Shown here piece after piece: positions 1-64,000 of a stretch of 64,000 nt of DNA; position 1 is the first letter of the stretch, and the number at the start of each line of letters is the position of its first letter. Position numbers and translations under genes: made by a program. The notes beneath the pieces are model-generated. The model searched no databases. It had not been told where the DNA came from and saw nothing but the letters and a program-made list of their open reading frames with translations. This DNA is from Alicyclobacillus kakegawensis NBRC 103104. GTDB lineage: Bacteria > Bacillota > Bacilli > Alicyclobacillales > Alicyclobacillaceae. Location: positions 1-64,000 of the forward strand of contig NZ_BCRP01000008.1 of assembly GCF_001552655.1 (NCBI RefSeq), written 5' to 3'.

Positions 1-48
1 CTTGAACAGTAAACGTTAGGCATTGCGGGTTTGTTAGAGGCTCTGGGA

Positions 49-74
49 ACGGATATGGGACAACTCATGTCCGT
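49..74. repeat. imperfect hairpin upstream of first MFS gene
   Basis: Arms ACGGATATG (49-57) and CATGTCCGT (66-74) pair over nine positions with one T-G pair, around an eight-base loop, and the flanking GGG/CCC could extend the stem. No T-run follows. It may be an operator or leader structure for the transporter starting at 213, or chance. Confidence 0.25.
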
Positions 75-212
75 CCCGAGTGGCCATGCAGACGTAAGAG
101 TGTATTGTGGAACAGGTCGTTGTCGTGTATCAGTGAAAGCGCATTCTCTGAGTGGGTTCCAGGTCATGCGAGCGCTCATAACCTCGCGATTGATTCAAGG
201 GGGTACATCCTG

Positions 213-1541
213 ATGGCATATGTGGCTGCGATTGATCCAGGGTCGATCGTCAGCAAGCGGAAGACCGCGATTAGAGGGGCGTTTTTTACGGAATTTGTAG
301 ATATGTTTGATATCTATCTCCCGACCGTTATCCTGACTCCAGCGCTTGAGTACTTTCAGCCCAGACACATGCCGGCCGGTCTAGAAGGTATTCTGACATC
401 CTTGGTATTTATCACTACACTGCTGGGAAGACCGGTCGGAGCGGTGTTATTTGGAGCGATTGGGGACAAAATTGGTCGACGGAAGACGACAATAATGTCA
501 GTTTTTGGTTTCTCCATAATTACCCTATTGATTGCTTTGATTCCGGGGTATCGGTCCATCGGTATCGCTGCCTACTGGTTGCTGGTTATCTTCCGATTTC
601 TGGATGGTGTCTGCTTGGGAGGCGGGTATACAGGCTCCCATCCACTGGCAATGGAATACTCCGAAAAGAGCCGGCGCGGCTTCGTAGGGGCGCTTATCCT
701 GGCTGCGTTTCCACTTGCGTACATTCTAATCACTTTGCTTGGAATGCTCGCTTTTGCCATCTTTCCGCAAGGCGGGCCAACGTCCCCTTACGAAGTGTGG
801 GGTTGGCGTATTCCCTTCCTGATTGGGGCTTTACTTGCCGGTTGGCTAGTTCTCTACTATGTTCGCAGTGTTCCAGAGTCGGAAGTTTGGCAGCAATCTG
901 AGAAGGCAAAGGTGCCGTTGCTCAGTGCCTTCAAGGGAGAAAACGGGCGGAGTTTCCTCCAGGTTTTCACGATGATGACCGGTTTCTGGCTAACGCAAAA
1001 CATTGTCACATTGGTCCTGCCCACGACGGTACTGCGCACGTTCTTGGGCATGTCGGGATTTCCGCTGACCTTGACACTGATGATTGCATACGCAGTACTT
1101 TTTGGCAGTTACATTGCGGCCGGCATCATCGGCCAGAAAATCGGCCGTCGCACATTCTTCATCATTCTGGGACCGGTCATCGCGGTCTTTGGAACGGCAT
1201 TGCTGGCCTTCATCCTTAATGGCCAAGGCATGCCACTGATTTCTATCATCGTACTCGTCTGTGTCTTCGCCGCAATTGTCACCTCCCCATGGGGGGTCAT
1301 AGTCACTTATATCAATGAACGCTTCTCCACTGGTGTCCGAGCTTCGGGCTTTGCGCTTGGATTCAGCGTGTCAGTCATCATTCCCTCATTTTATGCGTTC
1401 TTCATGGATTGGCTTGGCCACGCGATGCCGTATCGGTTCACCTGCTTGGTTCTCTTGTGCATCGGTGGGATTCTAGGCGCTATTGGTGCCATGGCCGGTC
1501 CCGAAACAAGAGATGTGGATTTCACCGAGGCTGGTGAGTGA
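213..1541 (+). CDS. MFS transporter, metabolite:H+ symporter-like
   Basis: A 442-residue integral membrane protein with about 12 hydrophobic segments. The MFS loop motif is present as GDKIGRRKT between TM2 and TM3 and repeats as GQKIGRRTF in the second half, as in proton-coupled organic-acid symporters (MHS type). I chose ATG 213 because a purine-rich AAGGGGG site lies just upstream; the frame is open further upstream, but that part lacks membrane character. It is the first gene of a same-strand group with a hydrolase and a lactonase-type enzyme, so it probably imports the ester or lactone, or the acid they release. The substrate cannot be read from the sequence. Confidence 0.85.
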   Translation: MAYVAAIDPGSIVSKRKTAIRGAFFTEFVDMFDIYLPTVILTPALEYFQPRHMPAGLEGILTSLVFITTLLGRPVGAVLFGAIGDKIGRRKTTIMSVFGFSIITLLIALIPGYRSIGIAAYWLLVIFRFLDGVCLGGGYTGSHPLAMEYSEKSRRGFVGALILAAFPLAYILITLLGMLAFAIFPQGGPTSPYEVWGWRIPFLIGALLAGWLVLYYVRSVPESEVWQQSEKAKVPLLSAFKGENGRSFLQVFTMMTGFWLTQNIVTLVLPTTVLRTFLGMSGFPLTLTLMIAYAVLFGSYIAAGIIGQKIGRRTFFIILGPVIAVFGTALLAFILNGQGMPLISIIVLVCVFAAIVTSPWGVIVTYINERFSTGVRASGFALGFSVSVIIPSFYAFFMDWLGHAMPYRFTCLVLLCIGGILGAIGAMAGPETRDVDFTEAGE

Positions 1542-1664
1542 TAGCAGGTGATCCAACGAGCTGCTAGGCAGATGAATCATTAGAGGCTGGCATGTGTAGT
1601 GAGAGGGATTATGAGTATCACAATAATCCCTCTCGCCGTTTGACTTTGACTGGGGGTGGGACCC

Positions 1665-2924
1665 GTGATTGTTGAGGGATTGGAAGATTGGCAGCGCCGA
1701 TGTAACCAGGATGCTGAAGCGAGATTGCTTGCCTCGACGATGCCTTGTGATTTTTCCGTCACGGTGGATGATGACGTCTTGCTCTGTTCGGTTCATGATG
1801 GGCAATTCATACTTCGTTACGTCGAGGAGCCTGATGAGGTGGCCGATGTCAATCTTGTGATACCAGTGCGACGTTGGAGGCAGTTCATACAGACGCCCCC
1901 TGCTCCGTTTTATAACACGTTCAATGCCATGCTGGCTCATTTTCGGGACGTAACGGTGGAAGGTGATCACGTTAAGTGGGCACAATCCGTCGGTCTGATA
2001 GAAGCTGTGCTGCGACTGGCGAGGAGTGGCTTATCGGACGCAGCAGGGCAGGGTGATTCTCTTGCTCCCGGCACCATTGATGACCGATTTGACGTATCAA
2101 CAATCACCGGACATTATATGAATTTCCATAGCCGCGGCCAGCAATCCGTTCTTTACTATGAAGAAGCCGGACAGGGGCGACCAATTGTTTTCTTGCATAC
2201 GGCCGGCTCCGATTCCAGGCAGTATCGATACGTGTTGGCCAACGCAAAGCTGCAGGAGCAGTGGCATATGTTTGCCTTCGACCTGCCGTTTCACGGAAGA
2301 TCAGATCCCGGGCCGAAATGGTGGGAAACAAAATATTTGCTGACGACGGAAACCTATTCCGATTGGGTGCGCGATTTCGTGAAGCATCTAGAACTCCATC
2401 GGCCGGTCATTGTCGGGTCTTCAATGGCGGGTGCACTCGTTCTTTATTTGGCAGCCGAATATGGAACTGAATTCTCGGCTGCCATCTCATTGGAAGGCGG
2501 ATTCGGGACTAAAGGCCGTTATGTGCCTTGGACCAACCACCCGATGGTTCACCCAGGGTTCTTCCTGCAATCCTGGGTCAGGGGACTGATGGCACCACAG
2601 AGTCCAGAGGAATGGCAGCGCCTGACCCTCTGGCAATATGCACAAGGAGGCCCTGGAGTCTACCAAGGAGACACCTATTTTTATAGCGTGGATTGGCTGA
2701 AAGCAGGAAGGCATGTCGGTCCCGCAAAGTGTCCTCTGTGGATTTTGACAGGAGAATATGACTATTCCTGTACTCCTGAGGATGGGCGAGAGGCCGCCGA
2801 CAGACTTGTAGGAATATTTATAGAAATGAAAGGGGTCGGGCATTTTTCGATGTCCGAAAACCCCTTGCTCTTTTTACGTTATATAAGTCCAATCCTTGAG
2901 GAAATATTAAACAGTGAGTGGTAA
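1665..2924 (+). CDS. alpha/beta hydrolase with N-terminal extension
   Basis: About 419 residues. Residues 1-130 do not look like hydrolase fold; they form a mixed alpha/beta stretch somewhat like small sterol-carrier-type domains (weak impression only). The alpha/beta hydrolase domain starts near residue 150. The nucleophile elbow is GSSMAG with probable catalytic Ser253, and His393 lies in GVGHFSM; the acid is probably one of the aspartates near residue 365. GTG 1665 is preferred over GTG 1656 because the TGGGGGTGGG ribosome site would overlap the earlier start. It lies between an MFS transporter and a metallo-beta-lactamase enzyme, suggesting ester or lactone breakdown. Substrate unknown. 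Confidence 0.75.
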   Translation: MIVEGLEDWQRRCNQDAEARLLASTMPCDFSVTVDDDVLLCSVHDGQFILRYVEEPDEVADVNLVIPVRRWRQFIQTPPAPFYNTFNAMLAHFRDVTVEGDHVKWAQSVGLIEAVLRLARSGLSDAAGQGDSLAPGTIDDRFDVSTITGHYMNFHSRGQQSVLYYEEAGQGRPIVFLHTAGSDSRQYRYVLANAKLQEQWHMFAFDLPFHGRSDPGPKWWETKYLLTTETYSDWVRDFVKHLELHRPVIVGSSMAGALVLYLAAEYGTEFSAAISLEGGFGTKGRYVPWTNHPMVHPGFFLQSWVRGLMAPQSPEEWQRLTLWQYAQGGPGVYQGDTYFYSVDWLKAGRHVGPAKCPLWILTGEYDYSCTPEDGREAADRLVGIFIEMKGVGHFSMSENPLLFLRYISPILEEILNSEW

Positions 2925-2980
2925 CGTGGCGCGGAACCTGACCGTGCTGACAATCTATGAACCAAATGGGGGAAGTCAAC

Positions 2981-3760
2981 ATGAAATACCAAGTGTACGC
3001 CATTGAGTATGCAACCCGGCAAGCCCGAAGCAGTGAGAATTTCTTTGGTCACAGCGATCCGCACGAGGACTATCCCATGCCGCTGAGTTACTATATATGG
3101 GTTGCGGTTTCAGGATCGACCACCGTTGTCATCGACGTCGGCTTCACAAGAGAGGTTGCTGTGAAACGGCATCGTGATTATCTACGCTGTCCAGTAGAGA
3201 CGCTGCATCAGTTAGACATCGACCCAAGCACGGTGCCGTACGTAGTAATCTCACACATGCATTACGATCACGTGGGTAACGCGCACAAGTTTCCCAGCGC
3301 TGAATTTTTCGTGCAGGAATCTGAGATGACATTTTGGACTGGGAAGTATGCTTCAAAGCCTCATTTTCGGTCACTGGTCGAAGTAGAGGATGTGGTGCAT
3401 CTGGTTCGGGAAAATTTTCGCGGTCGCGTCCACTTTGTGAATGGTGTCGAAGAAATCCTTCCTGGCATCACCGTGTACAAATCGGGTGGTCATTCGGCAG
3501 GGCTGCAAGTCGTGAAAGTGAATACGGAAAACGGCAACGTTATCTTGGCCTCGGATGCGACGCATTTCTACAAGAACTTGGAGGAAAATCGGCCTTTTTC
3601 GGTCGTGCACAATCTGGCCGACATGTACGCGGCTTTTGATCTAATTCGGTCACTGGCCAATGAATCGAGTATCATCGTCCCAGGTCACGATCCGCTCGTA
3701 ATGGAGCGATTCCCGGCGGCCAAGAAAGGCCTTGAAGGGGTCGCTGTTCGCATTGACTAG
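2981..3760 (+). CDS. metallo-beta-lactamase-fold lactonase (AiiA-like family)
   Basis: A 259-residue cytoplasmic protein with the HxHxDH zinc motif as HMHYDHVGN (His92, His94, Asp96, His97), a later GGHSAG histidine, an Asp in LASDATHF and a final His in VPGHDP. This is the full metal set of the N-acyl-homoserine-lactonase/glyoxalase II superfamily. ATG 2981 follows GGGGGAAG with good spacing; the upstream in-frame ATG 2957 lacks such a site. The family opens lactone rings. Whether this one acts on signalling lactones or on a catabolic lactone is open; the neighbouring transporter and hydrolase favour catabolism. Confidence 0.8.
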   Translation: MKYQVYAIEYATRQARSSENFFGHSDPHEDYPMPLSYYIWVAVSGSTTVVIDVGFTREVAVKRHRDYLRCPVETLHQLDIDPSTVPYVVISHMHYDHVGNAHKFPSAEFFVQESEMTFWTGKYASKPHFRSLVEVEDVVHLVRENFRGRVHFVNGVEEILPGITVYKSGGHSAGLQVVKVNTENGNVILASDATHFYKNLEENRPFSVVHNLADMYAAFDLIRSLANESSIIVPGHDPLVMERFPAAKKGLEGVAVRID

Positions 3761-3883
3761 CGGATCGCAAGGCTTGAGGATCTTCCTGAGGGTCCTATAG
3801 AGATGCTGTAGAGAGATGACCGGATGCTCCTCTTGAGGAGAGCTTCTGGATCTCGAATGACAGGAAAATGTCGTAAAATAGGG

Positions 3884-3914
3884 CTTGGCAGAGATCTCTG
3901 CCAAGGACTTTTTT
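3884..3914 (+). terminator. rho-independent terminator
   Basis: A perfect 22-bp palindrome with half-site CTTGGCAGAGA (3884-3905) is followed by GAC and six T (3909-3914). It closes the MFS-hydrolase-lactonase group. Confidence 0.85.
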
Positions 3915-4272
3915 GATGTTTTCATCATTTTTGTTCACAATCCATCTTATGGACTTTCCTGGAGGATCGGTGGTGCCAAGGTTGTCCCGTTGTCAATGGG
4001 CAGCAGCACCAAGTGTACTCCTTAAGCTGGTTCATGCTAAAATGATCAAGCGTCCATGTCACGTCTCATCATGTCTTGTCGGTAGATGGTGTTGGCAGCG
4101 CAGTCCTGCGAGAAGGATTGGGATGTCCCCCTTCTGTCGATCGATGACGACAGCTTCAGTCAATTTCAAATTAGGTTCATGGATGTAAGCGGTCCAACGC
4201 CTCTTCCTTGAAGTTGGAGTGCAACAAAGTAAACCATACAGGACCTAATTTCGCTTAAGGGAGATTGGCGGG
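3915..4272. other. intergenic stretch, no gene recognised
   Basis: The stretch has a few open frames shorter than 92 codons but none with recognisable domain content or a convincing ribosome site. It probably holds the promoter of the GntR gene at 4273. It may contain a decayed gene, which I cannot identify. Confidence 0.4.
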
Positions 4273-4917
4273 TTGAAGAAAAAGGAAACTGTTGCGTCAC
4301 AGATTGCCAATGAAATCGCTATGCGAATAGCCAAGAGGATGTTGCATCCAAATCAGCATCTTGTCGAACTGGCCATTGCGGAGGAATTCAAGACGAGCCG
4401 CGCCCCGGTTCGTGAGGCTTTGCTAATGCTTGAGAAAGACCGGTTGGTCGAAAAAATACCACATCGGGGATTTGTTGTTAGGCAATTCTCAAAAAGTGAA
4501 ATACATCAGTTGTATGATGCTACGTTTCGTCTTGAAGAAATTGCTATGCAAAAAGCTATTCATAATGTTACCCAATCTGACATAGCGGCCTTGGAGGATA
4601 TTCTGGAAAAGCAACGGGAGGCGATAGGGAACAACGATACTGTTAGTTATTACGATTTCAACGAACAATTTCACGCCTACATTTTGTTCATTGCTGGCAA
4701 TCAGTTCATCACTGAAATGCATCAGTCATTACGCCGATCGTCGCGCCCGTTGAGTCTGTTGAACATGGGACAAGGAAACAATATGTCCTTGTCATACGAA
4801 GAACATACCCGCCAGTTCCGGGCTTTGCAGACGAAAGATCTTAGCTCTGGAATTCAAGCCATTCGTGATCAAGAAGCGCGCTCCTTGAAGACACTGGATA
4901 TCTTTTATCCCGAGTAG
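4273..4917 (+). CDS. GntR-family regulator, FadR/FCD type
   Basis: A 214-residue transcription factor. Residues 1-70 form the GntR winged helix, with the usual helix-turn-helix run EFKTSRAPVREALLMLE and wing residues GFVV. Residues 80-205 are all-helical and match the FCD effector domain, with metal-ligand-type positions in YYDFNEQFH and around the later histidines. Such regulators usually respond to organic acids. The TTG start follows AAGGGA by about ten bases; no ATG is available near it. It stands apart downstream of a terminator and is convergent with the dehydrogenase gene, so it may control either the upstream lactonase group or the dehydrogenase. Confidence 0.85.
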   Translation: MKKKETVASQIANEIAMRIAKRMLHPNQHLVELAIAEEFKTSRAPVREALLMLEKDRLVEKIPHRGFVVRQFSKSEIHQLYDATFRLEEIAMQKAIHNVTQSDIAALEDILEKQREAIGNNDTVSYYDFNEQFHAYILFIAGNQFITEMHQSLRRSSRPLSLLNMGQGNNMSLSYEEHTRQFRALQTKDLSSGIQAIRDQEARSLKTLDIFYPE

Positions 4918-5083
4918 TTGCACTGGATAAGACGGGTATGTTTGCCCCTTGGAGCCAGACCATGTCCAAGATGTTTTCCATGGAACGTGGGAAATCCGAA
5001 CGACACCATCCTGTGAACTATGGACGCGAGGAAAGACAGAGCGCGCCGCATCTTTGCTTTGCCGTTGCTGGAAAACTGGGGTG

Positions 5084-6043
5084 TCAATTCAATTGTCGCA
5101 CAGGGGCTCCGGACAAAAATGCGTCAATATCTTCGACGACTTGGCGGTACCACGTTTTGTATGTGTCCAGGCTGACATAGCCAAGGTGAGGGGTGGCCAA
5201 GACGTTCGGCAAGGTACGATAGGGATGGTCCTGTGGCAAGGGTTCGACTTCAAACACGTCCAAGCCTGCGCCTGCAATCGTTTGATTCCGTAAGGCCTCT
5301 TCCAATGCGGATTGATCGACGATGGGTGCACGTGAGGTGTTGATCAAATACGCAGTCCGTTTCATGCGTTGAAGTTCGGAACGGCCGATTAGCCCTCTGG
5401 TCCTGTCGCTCAATACAAGATGGATGGAAACAAAGTCACTCGTCTCAAGCAAGATGTCCTTCGAAGCCGCAAATTGTACGCCTGCTGCCATAGCCTGCTC
5501 CTCGGTTAAATTCTGGCTCCATGCTGTCACCTTCATGCCGAACGCGATGCCAACCCGGGCTACCTGACGGCCGATTCGGCCAAGACCAATAATTCCTAGT
5601 GTCTTGCCGTGCAAATCGGTGCCGATGGTGCTCTGCCACACCCCGTTTGATCGGAAGGAATGGTTCTCCTTAACAATGTTTCGGGCGAGGCCTAGAATCA
5701 AAGCCCAGGTCAGTTCGCTCGTGGAGTAAGAACTCCCATCCGTACCACAGACCGTGACACCGTGGCTCGCCGCTGCAACCATATCCACCGCAGCATTGCG
5801 CATGCCGGTAGTGACGAGCAATCTCAAGCGCGGCAAGCGGTCAAACAGTGAGGCTGGAAAGGGTGTCCGTTCACGCATGATTACGACCATGTCAAAGTCA
5901 CGGATGGCCTCTACCAGGGAGTCCTCGTGGTCAAAATGGTGGTGGAACGGGATCACCTCCACCCTGTCTGTGATGGCTGTCCAATCCGCAATCGACAGGG
6001 CAATCTGCTGGTAGTCGTCAAGTATGGCACAACGTAGTTTCAA
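5084..6043 (-). CDS. D-2-hydroxyacid dehydrogenase (NAD-dependent)
   Basis: A 319-residue member of the D-isomer-specific 2-hydroxyacid dehydrogenase family. The Rossmann motif is GIIGLGRIGRQVA near the middle, the conserved substrate/cofactor Arg lies in NTSRAPIVDQ, and the catalytic His is in ATPHLGYVS near the C terminus. It interconverts a 2-oxoacid and a D-2-hydroxyacid with NAD(H). TTG 6043 is chosen because GGGAGG lies about ten bases before it; an upstream ATG at 6064 would place that site inside the gene. It is transcribed alone, convergent with the GntR gene. Substrate not readable. Confidence 0.85.
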   Translation of the reverse strand: MKLRCAILDDYQQIALSIADWTAITDRVEVIPFHHHFDHEDSLVEAIRDFDMVVIMRERTPFPASLFDRLPRLRLLVTTGMRNAAVDMVAAASHGVTVCGTDGSSYSTSELTWALILGLARNIVKENHSFRSNGVWQSTIGTDLHGKTLGIIGLGRIGRQVARVGIAFGMKVTAWSQNLTEEQAMAAGVQFAASKDILLETSDFVSIHLVLSDRTRGLIGRSELQRMKRTAYLINTSRAPIVDQSALEEALRNQTIAGAGLDVFEVEPLPQDHPYRTLPNVLATPHLGYVSLDTYKTWYRQVVEDIDAFLSGAPVRQLN

Positions 6044-6329
6044 AGCGCTTTCCTCCCAATCCATCGAGAGTTCTCATACTCAGTATATGGATCTCGCGAA
6101 ATGAAACAACTTATCGGAAAACAGGCGGTTTTGAATACTTCCCCCGCATGTTCGGCCACTATAAGGGCGATCCCGGAGGCGTGATCGAATGTGAAGAGGG
6201 TCGACGATTACACGGTGGAGATGGTCTGACGCGCTTGATGGCACCTATCCTCACTGGCCTTGCTTATGTGTCATAATAGAGGGGATTTGAGCATGCAGCC
6301 TTGAGTCCTGACAAAGGAGATGTACCATC

Positions 6330-6758
6330 GTGCCCTTGAAAATTACTCCCTATCTGGTCATGAACGGTAATGCAAATGAGGCTATCGCGTTTTACGAAAA
6401 GGCGTTGGATGCCAAGGTTGTCTTCAAACAAACTTTTGGCGAAATGCCCGAGAACCCGGATTTTCCTTTGCCAGCGGATGCGAAAGGCCGTGTATCGCAC
6501 GCGACGATACAAATCGGCGAGGATGTTCTGATGTTGTCCGATACGTTTCCGGGGCAACCTCATCAATTGGGCAATCAAGTCACCATCTGCATCTCGACCA
6601 ACGACAAAGAGCAGTCCAAGCGATTCTTTGATGCCCTGAAAGAAAATGGGAAAGTCAGCATGCCCCTGCAAGAGACATTTTTTAGCCCTGCATACGCTGT
6701 ATTGACAGATAAGTTCGGGGTGACTTGGCAGATCCATACGGACGGATCTCCATCGTAA
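6330..6758 (+). CDS. VOC-superfamily protein (PhnB/glyoxalase-like)
   Basis: A 142-residue small protein starting with ITPYLVMNGNANEAIAFYE, the hallmark N terminus of PhnB-like vicinal-oxygen-chelate proteins, and ending with the typical DKFGVTWQIH. These often annotated proteins have a beta-alpha-beta-beta-beta fold; many members are of unknown function and the PhnB group mostly lacks a demonstrated enzymatic activity. GTG 6330 has an ideal AAGGAGAT site upstream. It appears monocistronic. Confidence 0.85.
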   Translation: MPLKITPYLVMNGNANEAIAFYEKALDAKVVFKQTFGEMPENPDFPLPADAKGRVSHATIQIGEDVLMLSDTFPGQPHQLGNQVTICISTNDKEQSKRFFDALKENGKVSMPLQETFFSPAYAVLTDKFGVTWQIHTDGSPS

Positions 6759-7073
6759 TTCCTCTCGGCCGGGGTGTTCCGAGATGTACGTTAGGGTAAA
6801 GACTTGCATCTGGGGCACCTCGGCTTTGACGGCGGGTTGATTTTCTCCTGAAGGATAACACGACATCGGCTTCCGGGGGAGGCAGCTCTGAGGGGGCTCT
6901 ATTGCTGATATTTCAATCTAGCCGCATCTAAGGGTCGATTTTGCGAAAAATTCGTGATAATGTGTCATAGATTAAACGTTTAATTAAAATCTGCTCATAG
7001 TTAAGGGGGCTATACTATCGAATAAAGAAAAGAAGAAGATAAAACGAATAAGCAGTTTGCTCCGGAGGGATGC
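6759..7073. other. intergenic region carrying lacI-type promoter area
   Basis: No gene is seen. The last hundred bases turn AT-rich and contain the palindromic operator at 6971-6984, so this is probably the promoter region of the LacI-family gene at 7074. Confidence 0.5.
6971..6984. promoter_or_regulatory. probable LacI-family operator
   Basis: A perfect 14-bp palindrome, ATTAAACGTTTAAT, with the central CG typical of LacI/PurR-family operators. It lies 90 bases upstream of a LacI-family gene, consistent with autoregulation. Confidence 0.5.
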
Positions 7074-8108
7074 ATGGTGCCGGAAGGTCGTGCGGATCGT
7101 CCTTTAACGATAAGAGATATCGCGAGGATGGCTGGGGTTTCGACGGCCACCGTATCCAATGTACTAAACGGGACGGGGCGAGTCGCCCAGAGCACCATAG
7201 AAACCGTTCTGTCCATCATGGAGGACACGAATTTCAAGCTGAATGCCTCGGCCAGGACACTGAGACAGAAGACCTCACGTTTGATTGCCATTTTGGTTCC
7301 GGGGTTCGTGATGGGAACCAATAGCAATCCGTATTATTGGGAGTTCGTCAGCGGCGTTTCCAATGTGGTTGACGATGAGGGATTCGACGTCATCCTCAAA
7401 GGCATCTCATCACTGGATGACATCCGTCTGGTGGATGAGCGGGACATTGACGGCATCCTGATCATTGGCGCGTTTGGCTTCATGGAATTCGTGGATGCGA
7501 TTATTGAACTCGGCATTCCGGTGGTTTTTGTGGACAGCTATCTGGAGGGCAAGGCTGTAAATCTGGTCAACCTGGATGACAGGTACGGCACGTATTTGGC
7601 CACCCAGCACGTATTGGCTCTGGGGCATCGCAAAGTGTTGTTTGCTTCATCGAAGCTGATTCCAGGTGGCGTCGAGAATGAACGGTTTTATGGCTACAAA
7701 GAAGCCATGGAGGCAAGCGGTCTGATTGTGGAACCAGATTGCCTGATTGAAACGGACATTTCGTTTGAGGCGGGCCGGCAATTGGCGCATCGTTTGTCCG
7801 ACAGGAGCGACTACACGGCCGTCGTCACGACTGGGGACGCCTTGGCGTTGGGGCTGCTTAGGGGATTTTACGAATGCGGCCTGCAGGTACCGAGGGATGT
7901 TTCGGTTATCGGATTTGACGATTTGCGTCAATCACCTTATGCCATCCCGGCGTTGTCCACGGTGCACCAGGATGTCGTTCAAAAGGGAGAACGGGCTGCC
8001 CAAAGGCTGCTGCGGTTGATGGAAGAGGGGACGGGCCAGGGAACCGAATCAATACGACTGACACCTAGGCTGGTGGTCCGAGAAAGTTGCGCGCCTCCTA
8101 GGGCGTAG
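7074..8108 (+). CDS. LacI-family transcriptional regulator
   Basis: A 344-residue regulator. The N-terminal HTH reads TIRDIARMAGVSTATVSNVLNG, exactly the LacI pattern, with a hinge helix near residues 50-60 (LNASARTLRQ). Residues 65-335 form a periplasmic-binding-protein-like effector domain with the usual GFDD (VIGFDDLRQ) element. ATG 7074 follows CCGGAGGG. A binding protein gene starts 142 bases downstream and is likely its target; the palindrome at 6971-6984 is a candidate operator. The effector is unknown, probably a sugar. Confidence 0.92.
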   Translation: MVPEGRADRPLTIRDIARMAGVSTATVSNVLNGTGRVAQSTIETVLSIMEDTNFKLNASARTLRQKTSRLIAILVPGFVMGTNSNPYYWEFVSGVSNVVDDEGFDVILKGISSLDDIRLVDERDIDGILIIGAFGFMEFVDAIIELGIPVVFVDSYLEGKAVNLVNLDDRYGTYLATQHVLALGHRKVLFASSKLIPGGVENERFYGYKEAMEASGLIVEPDCLIETDISFEAGRQLAHRLSDRSDYTAVVTTGDALALGLLRGFYECGLQVPRDVSVIGFDDLRQSPYAIPALSTVHQDVVQKGERAAQRLLRLMEEGTGQGTESIRLTPRLVVRESCAPPRA

Positions 8109-8250
8109 GTCTCCGCGGCGTGGGGATTATCACGCCAAAAGTCCATCGGGCACACATATCTAAGGTTGCAACTTGGGCAATCGAAGGATGGGCATCCACG
8201 CTTAGGTCGTCTGGTATGCCAAACGGAATGAAGGTGAGGGGTCTGGGAAC

Positions 8251-9924
8251 ATGTCAAAGTGGCAATGGGTCACCGCCCTGTCATTAGGAACCGCGATAAC
8301 CGTCGCTGGCTGCGGATCAGGCTCTGGCGGGAATACCGACGGTTCCAAGAACTCGGCCGCCACGTCGCAATCCCAGCGCAGCGCGGCATCTACTCCGTCG
8401 GTTCTGAAAATCGGGCCGGGTGTTAGCGGAGATTTCCAACATGTGTTCAATCCCTTTCAAGGTGGCAGTGCGGCTCCAGGGACAAACGGATTTATCTATG
8501 AGTCGCTGTTTTATTTCAATCCGGTAGGGCCGCAGCAGTACGGCCTGCTCGCGTCGTCCTATAAATGGAGCCACGGGAACAAGACTCTGACCGTCGAGTT
8601 AAGGAAGAATGTCACCTGGACAGATGGAAAGCGCTTCACGGCAAAGGATGTGACCTTTACCTTTGGCCTGCTGAAAAAATATCCCGCGACAGATACCAAT
8701 GGGATCTGGAACCAGCTGTCATCCATATCCGCGAAGGGAGATTATGAAGTCACTTTTGACTTCAAGAAACCGAACGTTCCATTCGCCTGGTATATCCTCA
8801 GCACCACCATTGTCCCTGAGCACATTTGGGCCGGTCTTGGCAATCCTACCAAAGCGGTGGTTCAGGACCCGGTGGGTACGGGCCCGTACAAACTCTCCAG
8901 CTTCAGTCCGCAAATCATTACGTATCAGGCCAACGATGCTTATTACCTGGGCAAACCGCCTGTGAAAACAGTGGAAATGCAGGCGTACGCCAGCAACGAC
9001 GCAGAGACTATGGGTTTGGTCAAACATGAAGTGGATTGGTCCGGGATTTTTATTCCTAACATTGATAGCGTTTACACCTCCAAAGACGCCAACAGCCGCT
9101 ACTGGTTTCCGCCTAATGATGTCGTCATGCTGTACGCCAATTTAAAGGATCCGTTGCTGAAACAATGGCCGGTTCGTGAGGCCATCAGTCTGGGAATCAA
9201 CCGTAAAGAGTTGGTGCAAAAAGCGGAGGACGGGTATGTGGATGTCGCGAGCCCGACTGGATTGGTGCTGCCGAACAATCAGGACTGGGTGGACCCGAAG
9301 CTGAAGGGCACCAACTTTTCCTATGATCCCAAAAAGGCTGTGCAGGTCCTGGAGCAGGCCGGATTTAAGAAGAACAGCAAAGGGGTTTTTGTGTCCCCAA
9401 GCGGTCAGGAACTGTCCTTCACATTGCAGATTGTCCCAGGTTGGTCGGATTGGTATACGGCCTGTTCTCTGATTGCATCCCAACTGAAAGACATTGGAAT
9501 TCGTGTCCAGGTACAGGGTGAACAGGCGGCCGCCTACACCTCGAATCTGACCAACCACAAGTACCAGCTGGCACTGTCGTGGACCGTGGCGGGGCCAACC
9601 CCCTACTACCTGTATGAAAATTTGCTGGGTTCCAATGGAGGATGGAACATTGAGCAATGGAGGGATCCAGGTACGGACAAGGTATTGCAGGATTTTTCTA
9701 CGACCACGAACAAAGACCGGCAAACGGCAGACATATACTCCCTGGAACACACAATGGTCCAAAAATTGCCCGCGATTCCGCTCTTCTATGGGGTTCACTG
9801 GTCGGAGTACAATGATAAGCAGTTCAAGGGATGGCCGACGGCTGACAATCCTTATGCCAATCCCGCACCGTACGAGTGGCCAGGGCCGGAGATCGTCTTG
9901 ATGCACTTGAAGCCTGCGGACTAA
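8251..9924 (+). CDS. ABC transporter substrate-binding lipoprotein, SBP family 5
   Basis: A 557-residue lipoprotein. The signal peptide ends at lipobox VAGC with the lipidated Cys at residue 21, followed by a Gly/Ser-rich linker. The mature part has features of the DppA/OppA family (SBP_bac_5): the YESLFYFNP start, the LRKNVTWTDGKRFTAKDV block and the VREAISLGINR block. It would bind peptides or, as many members do, oligosaccharides. No permease or ATPase gene is adjacent; the gene is bracketed by a LacI regulator and a terminator, so it works with a transporter encoded elsewhere. The LacI neighbour favours a sugar ligand. Confidence 0.88.
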   Translation: MSKWQWVTALSLGTAITVAGCGSGSGGNTDGSKNSAATSQSQRSAASTPSVLKIGPGVSGDFQHVFNPFQGGSAAPGTNGFIYESLFYFNPVGPQQYGLLASSYKWSHGNKTLTVELRKNVTWTDGKRFTAKDVTFTFGLLKKYPATDTNGIWNQLSSISAKGDYEVTFDFKKPNVPFAWYILSTTIVPEHIWAGLGNPTKAVVQDPVGTGPYKLSSFSPQIITYQANDAYYLGKPPVKTVEMQAYASNDAETMGLVKHEVDWSGIFIPNIDSVYTSKDANSRYWFPPNDVVMLYANLKDPLLKQWPVREAISLGINRKELVQKAEDGYVDVASPTGLVLPNNQDWVDPKLKGTNFSYDPKKAVQVLEQAGFKKNSKGVFVSPSGQELSFTLQIVPGWSDWYTACSLIASQLKDIGIRVQVQGEQAAAYTSNLTNHKYQLALSWTVAGPTPYYLYENLLGSNGGWNIEQWRDPGTDKVLQDFSTTTNKDRQTADIYSLEHTMVQKLPAIPLFYGVHWSEYNDKQFKGWPTADNPYANPAPYEWPGPEIVLMHLKPAD

Positions 9925-9973
9925 GCTGGTCATTGTTTGTCAGCGCAGTCGCGGATTGAAAATCGCTCACTGT

Positions 9974-10016
9974 GGCACCCAAATTTCGCTGCCAGCGATC
10001 TTGGGTGCCTTCTTAT
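9974..10016 (+). terminator. terminator after binding-protein gene
   Basis: A nine-pair stem GGCACCCAA (9974-9982) / TTGGGTGCC (10001-10009) encloses a smaller hairpin and is followed by TTCTTATT. It lies 50 bases after the stop codon. Confidence 0.7.
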
Positions 10017-10120
10017 TGGGCGTTGATTCGGGTATTATTACATATCCGATTGAGCGTTGAAAATCTTCGGTTCGGTATTTAAATAATATTTAAATAATTC
10101 TATTGTTAGGGGGCCAAAGG

Positions 10121-10351
10121 ATGAGGGAGTATTTGAATCCGGCCGAGACGGCTTTGGTTATCGTCGATGTCCAGAACGATTTCTGCCACGAGGAAGGGGC
10201 CTGCGCGAAGCGGGGGGATGACGTCACGGCGGCCCAGGCCATGAAGATGCATATGCTACCTGCGATCAGGAGTTGTATCCCATGGCTTTACCGTGGATTG
10301 CTGCTCAATAGATCTGGCGAAAGACACATTTTCAACAATAATCGACAATGA
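10121..10351 (+). pseudogene. isochorismatase-family cysteine hydrolase, N-terminal remnant
   Basis: The reading frame begins with a normal ribosome site (AGGGGG) and about 50 residues that match the start of isochorismatase-like hydrolases: TALVIVDVQNDFCHEEGACA contains the catalytic Asp of the family. After MLPAIRS the similarity stops and an unrelated 30-residue tail runs to a stop. Normal members are about 200 residues and need a Lys and a Cys that are missing here. This is therefore a gene truncated by deletion rather than a small gene. The original substrate is unknown. Confidence 0.7.
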
Positions 10352-10421
10352 AAGCACTTTACTCTTGCCTTTTTGCATAATATACTTCTAAACTGTTAGT
10401 TAGAAAGGTGGAAATTCTCAG

Positions 10422-11585
10422 TTGCGAGGCGATGCACGATTATTGCGGCGGTTGAATGAGAGAAGAATATTGAACGCAATTCGTCTAAAAGGGCCCGTTT
10501 CTCGAACTGAATTGCAGCGGGAACTAGGGCTGGCATTGCCCACGGTTTCACGCGGGGTTGACAGGCTCTTGGAGCGTGGGTGGATCCGCTCAGTGGGCAG
10601 CGGTGATTCGACGGGCGGCCGTCCGCCCGAGTTAGTGGAGATCAATCCAAATGGTGGGTTTGCCCTAGGAGTGGATCTGGGCCGAGATACGGTTACCACG
10701 GTAATAACGGATCTCTTTGCTAGGCCTAAGTGTATGAGCACAGTGCGGCTGGCCGGTTTGGGCGGCCCTGAGGGATTGGTTCAATACCTCAGTGATTTTG
10801 CGGAGACCAGCGGCTGCTCGCCAGACCTGCTGGTAGGCATCGGTGTCGCCGCGCCTGGTCCGCTGGATACGTATGCCGGCCGTCTATTGCAGCCAGAGAA
10901 CATGCCAGAAGTGTGGCATGGAGTCTGCATGGCCAGCTTGTTGCAGAAGCGGTTCTCTGTTCCCGTGTACCTTGAAAATGACGCGAATGCGGCCGCGCTC
11001 GGTGAAACCTGGTTTGGTGACTGGGGAGACGTGCGCCACGCATTGTTCATTTTGGCCGATGCTGGTGTCGGCGCCGGCGTGGTCATCGATGGTTCCATTT
11101 ACGCAGGGGCACACGACATGGCTGGGGAGTTCAGCCACATGATTGTCAACGTGGACGGCGACTGGTGCACCTGTGGCAGACGTGGATGTGTCACCAGTGT
11201 GGCCTCACGGCATGCGATTGAGTGGAATGTGCAACGTTCTCGAGAGCGCCAGGAAAATGAGCCCTTTGAAGAAATCATTCGGCGTGCGAAGGGGGGGATG
11301 GAGCCGGAGGTATCCGTAGTGCAATCGGCAATTCTGTATCTGAGCGTGGGGATTGCCAATATGGCGTATACATTTGATCCTGATTTAGTGATTCTAGGGG
11401 GCTCTATGTTATTGGTGGACAAGTTTGTCAGTAATGCCGTGATCCATGAATTGCAGAGGCTCATGCGCAGTCGCTGTACCATCGTCGAGACCCAGTTTGG
11501 GTTACAGGCGGTGGCTATCGGTGGGGCCACTTTGGCTCTTCAGGGAATCTATGACGTCAAGCCACTTGTGGCGGTGGACAGTTGA
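10422..11585 (+). CDS. ROK-family transcriptional regulator (NagC/XylR type)
   Basis: A 387-residue protein. Residues 1-65 are a winged helix (RRILNAIRLKGPVSRTELQR). The ROK fold follows, with the sugar-pocket motif LENDANAAALGE, GEFSHMIV, and the zinc motif CTCGRRGC. The catalytic-type Asp of ENDAN is retained, so weak sugar kinase activity cannot be excluded, but the DNA-binding domain makes it a repressor responding to a sugar. TTG 10422 follows AAAGGTGG. Its stop overlaps the start of a GH130 gene, so it heads the GH130/ABC operon and probably controls it. Confidence 0.9.
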   Translation: MRGDARLLRRLNERRILNAIRLKGPVSRTELQRELGLALPTVSRGVDRLLERGWIRSVGSGDSTGGRPPELVEINPNGGFALGVDLGRDTVTTVITDLFARPKCMSTVRLAGLGGPEGLVQYLSDFAETSGCSPDLLVGIGVAAPGPLDTYAGRLLQPENMPEVWHGVCMASLLQKRFSVPVYLENDANAAALGETWFGDWGDVRHALFILADAGVGAGVVIDGSIYAGAHDMAGEFSHMIVNVDGDWCTCGRRGCVTSVASRHAIEWNVQRSRERQENEPFEEIIRRAKGGMEPEVSVVQSAILYLSVGIANMAYTFDPDLVILGGSMLLVDKFVSNAVIHELQRLMRSRCTIVETQFGLQAVAIGGATLALQGIYDVKPLVAVDS

Positions 11586-12664
11586 ATACAGAGAGGATGA
11601 CGACAGTGGGGGTATACCGTTACCCGGAAAATCCTTTATTGACCCCGGCAGATGTACCGCCACACCGCGACGACTTCGAGGTTATTGGTGTGTTTAATGC
11701 CGGAGTGGCCAAATATCATGATGAAATCATTTTGTTGCTGCGTGTGGCCGAGCGACCGGTTGCACAAGATGAGCAAACCATTAAAGCTGCCATCTTCGAC
11801 GTAAGCGCTAAAGGTCTTCGAATCGAGACATTCCATCGAAATGATCAGCGTTATGACTTTTCGGATCCACGCAGTATCGCGCCTGTTGAAAGAAAAGGTG
11901 GCTTTACCTACCTGACGTCCATCTCCCACCTGCGGATTGCTCGGAGCGTGGATGGACGCCACTTTCACGTTGACGAGCAACCTTTTCTTTACCCGCAGAC
12001 GGAGTTGGAGACATTTGGGGTGGAAGACGCTCGGATTACGCAAATCGGCGATACCTATTACATCACATACAGCGCTGTCTCTGCGCGCGGAGTAGGAGTT
12101 GTATTGGCTTCCACAAAAAATTTTCACGACGTGCATCGCCATGGCATGATCTTGCCACCCGAGAACAAGGACGTGGTTCTCTTTCCTGAACCGATAGGGG
12201 GGAAATACTACTGCCTACATCGCCCGGTGCCGAGTGGCAACGGTTCACCAGACATATGGTTGGCCGAGTCGTCAGACCTCAATCATTGGGGAAACCATCA
12301 CCATTTGATGGGTTGCCGCCCTGAAGCTTGGGACAGCAGAAGGCTAGGAGCAGGCGCGCCTCCACTGAGGACGGAGCATGGATGGTTAGAACTTTATCAC
12401 GCCGCCGACGAGGATGCACGCTACTGTGTGGGGGCGGTCCTACTCGATCTTGAGGACCCTTCTCAGGTTCTCGTTCGCTCCCGGCATCCTATTTTGGTAC
12501 CAGAGGCTGACTACGAGACAAACGGATTTTTTGGAAACGTTGTATTCCCTTGTGGTGCTCTGCTCCAAGGAGATACTGTACAGGTCTATTACGGTGTGGC
12601 GGATACTTCGATGGCATGCGTGGAAATTCCACTGCAGACCATATTTGATTCACTTGGATCATAA
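11582..12664 (+). CDS. GH130 glycosidase-family phosphorylase
   Basis: A 360-residue five-bladed beta-propeller type protein. The family signature appears as FGVEDARITQIGDTYYITYS, where the Asp of EDAR is the likely proton donor. GH130 enzymes phosphorolyse beta-mannosides (for example mannosyl-glucose or 1,2/1,4-mannobiose) to mannose 1-phosphate; a few members hydrolyse. The start is TTG 11582, overlapping the stop of the ROK gene, or ATG 11597 with a weaker site. It is cytoplasmic (no signal peptide) and precedes a sugar ABC importer, fitting import followed by phosphorolysis. Exact linkage specificity cannot be read. Confidence 0.85.
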   Translation: MNTERMTTVGVYRYPENPLLTPADVPPHRDDFEVIGVFNAGVAKYHDEIILLLRVAERPVAQDEQTIKAAIFDVSAKGLRIETFHRNDQRYDFSDPRSIAPVERKGGFTYLTSISHLRIARSVDGRHFHVDEQPFLYPQTELETFGVEDARITQIGDTYYITYSAVSARGVGVVLASTKNFHDVHRHGMILPPENKDVVLFPEPIGGKYYCLHRPVPSGNGSPDIWLAESSDLNHWGNHHHLMGCRPEAWDSRRLGAGAPPLRTEHGWLELYHAADEDARYCVGAVLLDLEDPSQVLVRSRHPILVPEADYETNGFFGNVVFPCGALLQGDTVQVYYGVADTSMACVEIPLQTIFDSLGS

Positions 12665-12680
12665 GTAAAGGGGGACATGC

Positions 12681-13997
12681 GTGATGTTGAACGCCGGGAC
12701 TAAGTGGACCGTAAGTGTAGTCATGGCAGGAGCAGTACTTTTGTCTGCAACAGCTTGTGGCAGTGGGGGGACTGGCAACGGCAACAGCGCTAGCAAAAGC
12801 CATTCAGCGGGACCGGTTACCATTACGTTTGGAACGTGGGGCGGTGCAGAAGAAGATGCTCAACTTCACAAGATCATCAACAAAATCAACCAGGAACATA
12901 AGAATGAATTCCATATTAAGGAAATAAATACGCCAAGTAACTATGATCAAAAGCTGAAGACCGAGATTGCGGCTGGATCGGCTCCTGATATTTTCTATCT
13001 GTCGGATGGGGAGGCCACCACCTATGCGCAAAGCGGCGCCATTCTCGATTTGCAGCCGTATCTAGACAAATACAAAGACAAATATGTGGTGGCCAATTTA
13101 GATAATTACTATCCGAATACACTAAAAAATGACAAATACGATGGAGACTACTACGCTCTCCCGTGGATTGGACAGCCGACGGTGATGTATTACAATCCGA
13201 AACTCTTCAAGCAGGCCGGTTTACAGGAGCCCAAGAACGGCTGGACGTGGCAGGATTTTCTTAATGACTGCCGTCAAATAAAGAAGAAGACCGGAGTTTA
13301 TGGATTCCTCTTGTCCAACGGTTGGCCTCCGGTGTACGACTTTATTTGGTCCTACGGCGGAGACTTTTGGAATAAAGACATGACTAAGAGTACCTTCGAT
13401 TCACCGCAAACAGTGGATGCCCTGAACATGCTGCATACTCTGGTACAGGAAAAACTGGTTCCGAGCCAGGCGGAGTTGGCCAACGTGGATATCGAAGACT
13501 TGTTCCGACAAGGTAAGGTGGCGATGTTTGCGGGAGGAGCTGCCGATGGCAACTATGCAGCGAAAGGATTTCAGGCCAAGGTGGCTCCCTTGCCAAAAGG
13601 TGCTGTCCAAGTGACGGACTTGGGTATTGATGACATGGCCATCAATGCCCACACAAAGGTGGATAAGGACACAGTATTCAAGGCGTTTGTGGCACTGCTC
13701 GACGGGATCGACCATTGGAAGGTTGTTCCGCCCATTAAACAATACGCGGCTAACTTGGAACAGTTGGATGTGCCTGACGCTCCGGGCGGACACACGCCCA
13801 AGGACAGGATTCAGCCAATCTTGACATCGATGGAACACGCGCGCCTTTTGCAAGCGCTTCCGAATCCAACAGCACAACAGAACTTCTGGAACGTGCTGGC
13901 CAACGATGTCTATGAGCCGTTGCTGTTGGGCAAAGAAACTCCGAAACAGATTGCAAAGAAGACCCAAGATGACTTGAATAATTTGATTAATAAATGA
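12681..13997 (+). CDS. sugar ABC transporter substrate-binding lipoprotein (SBP family 1)
   Basis: A 438-residue lipoprotein with a signal peptide and lipobox ATAC (Cys26), then a Gly/Asn/Ser linker. The mature part begins VTITFGTWGGAEED and carries blocks typical of MalE-like sugar-binding proteins (APDIFYL, ALPWIGQPTVMYYN, GKVAMFAGG). The start is GTG 12681 or ATG 12684 after AAAGGGGG. It captures an oligosaccharide outside the membrane for the two permeases downstream. With GH130 genes on both sides the ligand is probably a beta-mannoside oligosaccharide (inference). No ATPase gene is in the operon, so a shared MsmX-type ATPase is likely. Confidence 0.92.
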   Translation: MMLNAGTKWTVSVVMAGAVLLSATACGSGGTGNGNSASKSHSAGPVTITFGTWGGAEEDAQLHKIINKINQEHKNEFHIKEINTPSNYDQKLKTEIAAGSAPDIFYLSDGEATTYAQSGAILDLQPYLDKYKDKYVVANLDNYYPNTLKNDKYDGDYYALPWIGQPTVMYYNPKLFKQAGLQEPKNGWTWQDFLNDCRQIKKKTGVYGFLLSNGWPPVYDFIWSYGGDFWNKDMTKSTFDSPQTVDALNMLHTLVQEKLVPSQAELANVDIEDLFRQGKVAMFAGGAADGNYAAKGFQAKVAPLPKGAVQVTDLGIDDMAINAHTKVDKDTVFKAFVALLDGIDHWKVVPPIKQYAANLEQLDVPDAPGGHTPKDRIQPILTSMEHARLLQALPNPTAQQNFWNVLANDVYEPLLLGKETPKQIAKKTQDDLNNLINK

Positions 13998-14017
13998 GCG
14001 GTCGTTGACACGACAAG

Positions 14018-14106
14018 CCGCGGGCATACCAGGAGCGGTCTGTTCTATTTCTTTTGGTATGTTGAGCAAGTTACGCGGCTCCTGGCGGTGAAACCAGGGG
14101 CCGCGG
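14018..14106 (+). repeat. intercistronic hairpin set between binding protein and permease
   Basis: Several stems are possible and compete: CATACCA (14025-14031) with TGGTATG (14055-14061), or the overlapping CCAGGAGC (14029-14036) with GCTCCTGG (14078-14085). CCTGG/CCAGG (14081-14085/14094-14098) and CCGCGGG copies at both edges add more. No T-run follows. It probably lowers permease expression relative to the binding protein or protects the upstream mRNA. Confidence 0.5.
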
Positions 14107-14132
14107 GTTTATAGGAACAGGGGGGGGCTGGA

Positions 14133-15035
14133 TTGAACACGAAACACCGTGAGGCGCTATTAGGGTATCTTTACATCAGTCCCTGGTTGATAGGTTTTTT
14201 GTGCTTGACGCTCGGGCCTTTGCTGGCATCCCTGTATTTTGGATTTACTCAATACAACCTGTTAAGTGCACCAAAATTCATTGGACTGCAGAATTATATA
14301 CACCTTCTACATGATCCAGACTTCTGGCAGTCTCTGTATGTCACTTTCTATTATGCCATCTTCTCGGTTCCATTGGACTTGTTGGTAGCCCTGGGAATGG
14401 CGATTCTCCTGAATCAAAAGGTGCGACTCATGCGTTGGTTTCGCACCATATTTTACTTGCCTGCGGTGTTGCCTCCGGTGGCCGTAGCAATTTTATGGAA
14501 CTGGATATTAAATCCCAAATACGGGATACTGAATCGCTTCCTTGCTATATTACATTTGCCACAGCCCCAGTGGCTGGTGACCCCACAATGGACGGTGCCG
14601 TCCTTCATTGTTATGAGTGTTTGGGGAGTCGGCACCTGGATGATTACATTTTTGGCCGGCTTGCAAGATGTGCCTGTGAACTTGTATGAGGCCGCCATTA
14701 TAGATGGTGCATCCGTGTTGAAAAAGTTTTGGTACATCACCTTGCCCATGATTTCTCCTGTGCTGTTTTTCAACCTGGTCATGGGTGTAATCGCTGCGTT
14801 TAGTTTCTTCACACAAGCGTTTGTCATGGGTTCTGGATACGGAGGCCAAGGAGCGGGCGTCAACAATGCTGGTTTGTTTTACGCTCTCAATATCTATATT
14901 CAGGGGTTCTCCGATTTAAACATGGGTTATGCCTCTGCTCTTGCCTGGGTACTGTTTCTCATTGTCCTGCTCTTGACGTTGCTCATCTTTAAGAGTTCTG
15001 CCTTATGGGTGTATTACGGGGGTGAGAGAGAATGA
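14133..15035 (+). CDS. sugar ABC transporter permease (MalF type)
   Basis: A 300-residue membrane protein with six predicted segments. The cytoplasmic EAA loop (EAAIIDGASVLKKFWYITLP) that docks to the ATPase is intact. TTG 14133 follows a long G-rich site. It overlaps the next permease gene by four bases (ATGA), showing translational coupling. Together they form the channel for the sugar captured by the binding protein at 12681. Confidence 0.92.
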   Translation: MNTKHREALLGYLYISPWLIGFLCLTLGPLLASLYFGFTQYNLLSAPKFIGLQNYIHLLHDPDFWQSLYVTFYYAIFSVPLDLLVALGMAILLNQKVRLMRWFRTIFYLPAVLPPVAVAILWNWILNPKYGILNRFLAILHLPQPQWLVTPQWTVPSFIVMSVWGVGTWMITFLAGLQDVPVNLYEAAIIDGASVLKKFWYITLPMISPVLFFNLVMGVIAAFSFFTQAFVMGSGYGGQGAGVNNAGLFYALNIYIQGFSDLNMGYASALAWVLFLIVLLLTLLIFKSSALWVYYGGERE

Positions 15036-15916
15036 GTGCTCGTACATCGCTGACAGCCGATACCTCGTATGCCACAGGTGTGTCCGTACGGTTTTCGCGT
15101 CGCTTGTCACGGGTTGTCACGTATCTTCTCCTGGTAGGCACCTCCGTCTGTTTCCTGATTCCTTTTGCCTGGTTGATTGTGAGCGCCTTTAAGACCAGCG
15201 ATGAGATCTTTGTCTATCCGCCCATTTGGTGGCCGGAACATTGGCGCTGGGAGAATTTCGTGCAAGCGTTGACGACTCTTCCATTTGGGCGGTATGCACT
15301 GAACTCGATCTTAATTGCTGTCATAAATGTGGTCGGCAATGTGGTGTCTTGTTCGCTGGTTGCTTATGGATTTGCGCGCTTTCGATTTCCTGGGCGTCGT
15401 ATCCTTTTCATGGTGTTACTGGCAACCATGATGGTACCCAGTCAAGTGCTGCTTGTCCCGCAGTTCGTCCTATTTCACGAATTGGGGTGGACAAATACGT
15501 TTCTCCCTCTTACGGTGCCAGCCTTCTTTGGATCCGCCTTTTACGTGTTTTTACTGCGTCAGTTCTTCATGACCCTGCCGTTGGAACTTGAAGAAGCTGC
15601 GAAGATAGATGGAGCCGGGAGCTTACGTACGTTTCTTACCATTGTGCTGCCGCAAGTGAAACCTGCCTTGACAGCGGTCGCCATTTTTTCTTTCCAGGGT
15701 GCCTGGAACGACTTTCTCTCGCCTCTTATCTATTTAAATGATCCAACGAAATTTACACTGCAATTAGGACTTGCTCAATTTCAAGGTACCTACCACACGG
15801 AATGGAACCTGATTATGGCGGCGACCGTAGTCGTGATGCTGCCAATGCTGGCCATTTTCTTTGCAGCCCAACGCTATTTTATCGAGGGCATCACAATGAC
15901 AGGCTTGAAGGGATAG
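15032..15916 (+). CDS. sugar ABC transporter permease (MalG type)
   Basis: A 294-residue membrane protein with a longer cytoplasmic N terminus and six segments. The EAA loop is EEAAKIDGAGSLRTF followed by LP. The C terminus, RYFIEGITMTGLKG, is the standard MalG-type ending. It is the second half of the importer channel and is translationally coupled to the preceding permease. Confidence 0.92.
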   Translation: MSARTSLTADTSYATGVSVRFSRRLSRVVTYLLLVGTSVCFLIPFAWLIVSAFKTSDEIFVYPPIWWPEHWRWENFVQALTTLPFGRYALNSILIAVINVVGNVVSCSLVAYGFARFRFPGRRILFMVLLATMMVPSQVLLVPQFVLFHELGWTNTFLPLTVPAFFGSAFYVFLLRQFFMTLPLELEEAAKIDGAGSLRTFLTIVLPQVKPALTAVAIFSFQGAWNDFLSPLIYLNDPTKFTLQLGLAQFQGTYHTEWNLIMAATVVVMLPMLAIFFAAQRYFIEGITMTGLKG

Positions 15917-15998
15917 TTACAATGTAGCGCGGATATGGCCTAGGCTTGCCGCGTAGGAGTGGTTTTCTTGTATCTTACAGAATGGGGAGAGCCGCACA

Positions 15999-16970
15999 TT
16001 GAGTTCAGTCATACAAACCATCACTTTTCCGTTGGGCCCTTTTGTAAAACATGTCTCCAATCCGATACTTGGACCAATTGGAGATACGTGGCAGGCCAAA
16101 GACTTGTTCAATCCCACAGCTGTATGTAAAGATGGGAAAGTCTACTTACTATATCGAGCGGAAGATCATTCGGGAGTCGGGCGCTGGAATGGCACTTCCC
16201 GAATTGGACTGGCCGTCAGCGAGGATGGAATTCATTTTGAACGACATGCCGATCCCGTGTTGGTCCCTACAGAGCCCTACGAGCTTCCGGGTGGATGTGA
16301 GGATCCGCGGGTGACACAAATCGGAGACACCTACTACCTCACATATTCGGCGTTTGATGGACGCAGTGCCCGGTTGTGCCTGGCTACATCCACCGATTTG
16401 TACCATTGGACGAAGCACGGCATTCTGTTTCCTGAGTGGCCGGGTGGTAGATCACATAGGGTGTGGTCAAAATCTGGTGCCATTCTGGGCGATCCCATTG
16501 CAGGGCGATACGTAATGTATTTCGGTGATACGAACATCTGGATAGCTTACTCGGAAGACCTCATCCACTGGACTCCCGATGCTACCCCGGTTCTGTGTCC
16601 TTCGGACCATCCCCAAGCTTTCGACAGCGCGCTGGTTGAGCCTGGGCCTTCACCCATACTGACCAGTGACGGTATTCTTTTAATATACAATGCAGCCAGA
16701 CGCATAGAGCCTGTCGACGCGTCGTTCCTGGATTCGTCAGGTTACAGCCTTTACTATGCCGTCGGACAAGCCCTCTTTTCGCAGGAGGATCCCGCTCGGG
16801 TATTGGCGCGCACGGCCGAGCCCTTCATGATTCCAGGTTCTGAAGACGAGCTGAAAGGTCAGGTGGACAACGTGGTGTTTGCCGAAGGCCTTGTCCATCA
16901 TAATGACGTCTGGTACCTCTACTACGGCATGGCCGATTCAAAGATTGGCGTCGCAACGTTGGTGAAGTAA
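15999..16970 (+). CDS. GH130 phosphorylase, second copy
   Basis: A 323-residue protein with the GH130 signature GGCEDPRVTQIGDTYYLTYS and the propeller element KDGKVYLLYRAED. It is clearly paralogous to the enzyme at 11582 but diverged, so the two probably cleave different mannosides or act in sequence. TTG 15999 follows GGGGAGA. It is the last gene of the ROK-GH130-ABC operon and is followed by a terminator. Phosphorolysis would conserve energy as mannose 1-phosphate. Confidence 0.87.
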   Translation: MSSVIQTITFPLGPFVKHVSNPILGPIGDTWQAKDLFNPTAVCKDGKVYLLYRAEDHSGVGRWNGTSRIGLAVSEDGIHFERHADPVLVPTEPYELPGGCEDPRVTQIGDTYYLTYSAFDGRSARLCLATSTDLYHWTKHGILFPEWPGGRSHRVWSKSGAILGDPIAGRYVMYFGDTNIWIAYSEDLIHWTPDATPVLCPSDHPQAFDSALVEPGPSPILTSDGILLIYNAARRIEPVDASFLDSSGYSLYYAVGQALFSQEDPARVLARTAEPFMIPGSEDELKGQVDNVVFAEGLVHHNDVWYLYYGMADSKIGVATLVK

Positions 16971-16989
16971 ACATATTTTCCGATAAGGT

Positions 16990-17036
16990 GCTGTCCTGAA
17001 ACCCGCCGTAAGACGGGAGAAGGGACAGCCATTTTT
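16990..17036 (+). terminator. terminator at end of GH130 operon
   Basis: Stem GCTGTCC (16990-16996) / GGACAGC (17023-17029) encloses a second stem (CCCG/CGGG) and is followed by CATTTTT. It directly abuts the IS remnant, so an IS end contributing to it cannot be excluded. Confidence 0.65.
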
Positions 17037-17593
17037 ACTTTCTTATGTGAACTATTTCCCTATTCCCCACATTTCGTGCTCGTTCTTTCGGTGTGTAAGT
17101 GGCTGGGATACAAACTGATATTGAAAGATTTTTATACGGAAGTAGGTCGTTGACCGACAGCGTCTCAGGCAGGGACAGTAACGAGGGGAGAGTGGTTTGC
17201 TGCCAATAAGACCGTGTGAACCGCTTGGAGCCGGGCTCCACGAGGCGGGCAACAATCATGCCGATGACGATGGAGCGCGAAAGCTCATCACCGCCGAGCA
17301 GTTTGTCCAGTCCGACTTGGCGAACAGTTGAGAGGACGGCCCATACGGCGCCGTGAGACCGGGAAGTGGTAATCCGGAAGGTTTCGGACGCTGAGATGAA
17401 CGCCTCTCCTTTCAGGGCGCGGCGAATGAGCTCGACGACATGCTCGGGGGAGTGCGGACAGATTGGCGAGCGTGCGATGTTTGACCTTTCCATCCTCCCG
17501 GTACGTCTGGCGAAGAAGAATGGAGGTATAGGTCTTGCCCTTGTATGTACGTTTGGTGATGGCTACGTGCATGGCGTTGGATGGTTTTCTCAT
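17035..17593 (-). mobile_element. IS1634-type transposase remnant
   Basis: Two overlapping frames on the minus strand together read like the start of an IS1634 (IS4 superfamily) transposase. The N-terminal piece, MHVAITKRTYKGKTYTS and on through YREDGKVKHRTLANLS, ends near 17462. The continuation, VVELIRRALKGEAFIS and GAVWAVLSTVRQVGLDKLLGG, lies in another frame to about 17080. Full transposases of this family exceed 500 residues; only about 150 remain, with no DDE catalytic core. It is thus frameshifted and truncated, and inactive. Confidence 0.75.
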
Positions 17594-17672
17594 AGGTATT
17601 TACATTCGCCACTGAATCGAAGATTCTTCCCGCTCTGCAAACAATTTTAGTGGCTACAATATTAAAAATAAA

Positions 17673-17712
17673 AATGCCTTAAGACCTTGTTCATCAAGCT
17701 CTTAAGGCTCAT
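17673..17712. repeat. strong hairpin, possible terminator or IS end
   Basis: Arms GCCTTAAGA (17676-17684) and TCTTAAGGC (17700-17708) pair perfectly and an inner CTTG/CAAG extends the stem after a C-C mismatch. An A-rich run precedes it and TCATTT follows. It lies between the IS remnant and the GH31 gene. Confidence 0.45.
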
Positions 17713-17867
17713 TTAGACCGTGAACTTCCGCCTAAATACCGAGAAAATGTTCCTCAAAGAATGCCTTGACGAAAAACCGACTATTTAGATAGACTAGCTT
17801 TATATTAAACCTCCTTGTTGGGTCGACAATACCTTATGCACATGATTGTGCGGAAGGCGGGGGTCGG

Positions 17868-19940
17868 ATGCATCTGCGCGTAAACGGAGACCAGGTAGTG
17901 GTCGCCCACCGGGGACGGGTCTTGATTCGGCATCAGGCCGACAAGCCGTGGCTCTGTGTCGGCCGCGGTTCGGCGACTTACGACATGCACAAAGGCAACT
18001 TCACCATTGAAGACTCATTGGCAGAGAAGGTGCCTTTGAGCAAATTAGAAGCCTATGCAGAGGGCCTATCCGATGAGGTGACGTCAGTACGTTTGGTGGC
18101 CAGCGGACGTGGTGGGGTCACCGTATGTGCAGATGTGAGCTTAGACCGACATGGCGACGTTGTCGTGGTATTCAGTCCATGCCCCCAGGACGCATCTGGC
18201 ACCAGTGTGGAAGCCTGGAATCGCTGGTGGATTCGAGTCCCGTCGGAACCTGGAGAGGCCGTCTTTGGTTGCGGAGAACAATTTTCTCACCTGAATCTGC
18301 GGGGGCGAAGGTTTCCTTTATGGGTATCTGAGCAAGGCGTAGGGCGGAACAAGAAGACCTATGAGACGTTCCTCGCGGACACTCATGAAGGGGCCGGCGG
18401 GGACTATTACACAACCTATTTTCCGCAGCCGACGTTTGTGTCCAGCCAAAAGTACTACTTCCACGTGGAGACCAGTGGTTACAGCGTATTTGATTTTCGT
18501 GACAAAGATGCCCATCAAATCGAGATTTGGGGGGCGCCGCCTTCTGTCCGCATCGGCGTGGATGAAACGTTTGCAGGTGTTTTGGAACGACTGACTGCTT
18601 ACATGGGCCGACAACCGGAATTACCCGAATGGGTCTATGACGGCGTCTGGTTAGGCTTGCAGGGCGGGACCGACGTGGTTGATGCCAAATTGCGCCGCGC
18701 TCGAAATGCAGGTGTTCAGGTCGCCGCCGTATGGGCTCAGGACTGGCAAGGCAAGCGTATCACACCATTCGGAAAACAGCTCATGTGGAATTGGCGATGG
18801 GACAGAAATTTGTATCCCAATCTGGACAAAGCGATTCCCGAGTGGCGACGACAGGGAATACGTTTCCTTGGCTATATCAACTGTTTTTTGGCCATTGAGG
18901 GAGACCTATATGAAGAAGCTAAGAAAAAGGGATACCTTGCCCGCAATCGGGAAGGCCATCCTTATCACGTCGTGATTACGTCGTTTCCCGCAGCCATGGT
19001 GGATCTCACGAACCCAAATGCGGTCGCATGGCTTAAACGCCTCATCCAGAGAGAGATGATAGACCTCGGACTATCCGGTTGGATGGCCGATTTTGGGGAG
19101 TATCTGCCTACAGATGCCGTTCTGTACAACGGCAGGGCCGAGGAGTTGCACAATCAATGGCCAACGCTTTGGGCCCGTGTGAACCGTGAAGCCGTGGAAG
19201 AGTATGGACGACTGGGCCGTGTCATCTTCTTTATGCGTGCGGGCTACTCACACTCGGGGAAATACACGACGATGGTATGGGCAGGAGATCAAAATGTGGA
19301 TTGGAGCCGAGACGATGGTCTGCCCTCGGTTATCCCGTCAGCGCTTTCCTTGGGCATGTCTGGAGTGGGTCTTCATCACAGCGACATCGGTGGATACACC
19401 ACGTTGTTTCACATAAAACGCTCCAAAGAATTGTTTATGCGCTGGGCAGAGCAAGCAGCCTTTACGGTTTTAATGCGAACTCACGAGGGGAACAGGCCTG
19501 ATGACAACTGGCAGTTTGACGGGGATGAGGAAACTCTGCGCCACTTTGCGCGCATGAGCCAAGTTCATGTCGCGCTCAAGCCGTACTTACAACACTTGGT
19601 GAGGGAAAACAGTCAGCGCGGGATGCCGGTTGTGCGGCCAATTTTTCTTCATTATGAAAACGAACCGTATTGGTACGATGTCCAGGACGCATATCTGCTG
19701 GGGCGAGACGTGTTGGTAGCTCCTGTGTTGCAGGAACAGGTTGTGGAGCGAAAGATTCGGCTGCCTCAAGACGAATGGATCCATCTTTGGTCGGGTCACT
19801 CCTACCATGGAGGCGAAGTGGCGGTGGCCGCACCGCTCGGGGAGCCGCCTGTCTTTTACCGGGCTTCTTCACCGTACAAGGAGTTGTTTGAGTCAGTGCG
19901 GTCAGTCGTTTCGCATCCGAAAAAATTTTTGGGCCGATAA
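17868..19940 (+). CDS. GH31 alpha-glycosidase, YihQ (sulfoquinovosidase)-like with altered sulfonate site
   Basis: A 690-residue protein that follows Escherichia coli YihQ closely over its whole length (GCGEQFSHLNLRG, GRQPELPEWVYDG, HHSDIGGYTTLF, MRTHEGNRPDDNWQFDG). The nucleophile is Asp408 in WMADFGEYLP and the acid/base Asp474 in WAGDQNVDW. Sulfoquinovosidases bind the sulfonate with a Gln-Gln-Arg-Trp-Tyr set (YihQ 262, 288, 301, 304, 508). Here the equivalents are Gln265, Gln291, Gln304, Trp307 and Tyr510, so the arginine is a glutamine (codon CAG at 18777). That makes plain sulfoquinovosidase activity doubtful. ATG 17868 follows GGCGGGGG. No signal peptide, so it acts on imported glycoside. 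It heads a cluster with an importer, isomerase, kinase and aldolase. Confidence 0.88.
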   Translation: MHLRVNGDQVVVAHRGRVLIRHQADKPWLCVGRGSATYDMHKGNFTIEDSLAEKVPLSKLEAYAEGLSDEVTSVRLVASGRGGVTVCADVSLDRHGDVVVVFSPCPQDASGTSVEAWNRWWIRVPSEPGEAVFGCGEQFSHLNLRGRRFPLWVSEQGVGRNKKTYETFLADTHEGAGGDYYTTYFPQPTFVSSQKYYFHVETSGYSVFDFRDKDAHQIEIWGAPPSVRIGVDETFAGVLERLTAYMGRQPELPEWVYDGVWLGLQGGTDVVDAKLRRARNAGVQVAAVWAQDWQGKRITPFGKQLMWNWRWDRNLYPNLDKAIPEWRRQGIRFLGYINCFLAIEGDLYEEAKKKGYLARNREGHPYHVVITSFPAAMVDLTNPNAVAWLKRLIQREMIDLGLSGWMADFGEYLPTDAVLYNGRAEELHNQWPTLWARVNREAVEEYGRLGRVIFFMRAGYSHSGKYTTMVWAGDQNVDWSRDDGLPSVIPSALSLGMSGVGLHHSDIGGYTTLFHIKRSKELFMRWAEQAAFTVLMRTHEGNRPDDNWQFDGDEETLRHFARMSQVHVALKPYLQHLVRENSQRGMPVVRPIFLHYENEPYWYDVQDAYLLGRDVLVAPVLQEQVVERKIRLPQDEWIHLWSGHSYHGGEVAVAAPLGEPPVFYRASSPYKELFESVRSVVSHPKKFLGR

Positions 19941-20044
19941 AGATCATGATGTTATTACGTTGTGATGAATGGGCGTGCGCGTTTCAAGAACGATGATAAG
20001 GTTTAGGCCATAGCATTGGCCTGGCTGTAAGAGGAGGGGTTCGG

Positions 20045-20800
20045 ATGACCGATGTGCGTGTGTCCCAATTGGAACATGGCGGGCATGTCCCACTTTACGT
20101 CCAGTTGTCCAATTTACTTCGAAACCAAATCGTTGCAGGAGAATGGAGGGCGGGGGACGTCATCCCGACTGAGGCCGAGCTGATGGAGACTTACCAAGTC
20201 AGTCGGACGACCGTCCGGGAGGCGGTTTCGCTTCTGGTGAATGAGGGGCTGCTTCGCCGAAAACAGGGGAAAGGCACCATTGTGCAACAGCCCCGTGTAT
20301 CTGAAACGTTGGGGAAACTCACGGGTTTTTCGGAGGAAATCCGCTCGCGCGGCATGGTCCCAGGCGCACGCTGCCTGCAGTGCGGCTTCGTAGGTGCTAA
20401 TCCCCGGGTTTCCCGATGTCTGGGATGTCCAGAGGGCACCACTGTACTTCGGACGTATCGATTGCGTCTGGCCAACGGCGAGCCAATTGCTGTTGAAGAA
20501 AGCTATTGGCCAAAACCCATAGGCCAAATCCTTCTCAATCACGATCTCGATACAGCCGCCTATTACGACATTTTGGAGGGAGATGCCAACATTGTCCTTT
20601 CTTCGGCAGAGGAAGTCATCAGGGCCGTCAATGCGAGCGCTGAGGAAGCTAAACTTTTGGAAGTTAAGCCTGCGTCCGCGTTGTTGATGATGGAACGCGT
20701 TACCATGAGTGCCAACTATGGTGTCATCGAATACTGTCGAACAAAATACCGTGCGGACAGATATGATTATCGGATTCGGCTGCAACGTTCCAGAGGATGA
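20045..20800 (+). CDS. GntR-family regulator, HutC/UTRA type
   Basis: A 251-residue repressor. Residues 10-80 are the GntR winged helix (LYVQLSNLLRNQI, SRTTVREAVSLLVNEGLLRR, GKGTIV) and residues 95-245 the UTRA ligand domain, which in this subfamily binds sugars or sugar phosphates. ATG 20045 follows AGAGGAGGGG. It lies between the GH31 gene and the ABC importer, so it very likely regulates the whole 17.9-28.8 kb cluster in response to a pathway intermediate. Confidence 0.92.
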   Translation: MTDVRVSQLEHGGHVPLYVQLSNLLRNQIVAGEWRAGDVIPTEAELMETYQVSRTTVREAVSLLVNEGLLRRKQGKGTIVQQPRVSETLGKLTGFSEEIRSRGMVPGARCLQCGFVGANPRVSRCLGCPEGTTVLRTYRLRLANGEPIAVEESYWPKPIGQILLNHDLDTAAYYDILEGDANIVLSSAEEVIRAVNASAEEAKLLEVKPASALLMMERVTMSANYGVIEYCRTKYRADRYDYRIRLQRSRG

Positions 20801-20875
20801 CTTCATGGAGTGGCAGACAGGGACGTGTGAATATATGGGTGCAGCACAAGGACATGAACAAGAGGGGGAAATGTC

Positions 20876-22174
20876 GTGAAAAGTATCAGAAGGACATTGA
20901 CCGTGGCATTGTCTGCAGTCGGGTTGTTGGCCGCAGTAACGGGTTGCTCTACCGGAAGTGGGAGTGCGAATGGAGCGAAGACGGGGACGACGTCCTCCGT
21001 GAATTCAAGCGGGAAGCCCGTGACCTTGACATTTTTGCATTGGCGTGGGGAGGATGTTCCTGAGTTCAACAAGCTCATCGCAGATTTTCACAAGCTCCAT
21101 CCGAACATCAATGTCCAGATGAAGGTCATTCCTTCCAATCAGTACATTGCACAGGCGCAGGCAGATCTGACAGGTCCCCATGGGGCGGATGTCTTCACTT
21201 CGTTTCCAGGCTCGGAATTCAATGCGATTGAAAAGGCCGGTTTGTACACGGACCTCACCCATCAACCATTTATAAAAAATTTCAATCCGAACTTGATACA
21301 AGCGGGACAGGATAAGGGAAAGCAACTAGCCATTCCATATCAAGTCGTATTCAACATGCCCGTATACAATAAGGGCCTGTTCAAAAAGTTGAATCTCTCT
21401 GTCCCAACAAATTGGAACGGATTTTTAAAACTCTGCCAGACTCTGAAGAACCACGGTTACACGCCTATCGTTTTCGCGGGTGAAGTGAGTGCTGGACAGT
21501 TCTTTAACGACATGGTGATGAACAATGTGCCGGATCCAAAAGTATTCACAGGTTTGCAGGACGGGTCATCCAAACTGACGGATCCTGGTTTCCTCAAAAC
21601 CTTCGAGCAAATTTCCGAGCTCGCGAAAAAAGGTTACTTCCAAAAAGGTCCGTTGGGAACCTCTCAGGACGCTGCCACGGCCATCTTTGCCCAAGGGAAA
21701 TCTGGCATGTTGGCCCTGGGAAGCTATCAAATAGCGCCCGTTAATACGGACAACAACCGTGCATTTCAGATGGGCCTGATGGCACCCATCACCACGAACA
21801 GTGCGAGCGACGCCAAGTATAAAGGCATTGACACGACGACCTTTATGTTGGGTGTGAACAAAAATTCTTTGCACAAAAAGGAAGCCGAAGAATTTATCAG
21901 CTACTTGTCGGAGCCGAAGGTGGCAGCCCAGTATGCAAATGCAACGGATCAGATGGTCACGGTTCGGAATGTGAATTACACAGATCCTGTTTTAAAAGCG
22001 ATGGAGCCTATGTTGAATCAGCCTCTTCGTTTCCAACCGATGTACACGTTGACCAATCAACAGGTAGTAGACGCTGTGACCACGGCGGTTGAGGATGTCA
22101 TCTCTGGCATGGATCCAAAAGCAGCTGCGGAAAAAGAGCAGAAAGCGATTGATCAAGCGTTGCAGCAAAAGTAA
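20876..22174 (+). CDS. sugar ABC transporter substrate-binding lipoprotein
   Basis: A 432-residue lipoprotein: signal peptide with VTGC lipobox (Cys24), Gly/Ser linker, then an SBP_bac_1 mature domain beginning PVTLTFLHWRGEDVPEFN. The later ALGSYQIAPVN block and the C-terminal helical region are typical. GTG 20876 follows AGAGGGGGAA. It starts the transport part of the cluster and should present a glycoside or free hexose derivative to the permeases at 22513 and 23406. As in the other two sugar importers here, no ATPase gene is present. Confidence 0.92.
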   Translation: MKSIRRTLTVALSAVGLLAAVTGCSTGSGSANGAKTGTTSSVNSSGKPVTLTFLHWRGEDVPEFNKLIADFHKLHPNINVQMKVIPSNQYIAQAQADLTGPHGADVFTSFPGSEFNAIEKAGLYTDLTHQPFIKNFNPNLIQAGQDKGKQLAIPYQVVFNMPVYNKGLFKKLNLSVPTNWNGFLKLCQTLKNHGYTPIVFAGEVSAGQFFNDMVMNNVPDPKVFTGLQDGSSKLTDPGFLKTFEQISELAKKGYFQKGPLGTSQDAATAIFAQGKSGMLALGSYQIAPVNTDNNRAFQMGLMAPITTNSASDAKYKGIDTTTFMLGVNKNSLHKKEAEEFISYLSEPKVAAQYANATDQMVTVRNVNYTDPVLKAMEPMLNQPLRFQPMYTLTNQQVVDAVTTAVEDVISGMDPKAAAEKEQKAIDQALQQK

Positions 22175-22512
22175 CCGGATAAAAGGCGGAATCTCGGATT
22201 CAGAGCGCCGCGCTGCAGGAAGTATCACCGAATGGTTGCGGGATTAGGAATTGGGGTCACGGAATTCTTATGGCGGCCGATGAGGTGAGCACGATGGCGC
22301 CGCCCCTTTCCGATTTGACTGCTCCATCGAGTGGTATGGCTTGTTCGCTGCGTGCAGATGCCGCCATGCATGGCGGCGTCTGTCGCTCCAGCGGGCGGCA
22401 ATTGGCCAGGGAAGTCCATGTAAGTGGGCCATTTGCGAAGCGCATGCCCAGACATGGTTTTGTTGTGTGATTACGGTCAGCCAGGTCATGGTCGTCTGAG
22501 AGGAGGATGCAG
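22175..22512 (+). repeat. gap between binding protein and permease with palindromic hairpin
   Basis: No gene is seen in this 338-base gap, although the genes on both sides belong to one importer. It contains a perfect 18-bp palindrome, GCCGCCATGCATGGCGGC (22360-22377), extendable through a T-G pair to AGA/TCT, which would form a stable hairpin. A promoter for the permease genes or a processing site could also be here. Confidence 0.5.
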
Positions 22513-23391
22513 ATGCGGGCCAAACCGTCCATCTACCTATTTCTATTGCCTGGTGGGCTGATTTTTCTCATCTTTTTTGTAGTGCCGACCATTTACGGTC
22601 TTTCGTTGAGTTTCACGAACTGGGACGGGCTCTCTCCGCAGTTGCAATTCATTGGATTCGCCAATTACGCGCATCTTTTGACGGATGACAGTTCGTTCCA
22701 CACTGCCATTGGGAACACCCTGAAATTCGTCCTCACCGTTGTGATTATCCAATCCACCTTGTCGTTGATTTTGGCCATCTATTTGCTGAAGAATACGAAG
22801 GTCAACATCTTCTTACGGACGTTATATTTTTTCCCTACAATCCTGTCTTCAGTTTCGGTAGCTTTTATTTGGATGTTTATTTACGATTCGAACATCGGGA
22901 TTCTCAACACGCTTCTTGGGGATGTAGGGCTCCAGAGTTTGCAAGCTTCTTGGTTGGGCGATCAGCGCATGGCTATCTACTGTATCGCCGCCACTGAGAT
23001 TTGGGCTCACACGGGACAGTTGCTCATCATCTATTTGGCCGGCTTACAACAGATACCCCACGAGCTATACGAGGTCGCCATGCTGGAAGGCGCTTCCCGA
23101 TGGCAAACGTTCCGTAAAGTGACGTGGCCCCTGCTCGCTCCTGCCACCACCATCGTGGTCGCGTACACCACCATCCAGTCGTTTCGTATGTTCGACCTGA
23201 TCTTTGCTATGACGGATGGTGGCCCCGGAAACTCTACGGAGGTTCTGGCGACGTACATCTACCATCAGGCCTTCCAGTACAATCACGTGGGATACGCGTC
23301 GGCGGTGTCGATGCTTTTCATGGTCATCATCGCCCTCATCACAATGGCGCAGTTTGGACTGCTGCGGTTCCGTTCCCTGAAGAGTGCCTGA
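22513..23391 (+). CDS. sugar ABC transporter permease (MalF/UgpA type)
   Basis: A 292-residue, six-segment membrane protein with an EAA-type loop (EVAMLEGASRWQTFRKVTWP) and the DGGPGNSTEV motif found in this subfamily after the loop. ATG 22513 is preferred because AGGAGG (22501-22506) touches the upstream ATG 22507 directly. It pairs with the next gene to form the importer channel of the GH31 cluster. Confidence 0.92.
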   Translation: MRAKPSIYLFLLPGGLIFLIFFVVPTIYGLSLSFTNWDGLSPQLQFIGFANYAHLLTDDSSFHTAIGNTLKFVLTVVIIQSTLSLILAIYLLKNTKVNIFLRTLYFFPTILSSVSVAFIWMFIYDSNIGILNTLLGDVGLQSLQASWLGDQRMAIYCIAATEIWAHTGQLLIIYLAGLQQIPHELYEVAMLEGASRWQTFRKVTWPLLAPATTIVVAYTTIQSFRMFDLIFAMTDGGPGNSTEVLATYIYHQAFQYNHVGYASAVSMLFMVIIALITMAQFGLLRFRSLKSA

Positions 23392-23405
23392 GGAGGTGAC
23401 TCAGA

Positions 23406-24215
23406 TTGCGGTTTCTTCGCATTCCGGTGATTTGGGCCTATGCCCTGGTGATCGCTGTGCCCGTGCTGGTGGTTGTGGAGAGCAGTTTCAAGTCACTCGC
23501 GACACTTTATCAGGATCCACTGTGGCCGACGAAAGGGATGTCCGGACAGTCGTACCAGACCCTAACGTCACAGGTACCATTATTTCGCTATTTCATGAAC
23601 AGTGCAGAGGTGACCGTCGTTTCTCTGATCTTAATCATCCTCCTGGGGAGTATGATCTCATATGCGATTCTGCGTCTCCCTCGGATTCCAAGCATGATTG
23701 TGTACGGCGTGTTCGCGGTTGGCATGATGATTCCGACCCAGGTCAATATGATCCCGATGTATTTGGAAATGGCCCGTTTGGGACTGGTGAACTCGCGCAT
23801 CGGGTTGATTTTAGTCGAAACTGCATTTCTCCTACCCATATGCGTGTTCATTATCGGTGGCTTTATGCGGACACTGGCAAAAGAGCTGCTTGAAGCGGCG
23901 AAGGTGGATGGTTCAGGTGAGTGGCAGATGTACTGGCGTATCGCCATGCCTTTGTCGATGCCGGCCATCGCCAGCGCAGCCGTCTTCGCCGGCGTGATTG
24001 TGTGGAACGACCTATTGTTTCCACTGCTACTTATCAAGTCGAATGACAAAGATACCCTGCCATTGGCCTTGCTGAGCTTTTCCGGGCAGTACCAGACCAA
24101 CTATCCTGTCATTTTTGCCGGGGTATTGCTGGCCAGCATTCCTATGGTGGTGCTGTACGTGTTCTTGCAGAGGTACTTCATCGCCGGAATGACGGCCGGT
24201 GCCGTGAAAGGTTGA
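23406..24215 (+). CDS. sugar ABC transporter permease (MalG/UgpE type)
   Basis: A 269-residue, six-segment membrane protein with EAA loop EAAKVDGSGEWQMYWRIAMP and the usual C terminus RYFIAGMTAGAVKG. TTG 23406 follows a canonical AGGAGGTGA site located at the end of the upstream gene, so the two permeases are tightly coupled. The importer likely brings in the substrate of the GH31 enzyme or of the isomerase. Confidence 0.92.
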   Translation: MRFLRIPVIWAYALVIAVPVLVVVESSFKSLATLYQDPLWPTKGMSGQSYQTLTSQVPLFRYFMNSAEVTVVSLILIILLGSMISYAILRLPRIPSMIVYGVFAVGMMIPTQVNMIPMYLEMARLGLVNSRIGLILVETAFLLPICVFIIGGFMRTLAKELLEAAKVDGSGEWQMYWRIAMPLSMPAIASAAVFAGVIVWNDLLFPLLLIKSNDKDTLPLALLSFSGQYQTNYPVIFAGVLLASIPMVVLYVFLQRYFIAGMTAGAVKG

Positions 24216-24253
24216 ACAGCGGGGACGGAGTGACGACGAAGGGGTGTCGTTGT

Positions 24254-25609
24254 ATGGTACAGCGTTCCAAACTGCGGCTGGGATTCGTGGGTCTGGGCAG
24301 AAAGACGTTCGATACAGCGCTTGCTTCTCAGTATCTCGACGATTCCATCCATTTTCTGAGTGAACACTGTCCACGATTGACAGCGGTTTCGAATTTGGTC
24401 ACGGACATGGAGGAGGTCCACGAAGCCGTTGAAAATCTGCGTGGGAAAATCGATGTTCTTATTGTGCAGTTCACGACGTTTGTGGACGGACGGTTCATCG
24501 AGGCCTTGGCGCGGCAGATTCGCGTTCCGACTATCGTCTGGGCGATTCGGGAGCCCAACCGCGGTGTGCGGCGAAGATTAGCCTTGAATTCCCTGACAGG
24601 CGCCAATCTCGCCAGCCACGTCCTGGTTCAAGAACACGTGGCTTTTCAATTCTTGTATGGCGATCCTGGTGAGGCAGTGACAGTTAACCGACTTACGGCT
24701 CTTCTGCGCTACTTCGAAGCTTATCGTAAAATGCGCTCGTTTACGGTTGTCACGTTGGGCGATGCGCCCGATGGGTTTCAATTCAGCCTGCCTCATCGGC
24801 GGGCACAACAACAATTAGGGATTCACATGGAGTCTCTGGATCTCCAAGAGACGTTTGCCCGGGCCGAATCTGTGCCGGACGATGCCGTGATAAGCGTCCT
24901 TGACGATGTTCGCCGCCGGGTTCGCGGTTTGGATCGGCAGCCGCGCGATGCCGTTCTGAAGTTCGCCAAGATGCAGCACGTGCTCCGACAAGATTTGGCG
25001 CGTCTTGGCGCTGACGCAGTGGCCGTGCGGTGTTGGCCGGAGTTTTTCACGGAGTTTGGCGCGGCCGCTTGCTCCACCGTGTCTGCGCTTATCGAGGACG
25101 GAATTGTGGCTTCCTGCGAGGCGGACGTCCTTGGGGCTCTTTCAATGGACGTGGTCAGCTGCCTGACCGGATCACCTGCGTATTTAGGCGATCTTGTTGA
25201 ACTCGACGAATCCACAGGCGCCATGACCTTTTGGCACTGCGGCGCGGGCGCGTTTTCCCTAGCGCGACCGACGGAAGGTGCCACGGCAGGGGAACATCCC
25301 AATCGTGCTATCGGGTTTACGTTGGAATTCGGTCTGAAGCCAGGTCGGGTGACGATTTTCCGCTTGGGTGAAGATGTTGATGGTGGGGTGCGGGCGCTAG
25401 TGTCGTCAGGCACCGTGTTGGATGAGCCCCAGCGATTCCTCGGAACATCGGGACGTGTTGTGCTTGACGGGCCAGAGCCTCCTCTGCAGCGGCTGACGCG
25501 AGTACTGGAGGCGGGGTGGGAACCGCATTACGCCCTTGCCTATGGAGACGTTGCAGATTGGCTTGTGAAGCTGTGTGGACAGTTCGGAATTGAAGCCATG
25601 ATGTTTTAG
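24254..25609 (+). CDS. L-fucose/L-arabinose isomerase-like protein, candidate hexose-derivative isomerase
   Basis: About 451 residues. The N terminus (LRLGFVGLG, DVLIVQFTTFVDGRFIEAL) and C-terminal half (WPEFFTEFGAAACSTVSALIEDG, ADVLGALSMDVV, HCGAGAF) match the fucose-isomerase-like fold; metal-binding candidates are Glu in PEFF, the Asp of EADVLG and the His in WHCG. ATG 24254 follows GAAGGGG; an upstream TTG at 24212 overlaps the permease stop. The family interconverts aldoses and ketoses, and published sulfo-EMP2 clusters use a member of this kind (SqvD) to isomerise sulfoquinovose. Here it precedes a kinase and an aldolase, giving an isomerise-phosphorylate-cleave order. The true substrate is uncertain. 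Confidence 0.75.
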   Translation: MVQRSKLRLGFVGLGRKTFDTALASQYLDDSIHFLSEHCPRLTAVSNLVTDMEEVHEAVENLRGKIDVLIVQFTTFVDGRFIEALARQIRVPTIVWAIREPNRGVRRRLALNSLTGANLASHVLVQEHVAFQFLYGDPGEAVTVNRLTALLRYFEAYRKMRSFTVVTLGDAPDGFQFSLPHRRAQQQLGIHMESLDLQETFARAESVPDDAVISVLDDVRRRVRGLDRQPRDAVLKFAKMQHVLRQDLARLGADAVAVRCWPEFFTEFGAAACSTVSALIEDGIVASCEADVLGALSMDVVSCLTGSPAYLGDLVELDESTGAMTFWHCGAGAFSLARPTEGATAGEHPNRAIGFTLEFGLKPGRVTIFRLGEDVDGGVRALVSSGTVLDEPQRFLGTSGRVVLDGPEPPLQRLTRVLEAGWEPHYALAYGDVADWLVKLCGQFGIEAMMF

Positions 25610-25690
25610 GGAGCGTCCGGAAAGCGCATAAATTTCTGTGAACTCTCTGGGGTGGAGTCTTGGAACGGCTGGACATGGGGGAGGATACAG

Positions 25691-26923
25691 ATGAGGGTAG
25701 CGGTTGGACAGTTCGGTGCACCGACTGCGGTTCTGAATGCCTCATTGTTTGGTGTTTTGGACTCGCTCAGCAAGGCTGGTGCCGAAGTTTATGGCATTCT
25801 CGGCGGCGCCTGGGGGCTGTCTCAAGGGAACGTACATCCTCTTTCTTTCGCCCGTCCTCCCGAGTGGCTCTTGCATACTCCGGGGGCGGCACTTGGGGCT
25901 GGACGCCAATTGAGCTTCGCAGCACATGCGGGGGAAGCGGTTCAGAACTTGCGGGAAAGACATGTGGATGCGCTCATCGTGATGGGCGGCAACGGCACGA
26001 TGGCCCTGGGACAGATTGTGGAGCGGGAATCGCAAGCGAGGGGATATGACCTTCAGGTTATAGGCATCCCGAAGACTATCGACAATGACATCGCAGGCGT
26101 GGACCACACTCCGGGTTATCCTAGTGCCGCCCAGTTTGTCCTGAAGGCATTATGCGATTTGGCGATTGATCTGGAAGCCATGGTGGGATTCGAGCAGGTG
26201 CGGGTCGTGGAGGTGATGGGGCGCAGGACTGGTTGGCTGGCCGCCGCTGCGGCCCTATACGATGACCTATTCCGAGAAGTGCGCGGGTCATCAGCGGATC
26301 ATGCGGGTGGATGGGACGTTAATCGCCTGTCTCGACGCCGGGTTCGCCCCATCGTCTGTCTGCCGGAGCGGCCATTTCACCTGGATCAGGTGCTGGGAGA
26401 TGTGCAACGGCGTGTACGCGAGGATGGTTGTACGATGGTGGTGGTCAGTGAGGGGGTCCAACCTGCGGATGGACAGGTCATGTTCCAAACAGACCATGGC
26501 CAGGACAAGGCCCGTCCGTTTATGTGGGGTGGCGTTGGCGCATGGCTTGCCGAAGCTATTCGTGACCAGACGAAATTCGGAGTTCGATATGAAAATCTCG
26601 GATTGCTCCAGCGTTGTTGGTCAAGGTTCAGTGTACCCTTGGATGTAGCAGAGGCGGTGCGGGTCGGCCGCGAAGGAGCACACAAGGTGCTCGCGGGAGA
26701 GAGCGGCCAAATGGTGGGGCTCGTGAGGTCTCGCCAGAGTGAGTACCACGTCGACACCGTCGGTATCCAGCTGTCGGAAGTGGCGGGAAAGGAGCGGGTC
26801 ATGACGGAGGACGAGGCGAAATTAGGACCGACGTTTCGCGACTGGCTTCGCCCGTTGCTGGACTGGAGTATGCTGTGCCCTCATCCAAGGCTGACTATGT
26901 CCGGGATGACCATAGGAGAGTGA
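25691..26923 (+). CDS. phosphofructokinase-family sugar kinase
   Basis: A 410-residue PfkA-superfamily kinase. The nucleotide motif is GGNGTMALG; GG-x-G rather than GG-x-D points to ATP as donor, although PKTIDND carries the lysine seen in the PPi/long clade. The catalytic Asp pair TIDND and the VMGRRTGWLA block are intact. In fructose 6-phosphate kinases a GxxQRGG motif with a histidine helps hold the C6 phosphate; the corresponding stretch here is GLLQRCW, so another ketose may be the substrate. ATG 25691 follows GGGGGAGG. Between isomerase and aldolase it should phosphorylate C1 of a ketohexose derivative, as SqvB is reported to do for sulfofructose. Confidence 0.82.
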   Translation: MRVAVGQFGAPTAVLNASLFGVLDSLSKAGAEVYGILGGAWGLSQGNVHPLSFARPPEWLLHTPGAALGAGRQLSFAAHAGEAVQNLRERHVDALIVMGGNGTMALGQIVERESQARGYDLQVIGIPKTIDNDIAGVDHTPGYPSAAQFVLKALCDLAIDLEAMVGFEQVRVVEVMGRRTGWLAAAAALYDDLFREVRGSSADHAGGWDVNRLSRRRVRPIVCLPERPFHLDQVLGDVQRRVREDGCTMVVVSEGVQPADGQVMFQTDHGQDKARPFMWGGVGAWLAEAIRDQTKFGVRYENLGLLQRCWSRFSVPLDVAEAVRVGREGAHKVLAGESGQMVGLVRSRQSEYHVDTVGIQLSEVAGKERVMTEDEAKLGPTFRDWLRPLLDWSMLCPHPRLTMSGMTIGE

Positions 26924-26928
26924 AACTG

Positions 26929-27774
26929 ATGCCGCTCACGTCAGGCTACATTTTGAGAGATGCGTTTGCAGGGGGATACGCCGTACCTGCCTTCAGCGTA
27001 CACAGTGAGGCTATGGTAGATGCCATCTTGGCAGAGGTGGATGCACTTCGCAGTCCGGTACTGCTGCAGATTGGTCAGCGTGCCATTCGGAACGGCCAGA
27101 TGCAGGTGTTGGCTCAGCATATCGCGCGCAGCGCGCAAAACGTACGGATCCCCGTTGTCATTCACCTCGACCACTGCCACCAGTTCGATCAAGTTGTTCA
27201 GTCGCTCCGCGCCGGGTTTACCTCCTGTATGATGGATGCCTCTTCACTACCGTATTCCGACAACGTACAAGCAACGGCTGCAGTGGTGAACCTCTGCCAC
27301 GCCGTGGACGTGCCTGTGGAGGGGGAACTCGGTGCCATTGGCGGTGTGGAGGATGACGTGGCAGTGGCGGACGAGGATGCCGTCTTTACGGCACCCGACG
27401 CTGCGGAAAAATTTGTGTCGGAAACAGGGGTGGATTCACTGGCGGTGGCCATCGGATCGGCCCATGGGATGTACAGGCGCGAACCGAAGCTGCGACTCGA
27501 CTTGCTGCGGGAAATTCGTGCCGCGACGGGTGTGCCGCTGGTGCTGCACGGGGGTTCCGGCATCCCGCGGGAACAAATAGAGGCGAGTATCCAGCTAGGC
27601 ATCGCGAAAATCAACTTTGACACAGAGCTTCGTCTCGCATACATGGCCGGTTGGAGGGCTGGCGCAACGAGCTATCCAGACGATCCGTTTTCCGCTCAAT
27701 GCGTGGCCAATGAGGCTTTGCGTCAAGTGGTGCGAGACAAGGTAGACTGGTGCGGTTCAGCACAGCGTGTCTAG
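26929..27774 (+). CDS. class II (zinc) ketose-bisphosphate-type aldolase
   Basis: A 281-residue TIM barrel of the FbaA/GatY/KbaY family. Zinc and catalytic residues are visible: Asp and His in IHLDHCHQFD, Glu in GELGAIGG, His in GSAHGMY, His in VLHGGSGIP, and the phosphate-binding KINFDTELR. It would split a ketose 1-phosphate to dihydroxyacetone phosphate and a three-carbon aldehyde. ATG 26929, five bases after the kinase stop, follows AGGAGAG. Order and spacing make it the third step after isomerase and kinase, comparable to SqvA in the sulfo-EMP2 route. Confidence 0.87.
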   Translation: MPLTSGYILRDAFAGGYAVPAFSVHSEAMVDAILAEVDALRSPVLLQIGQRAIRNGQMQVLAQHIARSAQNVRIPVVIHLDHCHQFDQVVQSLRAGFTSCMMDASSLPYSDNVQATAAVVNLCHAVDVPVEGELGAIGGVEDDVAVADEDAVFTAPDAAEKFVSETGVDSLAVAIGSAHGMYRREPKLRLDLLREIRAATGVPLVLHGGSGIPREQIEASIQLGIAKINFDTELRLAYMAGWRAGATSYPDDPFSAQCVANEALRQVVRDKVDWCGSAQRV

Positions 27775-27882
27775 GAATTGGGCCCGCCGCCAGACAGCTT
27801 GCAAGCGAGATGATGCAACCGGCATGGGTTCTGAGATCCAGGAGGATGGCGCAGCGTTCAGATAGGAAAGGAGTGCAGACGT

Positions 27883-28836
27883 GTGCCCAGTCGGATTGTG
27901 ATTTCGGAAGATCTTTGGGTTAATCTACCCGAAGGGTTTGGTAATGGCCGCACTGTGGTTTACGATCCGTCTTTGGTCGGCGATCGACAGCGGCTATTGC
28001 GACTCGGCCCCGACACAGAAGCACTGATTGTCCGCAACCAGACACGTGTGGATGAGGAACTATTGGAGAATTTCCCGAATCTCCGCATCGTAGGGCGGCT
28101 TGGAGTCGGACTTGACAATATCGACTTAACAGCCTGCCAGCGACGCGGCATTCCGGTTGTCTCCGCCCGCGGATTTAACGCGAACGCTGTGGCAGAGTAC
28201 GTGATGGCGTGTCTGTTGCAGCATGTTCGGCCACTCTTTCGTTGGAACGAGGCGGTTCGACGGGGCGCGTGGGATCGGATGGCCGCGATGGGGGAGGAAG
28301 TCTACGGGAAGACCCTGGGGCTTATCGGGATTGGCGACATCGGGCAGCGAGTTGCGACGCGAGCACGGGCTATGGGATTAACCGTTGTGGCATATGATCC
28401 GTTCATACTCCCTTCCCATTCCGTTGTGCGGGACGTCGGCGTAGCCCTGATCTCGCTGGACGACCTCCTGAGGTCATCGCATTTTGTATCGGTGCACGTC
28501 CCACTTACGGATACTACGCGTCATCTGCTCAATGGCCCTGCCTTGGCGAAGATGCGTGAAGATAGTGTGCTTATCAACACCTCGCGCGGAGGCATTGTCG
28601 ACGAGGACGCGCTCGCCGAGGTGCTCGTGAATTTTCCGACAAGATTTGCCTATCTGGATGTGCGGTCCACGGAGCCGCCAGGTCCCGATGATCGACTTCG
28701 TTCTCTGGACAATGTCTGCCTTACGCCGCACATCGCCGGAATCACAGTGGAGTCCTCCCATGAGGTGGCTTGGTTTGTCCTTACGCAGGTGATGGAACAA
28801 CTGGAGGGACGTAAGGCCATGGGCATTGTCCCGTAG
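27883..28836 (+). CDS. D-isomer 2-hydroxyacid dehydrogenase (SerA/SlcC-like)
   Basis: A 317-residue NAD-dependent dehydrogenase. The cofactor motif is GLIGIGDIGQRVA, the Arg lies in NTSRGGIVDE, and the catalytic His is in LTPHIAGIT. The N-terminal substrate domain has the RLGVGLDNID element. GTG 27883 follows GAAAGGAG. Related proteins include phosphoglycerate dehydrogenase and (S)-sulfolactate dehydrogenase SlcC. In this cluster it could handle the 2-hydroxyacid derived from the three-carbon product of the aldolase, but no aldehyde dehydrogenase is encoded next to it. Substrate is therefore an inference. Confidence 0.85.
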   Translation: MPSRIVISEDLWVNLPEGFGNGRTVVYDPSLVGDRQRLLRLGPDTEALIVRNQTRVDEELLENFPNLRIVGRLGVGLDNIDLTACQRRGIPVVSARGFNANAVAEYVMACLLQHVRPLFRWNEAVRRGAWDRMAAMGEEVYGKTLGLIGIGDIGQRVATRARAMGLTVVAYDPFILPSHSVVRDVGVALISLDDLLRSSHFVSVHVPLTDTTRHLLNGPALAKMREDSVLINTSRGGIVDEDALAEVLVNFPTRFAYLDVRSTEPPGPDDRLRSLDNVCLTPHIAGITVESSHEVAWFVLTQVMEQLEGRKAMGIVP

Positions 28837-28983
28837 GATGGGAGACACTGCATTATGGTACGGCATCGTGCAGGTGAACCTCCGGACGACACCGGTAGGG
28901 ACTGTGTGAAGCGGGGGCCCGGAGTCGGACCCCTAGGCGCACAGGCTACCTCGATGACAAAACACAACGACTTGTCCTCCCGT

Positions 28984-29808
28984 TTACTTGATGCCTGTCG
29001 TCGAGATGCCCTTCACAAACTGCCTCTGGAACACTAAGAACACGATGATCATCGGCAGGGTCAGCAAGATCACACCTGCCATGACACTGTTCCAATAGGC
29101 GTCGTACTGGCCGTAAAATGAGTTCAATCCGACCGGTAGTGTGTACATATCCTGGCTTGTCGCAAGGAGTACCGGCCAGAGAAATGAGTTCCAGTTCCCC
29201 TGAAAAGTGAAAATGGTTTGTGCAGCCAGGAGTGGTCGGGACAGCGGCAAGAAGATGCGCCAAAAGACCCCCCAGTGCCCCAATCCATCGATGCGAGCAG
29301 CCTCCTCAAGTTCCTTTGGCAAACCGAGGAAGAACTGACGGGCGAGAAAGATCATGAACGGTGACATCAGGAACGGTATCGTCAACCCCTGGTACGTGTC
29401 AATCCAGCCCAACTTGGCCAAAAGCATGTAGATGGGTACGAGCACGACCTGGGATGGAATCATCATGACTGCGAGAAAGGCGTAAAACAAAAGGCCGCGT
29501 CCCGGGAACTTGAGCCGCGCGAACGCGTATCCGGCGAACGTGTTCACGCAGAGATTCCCCGCTGTCACAATAGCAGCGACGATAATGCTGTTCCCCAGCC
29601 AACGGGCGAACGGGAAATCGTGTATGATGGTTGTGTAGCTCCCGAAGTTCAGGTGACTGATGGGCACGATGCTGGTAAACACTTCATCCGTCGGCTTGAG
29701 CGAAGTATAAACGGACCAGACAAACGGCAACAGGGACACGCAAGCGTACAGAATGGCCACGATATACAGCACGTGTTTCGGGCGCCGATACACCGCCTCG
29801 CGGGACAC
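28984..29808 (-). CDS. sugar ABC transporter permease (MalG type)
   Basis: A 274-residue six-segment membrane protein with EAA loop EAARIDGLGHWGVFWRIFLP and the standard ending RQFVKGISTTGIK. GTG 29808 is chosen because GAAGGAGGA abuts the upstream ATG 29814. It is the last gene of the minus-strand operon that starts with a debranching-type enzyme, and it converges with the dehydrogenase at 28836. Confidence 0.9.
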   Translation of the reverse strand: MSREAVYRRPKHVLYIVAILYACVSLLPFVWSVYTSLKPTDEVFTSIVPISHLNFGSYTTIIHDFPFARWLGNSIIVAAIVTAGNLCVNTFAGYAFARLKFPGRGLLFYAFLAVMMIPSQVVLVPIYMLLAKLGWIDTYQGLTIPFLMSPFMIFLARQFFLGLPKELEEAARIDGLGHWGVFWRIFLPLSRPLLAAQTIFTFQGNWNSFLWPVLLATSQDMYTLPVGLNSFYGQYDAYWNSVMAGVILLTLPMIIVFLVFQRQFVKGISTTGIK

Positions 29809-29864
29809 CGCCATTCCTCCTTCTTTCACAGTGTGATCGCCAGCACGAGTGCAGTCAGGAACAC

Positions 29865-30782
29865 CTAGTCCTCTCGGCCGATCACGTAATGTTGAATCAG
29901 CGTCAGAATCATAATGATGGCAAAGAGCACGAAGGCCATTGCCGAAGCGTATCCCATCTGCATATCCTTGAATCCTTTAATAAACAGGTCCAGTATGACC
30001 GTCAACGTCGCGTTCAGAGGTCCGCCCGTACCCCCGGAGACGACATACGCCTGGTCGAACACCTGAAAGGTGCCAATCAGCGACATGACAATCACCAGAA
30101 AGGTGGTCCTGCGCAACATGGGGATGGTGATGTAACGGGTCAACTTCCACCCGCTGGCCCCATCCATCGAGGCCGCTTCATACAACTCATCCGGTATATC
30201 CTGCAGTCCCGCCAAGTAGATGATCATGAACTGGCCGACGGTTGACCAGATGGCCATCACCATGATGGCCGGCAGCGCGAAGGTGGGACTGTTGAAATAA
30301 TTAGGGCCCCGAACCCCAAACAAGGCGAGAAATTGGTTCACCAGTCCTTGTGGCTGAAACAGAAATACAAACATGACACTGACTGCGACCGTCGAGGTGA
30401 CGGTCGGCAGATAGTAGGCCACCCGAAAGAACGTCTTCCCCTGAACGCGATTGACAATAATGGCCAGGAACAGGGCAAGAGCAGTTTGTACGGGCACCAC
30501 GCCTAACGAGTACAGCGTGGTATTCCACAAGGCGCGAAGAAAGACTGGATCGTGAAATAAATGAGTATAGTTTGCCAACCCGACAAATCGGGTGGATTGC
30601 TCATCAAGGAACGAGAATTGTTGGAAGCTGATATAAAACGCATAAAGGATTGGGCCCACCAAGAACACAACCAAGGAAGCCAGCGCCGGCAAGACAAAAA
30701 GGTATCCTGCCAACGCTTGGTCCACCGCCTTCCTTCTTGAGACGCGGTGACCCACAACCGTGTGCGTCTGCACGCCGTTCAA
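29865..30782 (-). CDS. sugar ABC transporter permease (MalF type)
   Basis: A 305-residue six-segment membrane protein with EAA loop EAASMDGASGWKLTRYITIP. TTG 30782 follows an AAGGGGGG site. It pairs with the permease at 28984 and with the binding protein at 30866; a stable hairpin separates it from the latter. Confidence 0.9.
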   Translation of the reverse strand: MNGVQTHTVVGHRVSRRKAVDQALAGYLFVLPALASLVVFLVGPILYAFYISFQQFSFLDEQSTRFVGLANYTHLFHDPVFLRALWNTTLYSLGVVPVQTALALFLAIIVNRVQGKTFFRVAYYLPTVTSTVAVSVMFVFLFQPQGLVNQFLALFGVRGPNYFNSPTFALPAIMVMAIWSTVGQFMIIYLAGLQDIPDELYEAASMDGASGWKLTRYITIPMLRRTTFLVIVMSLIGTFQVFDQAYVVSGGTGGPLNATLTVILDLFIKGFKDMQMGYASAMAFVLFAIIMILTLIQHYVIGRED

Positions 30783-30809
30783 CCTGCATTGCCCCCCTTG
30801 TTTTGCGTG

Positions 30810-30852
30810 TCACAACGAAAGCCGCCCGTTCGAGCTGCGGCTTCCGTTGTGA
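30810..30852 (-). repeat. intercistronic hairpin between binding protein and permease
   Basis: Arms TCACAACG-A-AAGCCGC and GCGGCTT-C-CGTTGTGA pair over about fifteen positions with a single mismatch. Neither side has a T-run, so it looks like an mRNA-stabilising or expression-setting element rather than a terminator. Confidence 0.65.
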
Positions 30853-30865
30853 GAATTACCCCTAT

Positions 30866-32137
30866 TCATTGAGCCTGCTGCGACATCAGGGTCTGTTTGG
30901 CTTGGGACAATACATTGGCAGGCGACTGATTCTGCAGGATACCTGCTTCGGTCGCTTTGTTGATGGCATCGACAAACTCCTGACCAAGCGTCCCGAACTG
31001 ATACGGTACAGCGTGTTTCACACCATCGACAAACGCTTTATAGTTCGGGTACTTCTTCAAGAACTCACCCTGCACGCTGGTGCGCGAGGGAATCGCCAGG
31101 CCAGATTCAGCGGTCATCTTGAGCGCCTCAGGTCCGGTCAGGTAAAATAACAGTTTTGCAGCTTGATCAGGATGCTGGGTTGACTTGGCCATCGAATAGC
31201 TCACGGTGTAGGTCATGTTGTAGTCCTGTCCGTTGGCCGACGGCAAGTCTGCCACGCCGTAATCAAGTTTCGGGGCAGTTTGTTGCATGAACGGGATCAG
31301 CCAAGCGCCTTCCAGGACCATGGCGACTTTTCCTTGGGCAAACGGGATGCCGGCCCAATCGCCGCCCAAGTCTTTCGGCTGCACGAAATTCTTCTGTTTG
31401 AAATTGTCGATGAAGAACTGGAGGCCAGGCACATTTGCTTTGTCGGTAAACGTCGCCTTATCGTTGTTCACATCATAGTAGCTGCCACCAAAGTCTTTGA
31501 CGAACGGGTAATAACGAGCCACATCAATGGGCATGCTCAGGGGCGTCATTCCCTTGGCCTTCAACTTGGCGGCGTCCTGTTCAAATTCATTCCAGGTCTT
31601 CGGCGGCGATTGAATTCCGGCCTTCGCGAACATGGACTTGTTGTACTCAAGCGCCATTGTGTTCATGTCTTTAGGTAGGCCGTAGGTGACACCTTTCCAC
31701 TGAAACGCTTTCAGCAGGGCAGGGCTGAAATCGCTTGTATTGACATGATCTTGCTTGATGTACTTGTCCAGTGGCATCAGTGCGCCGGATGCTTCCAATG
31801 TCGGTGCGTACGAGGAATCGACATAGAACACGTCGGGTGCGGTATGAGAGGCCAGCATCGGCTGCAAAGCTTGCAGATAATCGCCCGTGATCACCTGCAG
31901 GTTAACCTTAATGTTAGGGTTCTTCTTTTCAAATGCTTTCACTTGTTTTTCTACCAGCTGTTTTTCAGCAGGGCTCGACGACCACATGCCCAATTTCAGC
32001 GTGACGGTTTTTTCCTCTCCACTATTGGAAGCATGATTTCCTCCCGATGTGTTTCCTTGCCCACAGCCGATGACGGCACCGGAACTGATGAGCAGGATGC
32101 TGGCAGCTCCGAAATACCTTTTGATGCTCCTCTTCAT
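30866..32137 (-). CDS. sugar ABC transporter substrate-binding lipoprotein
   Basis: A 423-residue lipoprotein: signal peptide with VIGC lipobox (Cys25), Asn/Ser linker, then an SBP_bac_1 domain (LKLGMWSSSPAEKQLVEKQV, TAPDVFYVDSSY, GKVAMVLEGAW). ATG 32137 follows AAAGGGGG at nine bases. The gene lies directly after a debranching-type glucosidase, suggesting that the ligand is an alpha-glucan or other glucooligosaccharide (inference). Confidence 0.92.
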   Translation of the reverse strand: MKRSIKRYFGAASILLISSGAVIGCGQGNTSGGNHASNSGEEKTVTLKLGMWSSSPAEKQLVEKQVKAFEKKNPNIKVNLQVITGDYLQALQPMLASHTAPDVFYVDSSYAPTLEASGALMPLDKYIKQDHVNTSDFSPALLKAFQWKGVTYGLPKDMNTMALEYNKSMFAKAGIQSPPKTWNEFEQDAAKLKAKGMTPLSMPIDVARYYPFVKDFGGSYYDVNNDKATFTDKANVPGLQFFIDNFKQKNFVQPKDLGGDWAGIPFAQGKVAMVLEGAWLIPFMQQTAPKLDYGVADLPSANGQDYNMTYTVSYSMAKSTQHPDQAAKLLFYLTGPEALKMTAESGLAIPSRTSVQGEFLKKYPNYKAFVDGVKHAVPYQFGTLGQEFVDAINKATEAGILQNQSPANVLSQAKQTLMSQQAQ

Positions 32138-32215
32138 CAGTTGCAACCCCCTTTGGAAAATCAACGTGATGGTCTTTGCGAGACTACGCACGTCAAAATT
32201 CTTTGCACGGTGTCA

Positions 32216-34423
32216 TCACTGAGTTGCGTCCTTTACCACCTCCCTGGATGAAGTCTGGTGCACGGACAAACCGGTCGTATTTTCTAGAATGTGGAATCGT
32301 GTCTGTCCGGTGGATGTCCGCTGCAATTCTATACTCAACTTGCCATCCCCAATCCAGATAGACTCAATCTTGAGCCTCGGGATTGAGGTTGGAAGTGAAG
32401 GATTCAGGTAAACCCGCCCTGCCGGAACATCCGGGTGCAGACCGAGCAGAGATGCGAGGATGAGAACGGGTGTCGCCGCCGCCCACGCCTGAGGGGAACA
32501 GGACACCGGATAAGGAACGGGACGCGACACCTTGTCCGCGGCTATACCTGCGAACAGCTCGGGCAATCGGAACAACTCGAACCCTTCGGCAGCGGTCAAC
32601 AACCCTTCGACGAGGTGGGCGACCGCGTCGTGACGGCCGTATTTAGCCATGCCTGCGATGATCAAGGAATTGTCATGCGGCCACACGGATCCGTTGTGGT
32701 AACTCAGAGGGTTATATGATATTTCGTTTGCGGACAGGGTTCGAACCCCAAAACCACTGAACATATCGTCCGCCAGCATGCGGTCAATGACGCGATCCGC
32801 AAGCGTCCGAGGCAAGATTTCGCTCCACAACACCTGCCCCATATTAGAGGTCAAGGTGCGCACCGGTCGTTTATTTCCATCCAGCGCGAGGGCAATCGCG
32901 TCTTCGTCGTCCAGCCAAAAGGACTGGATAAAACTCCGACGGAGTCGATCTGCTCGCTCTTGGCAATGCCTTGCCTGCTCCGGCATGTGGAGCCACGTGA
33001 AGACCTCGGCCCAGCGACGATAAGCCCGAAACACGTAACCCTGGACTTCGCACAAGGCGATAGGGCCGGTGGCCAGTGTCCCCTCTTTGTGTTGGATGGA
33101 ATCACCAGAATCCTTCCATCCTTGGTTGGAGATTCCTTCTGCGGCTTCGGACAGGTACTCAACAAAGCCGTCTCCGTCGCGGTCCCCATACTGCTCTATC
33201 CACGTGAAAGCCGAGTCTACGGCCGGCAACAATCTCCGCAGCCACTCTTGGTCGGCTGTCCAGGCCGCATAGTCGGCGGCTAAATTCAGGAAGAGCGGGG
33301 TGGCGTCGATGGTTCCATAGTAGGGCCCAAATGGAACCTTTCCTGTCCTCGTGAGTTCCCCTGCCCGCAGCTCGTGCATAATTTTCCCGGGCTCCTCGTC
33401 ACGGGACGGGTCTACAGTCCGGCCTTGAAAAGCGGCCATGGTGGCGAGTGTTCCTCGGGCCACATCGACGTCGGCGGGCAGCATTTGTAGAGCCGTAATC
33501 AGGCTGTCCCGTCCAAACGGAACCGCATACCAGGGAACCCCGGCTACCGGAAAACGGCCATGACCGATATCGGTCAACAGCATGCGCACGTCTCTAAGTC
33601 CCCTGCAGTACCAGGTTGTGAACGCCTTGCATCCAGAAACCCTGGGTGCTTTCTGCAACCAGTTTTCATAGTCGTGAACAATCTGCCGCCTTTTGGTATC
33701 CACTTCCGTGAGACTCAAATCCACGTTTGGTGCCGCTGGCTCCCGGGGGCAGGCGGAGGTTTCCACGTCCACCGTCCCAGCCATGGATGGTGTCACGGAC
33801 ACGACCCACGTGCACTTGCCGCGTGGCGGAATGCACAGACGCGCTCCTACTTTCGGCACGCCGAAAAAGGGGCTTGGGGGATGATGGTTTGCATGGAAAC
33901 GAACGATCGTCGTGCACCTTGTGCCGTCCTTTGCCATGTAGCGGAACGTCTTGGATTGCGGCCCGTCTTCCATCGCAATCTGCCGCTTCAGCTGCTCTCG
34001 GCCCGCAAGCGTTTTGCCTGCTCGCACTTCAAACATGTCAAGAAAGTCGGCATCCATTTCGTAAGCGACCTCAAGAGTGATGGTTTCCGCCGAGAAATTT
34101 TCGATCTCTCCTTGTTCATAAAACCTACAACCGTCGACAAACTGGCGCCGTACGGCGTGTAGGCTTTCACGCGGAACCACAACGTTTTCGGAGAGTCGCC
34201 ATTCCCGATTCGTATAGTGATAGATTGCCTCAAAGTTCCGAGACCCGTCCGAGGCCAGCTCTACAAAAACAGACGGGTCCGTGTTCCATGTCCATTGGCT
34301 GAGCACGCGTGTGTCGCGAGTGAACAGTCCATATCCAAACGCATCCAGGGAAGGATGGGGGGCATCCCCGGAACTGTTGGACACAAAAAACAGATCATTC
34401 TCCTTGATGACGGTAAACTTCAT
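32216..34423 (-). CDS. amylo-alpha-1,6-glucosidase / glycogen-debranching-like (alpha,alpha)6-barrel enzyme
   Basis: A 735-residue protein without signal peptide. Residues 1-250 form the N-terminal beta-rich domain of bacterial debranching enzymes (VIKENDLFFVSNSSGD, YGLFTRDTRVLS). Residues 280-690 form the helical barrel with PWYAVPFGRDSLITALQ and the later SVWPHDNSLIIAGM, the blocks carrying the catalytic acids of GDE_C-type proteins. ATG 34423 is preferred over an upstream start because similarity to the family begins there and AAGGAGG precedes it. An operator-like palindrome lies 39 bases upstream. It probably trims imported branched or modified glucosides in the cytoplasm. Confidence 0.85.
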   Translation of the reverse strand: MKFTVIKENDLFFVSNSSGDAPHPSLDAFGYGLFTRDTRVLSQWTWNTDPSVFVELASDGSRNFEAIYHYTNREWRLSENVVVPRESLHAVRRQFVDGCRFYEQGEIENFSAETITLEVAYEMDADFLDMFEVRAGKTLAGREQLKRQIAMEDGPQSKTFRYMAKDGTRCTTIVRFHANHHPPSPFFGVPKVGARLCIPPRGKCTWVVSVTPSMAGTVDVETSACPREPAAPNVDLSLTEVDTKRRQIVHDYENWLQKAPRVSGCKAFTTWYCRGLRDVRMLLTDIGHGRFPVAGVPWYAVPFGRDSLITALQMLPADVDVARGTLATMAAFQGRTVDPSRDEEPGKIMHELRAGELTRTGKVPFGPYYGTIDATPLFLNLAADYAAWTADQEWLRRLLPAVDSAFTWIEQYGDRDGDGFVEYLSEAAEGISNQGWKDSGDSIQHKEGTLATGPIALCEVQGYVFRAYRRWAEVFTWLHMPEQARHCQERADRLRRSFIQSFWLDDEDAIALALDGNKRPVRTLTSNMGQVLWSEILPRTLADRVIDRMLADDMFSGFGVRTLSANEISYNPLSYHNGSVWPHDNSLIIAGMAKYGRHDAVAHLVEGLLTAAEGFELFRLPELFAGIAADKVSRPVPYPVSCSPQAWAAATPVLILASLLGLHPDVPAGRVYLNPSLPTSIPRLKIESIWIGDGKLSIELQRTSTGQTRFHILENTTGLSVHQTSSREVVKDATQ

Positions 34424-34461
34424 GTCGAACCCAGCTGCCTCCTTATGTAGAGAGCCAAGCA

Positions 34462-34477
34462 TCCAAAACGTTTTGGA
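34462..34477. promoter_or_regulatory. LacI-family operator upstream of debranching gene
   Basis: A perfect 16-bp palindrome, TCCAAAACGTTTTGGA, with central CG, 39 bases before the start codon at 34423. A near copy precedes the lacI-type gene at 34602-35612, so both are probably bound by that regulator. Confidence 0.7.
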
Positions 34478-34601
34478 AAAACCCGCAAAAGTCGCCACCA
34501 TGCCTTCAACAAGAAGTCTTCAATGACCTCACATGACTATGCCGCAGCAACGGTCGAAGCGGATATCGCTGTCATCTGGGCAGCCTTCGGGTTCGCGGCC
34601 G

Positions 34602-35612
34602 TCAGCCGCTCTCGCGGACAATCAGTTCCGGCGCCAGCAGCCGCCCCTGGGGAGGTTCGTCCCGTTCCAGCATGCCGATGAGCATTTCAGCAGCGGTCAT
34701 TCCCATTTCATACCTGTGCTGCCCGACGGTGGTCAAGGTCGGTGACACCAGTTCCGTTAAATCAATATTGTCGAAGCCGACCACGGCCAGGTCTTCCGGC
34801 ACACGCAAGCCATTGGCCAGTGCTTCGCGCATGCCGCCAATAGCCATCAGGTCACTGGCGAAAAAGATAGCTGTGACATCTGGGTAACCCTGCCGCAGTT
34901 CGCGAAAACCTTGGGCTCCTCCTGCGAGGGAAAAATCCGATTCGTAGACCAGGGCCGGCTCGAAGGGCAAGCCGACAGTCCGAAGACCTTCTTTGTAGCC
35001 GCGCAAACGGTCTGCGCTCACCGCCGCCTGTGCGTACCCGTTGACGAATCCAATATGCCTGTGGCCTTGTTGGAACAGGTGCCGAACGGCGAATTTCGCG
35101 CCATTGATGTTGTCTGTCATGACGTATCCGCAGTGGTCGCTGAGCAAAGGCAGGTCGATAACGACGCTGGGCAACGGCGATTCAACTACTTCGTGGACGT
35201 ACGGATCATCCAGGCGGATGCCCATGACAATCACGCCTTCAAAGCGCCGCTCGGTGCAGAAGTCGAGATAGGACACCAGGTGCTGCTGCGCCGTTGTGGT
35301 GCTCACGAGACTGACATCGTAACCGAGCTCCGCAAGCCGCTCATAGACTCCCGCTAGCACATCAAACATGAAGTGATGCCCAGTCCGGGATTTACCGAAA
35401 TCCGACACCAGCAAACCGATGGTCTGTGTCCTCTGCCTCACCAGGCTGCGGGCCACGTGGTTCGGGCGATAGTTCAGGCGCTCTGCGATTTGAAGAATTC
35501 GTTTGCGCGTTTCGGGGCTGACGTCGGCATATCCATTCAATGCCCGCGACACGGTCGTGATGGAAACTCCGGCTGCTTCCGCAACATCGCGAATCGTCAC
35601 TGGCACCGACAA
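34602..35612 (-). CDS. LacI-family transcriptional regulator
   Basis: A 336-residue repressor. The HTH is TIRDVAEAAGVSITTVSRALNG, with hinge helix YRPNHVARSLV, then a sugar-binding effector domain with VVGFDNIDLTE. The start is TTG 35612 or GTG 35606; GAGGG upstream fits either. It precedes the debranching-ABC operon on the same strand, and matching palindromes stand before both transcription units, so it most likely represses itself and the operon until an imported glucoside is present. Confidence 0.92.
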   Translation of the reverse strand: MSVPVTIRDVAEAAGVSITTVSRALNGYADVSPETRKRILQIAERLNYRPNHVARSLVRQRTQTIGLLVSDFGKSRTGHHFMFDVLAGVYERLAELGYDVSLVSTTTAQQHLVSYLDFCTERRFEGVIVMGIRLDDPYVHEVVESPLPSVVIDLPLLSDHCGYVMTDNINGAKFAVRHLFQQGHRHIGFVNGYAQAAVSADRLRGYKEGLRTVGLPFEPALVYESDFSLAGGAQGFRELRQGYPDVTAIFFASDLMAIGGMREALANGLRVPEDLAVVGFDNIDLTELVSPTLTTVGQHRYEMGMTAAEMLIGMLERDEPPQGRLLAPELIVRESG

Positions 35613-35915
35613 ACACCCTCACCCAAGTATTGAAGACAGTCTATCCGAAAACGTTTTGGATGTCAAACCGTCGAGGGGAGCGAGAGCAGGGAAGCAAGAG
35701 ATGACGGTCAACACGCAGCGTACGACAAAAGCGCAATTTCGTGCTACTGGTTCCAAGGATCCTCCCTACTGTCCAAGTTTTCTCCGTATTTATAATGAAC
35801 CCATCCACAATCGGACTAGGCACGGTAGTTCATATGACCGTGCCGCCACACGAAAGTACTGCCCCACCGTCTGATTATAGTCGAAATATTCATATCAAAG
35901 GAGGCGAATGAGTGG
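35613..35915. other. divergent intergenic region
   Basis: It lies between the minus-strand lacI gene and the plus-strand MFS gene. It holds the operator-like palindrome at 35645-35660 and presumably two promoters. No gene is recognised. Confidence 0.5.
35645..35660. promoter_or_regulatory. LacI-family operator upstream of its regulator gene
   Basis: CCGAAAACGTTTTGGA shares 14 of 16 positions with the operator at 34462-34477, including the central AAAACGTTTT. It sits 33 bases before the start of the LacI-family gene. Confidence 0.65.
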
Positions 35916-37271
35916 GTGAATGCAGCAGGGATTCAGATTGACGATGCTCCTCTGAACAAATTCCACATTCGCATTACCGCTTTGACGTTCGGATCGAACT
36001 TTTCCGATGGATACGCACTGGGGATCATCAGCATGGCGTTGAGCCTGATTGGCCCCCAGATGCATTTGGGGCCCGTTTGGCAAGGGCTGTTAGGAAGTTC
36101 AGCCTTGATTGGGCTGTTTTTTGGCAGCCTGCTGTTAGGCTGGCTGTCGGATCACATCGGCCGCCAGAAAATCTACCTGACAAACTTTGTGATTGTGACC
36201 GTGGCGTCCGCCCTGCAGTTTTTCGTCCATGATCCCGTCACTTTGTTTATTCTCCGCATTTTGATTGGTTTGGCATTGGGCGGCGATTACGCTGTAGGCT
36301 CGACGTTGTTGGCCGAGTTTGCGCCGAAACGGTACCGCGGCATCTTGCTCTCGGCGCTCAATGTCCTGTGGACAGTGGGCTACACGCTTGCGACCATCGT
36401 CGGCTATTATTTGCAAGGGACGCCGGACGCGTGGCGCTGGATGTTGGCTAGCGGAGCCATCCCGGGGCTGATTGTGTTGCTTCTGCGCATAGGCACACCA
36501 GAGTCGCCCAGGTGGTTGATTCGCAAGGGCCGCGAGCAGGAAGCGCGCTCCATCGTGAAGAAATATGTCGGGCCGAACGTAGAAATCGACACGATGATTG
36601 CGGAAGCGAAAAAGCAGACATTTGCGTTTAAGGACCTGTTTGCGAAGAACGTGAGGATGCGCACAGTGTTCGGCAGTCTCTTCTACGTGTGCAATGTCAT
36701 CCCGTACTTCGCCATCTACACGTTCCTGCCGACCATTCTCAGCAGTCTGGGGTTTCAGGACAACTTCGGCATTGATACCATCTTGAACATCTTCCTTCTT
36801 GTCGGCGCCATTGCCGGGTTGTGGTTTACGGAACGGCTGTCCCGCCGCGGTTTTACCATCTATTCCTTTGCCTGTCTCACGGTCGCGCTGTTTTTCATCA
36901 CCATCCTGCCGACTCGTCTGCACGCTTTGATCTTGATTTTGTTCATCATTTTCACGTTCATCATGTCGGCCGCATCCAACCTGACGTTGATCTACCCGGC
37001 CGAATTGTTTCCGACAGATGTAAGGGCTTCCGGTGTCGGTGTGGTGACGGCTGTCAGCCGGGTGGGCTCCGCTATGGGCACGTTTCTTCTCCCTCTCATG
37101 TCGTTGAAGGCCTCGATGTTGGGCATGACTGCGGTGCTGTTCCTTGGCACACTGATCTCAGTCCTGTGGGCGCCGGAAACGGCGCGTTTGGAGCTGGATG
37201 AGGCGAGCAATCCGCTGCATCGCCGGGCTGCAAGCCTAGACGCAGAGGGCGCCGCAGCCGAGTTGGACTGA
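35916..37271 (+). CDS. MFS transporter (sugar/organic-acid porter)
   Basis: A 451-residue membrane protein with about 12 segments. Motif A is SDHIGRQK after TM2, and the family-typical GGDYAVGSTLLAEF and YPAELFPTDVRASGVG blocks are present, as in the sugar porter and aromatic-acid symporter branches. GTG 35916 follows AAAGGAGG. It is followed within 40 bases by the HutH-like lyase, so it probably imports that enzyme's substrate, a betaine or amino acid, or exports a product. Confidence 0.87.
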   Translation: MNAAGIQIDDAPLNKFHIRITALTFGSNFSDGYALGIISMALSLIGPQMHLGPVWQGLLGSSALIGLFFGSLLLGWLSDHIGRQKIYLTNFVIVTVASALQFFVHDPVTLFILRILIGLALGGDYAVGSTLLAEFAPKRYRGILLSALNVLWTVGYTLATIVGYYLQGTPDAWRWMLASGAIPGLIVLLLRIGTPESPRWLIRKGREQEARSIVKKYVGPNVEIDTMIAEAKKQTFAFKDLFAKNVRMRTVFGSLFYVCNVIPYFAIYTFLPTILSSLGFQDNFGIDTILNIFLLVGAIAGLWFTERLSRRGFTIYSFACLTVALFFITILPTRLHALILILFIIFTFIMSAASNLTLIYPAELFPTDVRASGVGVVTAVSRVGSAMGTFLLPLMSLKASMLGMTAVLFLGTLISVLWAPETARLELDEASNPLHRRAASLDAEGAAAELD

Positions 37272-37307
37272 TTTTCATCTTTTCATCCACCGTGGAGGTT
37301 GTTGGCC

Positions 37308-38867
37308 ATGACTCAGGCACCGGGAACAAGACCCCAGGAGATCCAAGAAGTCGTGCTCGGCCATGGCGATCCGACCGTGAACGAACTCGTGGCTGTTTCC
37401 CGTTACGGAGCCAAGGTGTCTTTCTGCCAGGCGTACCGAGAGCGTGTCGCCAAGTCACACGCGCTGGTGGAAAAGTTTCTCGCGGAAAATCGCGTCGTTT
37501 ACGGCATTACGACCGGATTTGGCAGCAACGTCAGCAAGGTGATCTCGCCCGTGGAAGCAGCGGCGCTCCAACGGAATATCGTGCGTTCCCACGCGGTATC
37601 CGTGGGGGCTCCTTTGCCTGCGGAACTGGTCCGCGCCACCCAATTCATGATCCTGGTGCAGCTCGGTCAGGGATTTTCAGGCGTGCGCATGGAGGTTCTC
37701 GAGGCGCTGGCGGCGCTGTTGAACCGGCAGGTGGTGCCATACGTGCCGGGCGACGGGTCTGTGGCGTACCTCTCTCCCGAAGCGCACATGGCACTCGTGC
37801 TGATGGGCGAAGGCAAGGCCTACTTTGGCGGCGACTTGCTGGACGGCGCCGAGGCGCTGCAAAAGGCGGGACTCACGCCGCTGACGTTGGGACCTAAGGA
37901 GGGGTTGTCGCTCCTGAACGGAACAACGTCGACCACGGCCATCGCCGCGTTGGCCTTGTACGACGCCATCCAGGCCGCCAAGACTGCCGACATCGCGGCC
38001 GCCATGTCTTTCGAGTCCCTGAAGGGCACCATCCGGGCGTTCGACGAGCGGCTCCACCAGTTGAAGCGGCACCCCGAACAGACAGCGACCGCGCGGTATC
38101 TGTCCCGGATGCTGGCAGACAGTGAGATAGCGCAGACGTATCAGGATTATCGGCTGCAGGATGCGCTCAGTCTGCGCTGCATCCCGCAGCTTCACGGCGC
38201 GGTCAAGAAGACGCTCAAAGATGCCGCGGCCAGTGTGCACAACGAGATGGCATCCGTCAGCGACAATCCCGTCATCTATGGCCAGGGTGACGATGGTGTC
38301 GGGCTGATGGGAGGGAACTTCGACGCCACTTTCGTCGGTTTGGCGGCCGATTCCATCGCGATTGCACTCGGGAATTTGGCGAAAATGGCAGAAAGCCGGA
38401 TTGACCGCTTGGTGAACTTTCATGTCAGCGAACTTCCCGACTTTCTGGTCGCTCGGCCGGGTCTCAACAGCGGCTACATGATTCCGCAGTACACGGCGGC
38501 CGGCCTGCTTTCGGAGATCAAAGCATTGGCACATCCGGCCACTGTGGACAACATTCCCACATGCGCCTATCAGGAAGACGTGGTCACTTTCGCCTACCAG
38601 GCTGCGCGCAAGGCCTACCAGGTGGCCGAAAAGGTGACGCACATCCTGGCCATCGAACTGATGGCGGCGGCCCAGGCGCTGGACTTTCATCGACCTTTGA
38701 GGCCGTCAAGCGCGACCGCATCCGTCTACCGGGCGATTCGCAAGCAAGTCCCCACACTGGAGGAAGACCGGTATCTGTACCCGGATATCGTCGCCATCTA
38801 TGATATGATCCGCGAAGGAGAGATAGTTTGCCGGGTCGAGGGATTGCTTGGAGAGATTCCATTCTAG
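37308..38867 (+). CDS. HutH/aromatic amino-acid lyase homologue lacking the MIO triad
   Basis: A 519-residue protein with the fold-defining blocks of histidine ammonia-lyases: YGITTGFGSNVSKV with the active-site Tyr, EGLSLLNGTT, QDALSLRCIPQLHGAV, SVSDNPV and GGNFDA. The Ala-Ser-Gly that autocyclises to the MIO cofactor is absent: the usual GSVGASGDLAPLAHM reads GSVAYLSPEAHM (residues 150-161), three residues shorter. MIO-less relatives include ergothionase, which eliminates trimethylamine from ergothioneine without that cofactor. A plain histidase is therefore unlikely. ATG 37308 follows TGGAGG. Neighbours are an MFS transporter, an AraC regulator and a sarcosine-oxidase-like flavoenzyme, not hutUIG. 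Confidence 0.85.
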   Translation: MTQAPGTRPQEIQEVVLGHGDPTVNELVAVSRYGAKVSFCQAYRERVAKSHALVEKFLAENRVVYGITTGFGSNVSKVISPVEAAALQRNIVRSHAVSVGAPLPAELVRATQFMILVQLGQGFSGVRMEVLEALAALLNRQVVPYVPGDGSVAYLSPEAHMALVLMGEGKAYFGGDLLDGAEALQKAGLTPLTLGPKEGLSLLNGTTSTTAIAALALYDAIQAAKTADIAAAMSFESLKGTIRAFDERLHQLKRHPEQTATARYLSRMLADSEIAQTYQDYRLQDALSLRCIPQLHGAVKKTLKDAAASVHNEMASVSDNPVIYGQGDDGVGLMGGNFDATFVGLAADSIAIALGNLAKMAESRIDRLVNFHVSELPDFLVARPGLNSGYMIPQYTAAGLLSEIKALAHPATVDNIPTCAYQEDVVTFAYQAARKAYQVAEKVTHILAIELMAAAQALDFHRPLRPSSATASVYRAIRKQVPTLEEDRYLYPDIVAIYDMIREGEIVCRVEGLLGEIPF

Positions 38868-38900
38868 CTTGTCCTTGTCAACATGATGTGGGAGGAAAAC

Positions 38901-40088
38901 ATGGCACCACACGATCCCGCCCAACTCGCGTTCTCGCACTACTTGATTTCCGGCACCTTGGTTCACGAAGGTGAGTTCACAGAGCTTCAGGAGCGATTTG
39001 GCGTCTTCGTCCATCCGCAAGTGGTCGTCGTTGTATCGATTGACAGGTACCCCGACTTGACGTTGCAGAATTCCGCCGATTGGCCGCTCGAAATCGGCCA
39101 GAAATTGATAGCTGTGGTTTATGCATGCGTGGACGTTCCCTTTACATGGATTTGGACCGAAGCAGGGGTCTTGGCGCTGCTTGTGGAGACTCAAGACGTC
39201 ACCGGTGCCGGGCCGGGGGCTGAGGATCCGCTGCTCATCATGGCCAGGAAGGTGCAGGCTGGGATGCAAAAGCTGGGTGTCTCGGTGTCCATCGGCATCG
39301 GTGGCTATCACGCGGCTCCTGAGGACCTGCACCTCTCGTTTCAGGAAGCGATCCGCGCCATGCACGGCCGTTTCTTTCAGGGCAACCAACTGATCTTCCA
39401 GCACGGTGTGAACGCCGATCTGAGCGAAGTCCCGGCCCAAGAACTGGCCGCGGACAGGACAGAATTGGTCGCCCTCCTCTGCATCGGGGATGAGCCAGGG
39501 GTGACCACGCGCATGCGGGCGCTGCTGGATCGCATGGCCGAGGCTTGTCATTACAACGAAGACGTGTTCAAGGGCCAGGTGCTGGATCTCATCACTATGA
39601 TGTCGCGTTCGGTTCTGGACATGGGGGTGAGTGCGGCGCGAATCCTGTCCAAGAACGCAGAATTTACGCACGAATTGTACGCCACCATTCGATACGACAA
39701 GTTTGTCCGCAAGGTGATGGACTACGCGGTGTGGTTGACGAGGCAAGTGGGAGAGACCGCCACGCCGGACGTCTCGCCGGTTATCCGCGATGCGATTCGA
39801 TTCATGAAGCAGCATCACCGCGAAAACATCACACTTGTGGATGTCGCCAGGCACTGCTGCATGAGCAAGTACTACCTGAGCCACCTGTTCAAGAAAGAGG
39901 TGGGGATGGGGGTTATCGAGTATTTGAACAGCATCCGCGTCGATAAGGCGGCATTTTACGTACAGACGACGGATCTGCCGATTCAGCAGATCGCCACACT
40001 GGTCGGCTTTGATGACGCCAACTACTTCAGCCGCCTGTTTCGCCGCTACATGAATTGCAGTCCGACCGTGTACCGTACGGCCCGGTAG
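38901..40088 (+). CDS. AraC-family transcriptional regulator with N-terminal sensor region
   Basis: A 395-residue protein. Residues 1-160 resemble the degenerate nucleotide-cyclase-like (GGDEF-fold) region found in some Bacillota AraC regulators (VSIGIGGYHAAPEDLHLSFQEA is the typical second half of that fold). A helical linker follows. Residues 295-395 carry two HTH units: VDVARHCCMSKYYLSHLFKK and IQQIATLVGFDDANYFSRLFRR. ATG 38901 follows GGGAGG at six bases. Placed between lyase and oxidase genes, it probably activates this cluster. It has no receiver domain. Confidence 0.88.
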   Translation: MAPHDPAQLAFSHYLISGTLVHEGEFTELQERFGVFVHPQVVVVVSIDRYPDLTLQNSADWPLEIGQKLIAVVYACVDVPFTWIWTEAGVLALLVETQDVTGAGPGAEDPLLIMARKVQAGMQKLGVSVSIGIGGYHAAPEDLHLSFQEAIRAMHGRFFQGNQLIFQHGVNADLSEVPAQELAADRTELVALLCIGDEPGVTTRMRALLDRMAEACHYNEDVFKGQVLDLITMMSRSVLDMGVSAARILSKNAEFTHELYATIRYDKFVRKVMDYAVWLTRQVGETATPDVSPVIRDAIRFMKQHHRENITLVDVARHCCMSKYYLSHLFKKEVGMGVIEYLNSIRVDKAAFYVQTTDLPIQQIATLVGFDDANYFSRLFRRYMNCSPTVYRTAR

Positions 40089-40151
40089 CCGGCTGCCTAG
40101 GCGGCACATCCACCCGTTGCGGTGGCGGATTTGGTTGTGGAGGGATGCTGT

Positions 40152-41291
40152 TTGTCTTACCCGTACGAAGTGATTGTGGTTGGTGCCGGTTCCATGGGCA
40201 TGGCCGCAGGGTGGCACCTCGCCCAGCAGGGAGTGCGGACACTCCTTATAGACGCGTTTCATCCTCCGCACACGATGGGCAGTCACCACGGAGAAACTCG
40301 CATCATCCGCCATGCATACGGGGAAGGGCGCCAATATGTGCCGCTGGCGCTGCGGGCGCAAGAGCTGTGGTTGGACCTGCAGGCGGAAGCGGGGACTCGG
40401 CTCTTCGCCCAAACTGGCGTGTTGTCGTTGGGCCCAGCGGGATCGCCCTTCATGGAGGAGGTCGTGCGCAGCAGCGTGTCGTTCGACCTGCCGCTTGAGG
40501 TGCTCGACACAGCCGAGATCCGCCGTCGCTGGCCAGGATGGCGCGTGCCCGACGACTACGTGGGCTGTCTGGAAACGTCTTCGGGGGTGCTGTTCTCCGA
40601 GGACTGCATCCGGGCCATGCGGCAGCTTGGCGAAGCGCGCGGGATGCAGGTGCTGGTGGATGCGCCGGTGGACGACATTCGAGTGGACGGCCAGGGAGCC
40701 AGCGTGCGGGCGGGATCGTCCGTGTATACGGCGGAGCGGGTGATTGTGACGGCAGGAGCGTGGGCCAAGCGCCTGTTGGCCACAGCAGGGCTGGATGTCC
40801 CACTGCGGCCGACGCGCAAGGCCATCGCTTGGTTTGCGTGCGACGAAAACCTGTACGGCGCGGCGGAGTTTCCCGCGTTCACCTGCGGGACTGACACAGC
40901 CCACTATTATGGGTTTCCCAGTTTTAACGGATCTGGGTTGAAAGTGGGTCGGCACGATGGCGGGCAAACGGCAGACCCGGATACGATGGAGCGGACGTTC
41001 GGCGCCTACCCCGAGGACGAGGGGGATTTGCGCCGCTTCTTGCGGGATTATCTACCGCGCGCCAATGGCCGTCTTCTCACCGGGAAGACGTGCGTGTACA
41101 CGATGACCCCGGACGAGCACTTCATTATCGACCGCCACCCAGAGCGGCCACAGCTGCTGTTTGCCTGCGGATTTTCGGGACACGGCTTCAAGTTTGCCAG
41201 CGCGGTCGGCGAGGTGTTGGCCCAGTTGGCGGTGGCGGATAGCGCCGATCTGGACGTCTCCACGTTTTCGCTGCGCCGGTTTCAGCACTAA
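40152..41291 (+). CDS. FAD-dependent amine oxidase (monomeric sarcosine oxidase / N-methyltryptophan oxidase-like)
   Basis: A 379-residue flavoenzyme. The N-terminal dinucleotide motif is VVGAGSMGMAAGWHLA, followed by the family-typical GSHHGETRIIRHAY. The Cys in KTCVYTMTPDEHF corresponds to the residue that binds FAD covalently in MSOX and SolA. GFSGHGFKFAS near the end is also conserved. TTG 40152 follows GGAGGG at about seven bases. It oxidises an N-methyl amine or secondary amine, releasing formaldehyde or an imine and hydrogen peroxide. Context with a MIO-less lyase suggests breakdown of a methylated amine or betaine. Confidence 0.87.
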   Translation: MSYPYEVIVVGAGSMGMAAGWHLAQQGVRTLLIDAFHPPHTMGSHHGETRIIRHAYGEGRQYVPLALRAQELWLDLQAEAGTRLFAQTGVLSLGPAGSPFMEEVVRSSVSFDLPLEVLDTAEIRRRWPGWRVPDDYVGCLETSSGVLFSEDCIRAMRQLGEARGMQVLVDAPVDDIRVDGQGASVRAGSSVYTAERVIVTAGAWAKRLLATAGLDVPLRPTRKAIAWFACDENLYGAAEFPAFTCGTDTAHYYGFPSFNGSGLKVGRHDGGQTADPDTMERTFGAYPEDEGDLRRFLRDYLPRANGRLLTGKTCVYTMTPDEHFIIDRHPERPQLLFACGFSGHGFKFASAVGEVLAQLAVADSADLDVSTFSLRRFQH

Positions 41292-41307
41292 AGGATAGAG
41301 TACAGTA

Positions 41308-41361
41308 AAACAGCTGCATCGGCCGCGGTTGGCTTCGGGAAGGGCGCCGCGGCTGTTTTTG
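41308..41361 (+). terminator. rho-independent terminator
   Basis: Stem AAAACAGC (41308-41315) / GCTGTTTT (41353-41360) with an internal GC-rich hairpin, running into T residues. It ends the MFS-lyase-AraC-oxidase cluster. Confidence 0.75.
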
Positions 41362-41569
41362 TCGGGCCTCGCTCGCCGGGCCACTCCGGTGTATCATATA
41401 GGAGTATCATATAGATACAGAGATTGCCCGTATTCTGGCGCCAATGGATAGGCTTCCACAGCTCCAACCTCTCATCACCCATATGCGCCTGGACATAGAT
41501 ATAACAGAGTGTTCAGTGGGATTGAGTTTTTGCGCCGCAAACGTGGATCAGCGGTTGGGGGGCCTGAGC

Positions 41570-42472
41570 ATGTCCGACCGAGCGACCGACCCGGGCAGAA
41601 AACGCGTTCATGGCGGAGGCCAGAACGATAAGGGAGCCCACTTTGTTATTGAGCGGGTGCTGAACAACAATGTCGTTGTGGTTCTGTCTCCCCGCGATGA
41701 TGAATACATTTGGATTGGCAAAGGCCTTGGCTTTGGCGCCCGGCGTGGACAGCCCATCGCCGCGGATGATCCCCGCGTGGAAAAAAGCTTCGCTCTCGTA
41801 CTTCCCACACACAGGGCTCAATTTGAGCAACTTTTCACCACGGTCCGCCCCGAGGTCGTCGGCGTCGCGGAGGAAATCGTCAGCTTCGCAGCGGAATCTC
41901 TTGGCTGCGAGTTCCACGAGCACATCCATGTCGCTCTGCCGGATCATATTGGCTTTGCCCTGTCCCGTCTGCAGGGAAACCTGGTGATTGAGAATCCGTT
42001 TGTAGACGAGATTCGAACGTTGTATCCGCGGGAGTGGAGGGTGGCGCAGGCTGGCGCGCGTCGAATTGAGGAGAGGTTTCAGATTCCGATTCCCGCCGCT
42101 GAAGTGGGATTTTTAACGCTGCACATCCATTCGGCCACGCACCCTCGCGGCCTTTCAGAAACGATAAAGGTCACGGACGCTGTCAGCCTGGCCGTAAGGT
42201 CCATCGAAGAGGGGTTGGGTCGTGAGATCTCAAGAGACCACATGAACTACGCGCGTTTGGTCATCCATCTCCGGTTTTCCATACAACGCGTGTTGCGCCA
42301 GCAGCCGATCTCCAATCCGTTGGTGGACGCCGTACGGGAGAAGCTGCCGGAAAGTTACCGAATCGCCCAAAAGGCGTCGGGTCTCATTGGCCGTCGAATC
42401 GGCTGTGAATTTTCAGCCGATGAGGTGGCGTACTTGGCAATGCATATTGCGAGGATTGGGTCGTCGAACTGA
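41570..42472 (+). CDS. BglG-family transcriptional antiterminator (GlcT/LicT-like)
   Basis: A 300-residue RNA-binding antiterminator. The N-terminal RNA-binding (CAT) domain starts FVIERVLNNNVVVVLS and continues GKGLGFGARRGQPI. Two PTS regulation domains follow, with conserved histidines in HEHIHVALPDHI, HIHSAT, NYARLVIHLRF and AMHIARI. ATG 41570 follows TTGGGGGG; the frame is open further upstream but without domain content. Phosphorylation by PTS proteins should decide whether it binds the RAT site 80 bases downstream, thereby letting transcription enter the EIIC/EIICB/EIIA genes. Confidence 0.92.
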   Translation: MSDRATDPGRKRVHGGGQNDKGAHFVIERVLNNNVVVVLSPRDDEYIWIGKGLGFGARRGQPIAADDPRVEKSFALVLPTHRAQFEQLFTTVRPEVVGVAEEIVSFAAESLGCEFHEHIHVALPDHIGFALSRLQGNLVIENPFVDEIRTLYPREWRVAQAGARRIEERFQIPIPAAEVGFLTLHIHSATHPRGLSETIKVTDAVSLAVRSIEEGLGREISRDHMNYARLVIHLRFSIQRVLRQQPISNPLVDAVREKLPESYRIAQKASGLIGRRIGCEFSADEVAYLAMHIARIGSSN

Positions 42473-42547
42473 GAAGTCTGACTGCCCATGGGTTGCTTTG
42501 ATTTTCTATTGCGAATGTTATTGATTCAGACTATAATTTTCCCAAGG

Positions 42548-42584
42548 ATAGCGTGTTACTGTCGGCACGGAAGGCAGGCATGAG
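42548..42584 (+). promoter_or_regulatory. ribonucleic antiterminator (RAT) site
   Basis: The leader contains GCGTGTTACTG (42551-42561) and GGCAGGCATGAG (42573-42584), the two conserved strands of GlcT-type RAT elements as known from ptsG leaders. Its 3' part overlaps the left arm of the following terminator, so RAT folding and terminator folding exclude each other. Confidence 0.8.
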
Positions 42585-42614
42585 CTACGTGGGTGGCTCT
42601 TGCCTGCCTTTTTT
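42571..42614 (+). terminator. regulated leader terminator
   Basis: Ten-pair stem AAGGCAGGCA (42571-42580) / TGCCTGCCTT (42601-42610), extended inward by GAGC/GCTC after one mismatch and followed by TTTT. It stands between the antiterminator gene and the PTS genes. Confidence 0.85.
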
Positions 42615-42677
42615 CGTGCTGCGCGTCGCTATGCCGGAGACTGGGCTGGTATCGGCCCGAAAGGGAGGAGGATTGTC

Positions 42678-43148
42678 ATGCAGGCCAGCGGCACCTTGGT
42701 CAAAGTTTCCATTCTGATGGGGGTTGTCTTTCTCGCGGCGGCCATTCTGTATTGGATTGGCTTGCCCGGAGCGCTGGACGTACCCTTCCTGGTCAGTGTC
42801 GGTTACGGAGTGTTGTCGAATTATGCGGCCATCCTGGCGGTTGGAATCGCTGTGGCCCTGGCGCATGAGAGTCAGGGCGCTGCCGGTTTGGCGGCTTTCG
42901 TCGCCTATGAGGTGATCATTCAGGGGGCGAGCGCCATCAACAAATCCGTCAGCCTGGACGATAAGAGCGCTTTGTTGCTTGTGGCCGGGTTGATAGCGGG
43001 GGCGCTTGCCGGGTACATGTACAACCGCTTTTATCGCACGAAGCTGCCCACTTGGCTCGGTTTCTTCGGCGGACGTCGATTCGTGCCCATCGTGACCGGT
43101 TTTGCAGCCCTGTTCATCGCGCTGGTGATTGGACATACGTGGCATTGA
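42678..43148 (+). CDS. half-length PTS EIIC protein
   Basis: A 156-residue membrane protein with about four segments. It aligns with the N-terminal third of glucose/GlcNAc-type EIIC (compare LPGALDVPFLVSVGYGVLSNYAAILAVGIAVALA with the same region of the next gene) and ends with a normal stop, with no remnant of the remaining EIIC behind it. ATG 42678 follows GGGAGGAGG, an ideal site. It lacks the sugar-binding and phosphorylation parts, so alone it cannot be a transporter. It may be a maintained partial duplicate or a partner subunit of the full EIICB that follows. Confidence 0.75.
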   Translation: MQASGTLVKVSILMGVVFLAAAILYWIGLPGALDVPFLVSVGYGVLSNYAAILAVGIAVALAHESQGAAGLAAFVAYEVIIQGASAINKSVSLDDKSALLLVAGLIAGALAGYMYNRFYRTKLPTWLGFFGGRRFVPIVTGFAALFIALVIGHTWH

Positions 43149-43226
43149 GGATAGTCCACGTGTCCGCTTCGCGTTCGCCTGATGGAGAGGGCGCTCTGTA
43201 TCCACGGAAGCAAAGGGGGCTCTTCC

Positions 43227-44687
43227 ATGCTGGGTCAACTTCAGCGAATTGGCAAGGCGCTTATGTTGCCGATAGCGGTCCTCCCGATTGCCGGGTTGCT
43301 GCTTCGCCTGGGGCAGCCAGATACACTGAACATCCCGTTCATGGCAGCAGCCGGGAACGCCATTCTTAACTATCTGCCGCTATTGTTCGCTATTGGCATC
43401 GCGGTCGGTTTCGCCAAAGACAATCACGGTCTGGCTGGCTTGGCGAGTCTTGTCTCCTTTGAGATCCTGTCCTATGGTGCCAAGGCCATTGACGCCAGCA
43501 ATGATCTCAGCTATTTGGGAGCGATAGTCACCGGGCTGTGGACGGGGTGGTTGTTCAACCGGGTTAGCCGCCGTGAGGTAAAAGGTTTGGACTTTATGGG
43601 GGGAAGCAAAGCCCTGGCAGTCATCCTCATCGCGCTGGTTTCCGTGGTTCTTGCCATCCCGTTTGGTTATGGGTGGCCGTACGTCCAAGACGCGTTCAAT
43701 CAGCTCGGGGTTTGGCTCGGGGAAACGGGCGCCATTGGGGCCGGGCTGTACGGACTGTTCAACCGTCTCTTGATTCCCTTTGGCCTTCACCATGTCATCA
43801 ACACGTACATCTGGTTCGTATACGGGACTTATCATGGCCAGCACGGTGACCTGACGCGCTTTCTTGCGGGTGATCCGACCGCCGGCGGGTACATGGCCGG
43901 CTTCTTCCCCATCATGATGTTCGGGTTGCCGGGGGCAGCGTTGGCCATGATTTTGACGGCAAAACCGGAACGCCGTAAGGTGGTGGCGGGCGTCATGGGC
44001 AGCGCCGCTTTCACCGCCTTGCTTACAGGGGTGACGGAGCCGATTGAGTTTGCCTTCATGTTTCTGGCACCGTTCCTGTTTGTGCTGCACGCGGTCCTGA
44101 CAGGCGTTTCCCTGTTTGTCTGTTACCTGCTCGGCATTCGGGACGGGTTCACTTTTTCCGCTGGCCTCATCGATTACGTGCTGAATCGCAACCACGCGAC
44201 CCATGGTTATTGGTTGATACCTATTGGCGTCGCATTCTTCATTATCTATTTTGTCACCTTCTACTTTGCCATTAAGATCTGGGACATCAAGACGCCTGGA
44301 CGTGACGAGGGCGACGATGGCAGCGGGGCCAGCAGCTTCATCCTGGACGAGTACCAGGCTGGACGGCCCGCAGTGGCCGCAGCCGCCGCCGCGCCCAGCG
44401 CCGGATACCGCGCTGCTTTCACGCCGCCGAACACGGGCGGGGAGGAGCGGCCCCGGAGCCAAGGGCAGGCATACGTCCAGGCCCTGGGCGGCGCAGATAA
44501 CATCTTGGAGATCGAAGCCTGTACCACCCGTCTGCGCCTGAAGGTGAAAGAGATGACGAAGCTGGATGAAGCGGAGTTGAAGAAACTGGGGGCCAGCGGG
44601 GTAATCCGACTGGATGCCCATAATGCACAAGTCGTAGTGGGGACGATTGCGGATCTGCTGGTGGACGAAATCAAGGAGACCATGTAG
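43227..44687 (+). CDS. PTS EIICB, N-acetylglucosamine/glucose type
   Basis: A 486-residue protein. EIIC occupies residues 1-370 with about ten membrane segments and the substrate-loop motif GVTEPIEFAFMFLAP. A linker rich in Ala/Pro/Gly (380-410) leads to EIIB, whose phosphorylated cysteine is Cys432 in IEACTTRLRL. The GLHHVINTYIW stretch and domain order resemble NagE/NagP more than PtsG. ATG 43227 follows AAGGGGG. EIIA is the next gene. The operon is controlled by the RAT/terminator at 42548-42614. Whether the sugar is GlcNAc or glucose is not settled; no nagA/nagB is nearby. Confidence 0.9.
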   Translation: MLGQLQRIGKALMLPIAVLPIAGLLLRLGQPDTLNIPFMAAAGNAILNYLPLLFAIGIAVGFAKDNHGLAGLASLVSFEILSYGAKAIDASNDLSYLGAIVTGLWTGWLFNRVSRREVKGLDFMGGSKALAVILIALVSVVLAIPFGYGWPYVQDAFNQLGVWLGETGAIGAGLYGLFNRLLIPFGLHHVINTYIWFVYGTYHGQHGDLTRFLAGDPTAGGYMAGFFPIMMFGLPGAALAMILTAKPERRKVVAGVMGSAAFTALLTGVTEPIEFAFMFLAPFLFVLHAVLTGVSLFVCYLLGIRDGFTFSAGLIDYVLNRNHATHGYWLIPIGVAFFIIYFVTFYFAIKIWDIKTPGRDEGDDGSGASSFILDEYQAGRPAVAAAAAAPSAGYRAAFTPPNTGGEERPRSQGQAYVQALGGADNILEIEACTTRLRLKVKEMTKLDEAELKKLGASGVIRLDAHNAQVVVGTIADLLVDEIKETM

Positions 44688-44835
44688 GTTCATCTTCAAT
44701 ATCTTCACTTTTGGACCGCTGGGGACGAGCTTATTGAACCTTTCCGCAACATGTTTCGGAGCCGGTGCTGACGCGTGTGAGGTGCATGGCGACGTCGGTA
44801 AACAGGTGCGGGCAACAATGAGGAGTGACTCCGCT

Positions 44836-45336
44836 ATGAAGAACCTGTTTAGACGCAAAGCGCAAGAGGAATCCGCGGTGACGATTTGGGCGCCCGTCAC
44901 TGGCAAATTAATTCCCATTCAGGAGGTGGACGATCCAGTTTTCGCCCAGTGCATGGTCGGAGATGGAGTGGCCCTTGTTCCCGAAACCGAAGAGGTTGTG
45001 GCCCCGGTTTCTGGCACATTGACGCAATTGTTCCCAAGCGGACATGCGGCAGGCATCACTACGCCAGAGGGCATCGAGATTCTGATCCATGTGGGTCTGG
45101 ATACGGTAGAGCTGAAGGGGGAAGGGTTTACGCGGGTGGTCGAACCCGGCCAGTTCGTCCGCGCGGGAACCCCGCTCATTCGCTTGGACTTGGAGAAGCT
45201 GAAGGTGATCGCGCGGTCTCTGGCGACACCGGTGATTGTATCCAACATGCCCAGTATCGAGAAAATGGAGAAAGCTTCTCCTTCCTTTGTCCATGCTGGC
45301 GAGGATTGGGTTTTGAAAGTGTGGCCAAAGCGCTGA
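44836..45336 (+). CDS. PTS EIIA, glucose family (Crr-like)
   Basis: A 166-residue soluble protein of the EIIA-Glc fold: WAPVTGKLIPIQEVDDPVF, VAPVSGTLTQLFPSGHAAGI and the active-site block ILIHVGLDTVELKGEGF with phosphorylatable His85 plus the supporting histidine in SGHAAG. ATG 44836 follows GAGGAG by about ten bases. It passes phosphate from HPr to the EIIB domain of the preceding gene and may also phosphorylate the antiterminator indirectly. Confidence 0.93.
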   Translation: MKNLFRRKAQEESAVTIWAPVTGKLIPIQEVDDPVFAQCMVGDGVALVPETEEVVAPVSGTLTQLFPSGHAAGITTPEGIEILIHVGLDTVELKGEGFTRVVEPGQFVRAGTPLIRLDLEKLKVIARSLATPVIVSNMPSIEKMEKASPSFVHAGEDWVLKVWPKR

Positions 45337-45653
45337 CGAGAGGGCAAAATTCTGTTCTTTCGAACACGTGGATATCGTCGTATTCAGCAGGGCGCGCAGG
45401 GTTCATCGGAACTCTTGGTTTGCGCTGAAACCTGATCTCAGCGCCCTATTTCACCTTGCTTATCGTCTAAGGTATTGTGTTTACACTGTCCACCGTCAAT
45501 GTGCAATCCGATTACGCAGTTCCTGCAGCCGATTCCATTGTTTGCGGAGCAGATCCAGACGTTGGTCGAAGGGGATGGTATCCCAGTGTTCGAGGCAGTG
45601 GTTTGCCGCTAGGATTTCCAGCCGGAGGCTGGACCATACACAACACCGGGAAG

Positions 45654-45749
45654 CCGTTGACATCACTGCTTGCCTCCATAGCGGATGACAATCCAGTCGT
45701 GTTCTTCGAAGACAAGACGCTCTACAACCTCAAGGGGGAGGTTCCGGAA
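45654..45749 (+). pseudogene. 2-oxoacid/acetoin dehydrogenase E1-beta fragment
   Basis: Thirty-two codons read PLTSLLASIADDNPVVFF and EDKTLYNLKGEVPE, a recognisable piece of the E1 beta subunit of acetoin (or pyruvate) dehydrogenase. Nothing of the rest of the gene is present: the upstream 300 bases are not readable as E1 beta, and the downstream sequence switches within eight bases to an E2 fragment. A deletion inside a former aco/pdh operon explains it. Confidence 0.75.
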
Positions 45750-45756
45750 CGGACAC

Positions 45757-45909
45757 ATCACCGACGCGAGAATTCATCGGTATCACGAGATCCATTTGGG
45801 CATCGCGGTGGCGCTCGCGGACGGCCTGTTGGTACCGGTCATTCGGCACGTCGAGACCCTGTCATTCGTGGCTCTGGGACGGGCTGTCAAATCGGTCAGC
45901 CGCCGCGCC
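45757..45909 (+). pseudogene. dihydrolipoamide acyltransferase (E2) fragment
   Basis: In a different frame from the E1 beta piece, about 50 codons read RIHRYHEIHLGIAVALADG and LLVPVIRHVETLS, the middle of the E2 catalytic domain of acetoin/pyruvate dehydrogenases. The catalytic HxxxDG end is gone. The fragment is cut on both sides, on the left by the E1 beta piece and on the right by the jetA remnant. Confidence 0.75.
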
Positions 45910-45914
45910 CACTG

Positions 45915-46316
45915 CAGGCGTCTTCCCAGGTGGCGGAGGCTGCCTTTGCGGCTGAGGCTCAAGAAATGCTGAAGCGCATGGACTCCGTTTTCTCGGAGAC
46001 GCGCATCGTCGAATTCATTCTCTCGCAAATGGGAGAAGACGGTGTACTGCGGTCGCAATCGTTGCGATTGCAGGAAATGGAAGACCTGTTGCGAACCATG
46101 CTGGCGTTGATCAAAGCGGATGAGCCGCAGGTGCCCTTCGACGTAGAGTGGGACGAGCAGCAGCGGGCCGTCGTTGTCGGAGGATATCGAATTCCGGCCC
46201 TGACATTTGTGCGGACGCTGGGAGACGGTGTCGACGTGCCGATGGAGGTCAAAATGGCCAGCGGCCGAGTGGGCCATGGCCATGGCCGTGGCAGTCGCGC
46301 ACACGGGAGGGCATGA
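45915..46316 (+). pseudogene. JetA (Wadjet kleisin-like subunit), C-terminal remnant
   Basis: About 130 codons (first possible start GTG 45930) with QEMLKRMDSVFSETRIVEF and FDVEWDEQQRAVVVGGYRI, matching in character the C terminus of Wadjet JetA proteins. These are normally near 450-500 residues. The first 70 percent is missing and is replaced by E2-derived sequence in another frame. The surviving part corresponds to the end that, in kleisins, contacts the SMC head, so a residual function is possible but no good ribosome site precedes it. It runs directly into jetB. Assignment rests on position and motif character. Confidence 0.6.
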
Positions 46317-46320
46317 CCAA

Positions 46321-46992
46321 TTGGACTGGCACCGCGAATACACGGCCTGGACGGATAGAGACCGAGAGGAGTTTGCCCGCATCGTCAGCGTATTGTTTGA
46401 GCAGACGTTTTTAGTGCGGGATATATGGGACGCCAAGGAACGCAGAACGGTCACCAACCGCGATTACCGGTTTGCGGAACGTGTGCTGCCGGTTCTGCAG
46501 TCCTATTTGTCGGTTAGTGGTTTTCTGTTGCAGGTGGACGGGCGACGCGGCGTCATGGCGCTGTACAACCGGTTTGGCCGGAACCGGATGCGCTTGGACA
46601 AGCTCACTACGTATGTGCTCTACACTCTGCGTCTGATCTATGACGAGCAGATGGAGCAGGCCTCGATGCGACGTGAGGTGGTGATTCCCCTGCGCGAACT
46701 GGTGGGGAAATTGCACACGCTTGGCTTGATTGACCGCAAGCTGGCCGTGACCAACCTGGAGCGGACACTGAACCGGCTGCGTCAGCGCTCCATTCTGGCG
46801 CGCGTGGAAGGAAATGTGCAGGACCTGGAAAGCCGCTGGCTGATCTACCCGAGCATCACGCTGCTGGTCTCGGACGAGCGCATCAATGTCATCTACGACA
46901 GGTTCAAGGTGGACAGTCTGGAACCATCCGATGGCCAGGAGGACGAAGATGTGTCCGACCTGGACGCAGATGACGAGGGGGCAGCGCAGTGA
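46321..46992 (+). CDS. jetB: Wadjet JetB (DUF4194, KITE/MukE-like subunit)
   Basis: A 223-residue protein that looks like the DUF4194 family: VSVLFEQTFLVRDIWD, the ADNRYRF-like NRDYRFAERVLPVLQSYL, YNRFGRNRMRLDKLTTYVLY and RLRQRSIL. The last 25 residues are acidic. In Wadjet systems JetB dimerises and binds the kleisin JetA within the SMC complex. TTG 46321 follows GGGAGGG at nine bases; it starts just after the stop of the jetA remnant, and its own stop overlaps jetC by four bases. Sequence integrity suggests that it is still translated. Confidence 0.85.
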   Translation: MDWHREYTAWTDRDREEFARIVSVLFEQTFLVRDIWDAKERRTVTNRDYRFAERVLPVLQSYLSVSGFLLQVDGRRGVMALYNRFGRNRMRLDKLTTYVLYTLRLIYDEQMEQASMRREVVIPLRELVGKLHTLGLIDRKLAVTNLERTLNRLRQRSILARVEGNVQDLESRWLIYPSITLLVSDERINVIYDRFKVDSLEPSDGQEDEDVSDLDADDEGAAQ

Positions 46993-49900
46993 TTCAGCTT
47001 CGGCGGATGCTTCTTATCAACTGGCACTATATTGTCCACGAGGTGTTGGAGTTTGAGCCGGTTACCTTCCTGACGGGCAAGAACGGGGCGGGCAAATCGA
47101 CGATTTTGGACGCCTTGCAGCTGCTTGTTCTGGGCGACACGAGCGGTCATCACTTCAATAAGGCGGCCAATGATAACTCCCGCTGCACCCTGCGTGGATA
47201 CTTGCGCGGCGAGGTGGCGGAGGAAGAAGAGCGTGGAGTCGTGTATCTGCGAGAGGGCCAATTCTCCTCCTACATTGTGGTGGAGTTTGAAGACACGCGC
47301 AAGCACCGGCGGTTCTGCCTGGGAGTGGTCTTTGACAGTTATCCGGATGGCAGTTACGACCACCGATTCTTCTCTCTCGATGGGGAGCTGCCAGATTTTC
47401 ATTTCATTCGAGACGAGGTGCCGTTGGATATCCAAGCGCTGCGTCAATGGGGGCAGAGCAGGCGGCAACGGTTTGAACTGTACGAGAGCAACAAGCGGTA
47501 TCAGGAAGTATTTCTGGCCAAGATGGGGCGGCTTAACGAGAAGTTTCTCCGTCTGTTCCGCAAGGCCGTGCCCTTTACGCCTATCATGGACGTGGCCGGG
47601 TTTATCTCGGAGTTTGTCTGCGATGTCAGGCACCAGGTCGATATCGACGACATGCGCGAAAACATTCGCCACTATCGCCGGATGGAGCAAGAATTGGAGC
47701 ATGTCCGCAAACGCATAGAGGCGCTGAGGCGGATTCAGGAGACATACGGTCAACTGGAAACGGTGCGCGGGCGGCTGCGGGTATACCACTACCTGCTCGA
47801 CCGCGCCGACGTGCAGCGTGTGGAAGACGAACTGGCGGAAGCCAACCGGCGTCTTGCGGCCTGCCAGGCGGAACTCGATCAGGTTGAGGCGGAGCTCAGC
47901 GTTGTCGACAGTGCTCGCCAGCAATGGCAGGACAAGCGCGACCGGCTGGTGGAGGAGCGAGCCCAATCGGACGTGTATCTCAAGCAGCAGGCGCTGCGGG
48001 CGGATCGGCAAGTCATTGAGACGCGTTATGCCGATATCCTCCGGGCCGGGGAACGCCAATCGCGGCTGCTGGCAGAACAGGCGGCGCGGTGGCAGGCGGT
48101 GGAGCAAGGGCTTGCCGCGGCGATAGGCTGGTTTGCCGCTGCCGCCGACAGTCGCTCTCATGAGGGGGCGGGGGAGGCGACGCCGGACGGCGAATTGGAT
48201 CTCCCGTTTGTCGCGGCGGCCGCTGACTACGAACAAGCGCTCCATCACCTGCGCCGGGCCCTCGCCGCGCTTCCGAGCCCGTACGACTGGCACGGCCGCG
48301 GCCTGTTGGAAGTCGATGTCGCGGCCAGTCGCATTGACGTGGATTCGTTCGCCACGGCCGTTTCGCACTTTGAGGCCGTTCGGGATGCGCTGGGAGAGGC
48401 GCATCGGCGCCTGCGCGACGAGGTGGCCGCCTGGGAGCAGGAGATGGTCGACCTGGAGCGGTCTATTTCCGAGTTGCGGCGCGGCATCAAACAATACGAC
48501 GGAACGGTGCTGCGGCTGCAGCGTGCGCTCCGCGAAGGACTCGCGGAACAAACGGGATCGGCCGTGGCGGTTGACATCTTTGCCGACCTGTTGGAGGTGC
48601 GCAGTCCTGAATGGCAGGCGGCCATCGAAGGGTACCTGCATACCCAACGCTTTTATCTGATTGTCCCACCCGAACACTTTGTGGCGGCGCTGCGCATTTA
48701 CGACCAGGTGAAGAAAACGGAGCGGGTGTTTGACGTGGGCCTGGTCGACATCGGCAAGATTCTTGACGAGCACCCGGAACGTCTCCCCGGCTCGCTGGCA
48801 GAAGAGGTGGAAACGGACAATCCCTATGCGCGCGCCTATGCCGACTTCCTGTTAGGACGTGTCATCAAGTGTGACCGGGTCGAGGATCTGCGCCGTCACC
48901 GCACCAGCATCACGCGCGACGGCATGCTCTACCAAAACTTTGTCGCCCGCCAGATGAACCCGCGCCGGTGGCAGACCATGTACATCGGTAAGCGGGCGAT
49001 TGCCCAACAGTTGCAGCAGAAGACGGAGCGCCTGTCCGCCGTTCAGCAAGCCTGTGTCATGTGGCGACCGCGTTTGCAGCAGGCCCAGGGGTGGAGCCGA
49101 CAACCTGTGCCAACCAGCGCCGATGTGGATGCGGCCCGTGAGACCGACGGGCTGTTGGACAACTTGACAGGCCTGCAGGCCGACCTGCGGAAGGTGCTGG
49201 AGCAGTTGGCTTCCCTTGACCTGACGCACTTGGAGGCTTTGGAGCGGCAGATTGGCGAATGTGACGATGAACTGTGTCGGATTCGCGATCAGATGGCCGA
49301 TTTGCAGCGCCGGCGCGGCAGTCTCGCCGAGAATCGGGATCGCATTGCGGGCGAATTGCTGCCTCAGCTGGAGGAGCAGCTTCAGGCGGCTAAACTGCGG
49401 CTGTCCTCCCAGCATGACCCCCTCTTTGCCGCGGACATCGGTGAACCGCGCTATCGCCAGGAGTTAGAGCGGCTGGGCGCCGTCGATAGGATTGTCGCGA
49501 ACTTCACCCGGCAACGGGCCACGGATGCGAATCGGGAGGCCGAGTACCAGCGTGAGCTGATTGACCTGCGCGCCGCCTATAACAAGGAGTTCCTGGCCGG
49601 GTTCGACATCCAGCGCGAGGACAACGAGGCTTACGAGGAAGAGTTACGCTGGCTGGTCGAGTCACAGGCGACCGAGTACGAGGAGAAAATCCGCGCCGCC
49701 AAGGAACGCGCGCAGGTGCAGTTTCAAGAGGATTTCGTCAGCAAGTTGCGCAGCAACATCGAGACGGTGCAGCACCAGATTCGCGAGCTGAACGACGCTA
49801 TCAAAAGCGTGCCGTTCGGGCGCGATCGCTACGAGTTTGCTGTCCGCCCGAATCCGCAGTACGAGCGATTCTATCGAATGATCATGGACGACCTGCTGCT

Positions 49901-50453
49901 CGAAGGTTATGGACTGTTCTCGCAGTCGTTTCAGGAGCGGCATGGCGATACGATTGAGGAGCTGTTCCACAACATCGTCGATGTGGACGAGCAGAACCCG
50001 CTGGTGCACACGGAGTTGGAACAGAATCTGCAAAAGTTCACCGATTACCGCACGTACCTCGACTTCGACCTGCTGGTCAAGGATGAGGAAGGGCGGCAAT
50101 CGCGGTTGTCGCGCGTCATTGCCAAGAAATCGGGCGGCGAGACGCAGACCCCCTTTTACATCTCGGTGCTGGCTTCGTTTGCCCAGATGTATCGCGTACG
50201 CCAGATGGGCCTGGACAACACTCTGCGGCTCATCGTATTCGACGAAGCCTACAGCAAAATGGACCACCAGCGTATCCGCGAGAGCATACGCTTGACCCGC
50301 GAGTTGGGGCTGCAGTTGATCTTGTCTGCGCCTACGGAGAAAATTGCGGACATTGTTCCGCACGTGGACCGCACGCTGGTTGTCACCCGGATTCGCAGCG
50401 TGACGCGCGTCTCCGCCTTTGATGCGAAGCAGGCGGAGGTGGTCAATCGTTGA
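46989..50453 (+). CDS. jetC: Wadjet JetC (SMC-like ATPase)
   Basis: A 1154-residue SMC/MukB-type ATPase, the motor that extrudes plasmid DNA in Wadjet. Walker A is GKNGAGKST at about residue 30. Two long coiled-coil arms (roughly 220-470 and 680-900) flank a hinge region around 500-640. The signature motif is KKSGGETQTPFY, Walker B is LRLIVFDEAYSKMD, and the H-loop region ILSAPTEK follows. GTG 46989 overlaps the jetB stop. The frame is complete, with all ATPase motifs. Because the kleisin is truncated, a working loop-extruding complex is doubtful. Confidence 0.92.
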   Translation: MIQLRRMLLINWHYIVHEVLEFEPVTFLTGKNGAGKSTILDALQLLVLGDTSGHHFNKAANDNSRCTLRGYLRGEVAEEEERGVVYLREGQFSSYIVVEFEDTRKHRRFCLGVVFDSYPDGSYDHRFFSLDGELPDFHFIRDEVPLDIQALRQWGQSRRQRFELYESNKRYQEVFLAKMGRLNEKFLRLFRKAVPFTPIMDVAGFISEFVCDVRHQVDIDDMRENIRHYRRMEQELEHVRKRIEALRRIQETYGQLETVRGRLRVYHYLLDRADVQRVEDELAEANRRLAACQAELDQVEAELSVVDSARQQWQDKRDRLVEERAQSDVYLKQQALRADRQVIETRYADILRAGERQSRLLAEQAARWQAVEQGLAAAIGWFAAAADSRSHEGAGEATPDGELDLPFVAAAADYEQALHHLRRALAALPSPYDWHGRGLLEVDVAASRIDVDSFATAVSHFEAVRDALGEAHRRLRDEVAAWEQEMVDLERSISELRRGIKQYDGTVLRLQRALREGLAEQTGSAVAVDIFADLLEVRSPEWQAAIEGYLHTQRFYLIVPPEHFVAALRIYDQVKKTERVFDVGLVDIGKILDEHPERLPGSLAEEVETDNPYARAYADFLLGRVIKCDRVEDLRRHRTSITRDGMLYQNFVARQMNPRRWQTMYIGKRAIAQQLQQKTERLSAVQQACVMWRPRLQQAQGWSRQPVPTSADVDAARETDGLLDNLTGLQADLRKVLEQLASLDLTHLEALERQIGECDDELCRIRDQMADLQRRRGSLAENRDRIAGELLPQLEEQLQAAKLRLSSQHDPLFAADIGEPRYRQELERLGAVDRIVANFTRQRATDANREAEYQRELIDLRAAYNKEFLAGFDIQREDNEAYEEELRWLVESQATEYEEKIRAAKERAQVQFQEDFVSKLRSNIETVQHQIRELNDAIKSVPFGRDRYEFAVRPNPQYERFYRMIMDDLLLEGYGLFSQSFQERHGDTIEELFHNIVDVDEQNPLVHTELEQNLQKFTDYRTYLDFDLLVKDEEGRQSRLSRVIAKKSGGETQTPFYISVLASFAQMYRVRQMGLDNTLRLIVFDEAYSKMDHQRIRESIRLTRELGLQLILSAPTEKIADIVPHVDRTLVVTRIRSVTRVSAFDAKQAEVVNR

Positions 50454-51679
50454 CGCGTTCGCCTTGGGCGGAACGGATGGTGGGTGAACTCATCCGGCGC
50501 TACGAATCCAGCAAAGCGTTTGTCACCGGCCAGCTCACCGCACGGCGGATTCAGCTGCGGATGGAGGAACGGTATGCGCCCGGATACCTTTCAGGCTCGG
50601 CCGATCCGGACGTGATTCGTGCCTTTCACGCGGACTTGCGGAGCCTGGAGCAGAACGGTGTCCTCGAACTCAAGTGGGTGAAGCACGAGGAAGGAAATCT
50701 GCTGGAACGGGTGTATCTGCAGTGGCAGGGCGTACAGCAGGCCTACGCATGGCTGGGCCGGCGGCCGCTGCGCGAGCAGTTGGCCGATGTGGCCGAGGAA
50801 TTGGAGTCGTGGCGCCCACGCCTGGCCACGCCCTGGCTGGAGCGGTGGCTTGACGATGTGAAAACACAGTTGATGGAGCAGGGGCGTTTTCCGACCAGTC
50901 TGATTCCGTCCGATTTGCCTCGCCGTCAACTCTTGCTGTCGGCTTTGGCAGGGTGGGTGGACAAAGGCGACGAGGAGTTGACCTTGCGCCTGTTCTCCAA
51001 GCGCTACCTACGTTCGAGCAAGGCGTTTGAGCGCCAGGTGCAAGAACGATTCCTGGCGGTCATACGCCGCTATTGGCCGCCTGCCGAGGAATTGGTGCGA
51101 GCGGGTATGGGAGACGCAGAACTTTTGAACGAACTTGGCATTCTTTCGAGCCATGACGATGTGGCGTTTGCGGGTTCGCTTAGGATCCGAGTGGATGGAC
51201 AGGATGTGGATGCTTCTGCGTTCCCCTACGGATTGGCGCTGGGGACGGAATCGGTGCGCAGGATGGAGGTCGTATCCGCACCGGCAGGGCGTGTCCTGAC
51301 CATCGAAAACAAGGCAAATTACCGTCACTATGTCCAGACGGAGCGGATGGCGGACGAAGTGGTGGTGTATCTCGCCGGGTTTGCCAGTCCGGTCGTGCGC
51401 CGATTTTTGCAGGCCCTCCGGGAACACGGACAACGCCAGGGACACCTGCCTCGTCTCGAACACTGGGGCGATCTGGACTATGGCGGCATCCTCATCCTGC
51501 AACACCTGCGCGACTCCGTCTGGCCTGAGGCCGTAGGCTGGCGGATGGAGCCGGTGTGGTTGGACCGGCTGCAGGAATATGTCACGCCTTTTGATGAGAG
51601 CTATCGCGACAGGCTCTACAGTCTGCTGCAGGATGACCGCTACGCACCCGAATGGCCTTCTGGTTCGGAAATTGCTTGA
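50450..51679 (+). CDS. jetD: Wadjet JetD (Toprim/topoisomerase-VI-like nuclease), 3'-frameshifted
   Basis: A 409-residue product: N-terminal winged-helix region (1-200), then a Toprim-like nuclease core with VLTIENKANYRHYV and WGDLDYGGILIL carrying the metal-binding acids. JetD cuts DNA once JetABC loops it. The end looks shifted: after DDRYAPEW the current frame gives PSGSEIA and stops, whereas the +1 frame from 51657 gives LLVRKLLDVGGTLEQEAFLV and stops at 51719. LEQE-type endings are usual in JetD, so one base appears gained or lost near 51656. TTG 50450 overlaps the jetC stop. Confidence 0.87.
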   Translation: MTRSPWAERMVGELIRRYESSKAFVTGQLTARRIQLRMEERYAPGYLSGSADPDVIRAFHADLRSLEQNGVLELKWVKHEEGNLLERVYLQWQGVQQAYAWLGRRPLREQLADVAEELESWRPRLATPWLERWLDDVKTQLMEQGRFPTSLIPSDLPRRQLLLSALAGWVDKGDEELTLRLFSKRYLRSSKAFERQVQERFLAVIRRYWPPAEELVRAGMGDAELLNELGILSSHDDVAFAGSLRIRVDGQDVDASAFPYGLALGTESVRRMEVVSAPAGRVLTIENKANYRHYVQTERMADEVVVYLAGFASPVVRRFLQALREHGQRQGHLPRLEHWGDLDYGGILILQHLRDSVWPEAVGWRMEPVWLDRLQEYVTPFDESYRDRLYSLLQDDRYAPEWPSGSEIA

Positions 51680-51847
51680 CGTTGGCGGGACGCTGGAGCA
51701 GGAGGCGTTCTTGGTGTAATGGGACGAATGAGCGAATGAAAAATATAGGTACCATGTGTTATGGACGCAGCGAGTCGTCTCGAGTATGCTTTCTGCAGGG
51801 ATAAGCTTCGCATGTCTTTGAGTCCATGATGAAGGGGAGATCAAACC

Positions 51848-52273
51848 ATGTCGGATACACAGAGTTCACTGGCACGAATTGAAGAGATGGTGACTCAGTT
51901 GATTCGAATGGTCGGTGGCATGCGTTCGGAGTTGACCGCCCTGCGGCAAGACGTTGACGGTCTGCGTGTGAGGCAGGAATCGTTTCATGAGGAGCAGCAA
52001 CACCTGCGCGAGCAGTACGGCGACCTGCGGGCGGAATTCAAGACGCTGCGGGAACAGAATGACGAACTGCGAGCGGAGTTCACGAGCTTTCGCGCCGAAA
52101 TGAACGAGTTTCGGCACGAGGTGAAGGAACAATTTGCTGCAGTGCACAAACGTTTGGACAGGGTCGAACAACAGCAGGAGACGTTGGCAGCCCGGGTGGC
52201 CCTAACGAATCAACGTCTTGACTATCAGTTAGTTCGGGTAGCTCGCAACGAGGAACAAATCCATCTGCTGTAA
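51848..52273 (+). CDS. small coiled-coil protein, function unknown
   Basis: A 141-residue charged protein, almost entirely helical heptad repeats (LREQYGDLRAEFKTLREQND and onward), without cysteine or membrane segment. ATG 51848 follows AAGGGGAGA. It resembles the hypothetical coiled-coil proteins common in spore-formers. It starts about 130 bases after the jetD frame and could be unrelated to Wadjet. A tail-to-tail LysR gene follows. Confidence 0.65.
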   Translation: MSDTQSSLARIEEMVTQLIRMVGGMRSELTALRQDVDGLRVRQESFHEEQQHLREQYGDLRAEFKTLREQNDELRAEFTSFRAEMNEFRHEVKEQFAAVHKRLDRVEQQQETLAARVALTNQRLDYQLVRVARNEEQIHLL

Positions 52274-52299
52274 TCGGCCCCTTCGTAGTGCACACCTGC

Positions 52300-53181
52300 T
52301 TATCTTTCCTTCGCATAAACACCCTTGAGGATTTCCATAAATGTCTTGGCAGTCTCGTCGACATATGCGTTTTTTGGATAGACCAACCCCACCGGTTTCC
52401 GCCGCGGAGCGCTCCGAATGGGAATGGCCACGATGTCCGACATGGAACGCTGTTGAATGTAGGACTTTGTTAAGATGGCGCCGATGGAGTCAATGGATAA
52501 CATATCTCCCAGTGATTCCAGGCTTGATAGTTCCACGGTGGGGGAGATTGACACCCCGAACGCGGCCGCATCCTCGTCGACAAATCGACGCAGCACGTAG
52601 CGTTTGGGCAGCATAGCTAATGGCACGCTACGCAGGTCTTCCCAACTTACACACGGCGCATCAGCTAATCTGTGGGCGTTGGAGACCGCGAAGTAAAACT
52701 CCTCATCGAACAGATGAATAAATTCAAAACGTACATCTTCAGACATGCGGAAAATGACGCCCAAGTCCAGCTCGTGGTTGAGCAGCGCTTCGATGGTTTC
52801 CTCGGTGCGCATGTCCAGAACGGACAGGGTGACATGCGGGTATCGTTCGTGAAACGTTCGGACGGCCTGGATGACGATGTGGTTGCCTGCACATCCAATG
52901 GATAAACGGCCTCGTTTCAATCCATGCAGTTCTTGAATTTCCCGATTGGCTTCTTCCAGCTCGTAAAAAACTTGTCTCGTGTGAGCGAGGAGAATCTGTC
53001 CAGACTGTGTGAGCGCAATACGCTTGCCTGTTCGCTCAAACAGTCTTGTGTTGAGTCTTGACTCCAACAGTTGAATTTGATGGCTGAGCGTGGGTTGCGT
53101 GATACCGAGAAGGTCTGCGGCTCGGGTAAAACTGAGTTCCCTCGCCAGCACCATGAAATACTCCAGAAGGCGAATTTCCAT
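52300..53181 (-). CDS. LysR-family transcriptional regulator
   Basis: A 293-residue regulator with the N-terminal winged helix MEIRLLEYFMVLARELSFTR and AADLLGITQPTLSHQIQLLE. The effector domain (95-290) is of the periplasmic-binding type and resembles the CynR/CcpC branch. ATG 53181 follows GGGGGAAAG. It is divergent from the ThDP enzyme and MFS genes; the 212-base gap contains ATCAATTGAT and related AT-rich dyads, so it most likely activates those genes in response to their substrate. Confidence 0.92.
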   Translation of the reverse strand: MEIRLLEYFMVLARELSFTRAADLLGITQPTLSHQIQLLESRLNTRLFERTGKRIALTQSGQILLAHTRQVFYELEEANREIQELHGLKRGRLSIGCAGNHIVIQAVRTFHERYPHVTLSVLDMRTEETIEALLNHELDLGVIFRMSEDVRFEFIHLFDEEFYFAVSNAHRLADAPCVSWEDLRSVPLAMLPKRYVLRRFVDEDAAAFGVSISPTVELSSLESLGDMLSIDSIGAILTKSYIQQRSMSDIVAIPIRSAPRRKPVGLVYPKNAYVDETAKTFMEILKGVYAKER

Positions 53182-53219
53182 GCACTTTCCCCCGCACTGG
53201 CCGATCTTTACAATCAATT

Positions 53220-53275
53220 ATCAATTGATGGCATCTATCGACCCCATAGAAATATCTATATTGATAGTATTTTCG
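53220..53275. promoter_or_regulatory. candidate LysR operator region
   Basis: The divergent gap carries ATCAATTGAT (53220-53229) and the imperfect dyad CTATATTGATAG (53255-53266), both sharing TATCAAT/ATTGATA half-sites about 35 bases apart. This arrangement suits a LysR recognition plus activation site pair. Confidence 0.4.
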
Positions 53276-53393
53276 CTCTTATTATAAGCTGCAGGTGACA
53301 CGGCGACAACAATTGTGGAATAAGGACGCCGACACTGCAGATGAACATGCGCGCGTTCGTGGTCATGGTACCTGCGGTAAGGGGGAGATACAA

Positions 53394-55178
53394 ATGGCGG
53401 AATCATGGAACGCGTTTCAGACGGTCACGGACATCACGGCTAACGCGGCTGACAGAGCTACCACGGCCACCATCACGGCCTCAGACAAGATGATGATAAC
53501 ACTGACAGAGCTCGGGATCGACTGTATTTTTGCCAATCTCGGCAGCGATCACCCGGCCATCATCGAATCGTGGGCCAAACTGCGGGCGCAGGGGCAGGCG
53601 ATACCGAGAGTGATTATCTGTCCGCACGAGATGGTTGCACTGAGTGCTGCTCACGGTTACGCGCAGGCTACCGGCCGGCTGCAGGCCGTGTTCGTCCACG
53701 TGGATGTAGGTACGCAAAACCTGGGTGGTGCGCTGCACAACGCCCTGCGTGGTCGGGTGCCTCTGCTCATCTTCGCTGGCGCTTCGCCGGTCACGCTGGA
53801 CGGGGAGAAGACCGGCAGCCGCAACGAGTTCATTCACTATCTCCAAGATACCTCGGACCAGCGTGGGATGGTACGGGCGTATACCAAATGGGATTACGAC
53901 CTGCATGTCGGCGAGAACATCGACTTGGTCATCAAGCGGGCCGCGCAACTGGCCATATCAGAGCCTATGGGCCCGGTGTACCTCATGGCCCCGCGCGAAG
54001 TACTGGAAGAAACGGTCAATCCCGCAGAACCGGTCACACGGCATCTGTCACCGACTCACCCGTCGGGACTGGCCCCTGCCAAAGCGCGGGAAATTGCTGC
54101 CGCCCTCGCCAGTGCGCAATTTCCGCTCATCATCACGAGCTATTTGGGGCGGAATCGGGAAGCGGTGCGCGAACTGGTGGCGCTCAGCGAGGAATGGGCC
54201 GTGCCGGTCATGGAGGCGGGCCCGTACTACATGAACTTCCCGGCTGACCATCCGATGCACTTGGGATACGAGGATTTTGTGCACGAGAACTCTTACCTGC
54301 AGAAAGCGGATGTCGTCTTGGTGCTCGACTCGGACATCCCCTGGATGCCACAAAAATCACGACGCCGGGCGGGATCGACGCTGTTTTGGATTGATGTCGA
54401 TCCGCTCAAAGACACCATTCCTTTGTGGTATTACTCGGGCGAACACGCCTTCCGGGCCGACACCTGCGTGGCCCTGCAGCAGATTCGGGAACAACTTGCC
54501 AACTGCGCAAGGAAGGAATCCGTCCTCAGCGCGCGCCGGTCCTTTGTGGCGGAGGAAGCTCTCCGGCTCCGCAGAGCGTGGGAGGCGGCGGAGCAGTTCC
54601 CAGACGATGGAGTGATAACCCCTGAGTTTCTGACCCGGACGGTGCGCGAGGTGACGGACGAGGACACCGTCATCATCAATGAGGCCATCTCCAATTATCA
54701 GGTGGTCTGGCGACACATACAGGCCAAGAGACTTGGGTGTTTTTTCGGCAGCGGGGCAAGTTCGCTCGGCTGGCACGGCGGCGCAGCCATCGGTGTCAAG
54801 TTGGCTCACCCCGACAAGACGGTGGTGGCGCTTGCCGGGGACGGATCGTACATCTTCAGCGTGCCGTCGGCTGTCCATCTGGCGGCCGCCAAGTATAAAG
54901 CTCCGTTTCTAACCGTGATCTACAACAACGGTGGCTGGAAATCACCCAAATTGTCGACGCTCGCTGTCCATCCGGACGGGTTTGCCAGTCGAGCATCGGA
55001 CTTTCCTGTTGACTTCTACCCGGGTGCTCGATTGGAGAAAGTGGCTGAGGTCATACCCGGCACCTACACGGCTCGGGTGGAGGAACCAGCCAAATTGCGC
55101 GGGGTGTTGGTAGAGGCCCTGAATCACGTTCGAAACGGCCATTCGGCCGTGGTCAACGTGGTGTTGCGGCCATTGTAG
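53394..55178 (+). CDS. thiamine-diphosphate-dependent enzyme (acetolactate synthase-like family)
   Basis: A 594-residue protein with the three-domain layout of ThDP decarboxylases and synthases. The catalytic Glu is in ICPHEMVALSAAHGYA. The central domain runs about 200-370. The cofactor motif is AGDGSYIFSV followed after about 24 residues by NNGGW. ATG 53394 follows AGGGGGAGA. It does not look like housekeeping IlvB, and no small subunit is present. Paired with an MFS transporter and a divergent LysR regulator, it probably decarboxylates an imported 2-oxoacid or carries out a carboligation. The substrate is unknown. Confidence 0.82.
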   Translation: MAESWNAFQTVTDITANAADRATTATITASDKMMITLTELGIDCIFANLGSDHPAIIESWAKLRAQGQAIPRVIICPHEMVALSAAHGYAQATGRLQAVFVHVDVGTQNLGGALHNALRGRVPLLIFAGASPVTLDGEKTGSRNEFIHYLQDTSDQRGMVRAYTKWDYDLHVGENIDLVIKRAAQLAISEPMGPVYLMAPREVLEETVNPAEPVTRHLSPTHPSGLAPAKAREIAAALASAQFPLIITSYLGRNREAVRELVALSEEWAVPVMEAGPYYMNFPADHPMHLGYEDFVHENSYLQKADVVLVLDSDIPWMPQKSRRRAGSTLFWIDVDPLKDTIPLWYYSGEHAFRADTCVALQQIREQLANCARKESVLSARRSFVAEEALRLRRAWEAAEQFPDDGVITPEFLTRTVREVTDEDTVIINEAISNYQVVWRHIQAKRLGCFFGSGASSLGWHGGAAIGVKLAHPDKTVVALAGDGSYIFSVPSAVHLAAAKYKAPFLTVIYNNGGWKSPKLSTLAVHPDGFASRASDFPVDFYPGARLEKVAEVIPGTYTARVEEPAKLRGVLVEALNHVRNGHSAVVNVVLRPL

Positions 55179-55239
55179 TGGAATCATAACCGGGTGGGCG
55201 GTCGGCTGCGCCCGCCTTGGTCTGAGGGGAGTGAGGAAG

Positions 55240-56685
55240 TTGGAAGCAAGCCGTGGATGGAAGCGCTATCATACCGTGTGGGTGTGGCTTCTCGTAGCCT
55301 GGATGGTCAGCGGTGCCGACAGGTCTATCTCTGGCCCTGTTGTCACCTGGATGATTCAAAATAAGGTCTCGTTCATGCTGACCTCGGCCCATCCGTATGC
55401 GCTGGGCGGCCTGATTGGCAGTGTGTTTTTCACCGCGTATATGCTAACGCAGTTTCCCGGCGGATATTTTGGCGACAGGTTTGGCTATCGGCGGGTGATT
55501 GTGGTCAGTCTCATCTGGGCTGGGCTCGCCACGCTGGTAAACGGTTTCCTGTTAACGCTGGTAGGATTCGTGGCGTTGCGTGTCCTGACCGGGCTCGGCG
55601 AGGGCTTGTACTACGCGAACGACAGGACTCTGATTGCTGAGGTCACTCCCTTTGAAAAACGGAGTCTCGGCATGGGGGTGGTGATTGTCGGGTTAGCGTT
55701 GGGTATCACCCTGGCTTCTCTTCTGCCTCCGTATTTAATCAACTGGGGCAATTACATGTTCGGCACCAACGAAGGTTGGAGGATGCCGTTGTTTGTACTG
55801 GGATTGGCGACACTTCTGTGGGGTGTTCTGATAGCTGTCTACTTTCGCAAGCAGCATACCAACCGAGTTGCCTACACGACGACGCTCCTGGGCATTGGCC
55901 GGTACACCGTGGTTTTTTTTGTTGCCATTATGATCGTGTTCGTTGTTTGTGACCGCATTGGCATTCCCAGCTGGCTGGCTTCTGTGATTGAACTGGCGTT
56001 CGCGGTAGTGCTCATCCTGTTCGTTTTTTTCAACAAGGGACGGGAATTGGCTGCCGTTGTACGGAACAAAGACCTGATGCTGATCAACGTAGCCGGTATA
56101 GCGGTGCTGTGGAATTTGTGGTTCTTCGGGTTTTGGGCGGTTTCCATCATCTCCGATGCGGCTCACTCTTCCTTCCTGCAGGCGGCGGTCACCGCCGCCT
56201 TCAACGGCGTAGCGGGCATTCTTGGGTTCCCCGCCGGCGGATGGCTGGCCGATTACGCGGTACGCCGGAATTGGGGGCGAAAGGGATTTTTGGTCACCTT
56301 TACGCTGATACAGGGGCTTTTGACCTGCCTGCTGGGCTGTTACATGATGGTGGGTGGCCATTCCATCGTCTTGATGGGCGTCATCCTCTTCATCACCAGC
56401 CTATTCTTCAATGCCCTGCAGCCGATGATGCACGCGATGGTCGGGGACATCGCCCGCCCGAAGCAGCGCGGGGCCGCATTTGGCATGCTGAACCTGTTTG
56501 GTGAAACGGGAGCGGTTCTGTCGCCCGCACTGGGCGGCACTCTGCGTGATGCCACGGGAAATTGGACGGCGGCCGTCTTGCTCGACGCTGGGGTGATTCT
56601 GTTCAGTTTCCTGTTGCTGCTATTTGTCAATCAGAAGCGCGGCGAGGCGGCTGCGGCGTGGGCGGAGGAGTCGCTGAGAGGCTGA
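55240..56685 (+). CDS. MFS transporter
   Basis: A 481-residue protein with about 12 membrane segments. Motif A is GDRFGYRR after TM2, with DRSISGPVV in TM1 and LTGLGEGLYYANDRTLIAE in TM4. TTG 55240 is chosen because GAGGGGA touches the upstream GTG 55231. It is co-directional with, and 60 bases behind, the ThDP enzyme and likely carries its substrate. Acid sugars and aromatic acids are typical cargo in this part of the superfamily. Confidence 0.82.
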   Translation: MEASRGWKRYHTVWVWLLVAWMVSGADRSISGPVVTWMIQNKVSFMLTSAHPYALGGLIGSVFFTAYMLTQFPGGYFGDRFGYRRVIVVSLIWAGLATLVNGFLLTLVGFVALRVLTGLGEGLYYANDRTLIAEVTPFEKRSLGMGVVIVGLALGITLASLLPPYLINWGNYMFGTNEGWRMPLFVLGLATLLWGVLIAVYFRKQHTNRVAYTTTLLGIGRYTVVFFVAIMIVFVVCDRIGIPSWLASVIELAFAVVLILFVFFNKGRELAAVVRNKDLMLINVAGIAVLWNLWFFGFWAVSIISDAAHSSFLQAAVTAAFNGVAGILGFPAGGWLADYAVRRNWGRKGFLVTFTLIQGLLTCLLGCYMMVGGHSIVLMGVILFITSLFFNALQPMMHAMVGDIARPKQRGAAFGMLNLFGETGAVLSPALGGTLRDATGNWTAAVLLDAGVILFSFLLLLFVNQKRGEAAAAWAEESLRG

Positions 56686-56829
56686 TGTCCATTTCCGCCC
56701 GTGAGCGAGCATTGCGGTGCCAGGCGGCGGGAGAGCAGGCGCGGGCGGATGGCAGAGTCCCATTCGCCCACTTGTCAGGCACCGGCTGCGACGGCTGGCC
56801 AGGCGTCTCTTTCCCTTCTCTCGGAGCGT

Positions 56830-57345
56830 CAGCCTCCGTAATACACGGCGCAGGTTTTCACCTAGCTGTAAAACTCGATCGCGGCCTGGCCCTGCTCTCA
56901 GGTGTGCGAGCTCGACCATTTCATGCCGCCAAACGGGGCCTAGTACTCTACGCCGGCGGTCTCAGGTTGACCCGGACCATGCCAGCCTGCGCCGGGGCGT
57001 GATCCGTTGCCACGCCGGTCGCTACAATCGGTTGGATGTAATAGCCGTTGCCAAGGTCGGCGCTGGCCGGACCCACGGCCAGCGTCCGCGCATCGGTTTT
57101 CACTATTCTGACATACGACCGCACCTTGTTCGTATTGCGCCCTGGAAGCCACAGGGCCAAGATAGGAGGCCGGATCGAGCGCGTGTCCAAGCGGCGTCTG
57201 TTGCAGCCCTCGGGCGATCGCGTCCACGCGTGCCTGGAAAACGCTCTGATAGCCAGCTCCCTGCATTCTAGCACCACCCGTTCGTCGCCAATCCATTTTT
57301 TGAATCCACAGGACCACCTCCATCCAAGATGCATAGGCAGCAAAG
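56830..57345 (-). pseudogene. aldehyde dehydrogenase, C-terminal remnant with stops and frameshifts
   Basis: Reading the minus strand across frames recovers GYQSVFQARVDAIARGLQQT, then ALDPASYLGPVASRAQYEQ, then ADLGNGYYIQPIVATGV, then GMVRVNL and TAGVEY-stop-APFGGMKWSS, then EQGQAAIEFY-stop-VKTCAVYY. These are consecutive blocks of the last 190 residues of an ALDH, with the TAGVEYQAPFGG style typical of ketoglutarate-semialdehyde dehydrogenases. Several stops and frame changes exist, and the catalytic Cys/Glu region is missing. It is a dead gene of the sugar-acid region. Confidence 0.8.
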
Positions 57346-57368
57346 ACCCCGCGCAGGGTGCCGACGGA

Positions 57369-58307
57369 TCATCGTATGCGGACGACCGGTATGCCTAAGC
57401 CGGCTGCACCCAATTCGGAATCGGTTGCCGACGGGGCATAGCGTTTGAGCAGTTCCAGGCCAATGGCGGCCCGGCGGACCCGCTCCCGGGTTAAGGCAAC
57501 TGCCGTATCTTCGAGATGGCTGCCAGAAGGGTAAATGTTGGGGGCGTTTCGCAACCCGAATTTGATATAGACGGGAGAGAGTATCCGCACAATCTCGGGT
57601 AATTCATAGTGGCGGACGAAGCCGCCAAAATCGTCCGGCGCTTCGACGTACATGTCAATCGGGATGTCCACCACCTGGCGCACCGCCGCCAGCCGGGGCA
57701 GGGTCTGATCGGACGCGATGTTGAACGTGCTGGCTCCAAGTTGTTGCAGGATGCGAATAGAGACGGGATTGGACGCCCCTTGCAGGACCGACACCTTGAC
57801 CACCAGATCGGCGGGGAGCTTGCCGAGGGCTTTAAACTCGTTGACCAGCCAGACGAGCCCCTCATCGGCCACCAACACGCTGCGGATGCCCAAGCTGCAG
57901 GCGCGGTGGATGTCTTCCAAGGCGTACACAAGTTGGTCCATGCCCGCGTGGCGCCAGCCGATGTTCTTGCCAGCCTGTGTCAAAGGCTGGGCGGCGACGT
58001 CAAAGGGCGCCCGCGGCCCAACAAACAGGCAGACCTCGATTTGGTTTTCATAGCCGAGTTCCGCCATCTCCAGGATTTCCTCATCCTTGAGCAGCAGGAT
58101 ACCTGATCCCTGCGAGATTCGGTGCACCCGGATTCCGTGCCGGTGCACCTCCTCAATGACGGCACGCATCGCTTTCGGCCCTTCGACGCTCGGGATCTCC
58201 ACGCGGTATTGCGATCCGTCCGGAAACCGCTTCTGCGATGTGGGCAACTCGTACGCGTCGCCCGTGGGGAGATTGAGCGCTTTCAAGCCCTCTTTTGCCC
58301 ATTCCAT
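57369..58307 (-). CDS. TIM-barrel protein, U32-peptidase-like, function unknown
   Basis: A 312-residue soluble protein without signal peptide. Repeating beta-alpha units (YRVEIPSVEGPKAMRAVIEE, IRVHRISQGSGILLL, DLVVKVSVLQGASNPVSI, STFNIASDQTLPRLAAV, PIDMYVEAPDDFGGF, IVRILSPVYIKFGLRN) suggest a TIM barrel, and the wording recalls small proteins annotated as U32-family peptidases. I cannot assign an active site. ATG 58307 is chosen because AAAGGGA overlaps the upstream GTG 58316. It sits 31 bases after a FadR-type regulator on the same strand, so it is probably in that regulator's operon and in sugar-acid metabolism. Confidence 0.6.
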   Translation of the reverse strand: MEWAKEGLKALNLPTGDAYELPTSQKRFPDGSQYRVEIPSVEGPKAMRAVIEEVHRHGIRVHRISQGSGILLLKDEEILEMAELGYENQIEVCLFVGPRAPFDVAAQPLTQAGKNIGWRHAGMDQLVYALEDIHRACSLGIRSVLVADEGLVWLVNEFKALGKLPADLVVKVSVLQGASNPVSIRILQQLGASTFNIASDQTLPRLAAVRQVVDIPIDMYVEAPDDFGGFVRHYELPEIVRILSPVYIKFGLRNAPNIYPSGSHLEDTAVALTRERVRRAAIGLELLKRYAPSATDSELGAAGLGIPVVRIR

Positions 58308-58338
58308 GTGCAACACTCCCTTTCCACGTGGTATCGGT

Positions 58339-59007
58339 CTATCTCATTTCGCTCAATATGTAGGCCATCATGTCGTCGACGTGCGAGGCCATCAGCGATT
58401 TCGCTTGTTCCGCGTTCCTTTGGTTGAGAGCGGCGGCAATCATCAGGTGATAGTGTGCGGCTTTCTCAATCATCCCAGGTATCATGTTCGTGAAGCTGCG
58501 GCCTTGATGAAATTGGCCTTCAATGCACCGGAACATGCCCAAGAGAATCTCGTTGTGTGCGGCCTGAGCAATCAAGCGATGAAACTGGACATCCGATTCG
58601 AGAAAGTCCTGGCGACGTTCAACCAGCTCGGACATGAGTTCCGCTGCCTGGCGGATGCTCTCCATCTCATTCATGAACCCGCGCTGCGCCGCGAGAAACG
58701 CCAGTTCGGGCTCAAGCAGTCGTCTGGCTTCGAATAAATCTTTCAGGGATGCGGCGTTCAACCCAGGGTTCAAAGCCTGTGTGGCGGCCAAATCGGTACG
58801 GACGAACATGCCGCGTCCTTGTTCAATCGTGATGATGTCGCGGTGTTCCAAGATGCGCAGAACCTCGCGCAGGGTGGATATGCCGACATTCAGTTCTTCC
58901 GATAACTTTTGTATCGTCGGCAGGCGGTCTCCGGGGCGCCAGATGCCCCGGCGGATGTATTCTTCGATGGTCGTCAGCGTCGCTTCGAAGACGCCTTGCT
59001 TTGTCAT
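58339..59007 (-). CDS. GntR-family regulator, FadR/FCD type
   Basis: A 222-residue regulator. The winged helix covers residues 8-72 (GIWRPGDRLPTIQKLSEELN, ISTLREVLRILE, GRGMFV); residues 85-215 are the helical FCD domain with the metal-ligand pattern around DVQFHRLIAQAAHN and HYHLMIAA. ATG 59007 follows AGGAG. It is divergent from the MFS remnant and dehydratase and likely controls the sugar-acid genes on both sides. Regulators of this type often sense hexonates or uronates. Confidence 0.9.
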   Translation of the reverse strand: MTKQGVFEATLTTIEEYIRRGIWRPGDRLPTIQKLSEELNVGISTLREVLRILEHRDIITIEQGRGMFVRTDLAATQALNPGLNAASLKDLFEARRLLEPELAFLAAQRGFMNEMESIRQAAELMSELVERRQDFLESDVQFHRLIAQAAHNEILLGMFRCIEGQFHQGRSFTNMIPGMIEKAAHYHLMIAAALNQRNAEQAKSLMASHVDDMMAYILSEMR

Positions 59008-59056
59008 CAGCTGTCGTCACTCCTGCCCTGCTCGTGGGGATACTCTTACGGGACAA

Positions 59057-59066
59057 ATCATATGAT
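59057..59066. promoter_or_regulatory. candidate FadR-type operator
   Basis: The 10-bp palindrome ATCATATGAT lies 50 bases upstream of the GntR gene, and a related TGATCATAT stands at about 59153. Short AT-rich dyads of this kind are common FCD-regulator sites; support is by position only. Confidence 0.3.
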
Positions 59067-59287
59067 GAATATGAGCATCTCGTCAACAGAGTTGTTGTTA
59101 TTAGCTGAATACATCGGGTCTTAGCGTAAATTTAGCTGAGAATCACGCTCATTGATCATATCTATTTTCTCTTGTACAATGGCGAATGTGTCCAGAGTGT
59201 TAGTAAAACTGTGTCAAAAAGGGGGTGCACATTCGGGCATACGCACGAAAGGGCATCGGTGGTGCCACGATATTCTGCTCGTACCCG

Positions 59288-59301
59288 TGAAAACGCTTTA
59301 C
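59288..59301 (+). promoter_or_regulatory. cre-like site upstream of MFS remnant
   Basis: TGAAAACGCTTTAC matches the CcpA cre consensus (TGAAAGCGCTTTCA type) at 11 of 14 positions and lies 23 bases before the MFS start, a position compatible with catabolite repression. Confidence 0.4.
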
Positions 59302-59323
59302 GTCGTGGCGGGAGGGTTGCAGC

Positions 59324-59831
59324 ATGAAAGAACCGAACTCGACAGTGGTGGGCATAGCCGCCGTGAGCGGGAGGCGGGCGCGGACACGCCGGCGGTACGT
59401 CATCCTGACGGTGCTGTTTATCAGTACGGCGCTCAACTACCTGGATAGGAGCAACATCTCGGTGGCCGCTCCGTTCATCAAGTCGGACCTGCACCTCAAC
59501 TCGGTCACACTGGGGCTCATCTTTTCCGCCTTTGGTTGGACCTACGCCCTGTTGCAGATTCCCGGCGGTTGGGTGCTCGATCGCCTGGGCCCGCGCTTTA
59601 CGTACGGTCTCGCGATGTTTTTCTGGTCGATTTTCACGCTCTTGCAAGCGTTTACGCGCGGATTTGGTCTCTTGTTTGGGCTTCGTCTAGGCTTGGGCAT
59701 GACCGAGGCGCCTATCGACCCATCATTTTAATGGAGCGCTGTTGTTTGTGGGCGCGGTTGTCATCATCGGTGCTTTGTCCTACTTGTTTTTGGTGGGGAG
59801 TGTGAAACGGATTGTGGTCGATGTCGACTAA
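59324..59831 (+). pseudogene. MFS transporter (anion:cation symporter type), internally deleted
   Basis: The first 130 codons are a good N terminus of a GudP-type hexonate transporter: STALNYLDRSNISVAAPF, IPGGWVLDRLGPR, RLGLGMTEAP. The frame then ends at PIDPSF. Immediately after, another frame reads GALLFVGAVVIIGALSYLFL and VGSVKRIVVDVD-stop, the normal C-terminal segment of the same kind of protein. About 270 codons between have been lost. The start retains GGAGGG. A full relative lies at 62266. Confidence 0.82.
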
Positions 59832-59866
59832 GGTGTTGATAATCTCTCGGAATCGGGGTGAATCAA

Positions 59867-62098
59867 GTGACACGGTTGACCATAGACAACCCAGTGAATC
59901 CCTACACATGGAACGTTCAGGGCAAGGCCAACGAGCCGATCACGGTGGCCGGGTTGCTGGACAAGGCGCGCATGATTCTGGGCGCTGAGGTGGCGGACAT
60001 TCCGGTTACCTGGACACTGGACGAGATCTACACGCGGCTGGAGGAAAATGCGCCGCGCATCGCCATCATCGGCGGATCTTGGGACCACCCAGCGCACGTG
60101 ATGGACCTCTGGACCGTTGCCCGATCCGCACTCTCCCTGTGGACTCATGGTGCGGTTCCGTTCTACGCCGCCATTCCGGTCCTGTGCGATGGCACTGCCC
60201 AGAACACGATGGGCATGAGCTACTCCCTGCAGGGCCGTCAGGCCATCGCCGCGATGGTCGTCAATCACCTGGAGGCGCAGTCGTACCACGGGGCGTTCGT
60301 GATTCAAAGCTGTGACAAACAGCCCTTTGGCGTGCTGTGCGGATTGGCCCACCTGGACGTGATTCGCCGTCGTCGCGGCGAGGCGCCTGTGATGGCGACG
60401 TTTGCCCCGGTGCACGTGCTGAAGGGCGGAACGATTCCGGAGAAGCTGCGGGCGGAACTGGAGGCTGTGGCAGAGCGCGCGGAAACGATGGGCCTGTCCA
60501 ACATCGCTTACGACTTGCGGGACGCCATGGCGTACATCCTGCAATGTTCTTCCAACACCGCCTTTCAAGGGGTGCTCACCCGGGCGGTGAAAGAGGGGGT
60601 CATCACGCACGCGCAGCACAAGCTCTACGAGCAGGTGTTGGCGGTCAACACCTGTGACCCAGCGGGCGGCATCTGCGCCTTTCACGGGACGGGAAACAGC
60701 TCCCGCGACGCGATGGCCGGACTAGGGCTGGTGCACCCAGCGGTGGAGCTGTTGACCGTGCCCCCGACCCGGGAGCAAGTAGACGAATGCGTCTCGGCGC
60801 TGCTTGCGATCATCAACAAACCGCAGTTCAGCGTGTCCCAGCTCATCCGGGCCAACATCCGCAACGCCATCAAGATTCACAGTGCGGCGGGCGGATCGAC
60901 CAACTTGATGATGCACATCGTCGCCGCGATGGTCTATGCGGGACAACCGTACAGCCTGTACGACGTGGAGCGGGTGTGTCAGGAGCACCCCATCCCCGAC
61001 TTGTTCGACTACAGCCTGACGCAGGGGCGGGACATCTACGCCCTGGCGCTACAGTGCGGGGCCGGGTATTCGCGCGGTATGGAGACGCTCATCCACGAGT
61101 TGGTGGAACACGGAGTTCCGATGGACCTCGACGCGCCCACCATCACGGGCGCCACCTGGCGCGAACGCCTGCAGGACAAAAGAGGGTTGGCCGCATCCAA
61201 CGTCCCGGACAATCCCATCATTCTTTCGACGCCGAGGCGGCCGTTCAGCGGCGTGGACGTGCTCCGAAGCAACTTCTTCACGAGCGCGGTCGTCAAGATC
61301 AGCGGCATGCCCACCGCGCAACTGGATGAGTTCGACGACAAGCTGGCGGTGGTCGTCTATTTTCAGGATGAGGAGGAGGCCAACCAGCACCTGCTGGACA
61401 CGCGGCTGGCGGAGCGCTGGCGCGCCGACCGCATGGTCGATCCGGCCGTCCTTCGCCAGCTGTATCGGCACAACGGTGGCTCGGAGCTGCCGACGGACGA
61501 CTACGACGCCCTGTTTCGCGAGATGATTGAGCGTCGTCTGCTCAAGGTGGCGGTGGTCATCGCCGGGCAGGGGCCGGAAGCGTACGGGATGCCGGAGATG
61601 TTCACGCCGATGCAGCACATCAACGCCAACCGCGCGCTGCAGAAACTGTCGGTTCTGCTCAGTGACGGCCGTTACTCGGGGGTCACCTACGGGGCGGCGA
61701 TTGGTCACGTGACGCCAGAGGCGCTGTCGGACGGAGGCATTCTCTATTTGCAGACAGGGGACGTCGTGCAACTGGCGTTCCGGAAAAAGCGCATCGATTT
61801 GCTCGACGACACGGCGCTGCGGCATGGCCGAGTGCGGCCGGCGGCGGATGGCTGGCAAGCCAACCGGACGCAGTTGGCCGAGGCGCGCAAGCGGCGCATG
61901 CTGGCGAGGCGCCGGCGCATTGCGGCAGCCAACCGGCTGACGCACTGCACGGACGCGGCGCATGGCGTGGTGCCGCTGGAGGTGTGGGAGGAGGCTGTGG
62001 AGAACCAAGCAGAGAGCGGGGGTGAAGCGGGTGAAAATCGCCAGCATCGAATTGTTTCCGGTACCGCCTCGCTGACTGTTTCTCAAACTGACCCGTGA
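59867..62098 (+). CDS. IlvD/Edd-family dehydratase (sugar-acid dehydratase, YjhG/YagF-like)
   Basis: About 743 residues, longer than IlvD or Edd (near 560-610) and in the range of YjhG/YagF xylonate dehydratases. Fe-S cysteines are probably those in VIQSCDKQPFG and AVNTCDPAGG; IHSAAGGSTNLMMH and SDGRYSGVTYGAAIGHVTPEA are standard blocks. It would dehydrate an aldonic acid to a 2-keto-3-deoxy acid. GTG 59867 follows CGGGGTGA; an earlier GTG 59858 is less well placed. The last 20 codons read through the start of a dgoD-like remnant, so the native C terminus may have been altered. Confidence 0.85.
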   Translation: MTRLTIDNPVNPYTWNVQGKANEPITVAGLLDKARMILGAEVADIPVTWTLDEIYTRLEENAPRIAIIGGSWDHPAHVMDLWTVARSALSLWTHGAVPFYAAIPVLCDGTAQNTMGMSYSLQGRQAIAAMVVNHLEAQSYHGAFVIQSCDKQPFGVLCGLAHLDVIRRRRGEAPVMATFAPVHVLKGGTIPEKLRAELEAVAERAETMGLSNIAYDLRDAMAYILQCSSNTAFQGVLTRAVKEGVITHAQHKLYEQVLAVNTCDPAGGICAFHGTGNSSRDAMAGLGLVHPAVELLTVPPTREQVDECVSALLAIINKPQFSVSQLIRANIRNAIKIHSAAGGSTNLMMHIVAAMVYAGQPYSLYDVERVCQEHPIPDLFDYSLTQGRDIYALALQCGAGYSRGMETLIHELVEHGVPMDLDAPTITGATWRERLQDKRGLAASNVPDNPIILSTPRRPFSGVDVLRSNFFTSAVVKISGMPTAQLDEFDDKLAVVVYFQDEEEANQHLLDTRLAERWRADRMVDPAVLRQLYRHNGGSELPTDDYDALFREMIERRLLKVAVVIAGQGPEAYGMPEMFTPMQHINANRALQKLSVLLSDGRYSGVTYGAAIGHVTPEALSDGGILYLQTGDVVQLAFRKKRIDLLDDTALRHGRVRPAADGWQANRTQLAEARKRRMLARRRRIAAANRLTHCTDAAHGVVPLEVWEEAVENQAESGGEAGENRQHRIVSGTASLTVSQTDP

Positions 62099-62172
62099 GG
62101 ACGGGATACCGGGGTGGGGGTGAGCCCATTGTCGAATGGCGCGCGCGGACGGTGGAGGCGGCCGGGCGTGAA
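62031..62172 (+). pseudogene. mandelate-racemase/galactonate-dehydratase-like N-terminal remnant
   Basis: In a frame different from the dehydratase, GTG 62031 begins VKIASIELFPVPPR, then a TGA where Trp is expected, then LFLKLTREDGIPGWG; after one extra G the neighbouring frame continues GEPIVEWRARTVEAAGRE. This is the start of a DgoD-type enolase-superfamily dehydratase, about 45 codons long, broken by a stop and a frameshift and then lost. A ribosome site (GGGGGTGAAG) still precedes it. Confidence 0.78.
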
Positions 62173-62265
62173 AATTTGGCATCGCCGTCCGCAAGCGGCG
62201 AATGCGCCTGTAAGCACATGATTTCTTTCTTAGGCTCGTTGCTCAGCCGGTTGGGGGAGGTAGTC

Positions 62266-63588
62266 ATGAGATCAGCACTGACACCGCATGGACCAAGAAC
62301 GAAGACCCGTTGGTTTATTGCCTTTCTCATGTGGGCGGCTATCGCGATCAACTATATTGACCGGAGCAACTTGTCCGCCGCTGCACCCGTGATTCAGCAA
62401 CAGCTCCACATTAATTCAGTCGACATGGGGATTGTCATGTCCTCCTTCTTCTGGACCTATGCTTTCTTTCAAATTCCATCAGGATGGTTTGCGGATAGGA
62501 TGGGCCACCGAATCAGTTTAGCCTTCGCGGTTGGATGGTGGTCCATAATGACAGCCTTAATGGCGGCTGTGCGGGGATTTGGTTCCCTTGTCGGCATCCG
62601 GCTGTTGTTGGGTCTAGGCGAAGCGGGGGCATACCCCAGCAACGCAGGCGTGACCGCCAAGTGGTTTCCCGATCACGAACGGGCGAGAGTCTCTGGCCTC
62701 TTTGACAGCGGTTCCAAAGTAGGAACGGCAGTGGCCATGCCTATAATTGTCCTATTGATGTCCCGATTCGGCTGGCAAGTCCCGTTTGTCGTCTCTGGGC
62801 TGATAGGACTGCTGTGGGTGGCCGTATGGCTCTGGTACTACCGGGATCCCGAAAAACACCGGTACGCCAATCAAGCGGAACGGATGTACATTCGCGCGGG
62901 CCAGCTGAAACAAGAAGGGATGAACGACAGGGCTCCGCTCAAGTGGTACGAACTGTTTCGCTACCGGAATATATGGGCGATGTGTGTTGGTTTCTTCACT
63001 CTCAACTACGCCATTTACTTTTTCATTACCTGGTTCCCCGATTACTTGGTTCACGACCGCGGCATGAAAATGATGACGATGGGCTTTGTGGCGATGATTC
63101 CGCCGCTCGCAGGGCTGGTGGCCGAACTCGTCGCTGGTTGGACGATGGATACGCTGTACAAAAAGGGATTTTCCCTGACGGTCGTCCGAAAAATTCACCT
63201 GGTTGGCGGCATGGTTATTGCTACGGCCATTGCTTTGGCGGGACTGGTGCATTCCGCAGCGTGGGCCGTGGTCTTGTTAGCCGTCTCGTATGCTGGCCTG
63301 GAATTTGCGGCCTGCGCTATTTGGTCCTTGCCCGGTGATGTGGCACCGGTCAACATGACGTCAACGGTCGGCGGGATTCAAAACTGTGCTTCCAACATTG
63401 CAGGAATATTGGGGCCGATAGTGACCGGGGCGATAGTCGCGAGTGCGAAGTCGTTTGTACCCGCGCTCACACTCTCCGGTGCCATGACGCTTTTGGGTGC
63501 GCTCACCTACCTGTTTTGGCTCGGGAAAGTGGAACCGATTCGTCCCCATCTCCATATGGAGGCTTTGGAATCCAGCACACAAGCGTGA
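62266..63588 (+). CDS. MFS transporter, anion:cation symporter type (hexonate/hexarate)
   Basis: A 440-residue protein with about 12 segments. INYIDRSNLSAAAP in TM1, IPSGWFADRMGHR motif A, LGLGEAGAYPSNAGVTAKWF in TM4 and the C-terminal segment are typical of GudP/DgoT transporters. ATG 62266 follows GGGGGAGG at five bases; the frame is open upstream, but that stretch is the dgoD-like remnant. It probably imports the aldonic acid used by the dehydratase at 59867 and replaces the dead copy at 59324. Confidence 0.9.
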   Translation: MRSALTPHGPRTKTRWFIAFLMWAAIAINYIDRSNLSAAAPVIQQQLHINSVDMGIVMSSFFWTYAFFQIPSGWFADRMGHRISLAFAVGWWSIMTALMAAVRGFGSLVGIRLLLGLGEAGAYPSNAGVTAKWFPDHERARVSGLFDSGSKVGTAVAMPIIVLLMSRFGWQVPFVVSGLIGLLWVAVWLWYYRDPEKHRYANQAERMYIRAGQLKQEGMNDRAPLKWYELFRYRNIWAMCVGFFTLNYAIYFFITWFPDYLVHDRGMKMMTMGFVAMIPPLAGLVAELVAGWTMDTLYKKGFSLTVVRKIHLVGGMVIATAIALAGLVHSAAWAVVLLAVSYAGLEFAACAIWSLPGDVAPVNMTSTVGGIQNCASNIAGILGPIVTGAIVASAKSFVPALTLSGAMTLLGALTYLFWLGKVEPIRPHLHMEALESSTQA

Positions 63589-63725
63589 AACCGGTTACAT
63601 AAAGGCGCATTGAGATGGGGGAATGTGTCCTTGTCATACATGATGACTCTCACGACATGGTTGTAAGAAGTTGGTTGACGCTGGCCTGCCGGAGAGCTAT
63701 CTCTTCCGAAACGGATGTGAATTGC

Positions 63726-64000
63726 ATGAAACGCATCGTCTGTTCAGAACCGGGCGTACTGCGAATGGAAGAAACCGACTTTCCCAAGCCGCGTGCAGGA
63801 GAAGCCCTGGTCCGCATTCGACGCGTCGGGGTTTGTGGAACGGACATCCATGCCTACAGAGGTCGTCAACCGTTCTTCACTTATCCACGTGTGTTTGGTC
63901 ATGAGTTGTCCGGGGGAAGGTCAACGGAGACGGTGATTGGGAGCCAGGGGAACCAGTCACTATTCTCCCCTATTTGTACTGCGGCCACTGTGCGGCCTGC
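63726..64000 (+). CDS. zinc-dependent alcohol dehydrogenase, partial and apparently frameshifted
   Basis: ATG 63726 begins a medium-chain dehydrogenase: MKRIVCSEPGVLRMEE, then VGVCGTDIHAYRG with the catalytic-zinc Cys and FGHELSG with the zinc His-Glu. After that the frame loses similarity, while the frame shifted by one base (from about 63917) gives GDGDWEPGEPVTILPYLYCGHCAAC, the structural-zinc cysteines expected next. One base has been gained or lost near 63912-63917. The gene runs off the window end. Relatives oxidise sugar acids or polyols, in line with the neighbouring dehydratase and transporter. Confidence 0.7.
   Translation, partial: MKRIVCSEPGVLRMEETDFPKPRAGEALVRIRRVGVCGTDIHAYRGRQPFFTYPRVFGHELSGGRSTETVIGSQGNQSLFSPICTAATVRP

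Follow-up and report, generated by a model that had tools for sequence, protein, structure and literature searches.

A probable sulfo-EMP2 cluster for sulfoquinovose with an arginine-less GH31 glycosidase in Alicyclobacillus kakegawensis

Does the nine-gene cluster at 17868-28836 of the Alicyclobacillus kakegawensis NBRC 103104 window (the whole 64,000-nucleotide stretch of DNA analyzed) serve the breakdown of sulfoquinovose (SQ), the sugar of plant sulfolipid, or that of a glucose carrying another group at C6? Some 10 billion tons of SQ are made each year (PMC10755693). One route of its breakdown, sulfo-EMP2, employs SqvD, SqiK, and SqiA, as described for Bacillus urumqiensis and Megamonas rupellensis (PMC9594981). 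An earlier note on this DNA had recognized a complete, one-direction set of glycosidase, importer, isomerase, kinase, aldolase, and dehydrogenase, likened it to sulfo-EMP2, and suggested a different C6-modified glucose as the possible substrate. All nine genes are intact, open, and of the families it named. We consider it probable, from sequence comparison, that they form a sulfo-EMP2 SQ catabolic cluster of an Alicyclobacillaceae type, with an SlcC-like end and a GH31 enzyme that lacks the usual arginine.

Layout and conservation of the cluster

Table 1. Features of the cluster in the window. Start choices for the isomerase (24254), kinase (25691), and aldolase (26929) were judged from the DNA.
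Feature	Position	Strand	Family or basis
GH31 glycosidase, YihQ family	17868..19940	+	PF01055/PF21365; NCBIfam PRK10426
GntR/UTRA regulator	20045..20800	+	GntR and UTRA domains
ABC importer solute-binding lipoprotein	20876..22174	+	SBP_bac_1
ABC permease 1	22507..23391	+	BPD_transp_1
ABC permease 2	23406..24215	+	BPD_transp_1
SqvD/SftI-type isomerase	24212..25609, likelier start 24254	+	Fucose_iso_C; NCBIfam SftI
SqiK-type PFK-family kinase	25691..26923; ORF alternative start GTG 25652	+	PFK
SqiA-type class II aldolase	26929..27774; ORF alternative start GTG 26875	+	F_bP_aldolase class II
D-2-hydroxyacid dehydrogenase, SlcC-like	27883..28836	+	D-isomer 2-hydroxyacid dehydrogenase family
Right edge of sequence not common with congener G022	28837..28877		Nucleotide match to G022

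The gaps between genes had been described as short, which does not hold for those of 332 bp between binding protein and permease 1 (folding not unusual, z -1.35), 108 bp before the dehydrogenase, and 104 bp after the GH31 gene. From 28877 rightward the window matches the congener G022 at ~90%, and leftward there is no match on that G022 contig. GH130 and sugar ABC genes abound in the surrounding parts of the window. When conserved neighborhoods were compared, as the earlier note had proposed, the same gene order, with variations, was found in at least six other genomes. The cluster genes are under purifying selection, which is strong between the window and the sister cluster of G036, isomerase and dehydrogenase included (dN 0.07-0.29, dS saturated or >1.7). 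Because the order recurs and low dN accompanies high dS, the cluster is not a product of chance.

The previously noted ABC importer comprises a binding protein and two permeases, but no ATPase gene was found in the cluster. Its proteins are 71-79% identical to those of the canonical sulfo-EMP2 cluster L060, from another Bacilli family: 74% for the solute-binding lipoprotein (80% to G036), 79% for permease 1 (88% to G036), and 71% for permease 2. Alignment of the binding-protein site to PDB entries matched distant sugar-binding proteins only. The GntR/UTRA regulator has homologs at 37-52% identity in related sulfoglycolytic clusters.

Pathway enzymes and the glycosidase

Judged by sequence, the isomerase, PFK-type kinase, and class II aldolase are homologs of the sulfo-EMP2 set SqvD, SqiK, and SqiA, each being just 37-43% identical to its counterpart in the canonical-looking clusters L060 and L061. 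The earlier names were SqvD, SqvB, and SqvA, of which the first stands; the kinase and aldolase of sulfo-EMP2 are SqiK and SqiA, whereas the name SqvB belongs to a putative mutarotase and SqvA to a transaldolase (PMC9594981). The isomerase is of the SqvD type (PF02952 family; Fucose_iso_C 29.4 bits, cutoff 29.3), though its only significant NCBIfam model, sulfoquinovose isomerase SftI, scores 438 bits, below the cutoff of 700, which the L060 isomerase passes at 820 bits (the L060 GH31 has the arginine discussed below). It is 40-43% identical to canonical-looking homologs and 53-65% identical to those in Alicyclobacillaceae clusters containing various of SqgA-like, DUF4867, aldehyde dehydrogenase (ALDH), SlcC, SuyA, SuyB, and ComC genes; the window and G036 isomerases are mutual nearest relatives. 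A structure model predicts an AraA/FucI fold, and a sequence search found no PDB homolog.

SqiK (PF00365) and SqiA (PF01116) types are encoded with the isomerase. In the kinase, PfkA positions 243 and 252 are both Arg, 162 is Gln, and 249 is Leu; these four C6-phosphate positions are the same as in canonical SqiKs and other cluster kinases, or close equivalents. The Gln at PfkA Arg162 was ruled out as a sulfonate-site change paralleling that of the GH31, being common to most cluster kinases. Grouping with tagatose, fucose, or inositol pathway enzymes, which the earlier note had set against its own reading, was not seen for the isomerase or kinase. The nearest curated models of the aldolase are tagatose- and fructose-bisphosphate aldolases, below cutoff, as they also are for the canonical-looking SqiA of L060.

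The window has the FucI-like isomerase, PF00365 kinase, PF01116 aldolase, GH31, and ABC importer of sulfo-EMP2 in one cluster, and the same order of chemistry would be expected. It differs in that the cluster lacks SqvB (DUF4867; usual, not universal) and any dehydrogenase or reductase for 3-sulfolactaldehyde (SLA), and in its Gln-type GH31 and added SlcC-like dehydrogenase.

The GH31 protein scores 962 bits with NCBIfam PRK10426 (YihQ family; cutoff 553). At Arg301, Trp304, and Tyr508 of YihQ, which we take to be the sulfonate-site residues of sulfoquinovosidase, it has Gln304, Trp307, and Tyr510, and the loop ITSFPAA stands where Arg-type enzymes have FGEFYGG or FYCGG; Gln304 and the ITSFPAA-type loop are common to the window and G036 enzymes. 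These two are 48-54% identical to Arg-type homologs and conserve the SQ-site residues: catalytic aspartates, two glutamines, Trp, and Tyr. However, the Arg301 and FGEF loop present in four of four solved YihQ-family structures (YihQ 5aed, SftG 8r56, SmoI 5ohs, and 6pnr, deposited as an alpha-glucosidase) are absent from the window enzyme, and both proteins fall outside the clade of Arg-type and solved sulfoquinovosidases (tree support 97/98). A structure model of the GH31 was rejected as a guide to the pocket because of its low confidence at the key loops 297-303, 474-484, and 508-516.

The sulfonate site had been called altered: the arginine is indeed missing, but we see no alteration in this, as Gln also occupies this position in outgroup GH31s and the enzyme lies outside the Arg clade. 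A degenerate site was ruled out likewise, as both outgroup and rumen operon GH31s carry Gln. Rumen GH31s with the same Gln adjoin SqvD-, transaldolase-, SLA-reductase-like, and TauE-like genes. Because these sit in apparent sulfo-transaldolase operons, Gln does not exclude SQ, and we regard it as no strong evidence against SQ as substrate. If Gln-type GH31s are sulfoquinovosidases, arginine-motif screens miss them, rumen ones included. Related Alicyclobacillaceae clusters contain Gfo/Idh/MocA-family genes at the position expected of SqgA, the GH188 NAD-dependent sulfoquinovosidase (PMC10755693). By family and context these genes are putative SqgA genes; the window cluster has none, and GH31 instead.

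The terminal dehydrogenase and the clusters of relatives

The dehydrogenase groups with SlcC-like ((S)-sulfolactate dehydrogenase-like) proteins next to SuyAB/ComC, an assignment drawn from such neighbors rather than from a characterized SlcC sequence. On plasmids, its best matches are hydroxyacid dehydrogenases encoded next to an Ldh-family (ComC) gene, and several of the same plasmids carry UxaA pairs (SuyAB) nearby. In the tree it nests with the G006 and G040 dehydrogenases that adjoin SuyA-SuyB, and those of the window and G036 are mutual nearest relatives. The window cluster has no SLA dehydrogenase (SlaB), YihU-type reductase, sulfonate exporter, SuyAB, or ComC. Neither were the partners ComC and SuyAB found in the window genome (G000): it has no PF02615 protein, and the SuyB query returned only UxaA proteins at 27-35%. 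Its best ALDH, on another contig, is just 41% identical to the G040 cluster ALDH. DUF4867 is absent from G000, G036, G024, and G006. A sulfopyruvate route via Xsc or a CuyA-type cysteate sulfo-lyase was rejected, no match in the genome exceeding the cutoff.

Most bacteria that carry out sulfoglycolysis are believed to release a short sulfonate, which others then mineralize. Sulfosugar breakdown together with desulfonation in one bacterium has been called unusual (PMC12421959), and G040 and G020 predict that coexistence for SQ in a Gram-positive lineage. In G040, one contiguous cluster encodes a GH188-like sulfoquinovosidase, importer, SqvD-SqiK-SqiA, aldehyde dehydrogenase, SlcC, SuyA, SuyB, and ComC, a predicted single-organism tandem of sulfoglycolysis and sulfolactate sulfolyase from which sulfur would leave as sulfite; in G020 the predicted tandem spans two loci. 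We found no description of such a tandem for SQ in the literature. The Paracoccus wurundjeri tandem sulfofucolytic-sulfolactate sulfolyase pathway (PMC12421959) likewise has an SlcC homolog downstream of the sulfosugar pathway, and G040 shares its ComC, SuyA, and SuyB homologs in the same cluster. In contrast, that proteobacterium uses an Entner-Doudoroff-type sulfofucose route, as opposed to sulfo-EMP2 in Bacilli, and the window lacks ComC and SuyAB. The G036 cluster keeps GH31, importer, isomerase, and dehydrogenase, with no aldolase in the cluster and no such kinase in the genome, and the G006 cluster retains half a kinase.

Substrate and competing readings

A sulfonated sugar is much the likeliest substrate, and a different C6 group less likely, because of the SqvD/SqiK/SqiA homologs, the importer identity, and the SlcC-like dehydrogenase. 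On the reading we favor, in which we infer every substrate and reaction, the ABC importer would rely on an ATPase from another locus to take up a sulfoquinovoside, sulfoquinovosyl glycerol for instance, and the GH31, as a retaining alpha-glycosidase, would free SQ in a pocket that lacks the usual arginine. SQ would then be converted to 6-deoxy-6-sulfofructose by the SqvD-type metal isomerase, the SqiK-type kinase would phosphorylate C1 of this product, and cleavage by the SqiA-type aldolase would give DHAP and 3-sulfolactaldehyde. Oxidation of the latter to (S)-sulfolactate would fall to an aldehyde dehydrogenase from outside the cluster. The SlcC-like enzyme would oxidize (S)-sulfolactate to 3-sulfopyruvate, and the GntR/UTRA protein would control the cluster. 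The earlier expectation that the C6 group survives into the three-carbon product is supported.

A rather unlikely alternative is that the clusters of the window and G036 arose from an SQ cluster and now serve a glucoside with a neutral or carboxylate C6 group (such as quinovose, 6-O-methylglucose, or glucuronate), with a Gln-type GH31 adapted to it and a dehydrogenase that uses the corresponding C3 acid. This lineage would, with the same low probability, have a GH31 branch that never carried the sulfonate arginine and handle its C3 acid by a single 2-hydroxyacid dehydrogenase in place of sulfolactaldehyde enzymes. The shared Gln304 and loop, the pairing of the two isomerases and of the two dehydrogenases, and the absence of DUF4867, SqgA, ALDH, ComC, and SuyAB are consistent with this. 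Yet the conserved importer, the kinase C6-group residues, and the dehydrogenase nested among SuyAB-linked proteins of sulfolactate desulfonation, which also leave the different sugar first suggested unsupported, argue against it, as do the rumen operons.

The stepwise absence of genes over G006, G024, the window, and G036 might instead reflect decay of the relatives' mineralization pathway, growth on SQ having been lost with ALDH, ComC, and SuyAB (in G036 also kinase and aldolase). We hold this improbable given nine open genes, strong purifying selection, and the highly conserved importer. Ordinary glucose- or tagatose-type catabolism, by an alpha-glucosidase and fructose/tagatose 1-phosphate style cleavage, is very improbable: the curated aldolase models and the surrounding GH130 and sugar ABC genes fit it, but the cluster has no tagatose- or galactitol-pathway gene, the isomerase is significant in NCBIfam to sulfoquinovose isomerase only, and the best match of the GH31 is YihQ.

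Gene content and probable substrate of the cluster

The nine genes of the window cluster, all open reading frames on the same strand, probably encode a previously unseen form of the sulfo-EMP2 pathway, with a GH31 outside the known sulfoquinovosidase motif and clade. The gene families named in the earlier note were borne out by Pfam and NCBIfam matches. The GH31 scored 962 bits against the YihQ model (cut-off 553), the isomerase carries a C-terminal fucose-isomerase domain and matched SftI (sulfoquinovose isomerase) at 438 bits, below the cut-off of 700, and the remaining families were GntR/UTRA, SBP, two permeases, PFK, class II aldolase, and D-2-hydroxyacid dehydrogenase. The single direction noted earlier held, but some of the gaps, described as short, exceed 100 bp. 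In the G006 counterpart (L028), the binding protein and permease genes lie about 20 bp apart. No ATPase gene for the importer was found in the cluster. The host genome (3.42 Mb, 99.75% complete) carries the window on contig 8.

For comparison, the L060 (G144) and L061 (G291) clusters look like the canonical sulfo-EMP2 type, encoding DUF4867, an Arg-type GH31, isomerase, kinase, aldolase, and aldehyde dehydrogenase; the L060 isomerase, the one tested, scored 820 bits, above the SftI cut-off. The L060 host belongs to a different family of the same class, and the window isomerase, kinase, and aldolase share only 37 to 43% identity with their L060 counterparts. The importer is far more conserved (binding protein, 74%; permeases, 79% and 71%), which argues for the same ligand. 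The C6 phosphate contacts of Escherichia coli PfkA, which we take to be positions 162, 243, 249, and 252, are Gln, Arg, Leu, and Arg in the window kinase, and the same or close in the other cluster kinases. A sulfonate is thus the most likely C6 substituent, and the different C6-modified glucose that had been entertained is less favored given the conserved importer and retained kinase residues. The phosphoryl donor of the kinase may be ATP or PPi, since the protein scores above the PPi-PFK subfamily cut-off. The window kinase and canonical-looking SqiKs alike have a GGNGT signature (Asn for PfkA Asp103) and Lys at 124. The predicted isomerase model (pLDDT 91.7) adopts an AraA/FucI fold (TM up to 0.83), the same fold as that published for SqvD (PMC9594981).

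The GH31 and its sulfonate site

The remark in the earlier note that the sulfonate site is not the usual one holds: Gln304 occupies the position of YihQ Arg301. Moreover, the FGEF loop found in all four solved homologs (YihQ, SftG, 6pnr, and SmoI) is replaced by ITSFPAA, while catalytic aspartates 408 and 474, glutamines 265 and 291, Trp307, and Tyr510 are conserved. By maximum likelihood, in a tree that carries a long-branch warning, Arg-type GH31s formed a single clade (support 97/98) with the window and G036 (sister cluster) proteins outside, and no branching order was resolved among window, rumen, and Arg-type lineages. Outgroup membrane GH31s from the same order also have Gln, so the sulfonate Arg probably arose along the branch leading to the Arg-type proteins. 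Membrane-anchored GH31s at L125 to L128 (G025, G024, G035, and G045), 36 to 41% identical to the window GH31, stand outside SQ clusters, judged within their short loci, and are a possible outgroup to the YihQ group.

Rumen/Lachnospiraceae-type operons (L022 to L025) likewise encode a Gln-type GH31 with a loop similar to that of the window, alongside an SqvD-like isomerase, transaldolase, TauE-like exporter, a 6PGDH-like reductase of the type expected for an SLA reductase, and, in some, DUF4867. Two distinct lineages hence combine a Gln-type GH31 with an SQ pathway, an association of genomic context rather than proof of activity. Judging from sequence, the window GH31 probably works as a sulfoquinovosidase despite failing the known motif and clade tests. 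The rumen GH31s lack the GVGRNK segment present in other YihQ-family members.

Probable sulfolactate oxidation and a predicted tandem pathway

Among 72,556 plasmids, the best matches to the window dehydrogenase were hydroxyacid dehydrogenases of Paracoccus, Sinorhizobium, Methylobacterium, and Rhodococcus, and several of the matching plasmids also matched a SuyB query. An Ldh-family (ComC) gene followed the hydroxyacid dehydrogenase in all three annotated plasmid neighborhoods, with a UxaA pair (SuyA and SuyB) within ~6 kb in two and sulfite or sulfate exporter genes nearby in two. SlcC, ComC, and SuyAB have been described as a gene set for sulfolactate desulfonation (PMC12421959). Homologs of the window dehydrogenase lie immediately upstream of SuyA-SuyB in G006 and before SuyA, SuyB, and ComC in G040; the window enzyme nests within this Alicyclobacillaceae group of SuyAB-adjoining dehydrogenases, grouping with those of G024 and G036 (support 87/98). 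Together, plasmid neighborhoods, genomic context, and nesting make it a likely (S)-sulfolactate dehydrogenase.

Isomerase homologs occurred in seven of 58 other genomes of the order (about 48 to 66% identity) and in other Bacilli (39 to 43%). G040, G020, and G024 share the order SqgA-like, importer, GntR, isomerase, kinase, aldolase, aldehyde dehydrogenase, dehydrogenase; a single contig of G037 carries GntR, kinase, aldolase, aldehyde dehydrogenase, dehydrogenase, and ComC. Both G040 and G020 encode DUF4867. The G036 cluster retains GH31, importer, isomerase, and dehydrogenase, with low dN and saturated dS indicating purifying selection; it contains no kinase or aldolase, and no close kinase was found elsewhere in that genome.

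The contiguous G040 cluster (about 15 kb) encodes DUF4867, SqgA-like, binding protein, two permeases, GntR, SqvD, SqiK, SqiA, aldehyde dehydrogenase, SlcC, SuyA, SuyB, and ComC, and is predicted to join sulfo-EMP2 to sulfolactate sulfolyase, enabling mineralization of SQ to sulfite by a single organism. In G040 and in G020, where the upper pathway and SuyA-SuyB-ComC occupy separate loci, SQ would yield DHAP and SLA, SLA would be converted to (S)-SL, (S)-SL to (R)-SL via sulfopyruvate, and (R)-SL to pyruvate and sulfite. The combination of sulfosugar breakdown and desulfonation in the same bacterium has been described as unusual (PMC12421959). We found no report of a comparable tandem for SQ in the literature, of which our coverage was incomplete, and claim no priority.

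The window genome encodes no PF02615 protein, DUF4867, or close SuyB (UxaA proteins are only 27 to 35% identical), and nothing above cut-off for Xsc or TIGR01275. Its nearest relative of the G040 aldehyde dehydrogenase (41% identity) is on another contig. G024 has both aldehyde dehydrogenase and dehydrogenase, and no close SuyB or ComC either.

Flanks and origin

Neither congener (G021, G022) encodes the window isomerase or GH31. G022 matches the window at ~90% from 28877 rightward, 41 bp past the dehydrogenase stop, and left of this its contig carries different genes; the left side of G021 differs from the window too. The cluster occupies a variable carbohydrate region, which fits either acquisition by transfer or loss from the congeners.

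Coordinates of the cluster, its flanks, and related loci
Feature	Location	Positions	Remarks
Nine-gene cluster	window	17868-28836 (+)	
Kinase	window	25691-26923 (+)	
Binding protein-permease gap	window	22175-22506	332 bp, strong hairpin (CGCCGCCATGCATGGCGGCG region)
Two short overlapping ORFs	window	17035-17593 (-)	Just upstream of GH31; transposase-remnant look by eye, no Pfam match
ABC sugar importer between two GH130-family genes	window	11582-16970	Likely mannoside-phosphorolysis cluster
Tandem cluster	L027 (G040:C1)	3417-18297	
Sister cluster	L026 (G036)	5414-13319	
Gln-type GH31 operon	L022	4048-11332	
Kinase, C-terminal half	L028 (G006)	11138-11659	Only this half is left in the cluster
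Second kinase homolog	G006:C1	2507695-2508792	Two matching pieces
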